DNA of 42,009 bases, taken from positions 1 through 42,009 of the forward strand of contig CALGPN010000056.1 of assembly GCA_937960435.1 (NCBI GenBank). Reading direction: 5' to 3'. The notes beneath the pieces were generated by a model that did not search any database, was not told the DNA's origin, and saw only the letters and a program-made list of their open reading frames with translations. The first letter of the stretch is position 1. Every line of letters starts with the position of its first letter. The DNA comes from an uncultured Desulfosoma sp. GTDB taxonomy: Bacteria; Desulfobacterota; Syntrophobacteria; Syntrophobacterales; DSM-9756. Both the position numbers and the translations under genes were made by a program. This document shows positions 1 through 42,009 of this stretch, piece after piece.

Positions 1-227
1 ACAGGCCCCACGACGGAAAGCGGCGCGAGAATCGGGGGTTTTCGAAGAGAAGGTTATTCCCCACATGCGACGCGACGCGAATCCCTTGGTTTGAGGCATT
101 TTCCGGCCGGTAGACAAAAAGATGTAGAAGGGGGAGGAGGAGTGTTGGACAGGTTTTGTTTTCGCCGGCCTTTGGATTCGGATCGACATCCGGGGGGCGG
201 TCGTGGGGAGGGGGGGAGCCGCGTCGG

Positions 228-254
228 TGTTGGGGTTCGCTGCGCTCACCCCAA
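228..254 (-). repeat. REP-like palindrome family 1, copy 1
   Basis: Shares the core with the next two copies: 8-base arms GTTGGGGT/ACCCCAAC around a GAGCGCAGCGA loop, read on the minus strand. The last arm base at the 5' foot differs and the GTAGG foot present in copies 2 and 3 is missing, so this copy is probably decayed. Confidence 0.75.
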
Positions 255-286
255 ACGACAGGTTTGCGGGTCCCGTATGAGGTCGA

Positions 287-320
287 TGTTGGGGTTCGCT
301 GCGCTCACCCCAACCTACGG
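287..320 (-). repeat. REP-like palindrome family 1, copy 2
   Basis: A perfect hairpin: arms GTTGGGGT and ACCCCAAC around an 11-base loop, preceded on the minus strand by the foot CCGTAG. A hairpin with a 5' GTAG foot is the hallmark of REP sequences mobilised by RAYT (REP-associated tyrosine) transposases. No RAYT gene is present in the window. Confidence 0.85.
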
Positions 321-358
321 TGGACGGCGTGCGCGAGGTCGCGAAGTACGGGCATCAA

Positions 359-392
359 TGTTGGGGTTCGCTGCGCTCACCCCAACCTACGG
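359..392 (-). repeat. REP-like palindrome family 1, copy 3
   Basis: Identical to copy 2 over the whole 34 bases, including the GTAG foot, and in the same orientation. The spacing of copies (about 59 and 72 bases start to start) is irregular and the intervening sequences are unrelated, so this is not a CRISPR array. Confidence 0.85.
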
Positions 393-439
393 ATCCTTCG
401 AGGTTCCGGTTGGGACGTGCGCCCGTCTCCTTTGCATGA

Positions 440-3322
440 TCACCCGCGGGCGTTTTCGGAGCACGAAGGGGGATCGCCGTCGATTCCCAGGAATTCTTTG
501 AGGTTTGAGACCACGGGGCGCAGGCGACGGGGATCGACCCATATCCCTACGGCGGCGATGACCGAGTGGCGTCGATAGGGGTCCACCTCAAACTGCCACG
601 GCCTCACGGCCCCTTCGATCCCTTTGTTTTTCAAAAAGACCTCAAAATCCCGAACCCGACGGCACAGGTTCTCGTATTCTTCCCGGCCGTAGACCACGCC
701 GTCGAATTCCCCGAAGGAGCATCGGCCGAAGGCGATGACATAACCGGGCTCTGCGGCCGAGGTGGCGCCCCCCTTTTCGCGCATGATGCGAAATTCGGGG
801 TAAGGGGCGAAAACCGGGTCCACATGATACAGATCCACGAATTCCCCCTCAGGCACGGCGCTTTGTAACGTCATGGGACAGCCGTGTTTCGACTGGTCCA
901 AAAACGTTCGTAAATACCTGCAGACCACGTCGAAATCTTCGTCGGGAATGGCCAAACCGATGCTCACGATGCGCGCATGGCCTTGCCCCAAGGGCGGCTC
1001 GCCTTGGATCAGGCGAAGGCGCTCCGTAAGTCGCGGGTTGATCTGCTTCAGGTAAGACATGAAATGGCGCGCCAGGATTTCCTTTTCCGCATATTTCATG
1101 AGCCCAGGATTGACTTGAATGCTGTCCAAATCCTGATCGTATTCAAAGTTGCTGGCAAAGATGAGGTAGTAGTAATGGGGAACGCGCATCAAATGAAAAC
1201 CTTCGGCCTCGAACTCCTTCACCACGCTCATGGTGCGGTTCTTGATAAAAATATCCCGGATAACGTCGCTTTCGCCTTCTCCCCGTTCTTTGGCCTTTTC
1301 CACCATGATTTCGTGAACCCAGTGGGTGCGCCACGTCGTGCACAGCATGAGCGCTCTGAGGATCTTGAGCACTTCTTCCCCCAAGCGATGCCCTCGATAA
1401 ACCAGAGGCGGCCCCAGGTCGAATTGGTCCACACGGACGTCTTTCAAAGCCAGGGTGCGTTCCCGATCCCTTTCGGGGATGTAGGTAAGGTAGGTGCCGA
1501 AAGCGTGCATGAGCTCTTTTTCGGAAACAGTCCGGTCTCCCTCCTTGAGCCGTGTTTCGAGCCTTTGGTAGTGCGCTAGCTCCAACTCCATTTGGTAATG
1601 AATATCCAGCAATGTGTCGTAATCCAGCTCATGGTAGCCGGCTCGGTCGAACTGTTCCCGCAGGTATTCCCAGTCTACGTAAAGTTTTTTGCGGATTTTC
1701 CGATCCACCAGGTAATCGTGCGCTGTGGTAAACCCCACAATGCCTCGTTCCCCATCCACGAACACTTCGCGGCCCATGTAGGCGGCCAAGGTGCATTCCG
1801 GGTTGAGTTCGATGCGGTCTTCATCCACGTACACCAAGGGCCGGCCCAACACGTCCGACACATTGATGAGATACGGTTTGCTGTAGGCCACGGCGGAGAC
1901 GGCTTCGTGGCCGGTGACGTTTCCGTCGCAACGGATGATTCCACGCACATTCGGGTGATTCACGGCCAGATCCGTCTCCCCATAGGGTCTTTTCCGCAGC
2001 ATGATGACGGCGCGACCTTGTCGGGCCGCTTCCAGGGCTTCTTCCGTCCCGAAGACCAAAACACCTCGGTCCGCCGTATCGGTAATGGGTTCGCCCACCG
2101 CGAGGACCTGATAGTCGGAAAACCCTTCGCGGAGCATCTTTTCGGGCTGTTCCAAAGCCGTGTTGATGATGAGGGAGGCCATTTGGATGGTGGTTTTTCC
2201 TTCATCCACCAGATCCCACATGGCCCGGGCCGTGGCGGAAAAGGTCATGCGCAACGGACGGCGCTGGAGAATGTAGAGTTTGCGGTCTTCCACCGTAAAT
2301 TCCACATCCAGGGGTCGCTTGGCCCGAGTTTCCAGCCGATCCCGAACGGTCATGAGCAAGTCGTAGATATCGGGAAAACGCGCTTCCAGATCCTTTGTGT
2401 GCAGGAGCTCTTTTCGGAGCTTTCCCGAGACGATCTTGTCGCATTGCACTTTAGGCGCCCATTCGATGACGGGCGTAGCCGCGCCGGTTCTCGGATTTCG
2501 TGTAAAGAGGACCCCGCCCAAACACCCGTGCTCGTCGCGGTTGCCGAAAACCATGGCCTGCACGATGACCGCCGTGCCCATATCGTCGGGGACCTTGGGG
2601 CTTCGGCTGAGCCGCGCTTCTACAGCGGTTTCCGCCATCCAGGAATGGAAAACGCTTTCGATGGCCGCCTTCAGCTGCCTCAAGGGATCGGATTCCATAG
2701 GAGCCGCCACCCCTTGGGGTGCAGCGCGAAGGAGCACCTTTTTGTAGGCGTCGATCAAGGGAAAGAGCTCATCCACAGGGACCGAGCCTTCGTCACCCAC
2801 ATGGAATTTTTGCAAGACCTCGAAAAAACGCTCGTAGGGAATTCCCAGCACCACTTCGCCGTACATGCGAATGGCTTCCAGATAGGTCCCCAAGAGGAAC
2901 GCTTCATCCTCTCCCGCTTCGATCAGGGCGGTGACGATTTCGTCATTGAGACCCACGTTGAGGATCGTGCTGATGGCCCCGGGCAAAGACACGGGGGCTC
3001 CGCCGCGCACGGCAACGATCAGCGGCATGCGGCCGCTGGTGTCGCCGTAGCGGCGCCCGACGCGGCGTTCCAAATCGGCGAGAGCCGCGGTGGCGGCGGC
3101 GAACAACCCCTCGGGTAGCGACCCGTTGTTGTCGTCAAAAGCCTTCCAGGCTTCGGTTGTCAAAATGAACCCGTCGGGCACCGAGATCCGGTGTTCCATG
3201 CCGGGAAAATCGCAGCGGAGGTTCTGGAAATCCTCCACCAACTTGGCCCCCTTGGCTCCCAGCTTGTCGATCTGGGACGGGTCAGCCTTTTCAAACGAAA
3301 GCACCATGGCATCATAGGACAT
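440..3322 (-). CDS. PPDK-like ATP-grasp/phosphohistidine protein without the PEP/pyruvate barrel
   Basis: A 960-residue protein whose first half matches pyruvate, phosphate dikinase (PPDK). Residues about 1-360 form the ATP-grasp nucleotide-binding domain: GAKGAKL at 22-28, then VRGGAPVSLPG near 105-115, where PPDK has VRSGAxVSMPG. A swivelling phosphohistidine domain follows, with His472 in GNVTGHEA at the place of the catalytic PPDK TSHAA histidine. PPDK would then continue into a PEP/pyruvate TIM barrel. Here residues about 540-960 are a different, unrecognised region rich in aromatic and charged residues. The protein can therefore be predicted to bind ATP and carry phosphate on His472, but the final acceptor is unknown and ordinary PPDK activity is doubtful. 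The start has a good Shine-Dalgarno sequence (GAGGAG). The gene is divergent from the Hdr/Fwd-like operon and about 157 bases from it, so shared regulation is possible. Alternatives are a dedicated dikinase or a regulatory paralogue. Confidence 0.85.
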   Translation of the reverse strand: MSYDAMVLSFEKADPSQIDKLGAKGAKLVEDFQNLRCDFPGMEHRISVPDGFILTTEAWKAFDDNNGSLPEGLFAAATAALADLERRVGRRYGDTSGRMPLIVAVRGGAPVSLPGAISTILNVGLNDEIVTALIEAGEDEAFLLGTYLEAIRMYGEVVLGIPYERFFEVLQKFHVGDEGSVPVDELFPLIDAYKKVLLRAAPQGVAAPMESDPLRQLKAAIESVFHSWMAETAVEARLSRSPKVPDDMGTAVIVQAMVFGNRDEHGCLGGVLFTRNPRTGAATPVIEWAPKVQCDKIVSGKLRKELLHTKDLEARFPDIYDLLMTVRDRLETRAKRPLDVEFTVEDRKLYILQRRPLRMTFSATARAMWDLVDEGKTTIQMASLIINTALEQPEKMLREGFSDYQVLAVGEPITDTADRGVLVFGTEEALEAARQGRAVIMLRKRPYGETDLAVNHPNVRGIIRCDGNVTGHEAVSAVAYSKPYLINVSDVLGRPLVYVDEDRIELNPECTLAAYMGREVFVDGERGIVGFTTAHDYLVDRKIRKKLYVDWEYLREQFDRAGYHELDYDTLLDIHYQMELELAHYQRLETRLKEGDRTVSEKELMHAFGTYLTYIPERDRERTLALKDVRVDQFDLGPPLVYRGHRLGEEVLKILRALMLCTTWRTHWVHEIMVEKAKERGEGESDVIRDIFIKNRTMSVVKEFEAEGFHLMRVPHYYYLIFASNFEYDQDLDSIQVNPGLMKYAEKEILARHFMSYLKQINPRLTERLRLIQGEPPLGQGHARIVSIGLAIPDEDFDVVCRYLRTFLDQSKHGCPMTLQSAVPEGEFVDLYHVDPVFAPYPEFRIMREKGGATSAAEPGYVIAFGRCSFGEFDGVVYGREEYENLCRRVRDFEVFLKNKGIEGAVRPWQFEVDPYRRHSVIAAVGIWVDPRRLRPVVSNLKEFLGIDGDPPSCSENARG

Positions 3323-3479
3323 GGATGGCTCCTCACAAACGGGGTCGGTGTGGATCGAAGTCGGCGTCCGGGAAGTGAAATGCGGTATAGGTCTTCATTT
3401 GATGCCATAGCTGTGCTACAAAAAAAAGGAATGTGAATTTTTTCGATTGCGCGCGCGGTTCAAACCTCTCCAGGGGATC

Positions 3480-4379
3480 ATGAAACGGGAAGACGCCCAC
3501 CGCATCCTCTTCGCCCTGCGCTTCTACCATGTGACGCTGTCCTTGGAAATCGACCGAGACCGTTGCATCCACTGCGATTTGTGTTCCTTGGCCTGTCCTC
3601 GCCAGGCCCTGCGCATCGAGGCGGACGAGCACGGCCTGCAGATCCACCTGGACTCCGGTCGATGCGTCTTCTGTGAAGTCTGCGCCTACGTGTGCCCTGT
3701 CTCGGCCGTCGAGCTGCGATATGAGGAACAGTCGAAGGAACTTCTTCGCCGATCGGGCGGCTTGCCACTCATCCCCGAAAAACTCCGGGTCGAAGTCGAT
3801 CGGTGTCCCCACCGCTGTGAACTCCTGGACTTCGAGGAAAACCACTGGTGTCGCCAGCAGCGCCGGCTCGTGGAAAACCGGGAAACCGAATGCCCCAAGT
3901 ATTGTTTTCGATGCGTGCAGAAATGCCCTCGAGGGGTCTACCGGGAAACATCCCAAGGGACGGTGCCCGACCCGGTCTCGTGTCTTCGGTGCGAGCAATG
4001 TCTGGACACGTGCCCTCAGGGCTCCATCCGCGTGACCCCTCTTTTTCGTGGCCGTGTGCTCCTGGATGCGGACCGATGCCCCGAGAATTGTTCCCTATGC
4101 CTTGACGTCTGCCCCGTAAAGGTGATCGAACGGCGAGAGGGTCGGGTCGTTTTGAGTCGCGATTCCTGCGCCTTGTGCGGTGCGTGCGCCAACGTGTGTG
4201 ACCACGACGCCATTCGAGTGGTGCGGGAGGCGGTTCTTGTGCCCGAAGGCGACACATGCGCTCTGTGGGTTCGCATCCGAGACGCCCTTACGGCAGGCCT
4301 ATGTCGCGAAGCCCCGGCCCGGTCCACTCCCCCGGTCACCGCCTCTCTACCATCCGCACAGACGGGGCCTCAGCCATGA
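3480..4379 (+). CDS. Polyferredoxin with about six [4Fe-4S] motifs (FwdF-like)
   Basis: A 299-residue soluble iron-sulfur protein and the first gene of the redox operon. Cysteine clusters of the CxxCxxCxxxC type or close variants are at residues 29-39, 62-72, 138-149, 168-178, 200-211 and 230-240. Extra cysteines at 109, 113 and 124 may complete another site. The 142-149 and 200-211 groups have the CxxxCxxCxxxC spacing seen in polyferredoxins. The role is electron wiring between flavin and Fe-S subunits, as FwdF does in the methanogen formylmethanofuran dehydrogenase complex, although FwdF carries eight clusters. I chose ATG 3480, after AGGGG, over a TTG at 3447. The stop overlaps the next start in ATGA, so the genes are translationally coupled. 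It has no signal peptide and is cytoplasmic. The Pro/Ser-rich last 25 residues are probably disordered. Confidence 0.88.
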   Translation: MKREDAHRILFALRFYHVTLSLEIDRDRCIHCDLCSLACPRQALRIEADEHGLQIHLDSGRCVFCEVCAYVCPVSAVELRYEEQSKELLRRSGGLPLIPEKLRVEVDRCPHRCELLDFEENHWCRQQRRLVENRETECPKYCFRCVQKCPRGVYRETSQGTVPDPVSCLRCEQCLDTCPQGSIRVTPLFRGRVLLDADRCPENCSLCLDVCPVKVIERREGRVVLSRDSCALCGACANVCDHDAIRVVREAVLVPEGDTCALWVRIRDALTAGLCREAPARSTPPVTASLPSAQTGPQP

Positions 4380-6517
4380 GCGGTATCGGCGTTTACATTT
4401 GCCACTGCGGCCAAAACATCGCGGGGGTGATTGACGTGCAGGCTTTGCGGGAGCGTGTGGCCTGCCGCAGTGAGGCCACGGTGGTCAAGACCAACGTCTT
4501 CTGTTGTTCCGAGCCGGGCCAGAAAGAGATCCAGGAAGACATTAAAGAACACGGCCTGGAGCGGGTCCTTGTGGCCGCATGTTCCCCCAGACTCCATGAG
4601 GTGACCTTTCGGCGAACCATCGCCCAAGCCGGCCTCAACCCCTACCTATTGGAAATGGCCAACATTCGGGAACAATGCTCATGGGTCCATCGCGGCCCGG
4701 AAGCTTTGGACAAAGCCCTGGATCTCATCCTCATGGGTTTGGCGCGGCTCGTCCGCTTGATTCCGCTCCAGGACCGAGTGGTTCCGGTGACGCGACGGGC
4801 CTTGGTCATCGGCGGCGGTGTGGGCGGTTTGAGCGCTGCCTTGGAACTGGCGGATTGCGGGGTCCCCGTGGTCCTGGTGGAAAAAAGCGTCCATCTCGGC
4901 GGCCAGGTCCTGCGATGGAACATCCCCGTTCCGAATGCCGATCCCTTGTCCTGTTTCGTGCGGCCTCTCATCACCCGGGCGATGCTCCACCCCCGCATTC
5001 GGGTGCTCGATGGCTCCACACTGGAAGACGTGCAGGGCACCATAGGTCGCTTTACGGCGTCGATTCAAGGAGCTGCGGGGTCGAGCACCGAAGAGGTGGG
5101 GGCGGTGGTGGTCGCCACCGGCTTCGAACCGTACAACCCGGATCTTTCCCGGTATCCCTTCGCCTCCCTGCCCCAGGTGATGACTTCGGTTCAGTTGGAA
5201 GAAATTTTCCGCAAGGAAAAGCCCGGACATCCCGCCACGCCCTCGGCGCTGGAAGGCGTCCGCACGGTCGCTTTTCTTCAGTGCGTCGGATCCCGTCTCG
5301 ATGAAGAATACCCTCATTGTTCGCGCATCTGCTGCGCCATCACATTAAAGCAGGCTCTGGCCTTACGGGCTCTCGGCATCGAAGTTCAGGTTTTTCATCG
5401 AGACATTCGCCTCTACGACAAGAACCAAGAAGAGGAGCTCTACGGCCGAGCCCGCCGGCTGGGCGTTCAATTTCATCGGGGGACTCTGAAGGCCGTGGAA
5501 CCGGATTCCGAAGGCGGTTTGAGGATTTGCTGGCACGATGAATTTCTTCAATCGACCTTGTGCGTTCCAACGGACCGATTGATCTGTGCGGTGGGGCTTC
5601 GGCCCAGGTCCGATGCGGAATCGTTGCGACGGGTCTTGCGTCTGGCGGTCAGTCAGGACGGGTATCTTCTGGAAGCGCACCCCAAGCTCCATCCCCTGGA
5701 GTCGGCCGTGGAAGGGGTTTTTCTGGCGGGGTCATGCCAAGGGCCGAAGGACGTCCGGGAAACGGTGGCCGCCTCTGTCGGGGCCGCCGCCAAGGCTTAC
5801 CAACTCCTGTGCAAAGATCACCTGCTCCTTGACGGCATGATCGCCGTAATCGATCGGGACCGATGCACGGGATGCGGCACTTGTGCGGCCGAATGCCCCT
5901 ACCAAGCCATCGCCCTTCGGGAAGACGAAAAGGGCACAACTAAAGCTCATGTGGAAACGGCGGCCTGCAAAGGCTGCGGCGTGTGCGCCGGATGTTGCCC
6001 GACGGAAGCCGCCGATCATTTAGGCTTTCCTTTGGAGGCGCTCAAAGCCATGGTAGATGCGGCGCTCGCGGAAGGCGCGGCCCAAAAGATCCTGGCCTTC
6101 TGCTGCCACTGGTGCGCCTACGCGGGCGCGGACGCGGCAGGGGTTTCGCGCATTCCTTATCCTGCGAACGTGCGCATCGTGCGCGTTCCGTGCTCAGGGC
6201 GCATCAGCGCTCGGCTGGTGTTGCACACTTTCAAGAAAGGGGCCAGCCGGGTTATGGTCGCCGGGTGCCATCCTCCGGGGGACTGCCATTACATTTCGGG
6301 CAATCTACGGTTCGAAAGCCGGGTCCCGCGGATTCGAAAACTTCTCTCAAAGAAAGGATACGACCCCGAACGGTTTTCGTATCACTGGGTCTCAGCCACC
6401 GAAGGGCCTCAGTTTCAGCACATCGTGCGTCGATTGGCCGAGGCGTTGGAATCCGAACAAAAAAAAACAGCGAGTTCGGCGCCCAACGCCGCGGCAGGTG
6501 ACGAGGGTGGTCGATGA
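4376..6517 (+). CDS. hdrA: HdrA-MvhD fusion flavoprotein (QmoB-like architecture)
   Basis: A 713-residue HdrA-family flavin/iron-sulfur protein. Residues 1-125 are the HdrA N-terminal cluster domain (CHCGQNIAGV at 9-18, FCCS at 42-45, AACSPRLHE, NIREQCSWVHR). Residues 140-480 are the thioredoxin-reductase-like FAD domain (GGGVGG at 146-151, LQCVGSR at 301-307). Residues 495-545 hold two [4Fe-4S] motifs. Residues about 570-690 are an MvhD (hydrogenase delta subunit) domain with FCCHWCAYAGAD, CSG and AGCHPPGDCHYISGN. This domain order is that of QmoB in sulfate reducers and of HdrA-MvhD fusions. MvhD domains normally dock HdrA to a hydrogenase or formate dehydrogenase, neither of which is encoded here. 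The segment after the FAD motif lacks the HdrA LDKTFPTLDC signature found in its neighbour. Start ATG 4376 overlaps the upstream stop; the 3' end overlaps the next gene by 4 bases. Confidence 0.92.
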   Translation: MSGIGVYICHCGQNIAGVIDVQALRERVACRSEATVVKTNVFCCSEPGQKEIQEDIKEHGLERVLVAACSPRLHEVTFRRTIAQAGLNPYLLEMANIREQCSWVHRGPEALDKALDLILMGLARLVRLIPLQDRVVPVTRRALVIGGGVGGLSAALELADCGVPVVLVEKSVHLGGQVLRWNIPVPNADPLSCFVRPLITRAMLHPRIRVLDGSTLEDVQGTIGRFTASIQGAAGSSTEEVGAVVVATGFEPYNPDLSRYPFASLPQVMTSVQLEEIFRKEKPGHPATPSALEGVRTVAFLQCVGSRLDEEYPHCSRICCAITLKQALALRALGIEVQVFHRDIRLYDKNQEEELYGRARRLGVQFHRGTLKAVEPDSEGGLRICWHDEFLQSTLCVPTDRLICAVGLRPRSDAESLRRVLRLAVSQDGYLLEAHPKLHPLESAVEGVFLAGSCQGPKDVRETVAASVGAAAKAYQLLCKDHLLLDGMIAVIDRDRCTGCGTCAAECPYQAIALREDEKGTTKAHVETAACKGCGVCAGCCPTEAADHLGFPLEALKAMVDAALAEGAAQKILAFCCHWCAYAGADAAGVSRIPYPANVRIVRVPCSGRISARLVLHTFKKGASRVMVAGCHPPGDCHYISGNLRFESRVPRIRKLLSKKGYDPERFSYHWVSATEGPQFQHIVRRLAEALESEQKKTASSAPNAAAGDEGGR

Positions 6518-8262
6518 CGACCAGACAAGGACACAAAACCTTGACACATGGCGCTCGCGTCCTCTTGTGCCGCTGTCCCGAACGGCACGGACGGCTCGAC
6601 CTCGATCGAACGGCCGAGGTTCTCTCCGAAGCGGGAATCGCCGTGCGTCTTGTGGATGCGTTATGCGACAGTAAAACTTTTCCAAAAGAAATGCTCGGAA
6701 CGGCCTTGGGCGGCGTGGAACGGCTCGTCATCGGCGCCTGTTCACCCTTTTTGATCGGCGAACTTCTCGAACAGGCCCTGCGGCACCGATGGGATCTGCG
6801 TTGGACGTTGGTGGACCTTCGGGACGTCCGCGACCCCGTCGCTTTGAGCGGCATCCTGAAAAGCCGTCTTCAGGTGTTGTCCCCCCCTTTTAAGAAAATG
6901 TGCGGGTTTCCTTCCGCCGACACCCCCCACAGGTCGCTGCGTCCCATCGGCGCCAAGGCTCCTCGGGGTGTCCTGGTCATCGGCGGCGGTGTGGGTGGCT
7001 GCCAGACGGCCTTGGACCTTGCCGGCATGGACATCCCGGTCACGCTCGTGGAAGCCGACGACTCCCTGGGCGGAAATATGGCCCGGTTGGACAAGACATT
7101 CCCCACCTTGGATTGTTCCATTTGCATCCTCGGCCCCCGGCTGGTGGACGCCGCCTCGCATCCCAACATCACGGTGCTCGCGTCGAGCCGCGTAAAGAGA
7201 ATCAGTGGACGACCGGGGCATTTCTTGGTGGAAGTGGAGCACCGCCCTCGTTACGTGGACATGACTCTGTGCTCCGGATGCGGCGCTTGCAGTGAAGTCT
7301 GTCCCGTGGTCGTCCCCAGTGCGTGGAACGCCGGTCTTCGCCCGCGAAAAGCTGTGGGCATCGTCTTCGAACAGGCCGTGCCTCTGAGGGCCGCCATTCA
7401 AAAAGAGTACTGCATCGAGTGCGGCCTGTGTGAGAAGGCCTGTGAAAGGAAGGCCATCCGCCTCGCCGAGGAACCTCGGGTGAGCCGGCTGCACACGGCG
7501 GCGGTGGTCCTTGCCGAGGGGGCCCGTCCTTTTCAGGCATCGCGTCTCGGATCCTATGGTTACGGCCGTTTTCCGGAAGTGATCACCAACCTGGAATTCG
7601 AACGGCTTGTGTGCGCCACAGGGCCGACGCAAGGATCCCTCATCACCCCCACCGGATCCCGACCTCGATCGGTGGCCTTCATCCAATGCGCCGGATCCCG
7701 CAACCGCCGCTTTCTGCCCTATTGTTCGGTCACCTGCTGCACAGCGAGCATCAAGGAGGCCATCCTTGTCCTGGAACACGAACCGGAAGCCGCCGTCACG
7801 ATCTTCTTTAACGACGTTCGAACCGCCGGGAAGAGTTTTGAAGGCCTCTTTCTGCGGGCGCGCGAGCGAGGCGTGCGTTTTGTGAAAGCCTTGCCGGATC
7901 GAGTGGAACGGGCGAAAGAAGGAGGGCGGCTTTCGGTGCATTACCGTTCCTTAGCCCATCGGGGAACCCAAACCCTGGAAGCGGATTTGGTGGTTTTGGC
8001 CGTAGGTGTCGAAGCGCCCAATGCCGATCCCCGGTGGGTCGTGCGCAGACCGCCCCAGAGGGATCGGTACGGATTCTACGAAGAGGCCTTCTTCTGGGGC
8101 GGACAGGTGGTCAGCACGGTCCCCGGTATTTTTCTTGTCGGGGGATGTCACGGTCCCAGGGACATCACCCAGACCGTCACCGAAGCCTCGGCTGCAGCAG
8201 CCCATGTGGCCAAATGGCTGCGGCGGGTCTCGTCTACCCCGGCCAAGAGCCTTGAGCCATGA
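6514..8262 (+). CDS. hdrA: HdrA-like FAD/iron-sulfur protein with altered N-terminal domain
   Basis: A 582-residue HdrA-family protein. Residues about 14-125 resemble the HdrA N-terminal domain (IGACSPFLIGELL), but the cluster-binding CHCG and FSCS motifs are lost (LLCRCP instead). Residues from 152 on are the FAD domain: VIGGGVGG, then GGNMARLDKTFPTLDC at 186-201, the HdrA signature missing from the previous gene. An insertion at 253-312 holds two [4Fe-4S] motifs (CSGCGACSEVCP, and CIECGLCEKAC). There are no C-terminal ferredoxin motifs. This is the QmoA-like or classical type, complementary to the QmoB-like neighbour, and the two probably form a pair. It overlaps genes on both sides by 4 bases (ATGA). 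It presumably passes electrons through FAD, and bifurcation is possible. The partner substrates are not evident from the sequence. Confidence 0.92.
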   Translation: MTTRQGHKTLTHGARVLLCRCPERHGRLDLDRTAEVLSEAGIAVRLVDALCDSKTFPKEMLGTALGGVERLVIGACSPFLIGELLEQALRHRWDLRWTLVDLRDVRDPVALSGILKSRLQVLSPPFKKMCGFPSADTPHRSLRPIGAKAPRGVLVIGGGVGGCQTALDLAGMDIPVTLVEADDSLGGNMARLDKTFPTLDCSICILGPRLVDAASHPNITVLASSRVKRISGRPGHFLVEVEHRPRYVDMTLCSGCGACSEVCPVVVPSAWNAGLRPRKAVGIVFEQAVPLRAAIQKEYCIECGLCEKACERKAIRLAEEPRVSRLHTAAVVLAEGARPFQASRLGSYGYGRFPEVITNLEFERLVCATGPTQGSLITPTGSRPRSVAFIQCAGSRNRRFLPYCSVTCCTASIKEAILVLEHEPEAAVTIFFNDVRTAGKSFEGLFLRARERGVRFVKALPDRVERAKEGGRLSVHYRSLAHRGTQTLEADLVVLAVGVEAPNADPRWVVRRPPQRDRYGFYEEAFFWGGQVVSTVPGIFLVGGCHGPRDITQTVTEASAAAAHVAKWLRRVSSTPAKSLEP

Positions 8263-9566
8263 CGCACAAAACCGTTACCTCCCTCGTGTGTTGCGGCTGC
8301 AGCTGCCTGTGCGACGACATCGATGCCGTCATTGACGAAGACCGCGTCGTGGAAACGGCCAACGCCTGTCGATGGGGGGCGGCCCGATTCCTGGGCCTGA
8401 AAAAGTTCAGCAGCGGTCTTCCTCGGGCGCGATGCCGAAGCAGTCGCCGGTGTCTGCACGATAAGCAGTGGAAGGATCTCCCCCTGGGCGAAGCGATCTC
8501 CCTGTGCCGAGACCACCTCTTTTTCGCGCGGCGTGTGGTGGCCTACGGCCTTGGCCAGATGTCCTCAGAGGCCCTGTGGATCCTGATGCAGGGACTTCGG
8601 GATTGGGAAACCCTTTGGATCCCCTCGGACGGTCCGATGCTGGAGGCCTTTGTGGAGGCCTATAAGCGGCAGGCTCCAGCCCTGACCCATCTGGAGTGCG
8701 TCCGGAATCAGGCCGATTTGGTGGTCTTCTGGGGTGCGAACCCGTTGCGGAGCACCCCTCGGCTTTTAAGCCGATACGGGCTTTTTCCTCGAGGGCGTTT
8801 CACCGAAAGAGGCGCCGAAGACCGGAAAGCGTGGACCGTGGACATTCAGGCGACGGAAATGGGGCGTGTGACGGAACTTGCGACAATCCCGTCCGATCAC
8901 GAAAAGGCCTGCGTTGAAGCCTTGCGCCGCGCCCACGCCGGAGGGCCCATGGAAGTTCCGGCGGGCTTGTCTGCCAAGCCATGGGCCACGCTGCTCAAAG
9001 ACGTGGAAAAGAGCCGATACCGCGTCTTTTTCTTCGGCCGAGGCCCTTTATATCATGAGCATGGGCCTGCCGTGCTGGAGGAACTGGCTTTGTGGGTCTC
9101 CGAACTCCGCGCTTCGGCTCCCACCTTTCTTGTGCCGATCCTGTGCGATTTTAACAGCATGGGGTTCCTGCAAATTTTCTTGAGCTGCGGCGGCTCGGCC
9201 AACCCCAAGTGGCGTCTTCAGGGGGACTTGCGTCGTTGGGAACCCCGACCCGGCGACGTCCTTCTGGCTCTCTCGGGGGACTGTTTTTGGTTTCTTACGG
9301 AAGACCAAAAGAACGCCGTGCGTCAACACCACATCCCCGTCTTGGCCCTGTCGGCTTATGAAACGACGACGACGGCCCATGCGGACGTAGTCCTGGCCGT
9401 GGGGCTTCAAGGATTGGACGTTTCGGGACAAGCCGCTCGGTTGGACGGAATGACCCTTTTTGCGGAAAAGCTCTGGGCCGACGCCGCGGCATCCGATGAG
9501 GCGGTCATCCGGAAGTTGTTTGACCCGCACGCAGAGATAGGAAACCCATGCGCGCCAAGACCTTGA
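8259..9566 (+). CDS. FwdB-like (formylmethanofuran dehydrogenase subunit B) protein lacking the metal-ligand Cys
   Basis: A 435-residue homologue of FwdB/FmdB, the Mo/W-bis-pterin subunit that reduces CO2 to formate in methanogens. The [4Fe-4S] site is intact: CGCSCLC (C-x2-C-x3-C within residues 11-18) followed by CDD and NACRWG, as in FwdB. Other family matches are VVFWGANPLRSTPR (FwdB: VVYWGCNPMHAHPR), GLFPRGRFTERG, FFFGRG and an AYETTTTAHADVVL stretch. At the active site, where FwdB reads SVCHGP with Cys as the tungsten ligand, this protein reads IPSDGP (Ser123, Asp124). FwdD, which completes the pterin site, is absent. I infer an Fe-S scaffold rather than a formate-forming enzyme, in the way bacterial FhcB is a non-redox FwdB relative; unlike FhcB, the cluster cysteines persist. 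It overlaps the previous gene by 4 bases and the next by 19. Confidence 0.87.
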   Translation: MTHKTVTSLVCCGCSCLCDDIDAVIDEDRVVETANACRWGAARFLGLKKFSSGLPRARCRSSRRCLHDKQWKDLPLGEAISLCRDHLFFARRVVAYGLGQMSSEALWILMQGLRDWETLWIPSDGPMLEAFVEAYKRQAPALTHLECVRNQADLVVFWGANPLRSTPRLLSRYGLFPRGRFTERGAEDRKAWTVDIQATEMGRVTELATIPSDHEKACVEALRRAHAGGPMEVPAGLSAKPWATLLKDVEKSRYRVFFFGRGPLYHEHGPAVLEELALWVSELRASAPTFLVPILCDFNSMGFLQIFLSCGGSANPKWRLQGDLRRWEPRPGDVLLALSGDCFWFLTEDQKNAVRQHHIPVLALSAYETTTTAHADVVLAVGLQGLDVSGQAARLDGMTLFAEKLWADAAASDEAVIRKLFDPHAEIGNPCAPRP

Positions 9567-10918
9567 TCTTCCAATCCGGCACCGTTTTCGACCCCGTCAC
9601 AGGGTGCGAAGGCTCGACGCGGGACATCGCCGTCTGCGGAGACAGGATTGTCGCGTTGGAACATGTTTCGGACGTGGACGAGATCGTGGACGCTTCGGGC
9701 ATGTTGGTTACGGCGGCGGCCGTCGATTGTGCAGCCCACGTGGCTTTCCCGGGGGTGTGGGCCCTTCGCGCCGCCGGACTTTTTCCCGACGGGGAGGTTC
9801 TCGTTCGCCGATATGCGGAAAGAGGCTTCGGCCATGTCCACGAAAGTTGGGCGACGCTTTTCGATTGCGGAACCGTCCAGGCCGAATGGGCGCGGATGCC
9901 GGGCCCGGATATCTCCGTCGGGCTGGGGCTTCCGCTCTATGATCTGACGACCTGGATGGAGGCCCAGGACGCCGCGACGGCGCACACCGCCCTGGAACAC
10001 CTCTGGGCCACTTTAGGAACTCATGGGTGTTATCTTCCCGAGCCGAGATTGCGCTTTCGGGATGATGTTTACAAGCATAGAGAAAAATCGGCGCAGGAGC
10101 TCGTGCCTTTTTTCCTCGAGGCGTGTCGGGGGGTCCCCGGACCCATCGTTCTTCCGGCCCGGTCGCTCCTTCGGGAAGATCTGGAGGTTCTGGCCCCCGG
10201 CATCCATGTGCAGCGTGCGGCCCTTCTTACCGAACAAGGGGCGGCGTGCCCCTTTTCCGTTCTGGCCGACGCCATAGGTTTCGGCATGAGCGCAGATCTG
10301 GGGCTGGCGTGGCCGGAAAAGGCCGTGGAACTCACATGGGTGCCGCCCGATGATGTCTCGGGAGGCCGGTTATGGGATGTGGGCTCTTTTCTCCTGCTCA
10401 AAGCCTCACCGGTCCCCGAAAAGGATTTTCGGGACGAAGAAGAAGCGGCGCGGTTCCTGGCGAAGGGACTTCCGGAAGGGTGGGCTTTTTCGTGCCGGCA
10501 GGCGAACTTGGCGCTTGTGCAGGACTGGGAAGGCTTGATCCGCGCGGTTTTGGAAGTGTGGGGCGTTCGGGAATGGTTCCTGGCGACACGCGCCCAAGCG
10601 GCAAGGGCTCTGGGATTTTCGGACCGAGGGCATCTCGCCCCGGGTGCTCGGGCCAATGTGGCGCTTTATCGAGAACCCGAGGAGGACACGGCGGCCGGGT
10701 GGGCCAAAGCCCTCAGCCGTTGTGAACGCCTCTACGTGGGCGGCCGGGAAATCTTCGATGGGAGACGTGGCCTTTTGGTGCCGCCGTCTCCTAGGGATCG
10801 ATGCGTCGGAACCGCGCCGGAGGGTTTCCGGGCGGAACTGTTCGCTCCGTTTTTGGACGGGATGAGCCTCAGACCGGAAACTCTGCGGCGCCTGGCGCCA
10901 CGGGCGGGGGAGCCTTAG
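9548..10918 (+). CDS. FwdA-like amidohydrolase-fold protein with degraded metal site
   Basis: A 456-residue relative of FwdA/FhcA, the formylmethanofuran amidohydrolase. The family is supported by its place directly after an fwdB-like gene (19-base overlap), by an N-terminal beta-rich segment (FQSGTVFDPVTG, GDRIVAL) and by the C-terminal amidohydrolase signature GHLAPGARANVALYREPEE, where FwdA has GHLGVGADANVAVYN. The FwdA metal ligands look mostly lost. The VDxHxH motif reads VDCAAHV (Ala62; only His64 kept). By eye, the regions that should carry the carboxylated lysine, the two later histidines and the aspartate have none of them. No zinc hydrolase activity is expected. With the FwdB-like change this suggests a structural pair. 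The divergence makes alignment in the middle uncertain, so a missed ligand is possible. Confidence 0.78.
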   Translation: MRAKTLIFQSGTVFDPVTGCEGSTRDIAVCGDRIVALEHVSDVDEIVDASGMLVTAAAVDCAAHVAFPGVWALRAAGLFPDGEVLVRRYAERGFGHVHESWATLFDCGTVQAEWARMPGPDISVGLGLPLYDLTTWMEAQDAATAHTALEHLWATLGTHGCYLPEPRLRFRDDVYKHREKSAQELVPFFLEACRGVPGPIVLPARSLLREDLEVLAPGIHVQRAALLTEQGAACPFSVLADAIGFGMSADLGLAWPEKAVELTWVPPDDVSGGRLWDVGSFLLLKASPVPEKDFRDEEEAARFLAKGLPEGWAFSCRQANLALVQDWEGLIRAVLEVWGVREWFLATRAQAARALGFSDRGHLAPGARANVALYREPEEDTAAGWAKALSRCERLYVGGREIFDGRRGLLVPPSPRDRCVGTAPEGFRAELFAPFLDGMSLRPETLRRLAPRAGEP

Positions 10919-10921
10919 GGC

Positions 10922-11371
10922 ATGATCCAGAAGATCCTCGAGCAGCTGCCCGGAACGGATTGTCAGATGTGCGGGATGAGTTGCGCCGACTTTGCGGCGT
11001 TTCTTCTTTCCGGAGACCTCAGCCCGCAGGAATGCCCGGTGCTGCAGGAAGATGCCTACGCCGACCGGAGGGAGGCTCTGGCGGCCCTTTTGGAAAGCCT
11101 CAAGGCACGTGCCAAGTCGGGCCATCTCATCGACCCGGACAAGTGCAACGGATGCGGGATTTGTCTCATTGTCTGTGAGTACAATGTCGCCAACGACCCG
11201 GAGAGCCGCCGCGGCAAAGGTCCCTCCAAGGATGCCAAAGTGGTGTTGCGAATCGTCAACGGCCGGGTGGTTTTGGCCGATGAAACCCTGTGCACCCGAT
11301 TGTTGCAGGCGGCGGACAAATGCAGCAAATGCCAGGACCACTGCCCCACTCAGGCCATTGTGCTCATCTGA
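10922..11371 (+). CDS. Small Fe-S protein: AcsC/RnfB-type [4Fe-4S] domain plus ferredoxin motifs
   Basis: A 149-residue cytoplasmic protein starting 3 bases after the FwdA-like stop. Residues 12-40 match the Fe-S domain found in RnfB and in the acetyl-CoA pathway corrinoid protein: C14-x2-C17-x3-C21 with C38 (TDCQMCGMSCADFAAF, then ECP). Residues 75-85 hold a standard CxxCxxCxxxC motif (CNGCGICLIVC). A last group, C124 with C134, C137 and C141 (CSKCQDHCP), looks like a ferredoxin site with a stretched first spacing. It probably carries up to three clusters and takes the place of the FwdG-type ferredoxin in this complex. It is the last gene before a REP-rich gap, so it may be the end of one transcription segment. 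Confidence 0.88.
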   Translation: MIQKILEQLPGTDCQMCGMSCADFAAFLLSGDLSPQECPVLQEDAYADRREALAALLESLKARAKSGHLIDPDKCNGCGICLIVCEYNVANDPESRRGKGPSKDAKVVLRIVNGRVVLADETLCTRLLQAADKCSKCQDHCPTQAIVLI

Positions 11372-11378
11372 AGCCCAT

Positions 11379-11408
11379 GGGGGCGGGCACAAGGCCCGCC
11401 CCTACGGG
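11379..11408 (-). repeat. REP-like palindrome family 2, copy A
   Basis: On the minus strand: foot GTAG, then arms GGGCGGGC and GCCCGCCC around loop CTTGT. It starts 8 bases after the upstream stop codon. Confidence 0.85.
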
Positions 11409-11474
11409 CGTAAGCCGCTTGCCGGGGCGGGACATGGAGGCGAACCTCAGGCAGGCGCCGCCCAGTCGGCGTCT

Positions 11475-11500
11475 GTAGGGGCGGGCCTAGTGCCCGCCCG
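11475..11500 (+). repeat. REP-like palindrome family 2, copy B (inverted)
   Basis: Same element in the opposite orientation, with loop CTAGT and a 5' GTAG foot. Inverted neighbouring copies are typical of bacterial interspersed mosaic elements. Confidence 0.85.
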
Positions 11501-11554
11501 GAAACGGGCGCCCCAAAACACTCCCGTGGATTGGCGGCGATGCGGGGAAGTCCT

Positions 11555-11584
11555 TACGGGCGGGCACAAGGCCCGCCCCTACGG
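11555..11584 (-). repeat. REP-like palindrome family 2, copy C
   Basis: Same orientation and loop as copy A, with foot GTAG. The three copies fill most of the 240-280 bases between the small Fe-S gene and the hdrC-like gene. Each folds to a strong GC hairpin, so they could attenuate transcription or protect mRNA ends inside the operon. Confidence 0.85.
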
Positions 11585-11649
11585 ACAGGAAACCGTCTGC
11601 CCCCATTGGGCTGATGATACGGAATAAACCACGCGCTAAAAACGAGGGC

Positions 11650-12147
11650 ATGGATGCAATGATGGAACACGCGTCTTCCGAAGTCCCCCTTCTTCAGGGC
11701 GATGCCGGTTTTGCAGAAGAGGTCATGGCCGGTCCCGGTGGGGACACTCTGCTTTTGTGTTATCAGTGCGGAACCTGCACGGGCTGCTGCCCTGTCGGGG
11801 CGGTGGACGAGGAGTTCAGCCCGGCCCAGATCATCCAGTGGATTCGGCTGGGCCTGCGCGAACGCGTCCTCGGATGGCCCAAAATCTGGCTCTGCCTGCA
11901 GTGCCATCGGTGTTCTTTTTCCTGCCCTCAAGGAGTGCGGTTTGCGGACATTAACGGCACCCTTCGATACCTGGCCGTTCGGGACGGTTTTTTCGACGCC
12001 TCGACCGCGGAAGAACTCGCCACCGCGGAAAAGCATCTCGCCGCGCTCCGCTGCGCCGTCCTGGAACGGACACTGCGCGGGGTTCCAGGCACGGCTCTTT
12101 CCATCCCCGAGCTCGTCCAGGACGCTCTGAGGGATCTCCATGGCTAG
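11650..12147 (+). CDS. hdrC: HdrC-like iron-sulfur protein
   Basis: A 165-residue soluble HdrC. Two [4Fe-4S] motifs are at residues 37-47 (CYQCGTCTGCCP) and 82-92 (CLQCHRCSFSCP), followed by the family's helical tail. In methanogens HdrC passes electrons from HdrA to the disulfide-reducing HdrB. No HdrB (CCG-domain protein) occurs in the window, so the partner must be another protein or a distant gene. The start is uncertain: in-frame ATGs lie at 11614, 11650, 11659 and 11662. A GAGGG at 11644-11648 fits 11659 best by spacing, and 11650 is a compromise. The gene begins after the REP patch and overlaps the next one by 8 bases. Confidence 0.88.
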   Translation: MDAMMEHASSEVPLLQGDAGFAEEVMAGPGGDTLLLCYQCGTCTGCCPVGAVDEEFSPAQIIQWIRLGLRERVLGWPKIWLCLQCHRCSFSCPQGVRFADINGTLRYLAVRDGFFDASTAEELATAEKHLAALRCAVLERTLRGVPGTALSIPELVQDALRDLHG

Positions 12148-15100
12148 CGGTCTTCAGCGAAACGAAAGCCCGCACGGAGAACCGCATCACCGGATCGTCG
12201 TGGTCGGCGGCGGTGTGGCCGGTATGCACGCGGCACTTCAGGCCGCCGATCTGGGACATCCTGTGGTGCTCTTGGAAAAAGATCTGGCCTTGGGCGGGCA
12301 CATGGCCCAGTTGGACAAGACTTACCCCACCCTGGACTGCTCCTTGTGCATTTTGTCGCCTCGCCTTCTCGCCTTCGGGAGGCACCCGAAGATTCGAGTG
12401 CTGGTGCGCGCCCGGCTGGAAAACGTGGTAGGGTGTGCTGGATCTTTTCTCTGCACCGTCACCCAGGAACCCGGTTTCGTCAACGCGGACAAGTGCATCG
12501 GATGCGGGACCTGCGCCCGGGCATGCCCGGCCGAAAGGCCCGATCCCTTCAACCTTGAGCTTGGGCCGACCAAGGCGATCCGAAGCCTTTACCCTCAAGC
12601 GTTTCCCTCAACCCATGCCATTGACCCCCAATACTGCCTCCATTTCCTCGGGGAGAGCTGCCGGCGGTGCGAGGAGGTCTGCCCCACGGGGGCCATAGAG
12701 TTCACCCAGAAGCCTTCCGTCATGGAATTGGAAGCGGGGGCCGTGATCCTGGCCGGGGGCTTCGATCTTCTCGACCGTCAGGATATCGCCCATCCCCACT
12801 GGCTCGATTGCCCCCATGTGCTGACCAATTTGGCCTTGGAACGATACTTGAGCGCCACAGGCCCAACCCGCGGCATATTGCATCCCCACGGCCTGGCCGC
12901 ACCGCCACAACATATCGTCTTCGCCCAGTGTGTGGGATCGCGGGATCCGGTCCACGGTGTCCCCTATTGTTCCGGGTACTGCTGCGCCGCGGCTCTGAAA
13001 CAAATCCAGCTCACGGCGGCTCTGCCCCACGTGGAACGCATCACCCTGTGCGCCACGGACGTTCGGGCCCACGGGAGGGACTGCGAACCTTTCTTTCGCC
13101 GCGTCCAGGCCATAGGCAAGGTCCGGCTTGTTCATGGAAGAGTAGCGGACATCGTGCCGCTGGGGACGGGCCGAGGCGTAGAAGTTCTGGCGTCGCACGG
13201 CGGCGCCCCTTGGCGCACGGAAGCCGACATGGTCGTCTTGGCCATGGGCATGCGCCCGTCTCGGGAGTGCACCCGGATCGCCGGGGTTCTTGGACTCCGG
13301 TCGGATCCCTTTGGGTACGTTTGCATCAAGGAACATCACACGGTCCACACATCTCGGGACGGGATCTATGCCTGCGGGGCCTTCATGGGGCCCAAAAGCA
13401 TCCCGTCCACGGTCCAGGAAGCGTACGCGGCGGCCATCGCTGCAAGCGCCCGTTTGACCGTCCGGCCTCAAGGGACCGAACGGGATATACCTTCAAAGCA
13501 GTCCCCAGAGCCGATCGAAACCGACGCTGAGGAAAACGCCCGACATCCCCGCCGGATCCCGGTTCCTGCGGCATCCGCTTCCGACCTTCGCATCGGCGTC
13601 TTTGTCTGTCGATGCGGCACCAATATCGCCGGCGTCATCGATACGGCCGAAGTCGCGCGATGGGTGAAAAAATTTCCCAATGTGACCTATGCCGCAGAAA
13701 ACCTCTTTTCCTGTTCCACGGACGCCACGGCGCGCATGGTTCGGATCATCCAGGAAAAGAAGCTCAACCGTGTCGTTGTGGCCGCGTGTTCGCCTCGGAG
13801 TCATCTTCCGATCTTTCAGGACGTCTTGGCCAAGGCGGGGCTCGAGCCTGGTTACATCCGCATGGTGAACATTCGGGAACAATGTTCCTGGGTCCATCGG
13901 GACAGGCCCCATGAGGCCCTCGTCAAGGCCAAAGCCCTGACGGCCGGAGCCCTTGCCCGTGTCCGCGCCGCTTTGGCCGCGCCGGCCATGAACATTCCCA
14001 TCACGCCTTCGGCCCTGGTCCTGGGCAGCAGCGTGGCCGCCTTGACGGCCGCCTTGCGCCTGGCGGACAACGGCATGGATGTTCTTGTGGTGGAATCCGG
14101 AGGCACCTTCGGCGGGCGGCTGTCTCAGGCTTCTTTCGCAGGGCCGGAAGGGAATGTAGATCGGTTATACCGTCATTTCCTCAGCCGCATTCGAACCCAA
14201 CCCAGGCTCCGCGTCCTGATGCACACCGAACTTGTGGAATGCCGGGGAGGCCTTGGGAATTTTCACCTGGAACTGCGGCGGCGCGATGCCGAGTCTCCAT
14301 CGGCTGTGGAGCGTTTCCAGGAAACCGTCGGGACCATTCTCATCGCCGTGGGGGCCGAAGTCTGGAAACCGGAAAATCTCTATGCCTACGGGCGAAGTCC
14401 TTTGGTGATGACCCAAGCCGAACTGGCAACGGCGCTGGGCCGGGACAGCGTGGACCTTTCTCGAGCCCGCTGTGTGCTCATGATCCAGTGTGTGGGGTCC
14501 CGAAACGACGAACGCCCTTACTGCAGCCGATCTTGCTGCCTGCAGGCGGTATCCCACGCGTTGGAACTCAAAAAGCGCTTCCCTCACTTGCGCGTCACCG
14601 TCGTGCACCGCGACATGCGCACCTACGGCTTGACGGAACTGATCTACCAAAAAGCACGGCAGGAAGGCATTCGCTTTCTGCGCTACGACGAAAAGCGGCC
14701 GCCCAGCGTGGAGCCCACTCGATTCGGCCGACGGTCCGCATTGGACATTCGATGGGACGAGCCCGACGCCGGCTGCACTTTTCACGAACGAGCCGATCTT
14801 CTGGTTCTCAGCACAGCCACGGTCCCGAGTCCGGAAAACCAGGACATCGCGTCGATCCTTCGCGTGCCGCTCAGCGCCGACGGCTTTTTCCTGGAAAAAC
14901 ACGTCAAACTGGCCCCCGTGGAAACGGCCGTGGAGGGCGTTTTCATCGCCGGTCAATGCCATTCTCCCAAGACCATCGCCGAAGCCTTGGTTCAAGGCGA
15001 TGCGGCGGCAGCCAAAATGCTGGCGGTCCTTCGGCAAGGGAGCGTGCGCCGCGCCGCGTTCACGGCACGCATCGATCCCGGACGGTGTTCACGATGCCTG

Positions 15101-15286
15101 AGCTGCGCGGAGGTGTGTCCCGTGCAGGCCATTCGCGTTCCCTCCTTTGGGCCGCTTCGCGTGGACCCGGGGGCCTGCCAAGGGTGCGGCCTGTGCGCCG
15201 CCGAATGCCCCGCGCGAGCCATCGATGTGGCGGGTGCTGAGGATGAGGGATTGCTTCAAGGGATGCCGTCCGTTTTTTGTGGTTGA
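12140..15286 (+). CDS. Tandem HdrA-HdrA fusion flavoprotein (1048 residues)
   Basis: Two HdrA modules in one chain. Module 1 (residues about 16-440) is the classical or QmoA-like type: GGGVAGM at 23-29, GGHMAQLDKTYPTLDC at 52-67, two [4Fe-4S] motifs in the insertion (C119-C129 and the 166-181 region), and no N-terminal cluster domain. A linker at about 443-480 (Pro/Glu/Ser/Ala-rich) joins module 2, which is the QmoB-like type: CRCGTNIAGVID at 490-501, FSCS at 523-526, AACSPRSH, NIREQCSWVHR, an FAD-like domain, MIQCVGSR, and two C-terminal ferredoxin motifs (CSRCLSCAEVCP and CQGCGLCAAECP). Module 2 lacks an MvhD tail, and its dinucleotide motif reads LGSSVAAL instead of GGGVGGL, so FAD binding there is questionable. 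The fusion mirrors, in reverse order, the separate genes at 4376 and 6514. It overlaps hdrC by 8 bases. Confidence 0.92.
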   Translation: MASGLQRNESPHGEPHHRIVVVGGGVAGMHAALQAADLGHPVVLLEKDLALGGHMAQLDKTYPTLDCSLCILSPRLLAFGRHPKIRVLVRARLENVVGCAGSFLCTVTQEPGFVNADKCIGCGTCARACPAERPDPFNLELGPTKAIRSLYPQAFPSTHAIDPQYCLHFLGESCRRCEEVCPTGAIEFTQKPSVMELEAGAVILAGGFDLLDRQDIAHPHWLDCPHVLTNLALERYLSATGPTRGILHPHGLAAPPQHIVFAQCVGSRDPVHGVPYCSGYCCAAALKQIQLTAALPHVERITLCATDVRAHGRDCEPFFRRVQAIGKVRLVHGRVADIVPLGTGRGVEVLASHGGAPWRTEADMVVLAMGMRPSRECTRIAGVLGLRSDPFGYVCIKEHHTVHTSRDGIYACGAFMGPKSIPSTVQEAYAAAIAASARLTVRPQGTERDIPSKQSPEPIETDAEENARHPRRIPVPAASASDLRIGVFVCRCGTNIAGVIDTAEVARWVKKFPNVTYAAENLFSCSTDATARMVRIIQEKKLNRVVVAACSPRSHLPIFQDVLAKAGLEPGYIRMVNIREQCSWVHRDRPHEALVKAKALTAGALARVRAALAAPAMNIPITPSALVLGSSVAALTAALRLADNGMDVLVVESGGTFGGRLSQASFAGPEGNVDRLYRHFLSRIRTQPRLRVLMHTELVECRGGLGNFHLELRRRDAESPSAVERFQETVGTILIAVGAEVWKPENLYAYGRSPLVMTQAELATALGRDSVDLSRARCVLMIQCVGSRNDERPYCSRSCCLQAVSHALELKKRFPHLRVTVVHRDMRTYGLTELIYQKARQEGIRFLRYDEKRPPSVEPTRFGRRSALDIRWDEPDAGCTFHERADLLVLSTATVPSPENQDIASILRVPLSADGFFLEKHVKLAPVETAVEGVFIAGQCHSPKTIAEALVQGDAAAAKMLAVLRQGSVRRAAFTARIDPGRCSRCLSCAEVCPVQAIRVPSFGPLRVDPGACQGCGLCAAECPARAIDVAGAEDEGLLQGMPSVFCG

Positions 15287-15324
15287 AGATCACGGATGCG
15301 TCAAACGCATGGAAGGAGCCGAGG

Positions 15325-16314
15325 ATGCAGACGGAAGCGCCGGAAAGGAACTTGGGACTGGATCTGGTTCGTGTGACGGAGGCTGCGGCGCTGGCCGCCG
15401 CACGCTGGCTTGGCCGCGGCGACGGCAAAGCCGGGGACAAGGCGGCGGTGGATGCCATGCGCCTCAGCTTCAATGCCGTGGACATCGACGGGATCGTTGT
15501 CATCGGCGAAGGGGAAAAAGACAAAGCTCCCATGCTCTACAACGGCGAAAAACTCGGCACGGGGCGCGGCCCGAAAATGGATGTGGCCGTCGACCCTGTG
15601 GAAGGCACCCGCCTTCTCGCCTTTGGCAGGCCCAACGCCATTTCGGTGGTGGCCATGGCGCCCCGTGGGTCCATGTACAATCCGGGCGCTGCCTTTTATA
15701 TGAACAAACTGGCTGTCCCAGCGGCGGCGCGCGAGGTCATCGACTTGGACGCTTCCCCGGAAGAAAACCTTAAAAACATCGCTCGGGCCCTGGGCAAGGA
15801 CGTGGACGACCTCACCGTCTTTGTCCTGGACAAACCTCGCCACAAAGACCTTATTGCGCATATTCGCAAAGCCGGCGCTCGCATTCAGCTCCACACCGAC
15901 GGCGACGTGGCGGGAGCCCTCATGGCCGTGCTGCCCGACACGAGCGTGGACGTCATGATGGGCACCGGGGGGACGCCCGAAGGCGTCCTGGCCGCGGCGG
16001 CCGTCAAGGTCGTGGGCGGGGAAATGCTGGGACGACTGGATCCCCAATCGGCCGCCGAAAAGGAGGCGCTGCTCAAAGCCGGCTACGACCTCAGTCGAGT
16101 GCTGTCCGTCAACGACTTGGTGCGAAGCGACGATGTGTTCTTTGCGGCCACGGGCATCAGCGGGGGCGATTTTCTCCCGGGGGTGCGTTTCACTGGACGC
16201 GGCGCCGTCACCTACTCGCTCGTCATGCGGGGAAAAACCGGAACGGTGCGCCGTATCGAGGCGTTCCATTCCTTCGATCAGCTCATGCGAATCAGCGCCA
16301 TCGGTTACGATTGA
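15325..16314 (+). CDS. glpX: Fructose-1,6-bisphosphatase, class II (GlpX)
   Basis: A 329-residue metal-dependent sugar phosphatase of gluconeogenesis, hydrolysing fructose 1,6-bisphosphate to fructose 6-phosphate. It follows GlpX along its whole length: N-terminal LDLVRVTEAAALAAARWLGRGD, AVDAMR, the GEGEKDKAPMLYNGE block at 61-75, the metal-binding DPVEGT at 90-95, and DGDVAGAL and GTGGTPEGVLAAAA in the C-terminal half. ATG 15325 has a GGAAGGAG ribosome site upstream and fits the family start; an earlier in-frame ATG at 15277 would overlap the upstream gene. It lies 38 bases after the HdrA-HdrA gene on the same strand with no terminator visible, so it may be co-transcribed with the redox operon, which hints at growth on C1 compounds or organic acids needing gluconeogenesis. 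Confidence 0.96.
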   Translation: MQTEAPERNLGLDLVRVTEAAALAAARWLGRGDGKAGDKAAVDAMRLSFNAVDIDGIVVIGEGEKDKAPMLYNGEKLGTGRGPKMDVAVDPVEGTRLLAFGRPNAISVVAMAPRGSMYNPGAAFYMNKLAVPAAAREVIDLDASPEENLKNIARALGKDVDDLTVFVLDKPRHKDLIAHIRKAGARIQLHTDGDVAGALMAVLPDTSVDVMMGTGGTPEGVLAAAAVKVVGGEMLGRLDPQSAAEKEALLKAGYDLSRVLSVNDLVRSDDVFFAATGISGGDFLPGVRFTGRGAVTYSLVMRGKTGTVRRIEAFHSFDQLMRISAIGYD

Positions 16315-16348
16315 CGTCCCGCCGTCCCCATGCCGAAAAACAGGCCCC

Positions 16349-17848
16349 TTAGCGAGAAGGTTCGCCCTCGGCGGACTGCGTTTCCCTTTCCTCGGGGGAA
16401 ATGGAATCGCCCCGGGTTTTGGGCAAAGAAATGGTGAAAACGACGTGCGGCTCCTCACGGGAAAAAGACAGCACCCCTCCCATGGTGCGGATCAGGCGGT
16501 AGCACAGGGGCAACCCGATGGTTTGGCCTCCTTCGTCGAAAGGCAGGAACAAGGCCTCAGCCCTGGCCGCCATGGGTTTTCGGCACGGGTTTTGGAATCG
16601 AATGAGAACATGCTGCGCGCTGGCATAGGCCCGCACAACCAGCTCGTCCCCTTTGTGCATGGCCTGAAGGGCGTTTCGCACCAGATTGATAAAAACCTGC
16701 AAAAGCACATTGGCATCCACGGGCAACGGCGGCAGATCGGGTTCCACTTCGAGCCGGCAGCGCATGCCCCGCCGTTCAAGTTCCAAGCCCATGATTTCTT
16801 TGCATCGAACCAGGATGTCCGCCAAGCAATGCTGTCCCAGGGTGATTTCCACAGGGGACAGATAGTTTCGAATCCGATCCAAAATTCCTTCCAACCGTCG
16901 GCATTCGTCTAGGATGATAGCCGCCTCGGAAGATTCCGGGTGCCGCTGGTGCAGTCGCCGGGCGAATCCCCCGATGGCCACCAAGGGGTTTCGGATTTCA
17001 TGGGCCACTTCGGCGGCCACGGCGCCCAAGGTTTTTAATTTCTCTTTTTGCACCAAAGCCTTTTCCAAGAGCACTCGATCGGTGATGTCCACCGCGATGC
17101 CTTCCAGATGCCGGCTTCGCCCGCCCCTGGAAAAAGCCGCCGGGACGAAAGTTTTCACAAGGCAATGGATCACATGACCGTCGCGATGCCTTAGGCGGCA
17201 ATCCAAAAAGCCCGCATCGCTCAGCCCACGGAAAACGGCCCGGACGTGATCCTCCAGCCGGGATCGGTCCTCCTCCACGACCTGCTCCAACAGCCACCCT
17301 TGACGATCCACCACTTCCTCGGGCTCATAGCCCAAAACGCTCCGGCACGCCTGATTGACGAAGCCCAGAGCAAAATCTTTGCGCAACGAAAAAATCATCA
17401 TGGGGGCATGCTGGACCAAATCGGCATAGCGCTGCTCCGCCCGGCGAATCCGCTCTCGAAAGGCCTGGCGCTCCCGATGCCGACGCAGGCACATGAAAAC
17501 GTCTTCAACGCTGAAAGGCTTTCGAAGGAAATCCGCCACGCCCACCTTGATGGCCTGGACCGCATGGTCTATGGTCCCATAGCCGGTCATGATCACCACA
17601 TCCCGTTGCGGGTCCCTCGCCTTGAGCCGCGTGGTCAGCTCCAATCCCGTCATGCCCGGAAGTTGAATATCGACAAATGCCAGTGAAAAAGGCTTGGACT
17701 CAGAAAAAGCCAACGCGTCGTGAGGATCGGAAGCCGGCAATGGGATGCAGCCCTCGGCTCGGAGCACTTCCCCCATGAGCTCCAAAACGGCGGAGTCGTC
17801 GTCCACAACCAAAATGTATTCCCCAGAGGAAAGGCCCTCGTCGCGCAT
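16349..17848 (-). CDS. Hybrid histidine kinase: receiver-PAS-HisKA-HATPase
   Basis: A 499-residue soluble two-component protein. Residues 10-125 are a receiver domain with phospho-acceptor Asp60 (AFVDIQLPG), acidic pocket DDD at 16-18 and a conserved Lys (RKPF). Residues about 135-260 are a PAS domain. The kinase His is 283 in EVAHEIRNPL, and the ATPase domain has the N box NLVRNALQAM. The G box is unusual, reading GGQTIGLPLCYRL without the usual GxGLGL, so ATP binding may be weak. There is no transmembrane segment. The start has GAGGAG. It sits downstream of the DMT exporter and the giant HDOD kinase on the same strand and converges on glpX. The input signal is unknown. Confidence 0.9.
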   Translation of the reverse strand: MRDEGLSSGEYILVVDDDSAVLELMGEVLRAEGCIPLPASDPHDALAFSESKPFSLAFVDIQLPGMTGLELTTRLKARDPQRDVVIMTGYGTIDHAVQAIKVGVADFLRKPFSVEDVFMCLRRHRERQAFRERIRRAEQRYADLVQHAPMMIFSLRKDFALGFVNQACRSVLGYEPEEVVDRQGWLLEQVVEEDRSRLEDHVRAVFRGLSDAGFLDCRLRHRDGHVIHCLVKTFVPAAFSRGGRSRHLEGIAVDITDRVLLEKALVQKEKLKTLGAVAAEVAHEIRNPLVAIGGFARRLHQRHPESSEAAIILDECRRLEGILDRIRNYLSPVEITLGQHCLADILVRCKEIMGLELERRGMRCRLEVEPDLPPLPVDANVLLQVFINLVRNALQAMHKGDELVVRAYASAQHVLIRFQNPCRKPMAARAEALFLPFDEGGQTIGLPLCYRLIRTMGGVLSFSREEPHVVFTISLPKTRGDSISPEERETQSAEGEPSR

Positions 17849-17984
17849 CGGCGCCTCCTCTCATCCCCTGGCTCAAAAGTCGGGGGGCTTTCATGTCAAC
17901 GACAGCAAAGACGGAATTCTTTTTTGTATTGTTGACGAAAAGCGAAACAAAAAAAAGGGGCTCGTGGATTTTTTCCAGGTCCGT

Positions 17985-18854
17985 TCAGCGCCGGTTGGTT
18001 AAACCGACACCGAGGCAAATCAACAGAGCCCCGAAAATCAGCGAAGCCTCTATGCGTTCGCCCAAAAACCCCACACCCATGAGCACGGCGCTCAACGGCA
18101 CCAGGTTGATGAAAACTCCGGCCCTGGCCGGTCCGATGGCTTGAATCCCCTCGTAATACCAAAGAAATCCCAAAAAAGAGCCGAAAAACCCCAGGTAGAA
18201 AAGGCTCGCCCAGGCGGAAATTTCGTAGCGGAAAAGGTGCGTCCACACCCCTTCCACAGTGGCAGGAATCGAAAGAAGGAGCATGCCGATCAAACACGAA
18301 TAGGCCACGGCCGTCAGGGGCGATACCGTTTTCATGATCCTTTTGCCCCCGAGGGAATAGGCGACCCAACTGGCCACGCAGCCCAGAATCAGCCCGTCGC
18401 CCACACCCACCCCGCCGCGCCATACCGCGGCCGGATCCCCTTTGGAAAGAACAATCACGGCGCCGAAGACCGAAAGGACAATGCCGGCCGAGCCCACCAT
18501 GCCCAGCCGTTCTCTATAGAGGAGGGATGAAGCGAGGGCGATCAGAGCAGGGTTGCACGCGATGATCAAAGAGGCTCGGCTCGCGGGAATGTGCTTGAGC
18601 CCCGAGAAGAAAAAGGCGTTATAAGCAAAAATCCCGGTCGCTCCCAAAAAGAGGAGCCATGCCCACTGCGAAAGGGAAAAAGACGGCCTCCTGCCCCGGG
18701 TGTAGAGGAAGCCGAACAGAAACACGGTCGCGCAGACAAATCGAAGAAACGCCGCCGAAAACGGAGGCACGTCCAACGCCAGGATTCGCCCCGCAATGAA
18801 GGTGCCCCCCCAAAAAACGGCGGTAAGCGTCAGTTTGAGATACGTCATGCCCAT
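17985..18854 (-). CDS. DMT-superfamily (EamA) exporter
   Basis: A 289-residue inner-membrane protein with about ten hydrophobic helices in two EamA repeats. The first begins LTAVFWGGTFIAGR, and the second, from about residue 150, contains GCVASWVAYSLGGK and ends FGALLICLGVGLTNRR. EamA proteins export amino acids or other metabolites; the substrate cannot be read from sequence. The start lies 6 bases after the stop of the HDOD kinase gene and has no clear Shine-Dalgarno sequence, so translation is probably coupled. Length is normal for the family. Confidence 0.93.
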   Translation of the reverse strand: MGMTYLKLTLTAVFWGGTFIAGRILALDVPPFSAAFLRFVCATVFLFGFLYTRGRRPSFSLSQWAWLLFLGATGIFAYNAFFFSGLKHIPASRASLIIACNPALIALASSLLYRERLGMVGSAGIVLSVFGAVIVLSKGDPAAVWRGGVGVGDGLILGCVASWVAYSLGGKRIMKTVSPLTAVAYSCLIGMLLLSIPATVEGVWTHLFRYEISAWASLFYLGFFGSFLGFLWYYEGIQAIGPARAGVFINLVPLSAVLMGVGFLGERIEASLIFGALLICLGVGLTNRR

Positions 18855-18860
18855 GGAGCT

Positions 18861-21800
18861 TTAAGGTTCTTGCTCCATGAGGCGGCGCACGAATTCTCTC
18901 TCCTCTTCGCTGAGACTTTCAAAATGAACACCCACAAGGTGGGAGCCCCCATGGCCGTTGGAAGAATTGACGCGGGACCACACGACCCGGCCCCTCAAAC
19001 GCCTTTCCACGTCTTCGGCCGTTTTCACTGCTAAAGAGATCGATTCATTCGCTTCCATGGGTGTGAGGGAGTTGATCAGCACTCCGTCTTCACTGAGGTT
19101 CTTGGCCGTAGCGGAAAACGACCCGCGGCTCGACTCCACGATGAGTTCATGGGCCACAATCTTCCTTGGGCTTCGGCGTCGTTCTCCGTGAGGCATCAGC
19201 CGTTGGAGGGTTTCCCCGAGCTTTCGAATCGTAAAGGGTTTGGTCACGACGCCGGCAAACCCGAAGTCGGCATAGCGATCCACAATTTCATCCTGGAGGT
19301 ACCCGCTGGAAACAATGGCTTTCACGTCGCGATCTAAAGCGCGGATTTTTTCCAAGGCCTCTTTGGCGCCCATCCCGCCTCGGACGGTAAGATCGAGGAT
19401 AACCGCCGTGTAGGCTCTTCCCTGCCTCAGAGCCCTTTCATACTTCTCTACGGCCTCCCGGCCGTCGGCCGCCACGTCCGTATCGTAGCCCAGGTGCTGC
19501 AGCATTTCCTGAACGATATTCCGCACGGATTCCTCATCGTCCATGACCAAAATGCGTCCGCGACCGGAATGCAGCGGCCTGCGCTCTTCATGAACTCGAG
19601 GCGTCATATGATCCGCCACCGGAAGGTAGAGGTGAAAGACCGCCCCTTTGCCTTCCTCGGATTCCACCGTCACACAGCCGCCGTGGCGTTTCATGACCGA
19701 GTAAACGATGGCCAAGCCGAGCCCCGTCCCCTTCTCGCTGGTGCGCGTCTTCGTCGTAAAATAGGGGTCGAAGATCCGGTCCAGATATTCCGCCTTGATT
19801 CCATGCCCTTCATCTTTAATGGCGATGTGCACATAAGATCCCACCGCCAGCGGAAGGCCGGAACCTTCGTGGACCTCGCAATTTTCCGCGGAAATCCAGA
19901 CCGTCCCTCCTTCGGGCATGGCGTGTTTGGCGTTGATCAGCAGATTGCTGACCACCTGATTCATCTGGGCCACATCCACTTCTACCGGCCGAAGATCGTC
20001 GGGCACATCGAATTTGACTTTGACGTTGGAACCGGAAAGAACGAAATCGGCCCCTTCCCGAAGAAGTTGGCCGATAGCCGCAGTTTTCTTGATGGGGGTT
20101 CCGCCTTTGGACAAATTGAGCAGTTGTTGCGTGAGTTCCTTGGCACGAAGAACGCCCTTTTCCGCTTCGGCGATCCGCGGCTCCAGTTTGTCGGGGTGGT
20201 TTAGAACCATGCGGGCCAAGTTGAGGTTGCCCAGAATGCCCATCATGATGTTGTTGAAGTCATGGGCGATCCCGCCGGCCAAAATGCGAATGGAATCCAA
20301 CTTCCGGGCCCTGAGCACCTCCGCTTCCATTTTCTTCTGATAGGTGAGATCGCGCAGGGCGAAAATGACGCCGACGGTGGCGCCTTCATGATCGACAATG
20401 GGCGCACCGATCATGGACACGGGTTTGACGACACCGTTTTGGGAAATCACGCCCAGTTCATTCGGATATTCAACAGGGCCGCCTTTTTCCAAGATGAGGG
20501 AAACCGGATCCGCAAAGGGTTCTTCCGACGGGGTGCGCACCAGCCGGAGGATTTCGGCCGCCGGGTTTCCCACGGCCTCGCGTTCGTCCCGGCCCGTGAG
20601 CTTGGAGGCGGCCGCGTTGAAAAGGACGACGCGGCCCGCAGTGTCGGTGGCGATCACCGCTTCCGCGATGCTCTCGAGCGTCACCGCCAGGCGTTCCTTT
20701 TCATCGCGGTAGCGCCCTTGAGCTTCCCGGAGTTCCTTCATCATGCGCCCCGCTTGGGCCAGGGCGGCAGAGAGTTTGTCGTTAAGCTCCCGAGCCTTTT
20801 CGACGAGACGGATCTGGCGCACACAAGAGGAAAGAACGCGCCCCAGTTTTTCATAAATCCCCACGGGACGCCCGGCTTCGGGATCTTCCTGGTGCAGGGC
20901 TTCGTCATGAAGGATGATCTCCCCGACAACCGTCTCGTCCACCACAATCGGCACCGCGATATAGGGCGGATGGTACTGCACGCGGCGATCCATGAGGGCC
21001 CCGCCTGCAGTGAAACTATAGCGTTTCCGGAAGCCGCCCAGAAGCTGGCGAACCTCTGAAGGCATGCCGCCCAAGACGTCTCGATCGGTGCCGCCGTTTC
21101 TGGACACCTGAAATGGACGGCACGGGGCACCCCCTTTCCACCAGCATCCGTGCAGTGCCGGACCGGCATCGTCCCACACGTACACCACCCCATGATCCAC
21201 ACCCAAGATGTCCGCGGTACGCCCGGCCGCCTCTTCCAGCATCGTCGGCACATCGGCACAGGCGCTCAGGAGCGCCTCCAGGGAATCCACAGCCTCCCAC
21301 TCGCGCTCGCTTTGGCGCGCCCGCTCCACACGCAGGCCATGTGAAGCCATTCGAGACAGATGCTGGTTCGCCCGCTGGAGCGCACTGAAATAAAAAGAGA
21401 GTTCGTCTTGTTCAAAGTCCAGGAGCGCGGTCCGGGCGCTGTAGCGTTTGGCGATTCGGCCCTTGACGTGCTCGCAATCGGAAAGGGCCAGACCGAAATG
21501 TTCCAGCAGAGCGGGATCGGGACTGCGGAACAGCTCCACCGCCGCCGCATCGGCCATGAGCTCGTGGGTCACATGGTCGGACAGATTGACCAGCAGGCTG
21601 AGGTCTCGGATTTCCGGATCCGGAATGTCCATGAGCGCAAGCACATCCGGACTGTGGTGATGCCACCACAGGGGATAGGTCAAAATCGGGGGGAGTTCCC
21701 ATTTTTCCGCAAGCCATCGAGCCACCGTGGGGTGGTCAACGCCCAAAAGGTCCTGTTCCGCCGCCGCCATGGACATCCCCTGCTCCCGGGCCTTCCTTTC

Positions 21801-22328
21801 CACCTCTTCGTAGGTTTCGGCGGCGCATTCCATGAAAAGCAACTTGCCCACATCATGAAGCAAGCCGAGAACGAAAGCTTCCGACGACCGCTTCGGCAGT
21901 ACCTTTTCGGCGAACAGTTCGCAACAGACGGCACACGCCAGGGAATGTTCCCACAACGCCTGCTGATCCTTGCGGGCCCGCCGCCGCAGCTCTTTGATGA
22001 GGGATTCGGAAACGGTCACGCTGAGGAGCATGCACCGGAGTTGTTCCATGCCGAGCAAGGCCACGGCGCGCTGCAATGTGGACACCTTCTTGCGGAGCCC
22101 GTAATAGCTGGAATTGACCACACGCAAGAGTTTCATGGCCAAACCTTGGTCCGTTTCCAAGAGCTTGACCACGCGCTCCATGTCCGGGCGGACCTGGGTC
22201 AAGGTGTTGAGAATGTTAGAGGCCACAGCGGGAGCCGACGGCAGCGCTTCCAAGGTGCGCACGACCCTGCGCACCTCTTCCCTCAGGGTCCCGTTCAGCT
22301 GCCCCGGCAGGGGGTCTTTGTCCTTCAT
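18861..22328 (-). CDS. Giant HDOD-GAF-PAS-histidine kinase-REC-PilZ signalling protein
   Basis: A 1155-residue cytoplasmic sensor. Domains in order: HDOD (about 20-290, with LPSAPAVASNIL, LLHDVGK and a WWHHHSP stretch); a helical linker; GAF (about 345-520); a coiled linker; PAS (about 565-680, with ESIAEAVIATDTAGRV); HisKA (GGIAHDFNNIMMGILGN) with HATPase (NLLINAKHAM, GTGLGLAIVYSVMKRHGG); a receiver domain (ILVMDDEESV, VILDLTVRGGMG); and a C-terminal PilZ domain starting ERRRSPR, the RxxxR-type c-di-GMP contact, with a downstream LVGVHF. It appears to join phosphorelay, c-di-GMP sensing and HDOD output in one chain. The start is 22328; upstream lies a divergent control region with a palindrome. 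It probably forms an operon with the DMT exporter gene. Confidence 0.92.
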   Translation of the reverse strand: MKDKDPLPGQLNGTLREEVRRVVRTLEALPSAPAVASNILNTLTQVRPDMERVVKLLETDQGLAMKLLRVVNSSYYGLRKKVSTLQRAVALLGMEQLRCMLLSVTVSESLIKELRRRARKDQQALWEHSLACAVCCELFAEKVLPKRSSEAFVLGLLHDVGKLLFMECAAETYEEVERKAREQGMSMAAAEQDLLGVDHPTVARWLAEKWELPPILTYPLWWHHHSPDVLALMDIPDPEIRDLSLLVNLSDHVTHELMADAAAVELFRSPDPALLEHFGLALSDCEHVKGRIAKRYSARTALLDFEQDELSFYFSALQRANQHLSRMASHGLRVERARQSEREWEAVDSLEALLSACADVPTMLEEAAGRTADILGVDHGVVYVWDDAGPALHGCWWKGGAPCRPFQVSRNGGTDRDVLGGMPSEVRQLLGGFRKRYSFTAGGALMDRRVQYHPPYIAVPIVVDETVVGEIILHDEALHQEDPEAGRPVGIYEKLGRVLSSCVRQIRLVEKARELNDKLSAALAQAGRMMKELREAQGRYRDEKERLAVTLESIAEAVIATDTAGRVVLFNAAASKLTGRDEREAVGNPAAEILRLVRTPSEEPFADPVSLILEKGGPVEYPNELGVISQNGVVKPVSMIGAPIVDHEGATVGVIFALRDLTYQKKMEAEVLRARKLDSIRILAGGIAHDFNNIMMGILGNLNLARMVLNHPDKLEPRIAEAEKGVLRAKELTQQLLNLSKGGTPIKKTAAIGQLLREGADFVLSGSNVKVKFDVPDDLRPVEVDVAQMNQVVSNLLINAKHAMPEGGTVWISAENCEVHEGSGLPLAVGSYVHIAIKDEGHGIKAEYLDRIFDPYFTTKTRTSEKGTGLGLAIVYSVMKRHGGCVTVESEEGKGAVFHLYLPVADHMTPRVHEERRPLHSGRGRILVMDDEESVRNIVQEMLQHLGYDTDVAADGREAVEKYERALRQGRAYTAVILDLTVRGGMGAKEALEKIRALDRDVKAIVSSGYLQDEIVDRYADFGFAGVVTKPFTIRKLGETLQRLMPHGERRRSPRKIVAHELIVESSRGSFSATAKNLSEDGVLINSLTPMEANESISLAVKTAEDVERRLRGRVVWSRVNSSNGHGGSHLVGVHFESLSEEEREFVRRLMEQEP

Positions 22329-22737
22329 CGCGTGCTTATCCTGTGCTGGAATGGTCCGGTCTCAAAAGGTCCCCCTTCGTTCTCATCCCTTTATTCGGCA
22401 GGCAGGCCCCTTAACACAAGAAAAAAATCACGGCCCTCTCGTTAAAGGTTTTGTCCATGGGTAAAAATCACCCAGAAAAAAAGCTGCAAAGGCGAAAGAG
22501 GCCCGAAATCCCGAAAAATATGCGCATGGTCCGGATAAAATTTATCCGCCCGGGAGTTCCCCGTGTTCATGAGACCCCCTATCCAGGCGGTGTGCCGGGG
22601 AGGCTGCCTTTTGGTGCGTTTTTTGATATGAGAATGAAAGCTAGGGTGTCTAGAAAACACGGCCCTTCCCGGGCGTGTGGACCCCGAACGGCCGATTGGG
22701 ATCGAACCCCCTGATGGGAGAAGGGAAGCTTTCGGGC
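22329..22737. other. Divergent regulatory region between two kinase genes
   Basis: A 409-base gap between divergently read genes with no credible coding frame. It is AT-richer than the flanks over 22420-22560 and holds the 17-base perfect inverted repeat at 22532-22548. I could not place a -35/-10 pair or a sigma-54 -24/-12 motif with confidence. Confidence 0.5.
22532..22548. promoter_or_regulatory. Candidate operator: perfect 8-base inverted repeat
   Basis: CGGATAAA-A-TTTATCCG, two perfect 8-base arms around a single base, in the divergent intergenic region about 200 bases from each start. The AT-rich symmetric form fits a dimeric regulator site. The binding protein is unknown. Confidence 0.45.
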
Positions 22738-24582
22738 ATGACCCAAACAACAAAACCGATGGAGATCCGTTTGGTTCGCGGAGATTCCCCATGGGTTTCT
22801 CCGTGGCTCATCATCGGATCCGTGGGCCTCCTAGCCGTCATTTTGACCGTGGTGGCCCTGAGAAACCTGGATCGTGAAGAGCGGTTCATGCACGCGTCGC
22901 TGGCCGCCCAGGCTCATATGCTGATGGAATCTCTGGAAGCGGGCAGCAGAACGGGGATGATGGGCCGCATGGGCTGGGGACGAAACCAACTCCAAATGCT
23001 CATGGAACAAATGGCCCAGCAACCCCATGTGCTCTACCTTCGGCTTGTGGACCGTCATGGTCGAGTGATGGCGTCCAGCCATCCTGAAGAAACGGGGCAA
23101 GAGATCCCCCCGAAGAGTCCCGCCGGAACCGGCCGATACGCTTTTTCGGATTTTCATGGCAAAAAGGCCTTTGAAGTCGTTCGGCCTTTCGAACCTTGGG
23201 TCCGCTGCCCTCTGACGTCCCAAGGCCTATGCTCGGAGGATCGCGGTGGTCGGCCTCCGGGGATGGGACGGGGCTCCATAGGGGAGAGAGCGAACCCGTT
23301 CCCTGAAGCCGGTCCTTTGCGCCTTGTGGTGGGTTTGGATGCCACACCGTACCAGGATGCCCTCCGCCAAGACTTGGCTCATAACGCCCTGCTTTTGGCC
23401 ATTCTCTTCCTTCTCGGCGCCACAGGCCTGCTCGCCCTTTTCTGGGCCCACGGATACCGTATGGCCCGAAAGTCCCTGCGCACCATGCAGGTGATGACGG
23501 AAGCCATCTTCGCCCGAATGCCCGTGGGCCTTATCGCCACAGACCGGCACGGAACCATCCGGCGAACCAATCGTGCCGCCGCATCGCTTCTCGGCCCCCG
23601 CGTCGCCACCGGTCAGAGGCTGGACGCGCTCCCCGCTTTGGAATCCTTGAGACGACGCCTGGAAAAGGGGGAGGACCCCATCGAGGATAACATCGTCGGT
23701 GAGACGGAACAGGGAAAGCCCCTGCCTCTCCTTGTGCATGCCACGGCCATCAAGGATATGGGCCAAGAAATCTTCGGCTTCGCGTTTCTCCTCTCCGATA
23801 TGACGGCCGTGCACACTCTGGAGCAGAAACTGCGCCGCCATGAGCGTTTGGCCGCCTTGGGGAAACTCGCCTCCGGGGTGGCCCACGAAATCCGCAATCC
23901 TTTAAGCTCCATCAAAGGCTTCGCCGCTATCCTGGCTCGCAAAGCGGGCAACGATCCCACCGCTGTGGATGTGGCCCGCACCATGACCCACGAAGTCGAT
24001 CGACTGAACCGCGTGATTTCTGAACTTTTGGAATTCGCCCGTCCTGCGGAGCTGGATCCGAAGCCGGTCCGACTTCACGACATCATCCGTCACAGCCTGA
24101 AACTGGTGGAAAAGGATGCGCATCACGCCCGCGTCCGCTTTGAGGTGGACGTCGTGCCGCCAGATATGGAAGCCGTCCTGGATGCCGATCGGTTCGCGCA
24201 GGTGCTTCTGAACCTCTACTTGAACGCCATTCAGGCCATGGAGCGGGGCGGGATCCTCACCGTGCGCGCCTCCATGGACCACGGCATGCTGCGTGTGGAA
24301 GTGGAAGATTCCGGGCCGGGAATAGCGCCGGAAGCGCTGGGCCATATTTTCGACCCCTACTTCACCACCAAGCCCAACGGGGTCGGACTGGGTTTATCCA
24401 TCGTGCATAAGATCGTGGAGGCCCACGGCGGAGAAATCTCCGTGGAAAAGGGCGCTGGCGGCGACGGAACCCGGTTCGTCATCCGCCTCCCTCAAAAGGA
24501 CGCCGCCACAGCCTCAGCTTTTTCTCTCAAAGAAGGAAATCCGACCCGAGAGGATAGGGAACCGCGACTTGTTCCATCCTGA
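22738..24582 (+). CDS. Membrane-bound histidine kinase with PAS domain (ZraS/NtrB-like)
   Basis: A 614-residue sensor kinase. A transmembrane helix (about 25-45, WLIIGSVGLLAVILTVVAL), then a periplasmic sensor of about 200 residues that is Met/Gly-rich near its start (GMMGRMGWGRNQ) and has a Cys pair (RCPLTSQGLC), then a second helix (LLLAILFLLGATGLLALFW). The cytoplasmic part has a PAS domain (IFARMPVGLIATDRHG), HisKA (ASGVAHEIRNPLSSIKGFA), an N box (NLYLNAIQAM) and a G box (GVGLGLSIVHKIVEAHGG). It probably signals to the sigma-54 activator encoded next (118 bases downstream). The sensor resembles the ZraS/HydH type in layout, so metal or envelope stress is a possible signal; that is inference. 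I chose ATG 22738, about 14 bases after GGGAGAAGGG; ATG 22714 is an alternative. Confidence 0.9.
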   Translation: MTQTTKPMEIRLVRGDSPWVSPWLIIGSVGLLAVILTVVALRNLDREERFMHASLAAQAHMLMESLEAGSRTGMMGRMGWGRNQLQMLMEQMAQQPHVLYLRLVDRHGRVMASSHPEETGQEIPPKSPAGTGRYAFSDFHGKKAFEVVRPFEPWVRCPLTSQGLCSEDRGGRPPGMGRGSIGERANPFPEAGPLRLVVGLDATPYQDALRQDLAHNALLLAILFLLGATGLLALFWAHGYRMARKSLRTMQVMTEAIFARMPVGLIATDRHGTIRRTNRAAASLLGPRVATGQRLDALPALESLRRRLEKGEDPIEDNIVGETEQGKPLPLLVHATAIKDMGQEIFGFAFLLSDMTAVHTLEQKLRRHERLAALGKLASGVAHEIRNPLSSIKGFAAILARKAGNDPTAVDVARTMTHEVDRLNRVISELLEFARPAELDPKPVRLHDIIRHSLKLVEKDAHHARVRFEVDVVPPDMEAVLDADRFAQVLLNLYLNAIQAMERGGILTVRASMDHGMLRVEVEDSGPGIAPEALGHIFDPYFTTKPNGVGLGLSIVHKIVEAHGGEISVEKGAGGDGTRFVIRLPQKDAATASAFSLKEGNPTREDREPRLVPS

Positions 24583-24699
24583 AGGCGTGTGTCGAAAAAC
24601 GAGCGTTCCCCGGCCCTGTGGGTGTTTGTTCGCCTTTTGAACAGCCCGGAGGCACCGCTCGGCGCAGGAAGCACCGCTCTTTGAACTTATGGAGTGACC

Positions 24700-26094
24700 A
24701 TGAAAGGCAACGCCCATGCCCATATTCTTGTGGTCGATGACGATCCGGCCCACCGCCTCATGTTGACCACGCTGCTCTCCGACTGGGGATATCGGGTCAA
24801 GGAAGCCGACGGAGGGCTTTCCGCCGTGGCCAAGGTCCAGGAAGAACCGTTGGATGCCGTAATCATGGACGTGCGCATGCCCGACATGGACGGTATCGAA
24901 GCGACGCGGCGCATTCACCACTACAACCCCGCCCTGCCGGTGATTGTCCTCACCGCCTTTTCCTCCGTCCCATCAGCCGTGGAAGCGCTCAAAGCCGGCG
25001 CCTACGACTACCTCACCAAGCCGCTGGATTTCGACGCCCTGCGTCTGGCCTTGGACCGGGCTTTGGAACACACCCATCTGCGCACCGAAAACCAAGAATT
25101 GCGCGAGCAGTTGGCCCGGCTGCGTCTGCCGGAAATCATTGGGACGAGCGCCGCCATGGCACGCCTCGTGGAACTGTTGGCTTTAGTGGCTCCAAGCGAG
25201 GCGACGGTGCTCATCACCGGAGAGAGCGGGACCGGCAAAGGCTTGGTGGCCCGAGCGATCCATGCCAACAGCCGGCGCAGTCACGGGCCTCTCGTAGAAG
25301 TGAACTGCGCCGCCATTCCGGAAAATCTGATGGAAACGGAACTGTTCGGTCACGACAAGGGCGCGTTCACCGGAGCGGACAAGGCGCGGCGGGGACGCTT
25401 CGCCCAGGCCGACGGCGGCACCATTTTTCTCGATGAGGTGGGAGAACTGTCCCTGCCCATGCAGGCCAAACTGCTGCGTGTCCTTCAAGACGGGCAGATC
25501 CAACGGGTGGGAAGCGATCAGCCCATCGCGGTGGATGTGCGCATTCTTGCCGCCACCAACAGGGACCTTCACCAGATGACCCAGGAAGGCTTATTCCGTG
25601 AGGACCTTTACTACCGGCTCAATGTGGTCGCCGTGGAAGTGCCGCCCCTTCGACAGCGCAAAGAAGACATCCCGCTTCTCGTGGACCATTTCCTGCGCAC
25701 CTTCGCGCAAAAGAACAAAAGGACCGTTCGGGGCATCACCCCGCGGGCCATGGACCTGCTTCTCAAATACGACTGGCCGGGAAACGTGCGCGAGCTGGAA
25801 AACGTCATGGAAAGGGCCGTCATCTTGCTGCGCGGCGAATACCTCACGGAAGCCGAACTGCCTTTGCATCTGCAAAGGCCCGAAACGCCCGGTCCCTCGG
25901 GGCCTGCAAACGACGCTCCGCCGGAAGACGCCGTTTCGTTGCCTTCCGTCACCTTGGCGGAAATGGAAAGGCGGCTCATCGAACGTGTCCTGGAAGAAAC
26001 AGGGGGAAACAAGAGTGAAGCCGCACGCCGCCTGGGCATCACCCGCCGCACGCTCAAGCTGAAGCTGAAAAAATACGCCGAAGAAAACCCGTGA
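24700..26094 (+). CDS. Sigma-54-dependent response regulator (NtrC/ZraR family)
   Basis: A 464-residue transcription activator. Receiver domain at residues 6-125 (LVVDDD, phospho-acceptor Asp in [17 protein letters not shown]). AAA+ domain at about 140-370 with Walker A GESGTGKG, the sigma-54 contact GAFTGA, and [12 protein letters not shown] as Walker B. C-terminal Fis-type helix-turn-helix ([25 protein letters not shown]). Phosphorylation by the upstream kinase would switch on RpoN promoters; no clear -24/-12 site was found nearby. GTG 24694 also reads in frame, but GGAG at 24691-24694 is spaced correctly only for ATG 24700. Confidence 0.95.
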
Positions 26095-26124
26095 TGCGTG
26101 AGCCCCTCTTTTTGGATCTTGATT

Positions 26125-26154
26125 TTGACCCAAAAAATACAGTATGCGTTATCA
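26125..26154 (+). promoter_or_regulatory. Weak candidate promoter for the Rrf2 gene
   Basis: TTGACC, 18 bases, then TTATCA in the 144-base gap before the Rrf2-type gene, in the most AT-rich part of the gap. The -10 match is poor. Confidence 0.22.
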
Positions 26155-26238
26155 GTCTGAGAGGCCCTCTTAGGGGCGACCCGGAAAGGTTCCGCTCCCG
26201 AAACGTTCGAGATCCCGTGGATAAAGGAGAAGAGCCCC

Positions 26239-26730
26239 ATGGTGACGCTGTCGACGCAAAGCCGCTACGGAACCCGTCTCTTAATGTCTCTTGCACGACA
26301 CTCTGGGCAGGAGCCCGTGCAGATCGCCGACATCGCCCGGGATCAAGGGATTTCGGTGAAATACTTGGAACAGATCGCCCTCACTTTGAAAAGAGCAGGG
26401 CTCATTGAATCGGTCCGCGGCCGACGGGGCGGGCATCGATTGGCCAAGGACCCGGACGAGATCACGATGGATGAGGTCGTTGCCGTTCTGGAGAGGGGGC
26501 GTCCTCTCGCCCCCTGCCTTTCCAAACCTAGCACGTGCGTGAAAGCGCCTTGCTGCGCCCCCCGGCTGCTTTGGCAGGAAATTTCTCAAACCTTCTTCCA
26601 CAAGTTGAGCTTGTGGACCCTGGGAGATCTTCTTCGGCTGGAAGAAATGGTCATGAGCCGACGGGAAGATTCTCGAGAAGAAGAACCCACGACATTCTAT
26701 TGCCCATCTTTGTCGCGGACCTTCATGTAA
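26239..26730 (+). CDS. Rrf2-family transcriptional regulator, probably Fe-S type
   Basis: A 163-residue winged-helix regulator. Residues 1-85 follow Rrf2/IscR (LSTQSRYGTRLLMSLAR, IADIARDQGISVKYLEQIALTLKRAGLIESVRGRRGGHRLAK). A cysteine cluster then occurs (CLSKPSTCVKAPCC). IscR and NsrR use C-x5-C-x5-C for an Fe-S cluster; here the spacing is C-x6-C-x4-CC, so cluster binding is likely but not standard. The tail of about 50 residues is longer than usual and has no recognised domain. Strong ribosome site AAAGGAGA. It may sense Fe-S or redox status and could regulate iron-sulfur genes in or near this window. Confidence 0.93.
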   Translation: MVTLSTQSRYGTRLLMSLARHSGQEPVQIADIARDQGISVKYLEQIALTLKRAGLIESVRGRRGGHRLAKDPDEITMDEVVAVLERGRPLAPCLSKPSTCVKAPCCAPRLLWQEISQTFFHKLSLWTLGDLLRLEEMVMSRREDSREEEPTTFYCPSLSRTFM

Positions 26731-27052
26731 AGGCCCCGGCTCGTCCCGTGGTAACGGCGGCTTCCTGAAAATGAGCTTTTCGAGAAGCCGCCGCGCTGGC
26801 AATGTCCCGGAAAGCGTGCAAGACGGTTCTCAAAAAGAACAAACCCTCGGACTCTCCCTGCGTAAAGTCCTGGAAATGGGGAAATTCCTGATCCTCGGGG
26901 CCTATCCGAAAGCCATATGGCCGGCGCCTTGAAGGCAAGAGAGGGGGTGAAGCCCCAGGTATCCCTGAGACTCCACCCCTGACCTGCGTCCATTTCCTTC
27001 GCGGTTTCGGCGAATTTCAATCACGCCGGGGTATCCGGTGGAAAAGCCGTCT
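26731..27052. other. Intergenic region between convergent genes
   Basis: 322 bases between the Rrf2 gene and the minus-strand sat partner. No coding frame is convincing. It holds the hairpin at 26756-26792 and a weaker nested GC-rich inverted repeat near 26944-26979 (GGGGTG/CACCCC). Confidence 0.5.
26756..26792. terminator. Long hairpin, possible factor-independent-like terminator
   Basis: GGCGGCTTC pairs with GAAGCCGCC, and inside it GAAAA pairs with TTTTC, giving a near-continuous stem. It starts 26 bases after the Rrf2 stop. A T-tract is missing on both strands, so it may instead be an mRNA-stabilising hairpin. Confidence 0.45.
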
Positions 27053-27352
27053 TTAGTAGTCTTTCAGGAACTCGTCCAAGACGTCCACGCTCTTTCTTTC
27101 CACGACGACGTCGAAGATTTTATCTTTGACATTCCTCGGCAACAGTTCGATGCTCTTGGTGGTCGCCGAATCGAACTTGGCGGTGGGAAACACCTTCAAG
27201 ATTTTGTCCCGTTGCGCGGCGTTGGCATAAACCCGGATGACTTTCATCCCCGCCAGCATTTCCTCGCACATATGGGCCAAACCCGCCTCTTTGAGCTTTT
27301 CATAGCGTTCTTCGTTGACCCAAATGTTGATGGGATATTTTTCCTCGGCCAT
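27053..27352 (-). CDS. Small conserved-type protein downstream of sat, function unknown
   Basis: A 99-residue soluble protein (MAEEKYPINIWV start). It has no recognised catalytic motif; it alternates charged helices and beta-like segments and ends LDEFLKDY. The start at 27352 is set by a very strong AGGAGGTGAGG site; longer in-frame extensions overlap sat. It begins 14 bases after the sat stop, so it is co-transcribed. From memory, small uncharacterised genes often follow sat in sulfate reducers, which suggests a role in sulfate activation. That link is inference. Confidence 0.85.
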   Translation of the reverse strand: MAEEKYPINIWVNEERYEKLKEAGLAHMCEEMLAGMKVIRVYANAAQRDKILKVFPTAKFDSATTKSIELLPRNVKDKIFDVVVERKSVDVLDEFLKDY

Positions 27353-27366
27353 GACCTCACCTCCTG

Positions 27367-28626
27367 TCAGCCCGCCAAAGGCGGAATGGTGAAAACGGGC
27401 GTCCTCTTTGCCAGGTATTCGTCGGTGACGAACGGGGACCCGAAGCCGTATTTTTCGGCGCATTCCATGACCAGATCGAAAACTTCAGGCCGAAAGATCA
27501 GCCGAGGCGGCTTGACACCGTCTTCGACGATGCTGCGGATCAGGGTGCCGCTGAACTTTTGCCATTCATTTTTGTGATTGCAGAGCCCCTCACTGGTGAT
27601 TTCCCCGCAGTGCGGGCAATAGAGCCAGTTCATGGAATAGACGGGCGTGATGTTCAGTTCGTCCTGTACCGTGGCCAAGAGGTGATGGGCGTCGTACGGC
27701 CCGTAGTAGGTTCCCACACCCGCGTGGTCTCGGCCATACATGTGATGCGTGAGGCCCAAGTTGGTGCGCAGCGCGGCGTGGAAGACGGCTTCCTTGGGCC
27801 CGGCATAGCGCATATCCCAAAATGTCAAGGACGTCATGTGGTTGTGGTCGCCGAAGTAACCCGACTTGCGCAGTTCGTCTTGGGTCAAAATGATGGCTTC
27901 GTCGATATAGTCGCCTTTGCGCTTTTCCCCGATGATGGCGTTGACCAGAACGCCCACAAGAGGTTTTTCGATGGGCAGTTCCGCGTAGGTCTGGAACCAT
28001 GCGCCTTTCATGAGCCATTCATGACCCGTGTGGGGCACATTTCGGGTCTGATGTGCCACGATGCGCTGCCAGCCCTTTTCTCGAAAGCGTTTGCGCATTT
28101 CCAAAGGCGGGATGAAGTACGGGTCGAACGGAGGATTGATTTTGGGCGGCGTGACCAAGGTGATGTCTCCGCCGAGAAACTTATCCTTGTAGGCGTAAGT
28201 TCGGGCGCATCCCGGGTGTTTGCTTTCCGCCGTCCCAAAAACAGACTGGCACATGGCCTCCTTGTCGTAAGTGTAAATCTCCCGGATTTCGAAAATGGCC
28301 ATGGGGTTGTCGTGATACGTGAGGCAGATGGTATCGCCTTCTTTGATGCCGTAGTCGGAAAGCTCTTGGTCGGACATGTCGAACAGGATGGGGATGCTCC
28401 AGACGGTCCCGTCTTTGAGCCGCATCCTTTTAACGACCGAATCCAAGTCTTCCTTGCCCATAAAACCCGTCAAAGGGCAAAAGAACCCGTAAGAGATCCC
28501 AATGACTTCGTTGGCGATTTGACTCCGGACCGGCACCTGTTTCAGTCCCCGCACCTTGGCGGGCGCCTCTTTGGGGTCCAGAATCCGTTCCACAATCTCT
28601 TTTCCGCCATGCCCGATTTCAGCCAT
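27367..28626 (-). CDS. sat: ATP sulfurylase (sulfate adenylyltransferase), dissimilatory type
   Basis: A 419-residue enzyme that activates sulfate with ATP to adenosine phosphosulfate, the first step of sulfate reduction. Motifs: QTRNVPHTGHE (residues 193-203, the QxRN and HxGH nucleotide-binding motifs), GRDHAGVG at 298-305 and FRPEVF near 378. A CPHC pair (337-340) with CNH near 349 is a probable zinc site, as in other prokaryotic single-domain Sats. There is no APS-kinase domain. ATG 28626 follows AGGAGAGGTG; the open frame continues upstream to 28950 without homology. aprAB and qmo genes are not adjacent. A candidate promoter lies about 340 bases upstream. Confidence 0.97.
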   Translation of the reverse strand: MAEIGHGGKEIVERILDPKEAPAKVRGLKQVPVRSQIANEVIGISYGFFCPLTGFMGKEDLDSVVKRMRLKDGTVWSIPILFDMSDQELSDYGIKEGDTICLTYHDNPMAIFEIREIYTYDKEAMCQSVFGTAESKHPGCARTYAYKDKFLGGDITLVTPPKINPPFDPYFIPPLEMRKRFREKGWQRIVAHQTRNVPHTGHEWLMKGAWFQTYAELPIEKPLVGVLVNAIIGEKRKGDYIDEAIILTQDELRKSGYFGDHNHMTSLTFWDMRYAGPKEAVFHAALRTNLGLTHHMYGRDHAGVGTYYGPYDAHHLLATVQDELNITPVYSMNWLYCPHCGEITSEGLCNHKNEWQKFSGTLIRSIVEDGVKPPRLIFRPEVFDLVMECAEKYGFGSPFVTDEYLAKRTPVFTIPPLAG

Positions 28627-29084
28627 GATGCACCTCTCCTGTCTCGCCATCCCTTGACATGTGCCTTGCGTGGAGCAGGCAGGTCCTCCAGCCCGATGAT
28701 GCGTCTCGCTCACCACCCCCCTTTCCTCAAAAATTGGCCGTCGCCCCTCCGGCCTGTGTGATGTCCTGACCCTTGTTCGAGGCTTTTTCCCTCCTTTTGG
28801 CTTGGGAGATACTTCCCATCGGCCTCGGGAAGGCTTTCGGGCAGTTCCCACGAGGGCACCGTGGCCACGGCCACACAAGAGACTCGACAAACACATCGAA
28901 GACGGGCATAGATAAGGCGATTCGAAGTGTCTCACAGGAGGTGCCCTCACCCCCGAGATTTTCAGTTATTGGTATTTTAGTTCTTTTTTTCTCAAACGGT
29001 CAACGCCCAACTTGAGGGTTTTTCTCTCAGGGAGGTGACGGAAGGCGCAGGGCTCGGCATCGAACGACACAAAGGAGGCAGATC
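28627..29084. other. Divergent regulatory region between sat and a cNMP-fold gene
   Basis: 458 bases without a convincing gene. The left part is a GC-rich leader upstream of sat. The right part, 28960-29020, is strikingly AT-rich for this genome and carries the candidate sat promoter. A plus-strand promoter for the gene at 29085 was not identified. Confidence 0.5.
28974..29003 (-). promoter_or_regulatory. Candidate sigma-70 promoter for sat
   Basis: Minus strand: TTGACC (29003-28998), 18-base spacer, TAAAAT (28979-28974), each one or two bases from consensus. It would give a sat leader of about 340 bases. A partial inverted repeat CTCAA/TTGAG (28991-29016) overlaps the -35 and could be an operator. 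Confidence 0.4.
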
Positions 29085-29507
29085 ATGTTTTTAAACAAGG
29101 TGGAAATCTTTGAGGGGCTGAGCGCGGAAATCCTCGACCGCATCCAGGCGATGGCTATGGAGGAAAAGGTTCAAGAGGGCCACATCTTCTTTCGAGCCGG
29201 GGATCCTGCAGATTTTCTCTACGTCCTCAAAGAGGGGCAAGTGGCGTTGACCACGGGCGGCGCCTCTCCCATCACCTTTCCCATTGGCGAGACCGGCGCC
29301 GTCTTTGGTTGGTCGGCTCTCGTGGAACCCCGCGCCTACACGGCCACATCCGAAAGCACCATGCCTACCACGGTCCTCAAGCTTGACGGCACGGCGCTGC
29401 TGCAGCTCTTCGAGGATCATCCCAGAGACGGTTTGTTGGTGCTGCGGAGGCTGGCCCGCGTCATGGCCTCACGCCTCAAGGCAAGCTATGAGCGCTTTGC
29501 GCGGTGA
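29085..29507 (+). CDS. Cyclic-nucleotide-binding-domain protein
   Basis: A 140-residue single-domain protein with the CRP-like cNMP fold: FEGLSAEILDRIQ, a GHIFFRAGDPADFLYVLKEGQ beta core and a C-terminal helical tail. It has no helix-turn-helix, so it is a stand-alone ligand-binding or anchoring module rather than a CRP/FNR regulator. The phosphate-binding cassette (FPIGETGAVFGWSALVEPRAYTAT) lacks the RxA arginine pattern of strict cAMP sites, so the ligand is unclear. Ribosome site AAAGGAGG. It is divergent from sat, and its stop lies 1 base from the convergent VKOR-like gene. Confidence 0.9.
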   Translation: MFLNKVEIFEGLSAEILDRIQAMAMEEKVQEGHIFFRAGDPADFLYVLKEGQVALTTGGASPITFPIGETGAVFGWSALVEPRAYTATSESTMPTTVLKLDGTALLQLFEDHPRDGLLVLRRLARVMASRLKASYERFAR

Positions 29508-29508
29508 T

Positions 29509-30387
29509 TTAGTCGCACAAGTTAATGGTGCAGCTCCCGCCGGACTCGTCGGGAAGCAAAAGGGGATGGGCTCCGGAAGACGCCAAGGGATCGCCCAACA
29601 CGCTCAGGAGGTAACGTGGAACCTCCGAACCATGGACGATACGCCCTTGATGGACGACAAGAGGAGCGTAAGGCAGACCCCGCTCCATGCAGAAGGCATT
29701 GTTGGCCCGAACGACGGTCAGCGTGGAAAGCAGACACCGAGCGCGGTCCCTCCACGCCGTGCAGGTGTGGCAATGGTCGCGCACCAAAGCCCACACAGAG
29801 GCAAGGCTCCAGGCCTCGGGGCATAAACGGACCCGGTTCATGGCGTCCATCTGTTCCAGCATTTCCAAAACGCTGTGGCAGTGGCTGCACGAGGGCTCAA
29901 AGAAAAGATGCACCGCCTGCTCGTCGCCGCTCACCCGGGAAAAGGGCGATTCGCTACAGGCACACACCGTCCGGGCAAGGGGAATGACCGCCACGCTGGC
30001 GCAAAGGGCAAGCCCGGCCACGGCCCAGGCCGCTTTCTTGGCCGATGGGGAAGTTTCGGGTCCAACGGTGATGACAAAAAGGACAAAAAGGCCCGTATAA
30101 CCCAAACACGCCGAGCAATAGAGGTTCAAGATCACTTGGGTGAGCACGAGGGCGCTTTCCACGACCATGCCCAAAAGGAGCAACCACCCCAGGGATGGGC
30201 GTCGAAACCGGTACACCGAAAGGAGCACGGCCGCGTAAAGAGCCCCCGCCCACCACAGCTCGGCTTTCTGCAATGCCTGACATCCTAAGGACCCGCACAA
30301 GATCCTCACGGCGCCCAGACCATGAGCCAGGCTGTACAGGAACATGGCGGAGCCCAGGGCATACACCAGGGTCTGTCTTTTCCCCAT
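29509..30387 (-). CDS. VKOR-like membrane protein with thioredoxin-like domain
   Basis: A 292-residue protein. Residues about 1-145 have four or five membrane helices with the VKOR pattern: a loop cysteine pair (CGSLGC, C31/C36) and a CSAC motif (C91/C94) near a helix end in LNLYCSACLGY. Residues about 150-280 look thioredoxin-like with a CSHC pair (C167/C170 in FFEPSCSHCH). Such fusions re-oxidise and form disulfide bonds at the periplasmic face using quinone. Many extra cysteines (about ten more, including CHTC) are unusual. ATG 30387 has AAGGAGTG; an ORF extension to 30465 looks unreal. It is divergent from the UPF0173 gene. Confidence 0.8.
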   Translation of the reverse strand: MGKRQTLVYALGSAMFLYSLAHGLGAVRILCGSLGCQALQKAELWWAGALYAAVLLSVYRFRRPSLGWLLLLGMVVESALVLTQVILNLYCSACLGYTGLFVLFVITVGPETSPSAKKAAWAVAGLALCASVAVIPLARTVCACSESPFSRVSGDEQAVHLFFEPSCSHCHSVLEMLEQMDAMNRVRLCPEAWSLASVWALVRDHCHTCTAWRDRARCLLSTLTVVRANNAFCMERGLPYAPLVVHQGRIVHGSEVPRYLLSVLGDPLASSGAHPLLLPDESGGSCTINLCD

Positions 30388-30558
30388 GAAGCAGACACTC
30401 CTTCGAACATGCTGGATTTTTGGCACAACCGCAAGAATCTTGTCATCACGGCGGCTTTGTGTCAATCATGCAGGGGATGATGCCGCCTGTACCGTCAATA
30501 TCGGAAATTCCGTGGATCAACTTGAATCGTTTCCAAAGCCGAAGGAAGGGAGGATATC

Positions 30559-31242
30559 ATGAGCGTCACCGTGACGTGGTACAGTCATGCTTGCATTCTC
30601 ATCGAAACCCAGGAGGCTCATCTCCTGGTCGATCCGTTTTTGACGGGAAACCCTTTGGCGCCCGTGAGCGCCGACGCCGTGCCCGCCGATTATATCTTCG
30701 TGTCCCACGGCCACGGGGACCATTTGGGGGACACGGTGGCCATCGCCAAGCGCACAGGAGCCACGGTGATCTCCAATTTTGAAATCGCCAACTGGCTCTC
30801 AGCCCAAGGTCTGACCAAGCTCCACCCCCACCACATCGGCGGGGGATCCAACCATTCCTGGGGCCGTGTGAAACTCACCATTGCTCATCATGGATCGGCC
30901 TTGCCCGACGGATCCTACGGCGGCAACCCTTGCGGGTTTCTTTTTCATGTGCATGGCACAAAAATCTATCATGCCTGCGACACGGGACTTTTCTACGACA
31001 TGGCTCTGATCGGCGAAGAAGGAGTGGACCTGGCGATCCTGCCCATTGGGGATAACTTCACCATGGGACCGGACGACGCCCTGCGTGCGGTAAAGCTTAT
31101 CAAGCCGGCCAAGGTTCTTCCCATTCATTACGACACGTTCGACATCATCCGGCAGGATCCCTCCGCGTGGAAAGAGCGCGTCGAACGAGAAACATCCACT
31201 CATGTGGTGCTCTTGAAGCCCGGAGAAAGCCTGGTTTTGTAA
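30559..31242 (+). CDS. UPF0173 metal-dependent hydrolase (metallo-beta-lactamase fold)
   Basis: A 227-residue cytoplasmic protein matching the UPF0173 family over its full length: YSHACILIET at the N-terminus, SHGHGDHLGD (the HxHxDH metal motif) at about 49-58, CDTGLF and LPIGDNFTMGP in the middle, and PIHYDTF near the end. All metal ligands appear present. The physiological substrate of the family is not established. Ribosome site GGGAGG ahead of ATG 30559. Confidence 0.94.
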   Translation: MSVTVTWYSHACILIETQEAHLLVDPFLTGNPLAPVSADAVPADYIFVSHGHGDHLGDTVAIAKRTGATVISNFEIANWLSAQGLTKLHPHHIGGGSNHSWGRVKLTIAHHGSALPDGSYGGNPCGFLFHVHGTKIYHACDTGLFYDMALIGEEGVDLAILPIGDNFTMGPDDALRAVKLIKPAKVLPIHYDTFDIIRQDPSAWKERVERETSTHVVLLKPGESLVL

Positions 31243-31514
31243 TTTCGCCATTCAATATGTTTGACACCGTCGCCAATGTGTGCCATGGTGCTCGCACATC
31301 CTGGCTTACCCCAGGTCGCCAGGGAACCGTCTTTGGCATGTTCCGCGCGTTTTCGTCCGCCACGCATGGTTCTCCTCGATCCGTCCGGCTCCCGCCGGGT
31401 TTCCCGGGATGCGTCGAAGTGTCACCGAGGGTTCGGTGATGGGTCGGTCTTTCGTTCTCGTGGTTGGAAACGGCCGGCCCTCCATTTCATGAAACCACGT
31501 GCAAAGGACAAGAC

Positions 31515-31787
31515 ATGAATCTTTACGTCGGGAATCTCGCCTACAGTGTCACGGAAGATGATTTGCGAGCTGCGTTTGCCAAGTACGGCGAAGTGGGCAG
31601 CGTCAACATCATCATCGATCGACACACCGGACAATCCAAGGGGTTCGGCTTTGTGGAAATGCCGCTGAACGCCGACGCCGACAAGGCCATCAAGGGTCTG
31701 AACGGCGCTGACCTCAAAGGGCGCACCCTCAAGGTGAACCAAGCCAAACCGCGGCCCAGCCGCCCTACCCGCGGACCCCGCTACTAG
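31515..31787 (+). CDS. RRM-type RNA-binding protein
   Basis: A 90-residue protein consisting of one RNA recognition motif (RNP2 LYVGNL at 3-8, RNP1 KGFGFVEM near 40-47) and a short basic tail (PRPSRPTRGPRY). Bacterial single-RRM proteins of this kind are often cold-induced RNA chaperones. The 272 bases upstream are non-coding and could be a regulated leader. The start has AAAGGA. Transcription ends at the hairpin 33 bases after the stop. Confidence 0.96.
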   Translation: MNLYVGNLAYSVTEDDLRAAFAKYGEVGSVNIIIDRHTGQSKGFGFVEMPLNADADKAIKGLNGADLKGRTLKVNQAKPRPSRPTRGPRY

Positions 31788-31814
31788 TAGGCGAGCGGTT
31801 CCAGATCGGTTCCG

Positions 31815-31848
31815 AAAAAGCCTCGGTGTGCTGCACCGAGGCTTTTTT
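31815..31848. terminator. Bidirectional intrinsic terminator
   Basis: A-tract, 9-base stem GCCTCGGTG/CACCGAGGC (31820-31828 with 31834-31842) around loop TGCTG, then a T-tract. It serves the RRM gene on the plus strand and the convergent aminotransferase gene, whose stop lies within the T-tract at 31847, on the minus strand. Confidence 0.93.
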
Positions 31849-33076
31849 ATCGCCGGATGTCGACTCTTTGAGAAATCCAGAGCTCGAGGCGGTCCATGGC
31901 CTCGTCCAGTTCCTCTTCCGTCCCGCCGAAGGATAGCCGTACATGCCCTTCCCCTCCCGGCCCAAAGGCCGCCCCTGGGATCGTGATGACCCGCGCTTCC
32001 TTGAGAAGCCGTAAAGCGACCGTCATAGAATCCCCGAGATCCGGCGGAATCTTGACCATGACATAATATGCCCCTTGGGGCTTCACGTAAGAGATGTGCG
32101 GCGCCATGCGATCCAAGCGGGAACAGAGGCGATCCCGTCGCGATTGGAGGATGTCGCGAAATTGGGCCACGCAGTCCTGAGGGCCTTCCAACGCGGCCAG
32201 GGCCGCTACTTGAGACGGCGTCGGGGCGCAAATGGCCGCAGCATCATGAACCTTCATCACATGATCCAGAATTTCCCGGTCAGCTACAACCGCGCCGACC
32301 CGCCAGCCCGTCATGGCGTATTTTTTCGAAAAGCTGAAAACCCCGATGACCTGACGCCGCAGCTCGGGAACGGCAAGCAGGCTGAAATAAGAGCGGCCGT
32401 CGTAGGTCAGAAAATCGTACGTTTCATCACAGATGACGAAAAAACCGTGTTCCAGGGCTATTTCCGCCACCGCACGCACCGCCTCTTCCGGAAAAACGGC
32501 CCCCGTAGGGTTGTGGGGATGGCACAGGACAAGCGCCTTGGTCCGCGGCGAAATTTTTTCACGAAGCGCTTTCAGGTCCAATTGCCAGTCCAACGGCCTT
32601 AGGGGAAAAAACACCGGTCGGCCTTCGGCTAGGAGGACCTGTTCGATGTGCGAAGCGTAATTGGGTGACGGCAAAAGAACCTCGTCGCCGGAATCCACCA
32701 CCGTAAGGATGGCGGCGCACAGTCCTTCCATCGCCCCGACGGTGATACAGATCTCGGACTCGGGATCCACGTGGAGCCCCCGTTCCCGATCCAACGCGGC
32801 CGCAAAAGCCCGTCGCAAAGCGGGAAGCCCGGGACCCAAGGTATATTTTCCCGTCCACGAGGCCTCGCGAAGATGTCGACACACCGCCTCCACAATGTGC
32901 TCGGGCGTCGGAAACGATGGAATCCCCTGGCCCAAAGAAACACAGCCCGGAATGTCCCGGGCCAAAAGGGGCATTTCTTTGATGGCGGATACAGCGATCC
33001 CGCGGACTCTTCGACTGATGCCCTCCTCGCGGTATCTCTTGCCCGCGGCTTCCAAGGCCGATCTCTTCAAAGCCAC
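31847..33076 (-). CDS. Class I/II PLP-dependent aminotransferase
   Basis: A 409-residue fold-type I aminotransferase, closest in pattern to AspC/PatA-like enzymes. PLP Lys251 lies in SFSKKYAMTGWRVG; other signatures are NPTGAVF (about 189-195), CDETYDFLTYDG (216-227) and a C-terminal RLSFGG carrying the substrate-carboxylate arginine. It would transfer an amino group between an amino acid and 2-oxoglutarate or a similar acceptor; substrate preference cannot be set. The first 35 residues include a basic stretch typical of the subgroup. Ribosome site GAAGGAG. Its 3' end shares the terminator with the RRM gene. Confidence 0.95.
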   Translation of the reverse strand: MALKRSALEAAGKRYREEGISRRVRGIAVSAIKEMPLLARDIPGCVSLGQGIPSFPTPEHIVEAVCRHLREASWTGKYTLGPGLPALRRAFAAALDRERGLHVDPESEICITVGAMEGLCAAILTVVDSGDEVLLPSPNYASHIEQVLLAEGRPVFFPLRPLDWQLDLKALREKISPRTKALVLCHPHNPTGAVFPEEAVRAVAEIALEHGFFVICDETYDFLTYDGRSYFSLLAVPELRRQVIGVFSFSKKYAMTGWRVGAVVADREILDHVMKVHDAAAICAPTPSQVAALAALEGPQDCVAQFRDILQSRRDRLCSRLDRMAPHISYVKPQGAYYVMVKIPPDLGDSMTVALRLLKEARVITIPGAAFGPGGEGHVRLSFGGTEEELDEAMDRLELWISQRVDIRR

Positions 33077-33180
33077 CGTTGAGACTCCTTCGTGTGTCTT
33101 TTCCTAGGGACGGCCGCAGGACCTAACCCGAAACAAAAACATCGAGAGCGCTCCATGGCTTCGATCATTTCCATCCCGGC

Positions 33181-34596
33181 TCAGAGCGCCTCGGACCATG
33201 GGAAAATCTTTCCCGGGTTCAGAATGAAATGGGGATCGAACAGGCGTTTCAGGCCCATTTGCAGGCGAATGCTTTCCGGATCCAATTCCATGGGAAGGTA
33301 GCGCTGTTTGGCTACCCCCACACCGTGCTCGCCGGAAATCGTCCCCCCACGGCGCAGCACCTCGGCAAGCAGAGCCCGAACCCCCTCCTCCACCTGCTCG
33401 GGCCGGCATTCTTCGCATGCGGTAATGTTCAGATGAATGTTCCCATCCCCCGCGTGGCCGAAACAATAGATTTTCAGATCGAACCGGGCTTCCATTTCGG
33501 GAATGCATTGGATGAACCCGGCAATTTCCCCCAAAGGCACGACCACATCTTCAGGGATGTACACCGCGGCGCTGTGTTCGATGCGCAGGGACACTTCCTT
33601 CCGAACCGCCCACAACCGATCTCTTTTGGCCGCATCGGGCGCCATGAGCACCTCCCGGGCGCCGTGATCCACGCACACCAGCCCCATGCGTTCGATTTCC
33701 CGGGCGATGACCTCGGGATGCCCGTCCGCTTCAACGAGAAGAAAGGACCCCGCGTCTTGGGCTTCTTCAAAGGGCAGAAGATCGCCAACCAGTTCCAGAC
33801 ACCGACGATCGAGAAATTCAACGGCCGCGGGCACCAAACCGGCGGTGAGAATGCCCGTGACGGCCTTCATGGCGTGGGTCATGTCCGGAAACAGCGCCAC
33901 CAGAGTGGTCACGGCGGGCGGATGGGGAATCAGTTTCAGGATGAGTTTGGTGATGACGCCCAAAGTTCCTTCCGAGCCCACAATGAGCCGGGTAAGGTCA
34001 TAGCCCACGACGCCTTTCCGGGTCAGCACGCCGGTGCGGATCAAGCGACCCGTCGGAAGAACCACGTCAAGCCCTAGAATGTAATCCCGGGTCACACCGT
34101 ATTTCACGCAGGAAGGGCCTCCGGCGTTGGTGGCGGCGTTTCCCCCGATGCTGCACGTGTCCAGGCTGGCGGGATCCGGAGGATAATAGAGCCCGTGGGC
34201 CTTTGCCGCCCGTTTCACCTCCGCGGTCACGACGCCGGGCTCCACGACGGCGATGAGGTTGACCGGATCTACCGTGAGGATCCGGTTCATGGCTGCAAGG
34301 CTGAGCACCACCCCGCCGTGAATGGGGCTCGCACCGCCGGCCAAACCCGTGCCCATGCCACGAGGCGTCACCGGAAACCGGTATCGATGGGCCAGATCCA
34401 GGAGCCGCACCACCTGCTCCTCGCAGCGCGCCGTGATCACAACTTCCGGAACCCCCCGAGTGTGGGAAGCGTCCTGGGCGCATTCGCCGAGCTTTTCCGG
34501 ATGTGTCGAGACCGCCTCAGGGCCCAGAGCATCGCGAAGAGCCGCAAGGATTTCGGGGGTTAAAGCCTGGTAGGGGGGTCGAGTCTTGTCACTCAT
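33181..34596 (-). CDS. FAD-binding oxidase, GlcD type (glycolate/D-lactate dehydrogenase)
   Basis: A 471-residue flavoprotein of the VAO/PCMH family. It has the FAD-binding PRGMGTGLAGGASP and AVVEPGVVTAEV blocks, then SIGGNAATNAGGPSCVKYG, and a C-terminal part with FGHAGDGNIHLN (the metal-site histidine) and SGEHGVGVAKQRYL. It oxidises 2-hydroxy acids such as glycolate or D-lactate, passing electrons to a quinone or an Fe-S partner (GlcF is not in the window). The start is uncertain: ATG 34596 fits family length, and ATGs at 34629 and 34680 lack a Shine-Dalgarno site. An inverted repeat lies just upstream at 34657-34694. Confidence 0.92.
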   Translation of the reverse strand: MSDKTRPPYQALTPEILAALRDALGPEAVSTHPEKLGECAQDASHTRGVPEVVITARCEEQVVRLLDLAHRYRFPVTPRGMGTGLAGGASPIHGGVVLSLAAMNRILTVDPVNLIAVVEPGVVTAEVKRAAKAHGLYYPPDPASLDTCSIGGNAATNAGGPSCVKYGVTRDYILGLDVVLPTGRLIRTGVLTRKGVVGYDLTRLIVGSEGTLGVITKLILKLIPHPPAVTTLVALFPDMTHAMKAVTGILTAGLVPAAVEFLDRRCLELVGDLLPFEEAQDAGSFLLVEADGHPEVIAREIERMGLVCVDHGAREVLMAPDAAKRDRLWAVRKEVSLRIEHSAAVYIPEDVVVPLGEIAGFIQCIPEMEARFDLKIYCFGHAGDGNIHLNITACEECRPEQVEEGVRALLAEVLRRGGTISGEHGVGVAKQRYLPMELDPESIRLQMGLKRLFDPHFILNPGKIFPWSEAL

Positions 34597-34656
34597 GGAA
34601 AGCTTTTTGGGCAAGTCTGTTTTCTGCATCGGGGGGCTTGGGAAGCCACGGCACAC

Positions 34657-34694
34657 CCCGCCTCCACGGTAGCGCAGCACCTACGAGAGGCGGG
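34657..34694. repeat. Imperfect inverted repeat between two minus-strand genes
   Basis: CCCGCCTC pairs with GAGGCGGG; inside, CGGTAG faces CCTACG with one mismatch. It carries a GTAGG element like the other palindromes here, and has no T-tract, so REP-like is more likely than terminator. Confidence 0.55.
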
Positions 34695-34739
34695 CCGAAA
34701 AGCTCGATGTGCCGCGGCGAGACCGTCATCCAAAGGGCT

Positions 34740-35495
34740 CTAAAGCTGGTATTTTGCTTTGAGCTCTTCCCATTTGGGCGATTTCATGAGTTTCTCGAGG
34801 CCTTGGTTCAATAATTGGAGAAGTTCCGTATCCCCTTTTCGAACACCGTAGGCAAAAGTTTCTTCCGGCATACCGAAAGTGCCCAAGATTTTCAAGGGCT
34901 TTTCCCGCACGATTTCATGGGCTGGGGCATCGTCCATACAGGCCGCTATGATCCTTCCGTTGAGCACGTCCTCAGCGGCCAAAGGGCCGGAGTCGTAATA
35001 AACCAGCTCGAAGTTCTTGCCCTTGTCGATGAGATTTTCCTTCATCCATTTCGCTTCCGACGTGCCTCGTTGGACCCCCACCTTGTTGCCGTTGCTCAAA
35101 ACTTGATCCACGGTCAGCTGGGCATCCTTCTTGACCACCATGACCTGTTTGATTTCCCAGTAGGGGACGGTGAAATCGATCTGTTTTTTCCGCTCTTCCG
35201 TAACGCTCAGCCCTGAGGCGATCAGATCGATCTTGCGAGCCGTCAGAGTCGGGATGATGGCGTCCCAATCGATGGCTTTATGCTCAACCTTGAACCCCAT
35301 TTGTTGAGCAATCCAATCCAGGGCCTCCACATCGAAACCGGCGGGCTTGCCGTCTTTGTCGATGTAGGCGAAAGGCGGGAAATTGGCATCGATGCCGTTG
35401 ATGTAGACCTTGTCCCCGGCGTGGACGCCGCCGCCCCAAGAGCCCATAGTCATTGTGAGAAAGACCAAAACCGCACACCACAGACTTCGCCGCAT
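34740..35495 (-). CDS. ABC-type amino-acid substrate-binding protein (family 3), orphan
   Basis: A 251-residue periplasmic protein. A Sec signal peptide (MRRSLWCAVLVFLTMTMGSWGG, cleavage probably after GVHA) precedes a family 3 binding fold: DANFPPFAYIDKDGKPAGFDVEALDWI, then DLIASGLSVTEERKKQIDFTVPYW. It would bind an amino acid or small organic acid. No permease or ATPase gene is nearby, so the transporter partner is elsewhere, or the protein feeds a signalling receptor. Ribosome site GAGGAGGAAGAGG is very strong. Confidence 0.94.
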   Translation of the reverse strand: MRRSLWCAVLVFLTMTMGSWGGGVHAGDKVYINGIDANFPPFAYIDKDGKPAGFDVEALDWIAQQMGFKVEHKAIDWDAIIPTLTARKIDLIASGLSVTEERKKQIDFTVPYWEIKQVMVVKKDAQLTVDQVLSNGNKVGVQRGTSEAKWMKENLIDKGKNFELVYYDSGPLAAEDVLNGRIIAACMDDAPAHEIVREKPLKILGTFGMPEETFAYGVRKGDTELLQLLNQGLEKLMKSPKWEELKAKYQL

Positions 35496-35613
35496 ACCTC
35501 TTCCTCCTCTCTTTTCTGTCTTCACATACAGAGCCCCACGCATCCGCTCTGCCATACCATTGAGGCTTTAGCCATGGGCCTTGCGCTCACAGCCCGCCCC
35601 CAATGTCGGGACG

Positions 35614-35922
35614 TCACTCTTCCTCCGCCTCGGCCTCCCACCATTCATGGCACGCCTCTTCGATGGCTTCCCGCACCACAGGGTCGACCTCATGGCGCAA
35701 CCCCCAAGCCATGTCCACCCACTCTTCCATGAGTCGATGGGCTTCCGCTTCCTGTCCCCCATCGTCCAGATCGCTCACCACATCCATCAGTGCAGCCAGA
35801 GCCTCTCCCACAGGACGCGGCCCGTCGCTGGAGGCGATCACAACCCCCGCTCGCGCATACTCCCATGCCAAAAGCCGCTTGTCGGCCTGCCATGTCCATG
35901 TCAAGCGTTTTTTTCGCGCCAT
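35614..35922 (-). CDS. Small hypothetical acidic/Trp-rich protein
   Basis: A 102-residue soluble protein with a basic start (MARKKRLTWTWQADKRLLAWEYA) and a very acidic, Trp-containing end (CHEWWEAEAEEE). The family is not recognised. ATG 35922 follows GGAGAGGGGG; longer upstream frames overlap the HEAT-like gene and read as nonsense. It lies 44 bases downstream of that gene on the same strand, so they are probably co-transcribed. Confidence 0.72.
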   Translation of the reverse strand: MARKKRLTWTWQADKRLLAWEYARAGVVIASSDGPRPVGEALAALMDVVSDLDDGGQEAEAHRLMEEWVDMAWGLRHEVDPVVREAIEEACHEWWEAEAEEE

Positions 35923-35966
35923 GGACCCCCTCTCCATCACGTCACGCCGCCTGAACTGCGCGGATT

Positions 35967-36788
35967 TTATTGCCCGGCACCGTTTCCGTCGTCTTGCAAG
36001 CTCAAGATGCCCTTGGCCGTCGTGAGGGCCTCTTCCACCGCGTCCACAATGTCCGGATCGTCGCTTTGTCGAAGGGGCCCCAAAACCTCGGGCGCCCTTT
36101 CGGGCATCACCGTCGGCACCGCCTCGATGGCGGCAAAAAGGAGGTCCTCGTCGATTTCCTCCAAGTTCAAAATCTCTTCCAGCACGGGAGCGGCCTCGGA
36201 GATGCCCCAGGCCCCGGCGGCGCACACGGCTTGATAGAGAATGTCCGGATCAGAAGAGTTCAGAGCCTCCAGAATCTCCTCTTCGAAACCCTCCACCCAG
36301 CGCATGGCAAAGACCGCCGTCAGTCTCCAATCGTCGTCCCCCGAGGCGTAAGCGGAGGCGACCTCATCTCGGTGCCAATCCTGAGGCGCCCGCACGGACC
36401 CTTCGAAGACGCTTCGGCGGACTTCCATGGGGGTGCGGAGATCATGATACAGTTCATAAAACTTTTGTTGGATTTTTTCGAACATCGCCTCCGAGATGGG
36501 GTCTTCTTCAGGGTCCTCAAACCCTTCCACATCGGCGTATTCCAGAGCCGAACCCAAAGCCACGGCCGCGGTGGTACGAAGTCCGAGATCTTCGTGGGGG
36601 TCTGAGGCGATTTTCAGAAGCACTTCGGCGACCCCATCGTCCATGACGTCCAAATCGGAGAGGAGCTCCGCGGCCGTATCGCGCTCTTCCAATGGGGCCG
36701 CGGCGTTTTGGACCAGTTCCAAGAGCTTTTCTTTCGTGCCTTCGGGCCACTCCCAAGAGGGCAGATCATAGAGTTCTTCGAGATCCAT
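35967..36788 (-). CDS. Acidic HEAT-repeat-like protein
   Basis: A 273-residue very acidic protein made of repeated helical pairs: RDTAAELLSDLDVMDDGVAEVLLKIASDP, LRTTAAVALGSALEY, WRLTAVFAMRW, ILYQAVCAAGAWG and LLFAAIEAVPTVMPERAPEVL are typical HEAT units. Such proteins are protein-binding scaffolds, and PBS-lyase-HEAT relatives are common. It has no signal peptide. ATG 36788 follows GAGGAGAG; an upstream ATG at 36833 lacks a site. It lies upstream of the small Trp-rich gene and divergent from the chemoreceptor. Confidence 0.85.
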   Translation of the reverse strand: MDLEELYDLPSWEWPEGTKEKLLELVQNAAAPLEERDTAAELLSDLDVMDDGVAEVLLKIASDPHEDLGLRTTAAVALGSALEYADVEGFEDPEEDPISEAMFEKIQQKFYELYHDLRTPMEVRRSVFEGSVRAPQDWHRDEVASAYASGDDDWRLTAVFAMRWVEGFEEEILEALNSSDPDILYQAVCAAGAWGISEAAPVLEEILNLEEIDEDLLFAAIEAVPTVMPERAPEVLGPLRQSDDPDIVDAVEEALTTAKGILSLQDDGNGAGQ

Positions 36789-36847
36789 AAAATCTCTCCT
36801 CAGCCTATGGGTTTCAGGGAAGAGTTTCTTCATCCGTTCGGTTCAAA

Positions 36848-36877
36848 CCGCCTCGCTCGAGGCGGATCCTACCTACC
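36848..36877 (-). repeat. REP-like palindrome, third type
   Basis: On the minus strand: GTAGGTAGGAT, then CCGCCTCG and CGAGGCGG arms with a 2-base loop. It has the same plan (GTAG foot plus GC palindrome) as families 1 and 2 but a different core. Single copy in the window. Confidence 0.55.
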
Positions 36878-37046
36878 ACAAATCAAGAGGAAACGGATCG
36901 AAAAAACGGCGTCCGGTCCACGCCTTTTTTTTCCTTCAAGTTTCTCTCTCGTCCTGCCGAATAACGTAATGGCTTGTCTGCGCCTGGATTCGGGAAAGGA
37001 AGAGGCCCTCGGTCGTGGAACATTTTGACACCATGGAGGAATGCCG

Positions 37047-40000
37047 ATGCATCTCAGTCTCAAATGGAAGCTCATCCTTTTCGCCGTCGGTTTAGTAGCT
37101 GTGCCGCTCATCACAAACACCGTGGTCAACACGGCCCTGTCCGTCTCCCAGTCTCGGGACATTTCCCAATACGTGAGCACTGTTCTCGAAGAGGACGCGG
37201 CCCAATACCTCACAGCGCTCGTTGAAACCGATTCCGCGGTGGTGAACACGGTGGTCTCCAAAGCGGAAGACGCGGCCCGGAGCCTGGCGGTGTCACCCAA
37301 TTTGCTCAATTTTTTGGCCGTTGAGAGAGGAACGCAGGCGGAGGTGCGAGCTGCGGTGGAGGCCCAGGTCAAGGGCCGTCTCGGACAAGTGAAAGGGCTC
37401 TTCGACGCCGAGCGCCAGGCTGTGGCACGTCAGCTCAAAAACGACATCAAGTTGGCGCAAGCCCTGGTGCAACGCTACGGCAAACCCGATCTTTCCGACA
37501 GCCCGTACCGCTGGAACGCCGTCAACCAATTCACCAAAGAAACTATGAGCGTGGAGCTCCCCTTGATGCGCCTGGGGTCCCAAATGATCTACCCCGTCGA
37601 AGACTTCGACACCCATGCCGTGGTCGTAGATGAGCTCACCGAACTTACCGGAAGCACCTGTACGATTTTCCAAAAAATGAACGACGCCGGAGACATGTTG
37701 CGTGTGGCCACGTCCGTGAAAAACCTCCAAGGCAAACGCGCCGTGGGCACTTTCATCCCTGCTGTGAACCCGGACGGTGCCCCCAATGCCGTTGTGAATA
37801 CGGTTTTATTGGGAACACCGTACACGGGACGGGCCTTTGTGGTCGATGACTGGTACCAGACCATCTATCAGCCGCTCAAAAACCCCTTCGACGATGTCAT
37901 CGGCATGCTCTATGTGGGCGTTCCCGAAAAGAGCATGGGCGCCATTCGCGATCATATTGTAGAAGCTCGGCTGGGCAAGACCGGCTATCTTTTCATCGCC
38001 GACGAAGATGGACGGATCGTTCTGCATGCCGACCGAAGTATGGAGGGCCAAGACGCCGGCCGAGCGTTGGACATCCCCGGTTGGTCAGAACACCTCAAAA
38101 ACGCCCTGGTCAAGAAGGAGCTCTTTCTTGTCGTCAAGGGCACCGACGGCCGGGACCGCTTCCTTTCCCTCTTGCACTACCCCGACTGGAAATGGGTCCT
38201 GGTCGCCGTAGGCTTTTGGGACGAGTTTACCAGTGAGGCCGCCCAAGCTTCTTTCAGCCGATTCTCCGAGGAACTCAAAGCCCTGTGGCAGGTGGGCGTG
38301 ATCCAAACCGCCGAAGGTCCCAAGGCTCTTTACCCTCAGATTCGCTTTTTGGACGCCTCGGGGATGGAACGATTGAAACTCGTCAACGGATCTTTTCGGC
38401 AGGATTACGGATCGCGCGCCGACACCGAATGGTTTCGCCAAGCTCTGAAGACGGAGACCATTTACAACACCGGGGTTGAAATTTCCCGCAACACCCAGAA
38501 ACCCGAACTGCGCATCGCCGTTCCCGTTCGTCTTGACGGCCGATTGGAAGGCGTTGTGGTCGTCAACTTGGACTGGTCGGCGGTCTGGGATGTGCTCAAA
38601 GGGAAAAAACACGGCAAGACAGGCTACGCCGCCGTCATCGACCCGCAAGGGTTTATCGTCTCCCACCCAAAATACTCTCTGGCGGACGGCGTTCGGATCA
38701 CCGACGACAAATACGGGCAATTGGCCTCGCTCGTCAAAGCGGGGCTTGGGGGCGCCGCTGGCTCGGGAGCGTACACTTTCGAGGGCACGGCCAAATTTAT
38801 GGCCTATAAGCCCTTCTCTATGGGAACCAAAACCTACTTGGTCGTCGTCACCATGAATCAGGACGAACTGACGGCAATGGTTCAGCAGGTGCGGGAAAAG
38901 CTGGATCGGGGACGATCCCATGCCATGCGATGGGCCGTAGGGATCGCCGCCGCCATGATCCTTCTGGGTATCGGTGTGGCGGTCCTTTTCGGCCGACGCA
39001 TCGCCGACCCCATTATTCAAGCCGTGCACGGCCTCAGCGAGGGCGCCGACCAAGTGGCCGCGGCATCGTCCCAGGTGGCCGGATCCAGCCAACAGCTGGC
39101 GGAAGGCGCTTCCGAACAGGCCGCGTCTTTGGAGGAGACCTCCTCCGCATTGGAGGAAATGGCGTCCATGACCCGTCAGAACGCCGACAACGCCGCGCAG
39201 GCCAACGCCCTCGCCAAAAAGTCGGGGGAAAACCTGGAAAAGGCCCAGGCGGCCATGGGCAGCCTGGAAAAGGCCATGGAGGACATCGAAAAAGCCAGCA
39301 AAGAAACCCACAAAATCATCAAGACCATCGATGAAATCGCATTCCAGACCAATCTGTTGGCCCTCAACGCCGCTGTGGAAGCGGCTCGAGCGGGAGAGGC
39401 CGGAGCGGGGTTCGCCGTGGTGGCCGATGAAGTGCGCAGCCTGGCCATGAGAGCGGCCGAGGCGGCGCGGAACACCTCCGCAATTATCGAGGAAACGGTG
39501 CGCAAGGTCCGAACGGGAAACGATGCCGCGGCCTCGGTCTCTCGCTCTTTTGCCGAAGTGGCCGAATCGGCGGGCAAGATCGTTGAGCTTGTGGCCGAAA
39601 TCGCCGCCGCCAGCGGTGAGCAGGCCGAAGGGATCGACCAAGTGAACCGAGCCGTTGCCGAAATGGATAAAGTCGTCCAGCGCAATGCCGCCAACGCGGA
39701 AGAGTCGGCTTCGGCCAGTGAAGAACTCAGCGCCCAGGCTGCCGTGGTCCGGGATTACGTCCAACAATTGGCCCGGGTGGTGGGCCTCATGAGCGAGGCG
39801 GTCCGATCCAAAGGGAAGCGCACAGCCCCTGATGCGGCTTTGGACCTTTTTGAAGAGACTGAGGCCAAAATCAAGGAGGTCGCCCGCGGTGAGCCGAGAC
39901 AGCTCCCCAAGGCTCACATCGCCAAAGTCTCTCCTCAACGGCGAGCCGTGCCCGACCCTGCCGCTCACGCGCCCAAAAGCGGGTTTGTCGACTTCAAGAC

Positions 40001-40424
40001 TCGGCGCATCAAACCTCTGATGGAGTGGAGCCCCGAGTACTCTGTGGGTGATTTCGAAATCGACCAACAGCACCAGAAACTTTTCAAGATGGTGAACGGG
40101 CTGAACGAAGCCATGCAGTCAGGCCAAGGCCGAGCCATCCTGGCGCGGCTGCTTACGGATCTAGTGGACTATACCGAGAAACACTTTGCGGCGGAAGAGC
40201 GGGCCATGGAACAGGCCGATTACCCGGATCTGGAGGCGCACCGGGAAGTGCACGAAAAACTGACACAGCAGGTTAGGGAGATCGTTGAGCGGTTCCAAAA
40301 CGGCGAAACGGGACTCAGCCTGGAAGTTATGAAGTTTCTCGAGCAATGGCTAAAAAAACACATTCTCGGCATGGACAAAAAATACGGCCCTTATTTGCGG
40401 AAAGGAAATGAGGCGATATTCTAA
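37047..40424 (+). CDS. Methyl-accepting chemotaxis protein with Cache sensors and C-terminal hemerythrin
   Basis: A 1125-residue chemoreceptor. N-terminal helix ([18 protein letters not shown]), then a periplasmic region of about 600 residues with two Cache-type sensors. The first has [21 protein letters not shown] and YVGVP. The second has [32 protein letters not shown] and [15 protein letters not shown] second helix lies near 628-648 ([20 protein letters not shown]), followed by the MCP coiled coil with its tip [24 protein letters not shown] near residue 763. Residues about 992-1125 are hemerythrin, with di-iron ligands in [24 protein letters not shown] and KKHILGMDK. As in DcrH, it should sense oxygen or another diatomic ligand and redox conditions for taxis. 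GGAGGA at 37035-37040 favours ATG 37047 over 37041. Confidence 0.95.
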
Positions 40425-40489
40425 AATAGTGTGATTTCATGATTGGCGGCCGAGGCTGAAAACCTTCCGGGATTGAAGGATACCGGGCG

Positions 40490-41656
40490 ATGGTGGGACC
40501 CGTAACGTCCCGTAGGGGCAGGACGATTCAGCGTGCGCTTTTCCTTTGGGCGGCCTTGTTTTTAAGCCTTTTGGGGACGGCCTGCGAGCGAGAACCTATC
40601 CGGATCGGCTTTTCGGGGACTCTGACGGGTCCTTTCTCGGACTTGGGCATTCACGGCCGAAACGGCGCCCGCTTGGCTGTCGAAGCGATCAACAAGAGCG
40701 GCGGCATTCGCGGGCGTCCCCTGGAACTTGTGGTCATGGATGACGGAGGCACCCCGGAAGGCGCAATCCAGGCGGACAGAGAGTTGGCGGCCCTCGGCGT
40801 CGTAGCCATCATCGGCCACATGACCAGCGCCTTGTCCATGGCCGCCCTTCCGGTCACCGGGGAAACGGGCATCCCGCTCATTTCGCCCACCACATCCACG
40901 CCGCTTCTCAAGGGCCGAAAGGACTTGTTCTTCAGGTGTGTGCCGGCCTCGGACGCCATGGCCTACGCTTTGGCTCGATGGGTCACCGGCAAACCTTCTC
41001 TCAAAACGGTCTGCACGGTTCGAGACACCCGAAACGACGCGTACACGGCGCCGTGGGAAAAGGCTTTCGTGACAGAATATGAGCGCTTGGGCGGCACGAT
41101 TCCCTGCAGGATGGCCTATGCCGATACGAATCCGCAGACCGTCAACGTTTTGATTTCCAGGCTCCGGATGGGCCGACCGGATGCGGTGCTCCTCCTGAGT
41201 TCGGCCCGAGATGCGGCGTTTTTTCTCCATGTCTTCGCCTCAGAAGGGGTCGAGACGCAAGTTTTGAGTGCCGGGTGGGCGCAAACGGAGGCTTTTCTTG
41301 CCGAAGCGGGCCCCCTTTCGGAAAAAATTTTGTTTGTCACGGAGAATCTTCTGATGGACGCCTCGGCGCGGCTCCGTGATTTTTCTTGGGAATATCGGAA
41401 ACGTTTCGGGGTCGAACCGAGCTTTGCCGCCGTACGGGCCTACGATGCGGTTCATCTGGTCGCATCGGCTCTGAAAGAGAGCTCGGGAAGCGCTAAAGAG
41501 TTTGTGAAAGCGCTTTCGAGACCCCGAACAATGGAAGGCCAATACGGCCCTTTGGCCATAGACGCCTATGGCGACGCTTCCGGTTCTTTTTTCATCGTCG
41601 GGGTCAGAGAAGGTCGATTCGTGGTTTTGGAATTTTTGTCCGGAGCTTTGCCGTGA
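40490..41656 (+). CDS. LivJ-type periplasmic substrate-binding protein
   Basis: A 388-residue exported type I binding protein (Leu/Ile/Val-binding family). An N-terminal hydrophobic segment ends in LLGTAC, an imperfect lipobox. The fold starts IRIGFSGTLTGPFSDLGIHGRNGARLAVEAIN and continues with VVAIIGHMTSALSMAALPV and YDAVHLVASAL. It would bind an amino acid or small organic acid. The stop overlaps the next start by 3 bases (GTGA), and the next gene is a membrane protein rather than a permease, so the pair may be a sensor: a binding protein linked to a kinase or cyclase. That is inference. Confidence 0.9.
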   Translation: MVGPVTSRRGRTIQRALFLWAALFLSLLGTACEREPIRIGFSGTLTGPFSDLGIHGRNGARLAVEAINKSGGIRGRPLELVVMDDGGTPEGAIQADRELAALGVVAIIGHMTSALSMAALPVTGETGIPLISPTTSTPLLKGRKDLFFRCVPASDAMAYALARWVTGKPSLKTVCTVRDTRNDAYTAPWEKAFVTEYERLGGTIPCRMAYADTNPQTVNVLISRLRMGRPDAVLLLSSARDAAFFLHVFASEGVETQVLSAGWAQTEAFLAEAGPLSEKILFVTENLLMDASARLRDFSWEYRKRFGVEPSFAAVRAYDAVHLVASALKESSGSAKEFVKALSRPRTMEGQYGPLAIDAYGDASGSFFIVGVREGRFVVLEFLSGALP

Positions 41657-42009
41657 ACCACAAGCCTTCACTTCAGGATTTCGTGCAGGCCTTCTTCGCA
41701 AGGCGGCTTCTTCTGCCCTTTGCGATGGTTTCCTTGTGTGCGCTGGGAACCATGGGGACGTTAAAGTGGCGCGAGCTCTATCGTGAACACTTATTTTTCG
41801 CCAAAGTCCTCGATCGCCATGTGACGGCGGTTCTATCCGGGGCCTACAAAATCCTTCGCGAAAAGGCTCTCTCTTTTGAGGAATCGTCAGGGATCGGAAA
41901 AGCCGTCCTGTTTTCTTCCCCCGTCGGATTCCATCACGTCTTCGTTTTTGAATCGGGACAGGATCAAACGGCCCCCTCATCGGATAGCTTCCGGGCGCCG
42001 GGCGCGGTG
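41653..42009 (+). CDS. Membrane protein, partial (open at window edge)
   Basis: The first 119 codons of a gene cut by the right edge. GTG 41653 overlaps the upstream stop. A hydrophobic helix (LLLPFAMVSLCALGTMGTL) is followed by a probably extracytoplasmic region (KWRELYREHLFFAKVLDRHV, then a Phe/Ser-rich stretch). This is the layout of the sensor part of a histidine kinase, GGDEF protein or chemoreceptor, but the defining domain lies outside the window. Confidence 0.75.
   Translation, partial: MNHKPSLQDFVQAFFARRLLLPFAMVSLCALGTMGTLKWRELYREHLFFAKVLDRHVTAVLSGAYKILREKALSFEESSGIGKAVLFSSPVGFHHVFVFESGQDQTAPSSDSFRAPGAV

Follow-up and report, generated by a model that had tools for sequence, protein, structure and literature searches.

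A PPDK-like protein of Syntrophobacterales with a new C-terminal half and no recognisable PEP/pyruvate barrel

The gene and its PPDK-type N-terminal half

The window analysed here is a stretch of 42,009 nucleotides from an uncultured Desulfosoma sp. Near its start, the minus strand carries an intact open reading frame (440..3322, with the ATG at 3322 and the stop codon ending at 440) for a PPDK-like protein of 960 amino acids with a new C-terminal half, as delimited by the reading frame, PPDK matches and ortholog alignment. An Hdr/Fwd-like operon (3447-15286) lies divergent to the gene and is followed by glpX, encoding a class II fructose-1,6-bisphosphatase (15277..16314, plus strand), considered here as context only. 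Across 3447-16314 the operon comprises a FwdF-like polyferredoxin, three HdrA-like proteins, FwdB-like and FwdA-like proteins, an FeS protein and HdrC, and then glpX. Downstream of the gene lie two copies (window positions 291-317 and 363-389) of a 27-base REP-like repeat, GGGGTTCGCTGCGCTCACCCCAACCTA, which occurs in 120 copies genome-wide at up to 2 mismatches, against 0 for the reversed control. Elsewhere in the window, 37041-40424 encodes a 1127-aa chemotaxis receptor-like protein with a C-terminal bacteriohemerythrin domain.

Residues 6-489 correspond to the N-terminal half of PPDK, matching positions 3-467 of the 865 in TIGR01828 at 2.8e-83. PF01326 is matched at 1.6e-24, as befits an ATP-grasp domain of the PPDK/PEP synthase superfamily, and PDB sequences of PPDK are matched down to 9.5e-56 (1vbg). 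The protein scores 280 bits with TIGR01828, below the PPDK equivalog threshold of 843, and it scores much less with the models of other dikinases (35 bits for PEP synthase, 20.7 bits for rifampin phosphotransferase, RPH). The PPDK-type ATP-grasp domain occupies residues 1-360 (2243..3322, minus strand) and the swivelling phosphohistidine domain residues 406-530 (1733..2107, minus strand), the latter placed by PPDK alignment together with a PF00391 match (E 0.00096) that falls short of the curated cut-off of that model. In an alignment with C. symbiosum PPDK (1kbl), His472 falls on the catalytic His455, Thr470 on T453 and Arg355 on R337. His472 (codon 1907..1909, minus strand), in the motif T-[GS]-H-E-A-V-S, is predicted from this alignment and its invariance to be the phosphorylated residue of a swivelling domain of the superfamily type. 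His472, Thr470, Lys24, Arg106, Asp339, Glu341, Gln353 and Arg355 are all invariant in 20 orthologs, and they include the equivalents of PPDK K22, R92, D321, E323, Q335 and R337, which we take to have ATP-binding roles. Conserved ATP-grasp and phosphohistidine (His472) domains had been proposed in a sequence-only reading of the locus, and the PPDK matches and the invariance agree with it.

The surroundings of the histidine have changed. GGMTSHAA of PPDK is replaced by DGNxTGHEA in the family of the 960-aa protein, and VQCDKIVSG stands where PPDK has its conserved AQGEDVVAG; the chemistry may therefore have shifted. A Foldseek search with the full-length model retrieves PPDK at 5e-29, then RPH at 4e-7; the carrier domain of PPDK on its own (2fm4) is reached at 1.2e-3. 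This model is weak (pTM 0.44) and does not fix the placement of the C-terminal half against the His domain.

A C-terminal half with an internal duplication

The C-terminal half spans residues ~531-946, about 416 amino acids, and is predicted to consist of a helical part of ~160 residues and then a duplicated alpha/beta domain. The helical part (residues 545-706; 1205..1690, minus strand) has conserved TWxTHWxHE-like and RDIxxKNxTMS motifs, and its AlphaFold pLDDT is mostly 80-94. Repeat 1 (residues 709-813; 884..1198, minus strand) carries the motif R770-x4-E775-x6-H782-x2-I785-x3-G789, and repeat 2 (residues 842-946; 485..799, minus strand) carries R907-x4-E912-x6-H919-x2-I922-x3-G926. An AlphaFold2 model of the C-terminal half, built with 20 family sequences and starting at residue 512, has a pLDDT of 78.5 and a pTM of 0.68, with long helices at ~551-706 and alpha/beta units at ~710-813 and ~845-944.

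The duplication was identified by profile comparison. The profile of residues 706-815 aligns with that of residues 840-946 with an hhalign score of 29.8 (P 9e-5), compared with 21.8 for the best of 300 column shuffles and 13.3 for a reversed profile, and the helical part matches neither repeat (hhalign P about 0.06). A joint alignment of the repeats comprises 22 rows, which all agree only in the columns R, E, H, I, G and L; R-x4-E-x6-H-x2-I-x3-G is kept in both copies. The motif loops (residues 779-783 and 914-920) are modelled at low confidence, so their geometry is not fixed by the model.

The fold was sought in several collections. No Pfam match to the C-terminal half is common to 20 members, and PDB sequences give none even at E 10. 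At E<=0.001, Foldseek returns nothing from the PDB for the C-terminal half model and nothing from BFVD. With the half modelled as a whole, the best Foldseek E value against solved folds is 0.03, and the best VIA-align Z is 6.7 over 102 residues, a value of the kind that the tool calls common. HIT/GalT-like, ACT-like and ARPC2-like folds were considered and rejected, since they reach Foldseek E values of 0.03-0.8 and VIA Z values of 5-6.7, which are weak and within noise. A profile of the two repeats has a best E of 0.25 against PDB sequences and, in the sampled genomes of the phylum, picks up no further protein. The sequence-only reading held that the barrel has been replaced by some 420 unrecognised residues, and these Pfam, PDB-sequence and fold searches bear it out. 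It also named a TIM barrel hidden in the C-terminal half as the finding that would overturn it. No such barrel was seen by structure prediction or profile comparison: the predicted secondary structure lacks the (beta/alpha)8 pattern, Pfam gives no barrel match, and hhalign against canonical PPDK gives a probability of 0.9%.

The C-terminal half is under purifying selection and nearly as constrained as the N-terminal half. Invariant columns make up 101 of its 416 positions (24%), compared with 155 of 530 (29%) in the N-terminal half, and pairwise identity averages 58% in the former and 64% in the latter. The invariant positions of the C-terminal half include 46 polar, cysteine or aromatic residues. 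Its dN/dS is 0.05 against two congeners and 0.08-0.09 against Desulfacinum, values that are rough because dS is near saturation. There is next to no chance that the protein is a decayed or misassembled PPDK whose C-terminal half is a frame artefact. Nothing was found in favour of such decay, and it is already refuted by the orthologs, which share the architecture of the protein and come from 22 other genomes. Since their C-terminal halves are 50-86% identical and dN/dS, at 0.05-0.09, is far below 1, the C-terminal half is not a product of chance.

Distribution, paralogs and known dikinases

Of 77 related genomes, 23 have the C-terminal half, and all 23 belong to the order Syntrophobacterales; when 395 genomes from across the phylum were searched with a profile, it again appeared in this order only. 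A scan of 84,980 species, the sole search beyond the phylum, used two exact peptide patterns and could miss distant relatives; it recovered the same lineage, namely Desulfacinum, Desulfoferrobacter and MAGs labelled Deltaproteobacteria, Syntrophobacteraceae or Syntrophobacterales. Relatives of the C-terminal half were absent from plasmids (tblastn) and from viral contigs (exact peptide-pattern scan), and a literature search found no paper on the family of the 960-aa protein.

Each of the 39 genomes of the order has a match to TIGR01828, which exceeds the cut-off in 38. Canonical PPDK is thus present throughout the order, and the 960-aa protein is an extra paralog. In a tree of the N-terminal half, the family forms one clade (SH-aLRT 100) apart from canonical PPDK and from a PPDK_N paralog of ~1440 aa; this tree comes from a quick search and the stem of the clade is long (3.5 changes per site), which leaves the exact point of attachment uncertain. 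The ~1440-aa paralog is encoded in the genome of the window at L087:1279-5610 (G000 contig C3), beside a GAPDH-like gene; almost all genomes of the order have it, and so do other families of the phylum. It resembles the 960-aa protein in having a PPDK-type ATP-grasp and His domain, here at the C-terminus, without a TIM barrel. It differs in carrying ~950 extra residues at the N-terminus, and kinship of this extension with the C-terminal half of the 960-aa protein was rejected (hhalign probability 0.1%).

The 960-aa protein shares with PPDK (TIGR01828, PDB 1kbl) an ATP-grasp domain followed by a swivelling phosphohistidine domain with the catalytic residues kept, but it has an unrelated C-terminal half of 416 aa where PPDK has the PEP/pyruvate TIM barrel, and it forms its own long-stemmed clade alongside canonical PPDK in the same order. 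RPH has the order ATP-grasp domain, acceptor domain and C-terminal His domain, whereas the His domain of the 960-aa protein is mid-chain (406-530) and the new module follows it. The score of 20.7 bits with the RPH model NF041857 is far below its cut-off of 999, and the C-terminal half is unrelated to RPH in all searches run. What the two have in common is the general dikinase logic, by analogy, in that the ATP-grasp and swivelling His domains of RPH serve a non-pyruvate acceptor domain (PMC4844700). The dikinases PpsAB, CreHI and HpeHI are two-component enzymes of phenolic compounds, in which the machinery has been recruited for other small molecules (PMC12167813). These are split in two proteins with RPH-like swivel and acceptor domains, whereas the 960-aa protein has a PPDK-type N-terminal half and every full-length ortholog is a single chain of ~950 aa. 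The sequence-only reading had suggested an RPH-like dikinase with a different acceptor. The different acceptor half is supported by the kept catalytic residues, the absent barrel and the separate canonical PPDK, but the likeness to RPH goes no further than a general analogy, in view of the domain order and of 280 bits for PPDK against 20.7 for RPH.

Gene neighbourhood and possible function

The neighbour that stays constant within the family to which the window belongs is glpX, divergent to the gene in six of six members having the gene. Both congeners of the window's genus have the identical gene order, with the Hdr/Fwd-like operon and then glpX. In the sister genus Desulfacinum, of the same family, D. 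infernum and a MAG have an Hnd-like set (thioredoxin-like 2Fe-2S, NuoF-type and NuoG-type proteins) between the gene and glpX, and in D. hydrothermale glpX is directly divergent from the gene with nothing between. The intervening redox module is therefore interchangeable, and the site looks as if redox modules were exchanged there. A functional link to the Hdr/Fwd-like operon, proposed in the sequence-only reading from its location, would have the protein act with the operon in C1 or electron metabolism. The two are divergent neighbours in three of three genomes of the window's genus, but this adjacency is absent from Desulfacinum and no such operon adjoins the gene elsewhere in the order; a joint function is very improbable. 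The link to glpX, if meaningful, points to central carbon metabolism. Outside the family, the neighbours are varied and include canonical PPDK, UDP-glucose dehydrogenase, aconitase, glycogen synthase and a phosphate transporter. The gene comes directly after a divergent pyruvate-type 2-oxoacid:ferredoxin oxidoreductase in five genomes, all belonging to one other genus. One such oxidoreductase is a fused protein of ~1296 aa (L082:4472-8353), which ends about 90 bases before the PPDK-like gene and scores far under the pyruvate cut-off (346 against 911 bits).

Central-carbon neighbours of this kind could mean that interconversion of pyruvate, or another 2-oxo acid, and its enol phosphate has been kept, with the C-terminal half as an unrelated fold doing the work of the barrel. 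Consistent with this are glpX, the oxidoreductase and, in one genome, a canonical PPDK about 1.3 kb downstream of the gene. Yet canonical PPDK is already there in the genomes of the order, and the C-terminal half has no similarity to that of PPDK. A partnership with the 1296-aa oxidoreductase was rejected, as the adjacency is limited to one genus, the oxidoreductase is absent from the genome of the window, and co-occurrence is not significant (8/9 against 15/30, Fisher p 0.056). Retention of the pyruvate reaction is accordingly quite unlikely. A regulatory or interaction role of the C-terminal half is likewise unlikely; here the protein would be a sensor or part of a phosphorelay, passing the phosphate of His472 to another protein or reporting ATP/phosphate status. 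Repeat 2 weakly matches ACT-type regulatory domains (CASTOR1 Z 5.7, aspartokinase Z about 4.8) and no known enzyme fold was recognised in the C-terminal half, but the tool itself places such Z values within noise. Moreover, the many invariant Arg, His, Glu and Asp residues of the C-terminal half, some of them in both repeats, are more like a catalytic or phosphate-binding site.

The explanation towards which the evidence leans, by a modest degree, is a phosphohistidine dikinase of the PPDK branch in which the PEP barrel has been replaced by a new acceptor module. The ATP-grasp half would bind ATP and phosphorylate His472 on the swivelling domain, the catalytic role of this residue being suggested by its conservation. 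AMP would be released at this step, together with PPi should the enzyme, like PPDK, use orthophosphate. The swivelling domain would then carry the phosphoryl group to the C-terminal module, whose helical part and duplicated alpha/beta domain with paired R-E-H motifs would take the place of the PEP/pyruvate TIM barrel. That this module is the acceptor site is suggested by its position, its constraint and its invariant polar residues; it would bind an acceptor other than that of the canonical PPDK of the cell, presumably a small molecule. As the front half of PPDK is joined to a C-terminal half of unknown type that is limited to one group, the substrate of the 960-aa protein is probably one that is phosphorylated by none of its known relatives.

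More tentatively, the family could represent dikinases with an unseen acceptor fold, formed by duplication of an alpha/beta domain and bearing two R-E-H sites, that perform a phosphorylation new to the superfamily and tied to the carbon metabolism of Syntrophobacterales. PPDK-type machinery is modular, and swaps of its acceptor half have yielded enzymes for antibiotics and phenols. Under the preferred reading, a replacement of the barrel would have happened on the PPDK branch itself. A lineage-specific and strongly conserved half of no recognisable fold, present beside canonical PPDK, offers a compact starting point from which a new phosphorylation reaction might be discovered in sulfate reducers and related organisms.

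Follow-up and report, generated by a model that had tools for sequence, protein, structure and literature searches.

A hybrid Hdr/Fwd-like gene cluster with lost FwdB and FwdA catalytic residues in a probable sulfate-reducing bacterium

Eight tightly packed genes lie at positions 3480–15286 of the window, by which we mean the whole 42,009-nucleotide stretch of DNA that was analyzed, in what is probably the genome of a sulfate-reducing bacterium. The initial annotation had described this locus as an eight-gene hybrid of Hdr and Fwd families, and family scans found all eight ORFs at the claimed position and assigned them to those families. The features, with the gene products in order, are as follows.

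3480..4379, + strand: orf1, FwdF-like polyferredoxin, 299 aa, with 29 Cys and 10 CxxC motifs
4376..6517, + strand: orf2, HdrA module with C-terminal ferredoxin and fused MvhD
6514..8262, + strand: orf3, HdrA module with inserted ferredoxin
8259..9566, + strand: orf4, FwdB-like protein, 435 aa
9548..10918, + strand: orf5, FwdA-like protein, 456 aa
10922..11371, + strand: orf6, small Fe-S protein, FwdG-like ferredoxin extended by an additional Fe-S domain at the N-terminus, 149 aa, 12 Cys
11381–11401 (+), 11479–11499 (−) and 11558–11578 (+): inverted-repeat element of 21 bases in three copies, in the gap from orf6 to orf7
11614..12147, + strand: orf7, HdrC-like protein, also like the N-terminal part of QmoC, 177 aa
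12140..15286, + strand: orf8, tandem HdrA-HdrA

Overlapping starts and stops, as previously described, were observed as ATGA overlaps at the orf1/2, orf2/3, and orf3/4 junctions, whereas orf6 and orf7 are set apart by 242 bases that contain the three inverted-repeat copies. The reading frame of orf2 is open from 4256, and its start is most likely the ATG at 4376, because the ATGA overlaps join these three junctions. The start position of orf1 is shared with locus L060. The 21-base element did not occur in any of 100 shuffles. Sequence divergence indicated purifying selection over the eight genes, with rough dN/dS values of 0.03–0.38 that were undefined in 8 of 48 pairs and were obtained with synonymous sites near saturation.

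The top NCBIfam row for orf1 was FwdF (E = 6e-26, below the family cut-off), and its PDB matches were subunit F of 7bkb (chain K, E = 1e-28) and the FwdF chain 5t5i_F (E = 3e-24). The small Fe-S protein of the initial annotation, orf6, is present, but its likeness to FwdG had been overlooked. A profile search matched it to FwdG (E = 1e-15), and its structure model (pLDDT of 82.3 but pTM of only 0.56) was matched by Foldseek to FwdG, 5t5i_G, with an E value of 4e-6, a TM score of 0.88 on FwdG and 0.48 on orf6, and 35% identity. The extra N-terminal domain is of the PF04060 type, found also in RnfB and in the large subunit of CFeSP. Judged from its sequence, orf6 is a FwdG-like protein with an additional N-terminal Fe-S domain. 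For orf7, the scan returned HdrC (E = 1e-19) and, as the best NCBIfam row, the N-terminal part of QmoC (E = 5e-21), with 8rvv_C as a PDB match (E = 5e-20); no membrane domain was found on its 177 residues, for which the Pfam scan gave Fe-S domains only.

The remaining Hdr genes provide four HdrA modules. The product of orf2 matched HdrA2 (707 bits) and FlpD (155 bits), and in the PDB 8rvu_a (E = 8e-125) and, over the MvhD part, 5odc_D (E = 3e-38); its HdrA module has the N-terminal domain and no inserted ferredoxin. Glu356 and Lys409, reported as bifurcation-associated residues of HdrA in PMC12054007, are retained in orf2, as they are in orf3 (447 bits), which also retains Cys197. In orf8 (773 bits), two modules are fused: the first half carries the inserted ferredoxin, Cys197, Glu356, and Lys409 without an N-terminal domain, while the second has the N-terminal domain and a C-terminal ferredoxin, lacks Cys197, and shows Ala for Glu356 and Ser for Lys409. 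The Glu356/Lys409 pair is therefore intact in three of the four modules of the window, which agrees with the electron bifurcation that the initial annotation considered possible. In alignments that include the window, both residues were kept in all orf2 proteins (8/8), orf3 proteins (6/6), and orf8 first halves (11/11). A motif search had wrongly suggested that orf2 lacks Cys197; the alignment placed a Cys at that column in 6 of 8 orf2 proteins (from four f1 genomes, L038, and L072); in orf2 of the window, the Cys at this column stands in an altered context. Complementarity between Cys197 and the N-terminal domain held in 11/11 orf8 proteins and failed for orf2 and orf3 of the window, which we count against the reading favored below.

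The Fwd part presents a different picture. The product of orf4 matched TIGR03129 (E = 1e-53, 182 bits, cut-off 328) and the PDB chains 9sfi_Q (E = 4e-34) and 8rja_B (E = 1e-33). It retains the [4Fe-4S] cysteines, while Cys118, His119, and Arg288, the last two of which we take to be active-site residues, are replaced by Met, Leu, and Leu. A site table of 94 FwdB rows comprised 26 rows of a bacterial clade, 59 others, mostly archaeal, and 9 that were intermediate or unplaced; the three residues were lost in all 26 bacterial-clade rows, which kept the four cluster cysteines throughout, and were present in the 59 others. For orf5, the match to TIGR03121 (E = 1e-17) was confined to stretches at both ends. 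At its metal site His57 is replaced by Ala, Asp385 by Arg, and the invariant Lys, presumably Lys178, by Tyr, with His59 retained; of the 27 module-linked rows, 23 have lost the Lys, and four f42 rows retain Lys, His57, His59, and Asp385. The best fold matches of the orf5 AlphaFold model (pLDDT of 79.7, pTM of 0.83) were FwdA and FhcA in both Foldseek and VIA-align, at Z scores of 29.2–30.5 in the latter, with unrelated amidohydrolases near at 27.7, so that the protein is still predicted to keep the FwdA fold though its metal ligands are gone. No relatives of orf5 were found in viral contigs. The earlier description of a Fwd part stripped of its catalytic residues thus holds for FwdB and FwdA alike. 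Since the FwdF and FwdG likenesses and the cluster cysteines are kept and the FwdB and FwdA residues are lost, the electron-transfer half is retained and the catalytic half gone.

These losses could be read in other ways. Genuine formylmethanofuran dehydrogenase or Fhc function was rejected, as the active-site residues, FwdC, and Ftr are missing. That both catalytic sites, FwdC, and Ftr have been lost would also fit a formylmethanofuran dehydrogenase that was acquired horizontally and is now decaying without a function, but every frame is open, the same gene set recurs in several families, and a pseudogene is contradicted by the cluster cysteines kept in 26/26 FwdB rows and by the dN/dS values indicating purifying selection; we consider such a remnant extremely improbable. 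Re-specialization of the FwdB/FwdA pocket for another cofactor or substrate, which would create a new chemical site, finds some support. The invariant His two residues after Arg288 in live FwdB (59/59) is an invariant Asp in 26/26 rows of the bacterial clade, where it sits in a strict D-F-N motif, the Trp-Gly-x-Asn-Pro and Arg-x-Asp signatures are retained, and in the four f42 rows the FwdA metal ligands persist despite a dead FwdB. However, the operon encodes no FwdD-like domain with which a pterin site could be completed, most rows have lost the FwdA Lys, and the motif conservation may be structural, leaving this explanation unlikely.

We examined 395 sampled genomes of the phylum and found full-length orf6 homologues (at least 176 bits) at 32 places in 30 of them, including Desulfacinum hydrothermale and Desulfobacca acetoxidans. 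A FwdB-like match lay within about 2.5 kb at 32/32 places, suggesting a locus beyond chance. Gene order was conserved: in f1, f10, and f54, all 17 genomes with the module have the order FwdB-FwdA-FwdG-HdrC. Of the 30 module genomes, 20 also carry an HdrA gene on the same stretch. No Hdr gene was found on the stretches of four f16 genomes (one of them on a 6 kb contig), two f5 genomes (one of them on a 3 kb contig), and the one f75 genome, where the Fwd genes may thus function independently of Hdr. The distribution is patchy: full-length orf6 is absent from G162, a congener of Desulfacinum hydrothermale, and from G278, G298, G318, and G392 of f10/f54. A search for a recurrent donor gene next to the module gave no result; the repeated neighbors that were identified in f10/f54 were a DUF3795 protein and, judged by eye, a peptidylprolyl isomerase.

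QmoABC is composed of HdrA, HdrA-MvhD, and HdrC-type subunits, with an HdrE-like membrane domain on QmoC. The same subunit types occur here, likewise in a sulfate reducer, although orf7 has no membrane part and Fwd parts and extra HdrA modules are added. The HdrA-MvhD, HdrA, and HdrC proteins might form a soluble Qmo-like complex for sulfate reduction, exchanging electrons with APS reductase or DsrC. Consistent with this are the QmoC match of orf7, a sat gene within the window, and strong dsrA matches (E of at most 1e-159), which module genomes have in 22/23 cases in f1, f10, f54, and f42 and in 0/4 cases in f16, compared with 188/395 genomes over the cut-off overall. On the other hand, no membrane domain was detected on orf7, the module is absent from most genomes with dsrA, the module stretch is free of Hdr genes in two f5 genomes and one f75 genome that do have dsrA, and the Fwd parts are left unexplained, so that we regard this proposal as quite improbable.

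Partner genes were then sought in the locus and the genome. Family scans of the eight proteins revealed no FwdD-like, HdrB (CCG), or FrhB/FdhB (F420) domain, and the window's operon contains no gene for a donor or an acceptor enzyme, which again counts against the favored reading. Among the genes that the initial annotation had named as telling against it if present elsewhere in the genome, an HdrB-like gene was found (G000:C15, in a separate HdrC-HdrB-HdrA-HdrA cluster). Profile searches detected no Ftr in this genome (G000) and one among 39 genomes of the order, and no FwdC above the cut-off in this genome (the sole match, 1.2e-4, lay within a 783-aa frame). The genome yielded no further FwdB whose site is intact; the three other FwdB matches of the genome were weak, one being listed at 63 bits in a 699-aa molybdopterin oxidoreductase frame.

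In methanogens, MvhD receives electrons from hydrogenase or formate dehydrogenase. The fusion of MvhD to HdrA in orf2 accordingly suits the earlier proposal of H2-, formate-, or NADH-dependent bifurcation; a hydrogenase or formate dehydrogenase would then dock on MvhD in trans. PDB 7bkb contains both MvhD and formate dehydrogenase chains, and the genome carries NiFe hydrogenases and a molybdopterin oxidoreductase with an Fe4S4 domain near a CODH-like frame. These genes all lie outside the operon, however, and no such gene was conspicuous by eye among gene families common to at least three groups. In addition, the module occurs in Desulfobacca acetoxidans, an acetate-only organism that is reported in PMC3156406 to use neither H2/CO2 nor formate. 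A strict need for H2 or formate as donor is thus disfavored, and the proposal as a whole appears improbable.

A link to the acetyl-CoA pathway was considered. AcsB was present in 28 of 30 module genomes and 241 of 365 others, an association confounded by ancestry. The occurrence of the module in the acetate-only Desulfobacca acetoxidans also speaks for the link. CdhA/CdhB-like genes adjoin the module in two of six f42 loci, one f75 locus, and one f5 locus, and CdhA-like genes are absent from the other four f42 stretches (L038, L040, L042, and L043) and from all f1, f10, f54, and f16 stretches. A CdhA-like partner was sought without result in the window's order, the best TIGR00314 match scoring 43.6 bits versus 452–538 for the CdhA-like neighbors. 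The assembly perhaps serves this pathway, the link being weak.

Several known systems are close to the locus. The methanogen Hdr-Fwd/Fmd supercomplex (PDB 7bkb, 9sw6) shares HdrA, HdrC, MvhD, FwdA, FwdB, FwdF, and FwdG with it, and the Methanoculleus locus L137 has a similar order (polyferredoxin, HdrC, HdrA, MvhD, FwdB, FwdA). In contrast to the supercomplex, the FwdB/FwdA catalytic residues are lost here, FwdC, FwdD, and HdrB are not in the locus, and there are four HdrA modules and a FwdG with an extra Fe-S domain. Bacterial soluble Hdr complexes tied to a pathway are represented by the Flx-Hdr of sulfate reducers and by the Moorella MetFV-HdrABC-MvhD complex, for which a fused double HdrA is described; the present operon differs in lacking MetF, an NADH module, and HdrB and in having Fwd parts. 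FhcABCD (6s6y) shares the FwdA fold and a non-catalytic FwdB homologue, FhcB, described as a scaffold in PMC10100899, whereas here FwdB is non-catalytic by residues only, FwdA is dead by residues while FhcA and FhcD are catalytic there, and Ftr (FhcD) is absent. Archaeal type II HdrA-HdrBC-MvhD-FdhB-‘Molybdop’ clusters (Lyu, Yu and Lu 2025, PMC12054007) likewise combine a soluble Hdr set with a molybdopterin-family protein lacking the Mo/W-binding Cys; this non-catalytic FwdB/FdhA-family protein, without Cys118, was proposed to be structural. Those clusters have archaeal hosts and contain FdhB (F420) and HdrB, both missing from the present locus, and the available text does not list FwdA, FwdF, or FwdG among their components. 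A dead-molybdopterin Hdr cluster has thus already been published in archaea, as a parallel to the bacterial Hdr-Fwd form.

Gene content and order, the loss of both catalytic sites, the kept cluster ligands, the FwdG and FwdF likeness, the HdrA residues, and purifying selection are established at the sequence level. With a probability of roughly one half, we propose that the eight genes specify a single cytoplasmic flavin/Fe-S assembly, bifurcating or confurcating, in which the Fwd part serves as scaffold and wire, perhaps coupled to acetyl-CoA-pathway ferredoxin. As it retains the wiring without the known reaction centers, it may move electrons between partners and not make formyl groups. An archaeal Hdr-Fwd locus is the probable ancestor, and the eight proteins would form one complex. 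Its four HdrA modules would hold FAD sites, three of them with bifurcation-associated residues, and orf8, with its dissimilar halves, resembles an unequal pair joined in one protein. Electrons would likely enter or leave the Hdr branches through MvhD (orf2) and HdrC (orf7), while a low-potential wire would run through the FwdF-like polyferredoxin, FwdG-like orf6, and the [4Fe-4S] cluster of FwdB-like orf4. FwdB and FwdA, with no known chemistry left, would act as scaffold and cluster carrier, as FhcB does and as does NuoG, an analogue for this non-catalytic role. The most probable job would be to couple acetyl-CoA-pathway ferredoxin, made or used, to middle- and higher-potential carriers, bifurcating or confurcating according to growth mode, with an acceptor (HdrB-like or other) presumably supplied in trans.

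A more specific and rather doubtful version is that an entire formylmethanofuran dehydrogenase was gutted, with the loss of both active sites and its pocket refitted with an invariant Asp-Phe-Asn motif, and that the FwdF-FwdG-FwdB wire joins the CO dehydrogenase of the acetyl-CoA pathway to the multi-HdrA core; if so, acetate-oxidizing sulfate reducers would recover energy from CO-level electrons. To our knowledge, low-potential electron handling in complete-oxidizing sulfate reducers running the acetyl-CoA pathway is poorly understood, and the locus offers eight candidate proteins for study, homologous sets of which occur in the cultured Desulfacinum hydrothermale and Desulfobacca acetoxidans. 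No published description of the operon was found by title or abstract opening in the open-licence literature. The favored reading suggests that bacteria converted an archaeal CO2-fixing enzyme into a component that transfers electrons without catalysis, and annotations as formylmethanofuran dehydrogenase subunit A or B in this bacterial clade should not be taken to indicate methanofuran chemistry.

ORF calling of the window yielded eight ORFs between positions 3480 and 15286, all on the + strand, and family scans identified them in the following 5′ to 3′ order.

orf1, + strand: polyferredoxin
orf2, + strand: HdrA-ferredoxin-MvhD
orf3, + strand: HdrA
orf4, + strand: FwdB-like protein
orf5, + strand: FwdA-like protein
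orf6, + strand: small Fe-S protein
orf7, + strand: HdrC
orf8, + strand: HdrA-HdrA

The genes orf1 to orf4 are linked by ATGA overlaps. The locus is preceded by a gene with a PPDK_N domain on the opposite strand and followed by a class II fructose bisphosphatase ORF, which opens within the end of orf8. Between orf6 and orf7 (11381–11578) there are three copies of a near-palindromic, GC-rich 21-base element, with no further copies elsewhere in the window at up to three mismatches. The window corresponds to contig C56 in a 3.0-Mb draft genome (G000; completeness, 95%). Since this genome carries a strong dsrA match and AcsB, and sat lies within the window itself, the previous description of the host as a probable sulfate reducer fits.

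The FwdB-like protein, orf4, matched solved FwdB chains with E values of 4e-34 to 1e-20. Across 94 aligned FwdB proteins, the site residues Cys118, His119, and Arg288 were all lost in the 26 rows of a bacterial clade and all kept in 59 rows, mostly archaeal and some bacterial (including those of loci L036, L147, and L204); nine rows were intermediate or unplaced (L044, L055, L066, L067, L094, L095, L096, L102, and L141). All 26 clade members retained the four Cys of the N-terminal [4Fe-4S] cluster, and an invariant His near Arg288 in live FwdB was replaced by an invariant Asp. In a tree of 69 rows, a branch with support of 100/97 separated the 26 members and the long-branch L066 from the remaining 42; support for the 26 without L066 was 81/74. 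The AlphaFold model of orf5 (pLDDT 79.7, pTM 0.83) gave 8rja_A (E 6e-24) and 5t5i_A (E 4e-23) as the top Foldseek matches, with the first non-FwdA/FhcA row at 7e-14, and VIA-align Z scores of 29.2–30.5 against FhcA/FwdA, the next being 27.7; the predicted fold of orf5 is that of FwdA. The invariant metal-site Lys was absent from 23 of 27 module-linked FwdA rows, a set that excludes the bacterial rows L036 and L204, whose Fwd is intact. For the window's FwdB and FwdA, these data bear out the initial annotation, in which the Fwd part was stripped of its catalytic residues. The remaining four rows (L038, L043, L081, and L116), all of family-level group f42, retained Lys, His57, His59, and Asp385. 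FwdA may therefore still be live in f42 alongside a dead FwdB, which suggests a stepwise loss of the catalytic sites.

Among archaeal homologues, FwdB of the Candidatus Borrarchaeum loci (L094:4126–11293 and L095:4091–11293) kept Cys118 and His119 with Arg288 changed to Ile, and those of Candidatus Alkanophaga/Alkanophagales (L096:2516–3910 and L141:2101–3315) kept Cys118, with Gln for His119 and Val for Arg288.

The small Fe-S protein, orf6, is FwdG-like. Its predicted model (pLDDT 82.3, pTM 0.56) aligned with FwdG of 5t5i at a TM score of 0.88 on FwdG (E 4e-6, 35% identity), and a profile of 18 relatives gave FwdG as the first match (E 1e-15, residues 71–152). In a profile search, its first 50–60 residues resembled the Fe-S domain found in RnfB (E 3e-9) and in the large subunit of CFeSP (E 1e-7). 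Twelve Cys were invariant across the 18 rows, including two from Borrarchaeum, whose genes adjoin FwdB, with HdrA-MvhD and polyferredoxin on the opposite strand; L094 and L095 also hold FwdA.

The operon thus contains homologues of formylmethanofuran dehydrogenase subunits A, B, F (orf1), and G, and subunits C and D are not among its eight proteins. The initial annotation had counted FwdC, FwdD, Ftr, and HdrB elsewhere in the genome, with an intact Fwd site, against its reading; in G000, Ftr was not found and FwdC gave nothing over the cut-off, whereas an HdrB-like gene was present in a separate cluster, the operon itself having HdrC without HdrB. A relative from the same taxonomic order (L204:993–4317 and G409:C387:33117–34876; 9% contamination) carries genes for a FwdD-like protein and for FwdB and FwdA, both of which have intact sites, with Ftr and FwdC further on; this is a genuine set for formylmethanofuran dehydrogenase or Fhc.

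The HdrA residues Glu356 and Lys409 (named in PMC12054007) and Cys197 (PMC9012536) were placed by alignment to 5odc/8rvu and rechecked against three archaeal HdrA proteins. Glu356 and Lys409 were kept in orf2, orf3, and the first half of orf8, and were changed to Ala and Ser in its second half, a double loss seen in 4/4 f1 genomes (the window's group) and 0/7 f10/f54-type relatives. In 11/11 orf8 proteins, the first half had Cys197 and lacked the N-terminal domain, and the second half showed the reverse. Fused ANME HdrA has the same complementary pattern, but with the halves in the opposite order; orf2 falls outside it, with Cys at the Cys197 column in six of eight proteins, including the window's.

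Elsewhere in G000, a second large Hdr cluster (L195:1082–10128, contig C15) comprises HdrC-like, HdrB-like, 1502-aa HdrA (with a Fer4_20/Pyr_redox_2 part), and 977-aa HdrA proteins, and a NiFe hydrogenase gene (L196:8026–14675, contig C18) adjoins FrhB/FdhB-like and HdrA-like proteins; one match to this hydrogenase gene includes an in-frame TGA, suggesting a possible selenoprotein.

Full-length orf6 homologues occurred at 32 places, spread over 30 of the 395 Desulfobacterota genomes sampled, and every place lay near a FwdB-like gene (f1, 4 genomes; f10, 9; f54, 4; f42, 6; f16, 4; f5, 2; f75, 1). Gene order was conserved, as FwdB-FwdA-FwdG-HdrC, in 17/17 module genomes of f1, f10, and f54; Desulfacinum hydrothermale (G187) belongs to the same family as the window genome. 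In 20 of 30 module genomes, the stretch fetched around the module also held an HdrA gene; of the other ten, five had a contig end close by (G191, G373, G164, G041, and G086), and five had none on 13–20 kb (G012, G050, G144, G077, and G182). The module is patchy, being absent from G162 (f1), G278, G298, and G318 (f10), and G392 (f54), and in G334 (f1) a contig end interrupts the operon after polyferredoxin-HdrA/MvhD-HdrA-FwdB. Pairwise dN/dS among four f1 genomes was 0.03–0.38 over the eight genes, with 8/48 pairs undefined and synonymous sites near saturation. In many f10/f54 versions, FwdB and FwdA flank a peptidylprolyl isomerase-like gene (L056:10648–11181), and a DUF3795 protein adjoins HdrA-HdrA (L056:16674–17096).

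Transfer of FwdB homologues from archaea to bacteria is reported in PMC10100899, whose FwdB set included sequences without the Mo/W-binding Cys, and Lyu et al. 2025 (PMC12054007) described Hdr clusters of archaea that include a dead molybdopterin protein. Literature searches of open-licence papers, judged by title and start of abstract, turned up no account of the present bacterial operon, which belongs to the Hdr-Fwd kind, differing from known versions, and is not a separate kind.

Because both known catalytic sites are gone and the cluster ligands of FwdB and FwdG are kept, the Fwd part most likely serves as an electron carrier and holds the complex together. Three clues, none of them strong, indicated the acetyl-CoA pathway. 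CdhA/CdhB-like CO dehydrogenase genes adjoin the FwdB-FwdG module in 2/6 f42 loci (L039 and L041, with HdrA genes), the f75 locus, and one f5 locus, with none on any f1, f10, f54, or f16 stretch. AcsB was present in 28/30 module genomes vs. 241/365 others (raw counts, uncorrected for ancestry). Finally, Desulfobacca acetoxidans, reported to oxidize acetate via the CO-dehydrogenase pathway and to use neither H2/CO2 nor formate (PMC3156406), has FwdB-FwdA-FwdG-HdrC-HdrAA on stretches L051 and L202, which lack polyferredoxin and HdrA-MvhD. The absence of a CODH gene from the window's operon counts against this link. A strong dsrA match occurred in 22/23 module genomes of f1, f10, f54, and f42, 3/3 of f5 and f75, and 0/4 of f16, and a tie to sulfate reduction is therefore also possible.

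Divergent CdhA/CdhB-like genes near FwdB-like and FwdG-like genes (L044:498–12365, L055:6632–13823, L066:8162–19749, L039:8819–15851, and L041:8510–15480) make up a Cdh-Fwd locus type of their own within Desulfobacterota. The L055 stretch is without CdhA; L044 and L055 have a FwdD-like gene, and L044, L055, and L066 carry CooC-like and MoxR-like ATPases.
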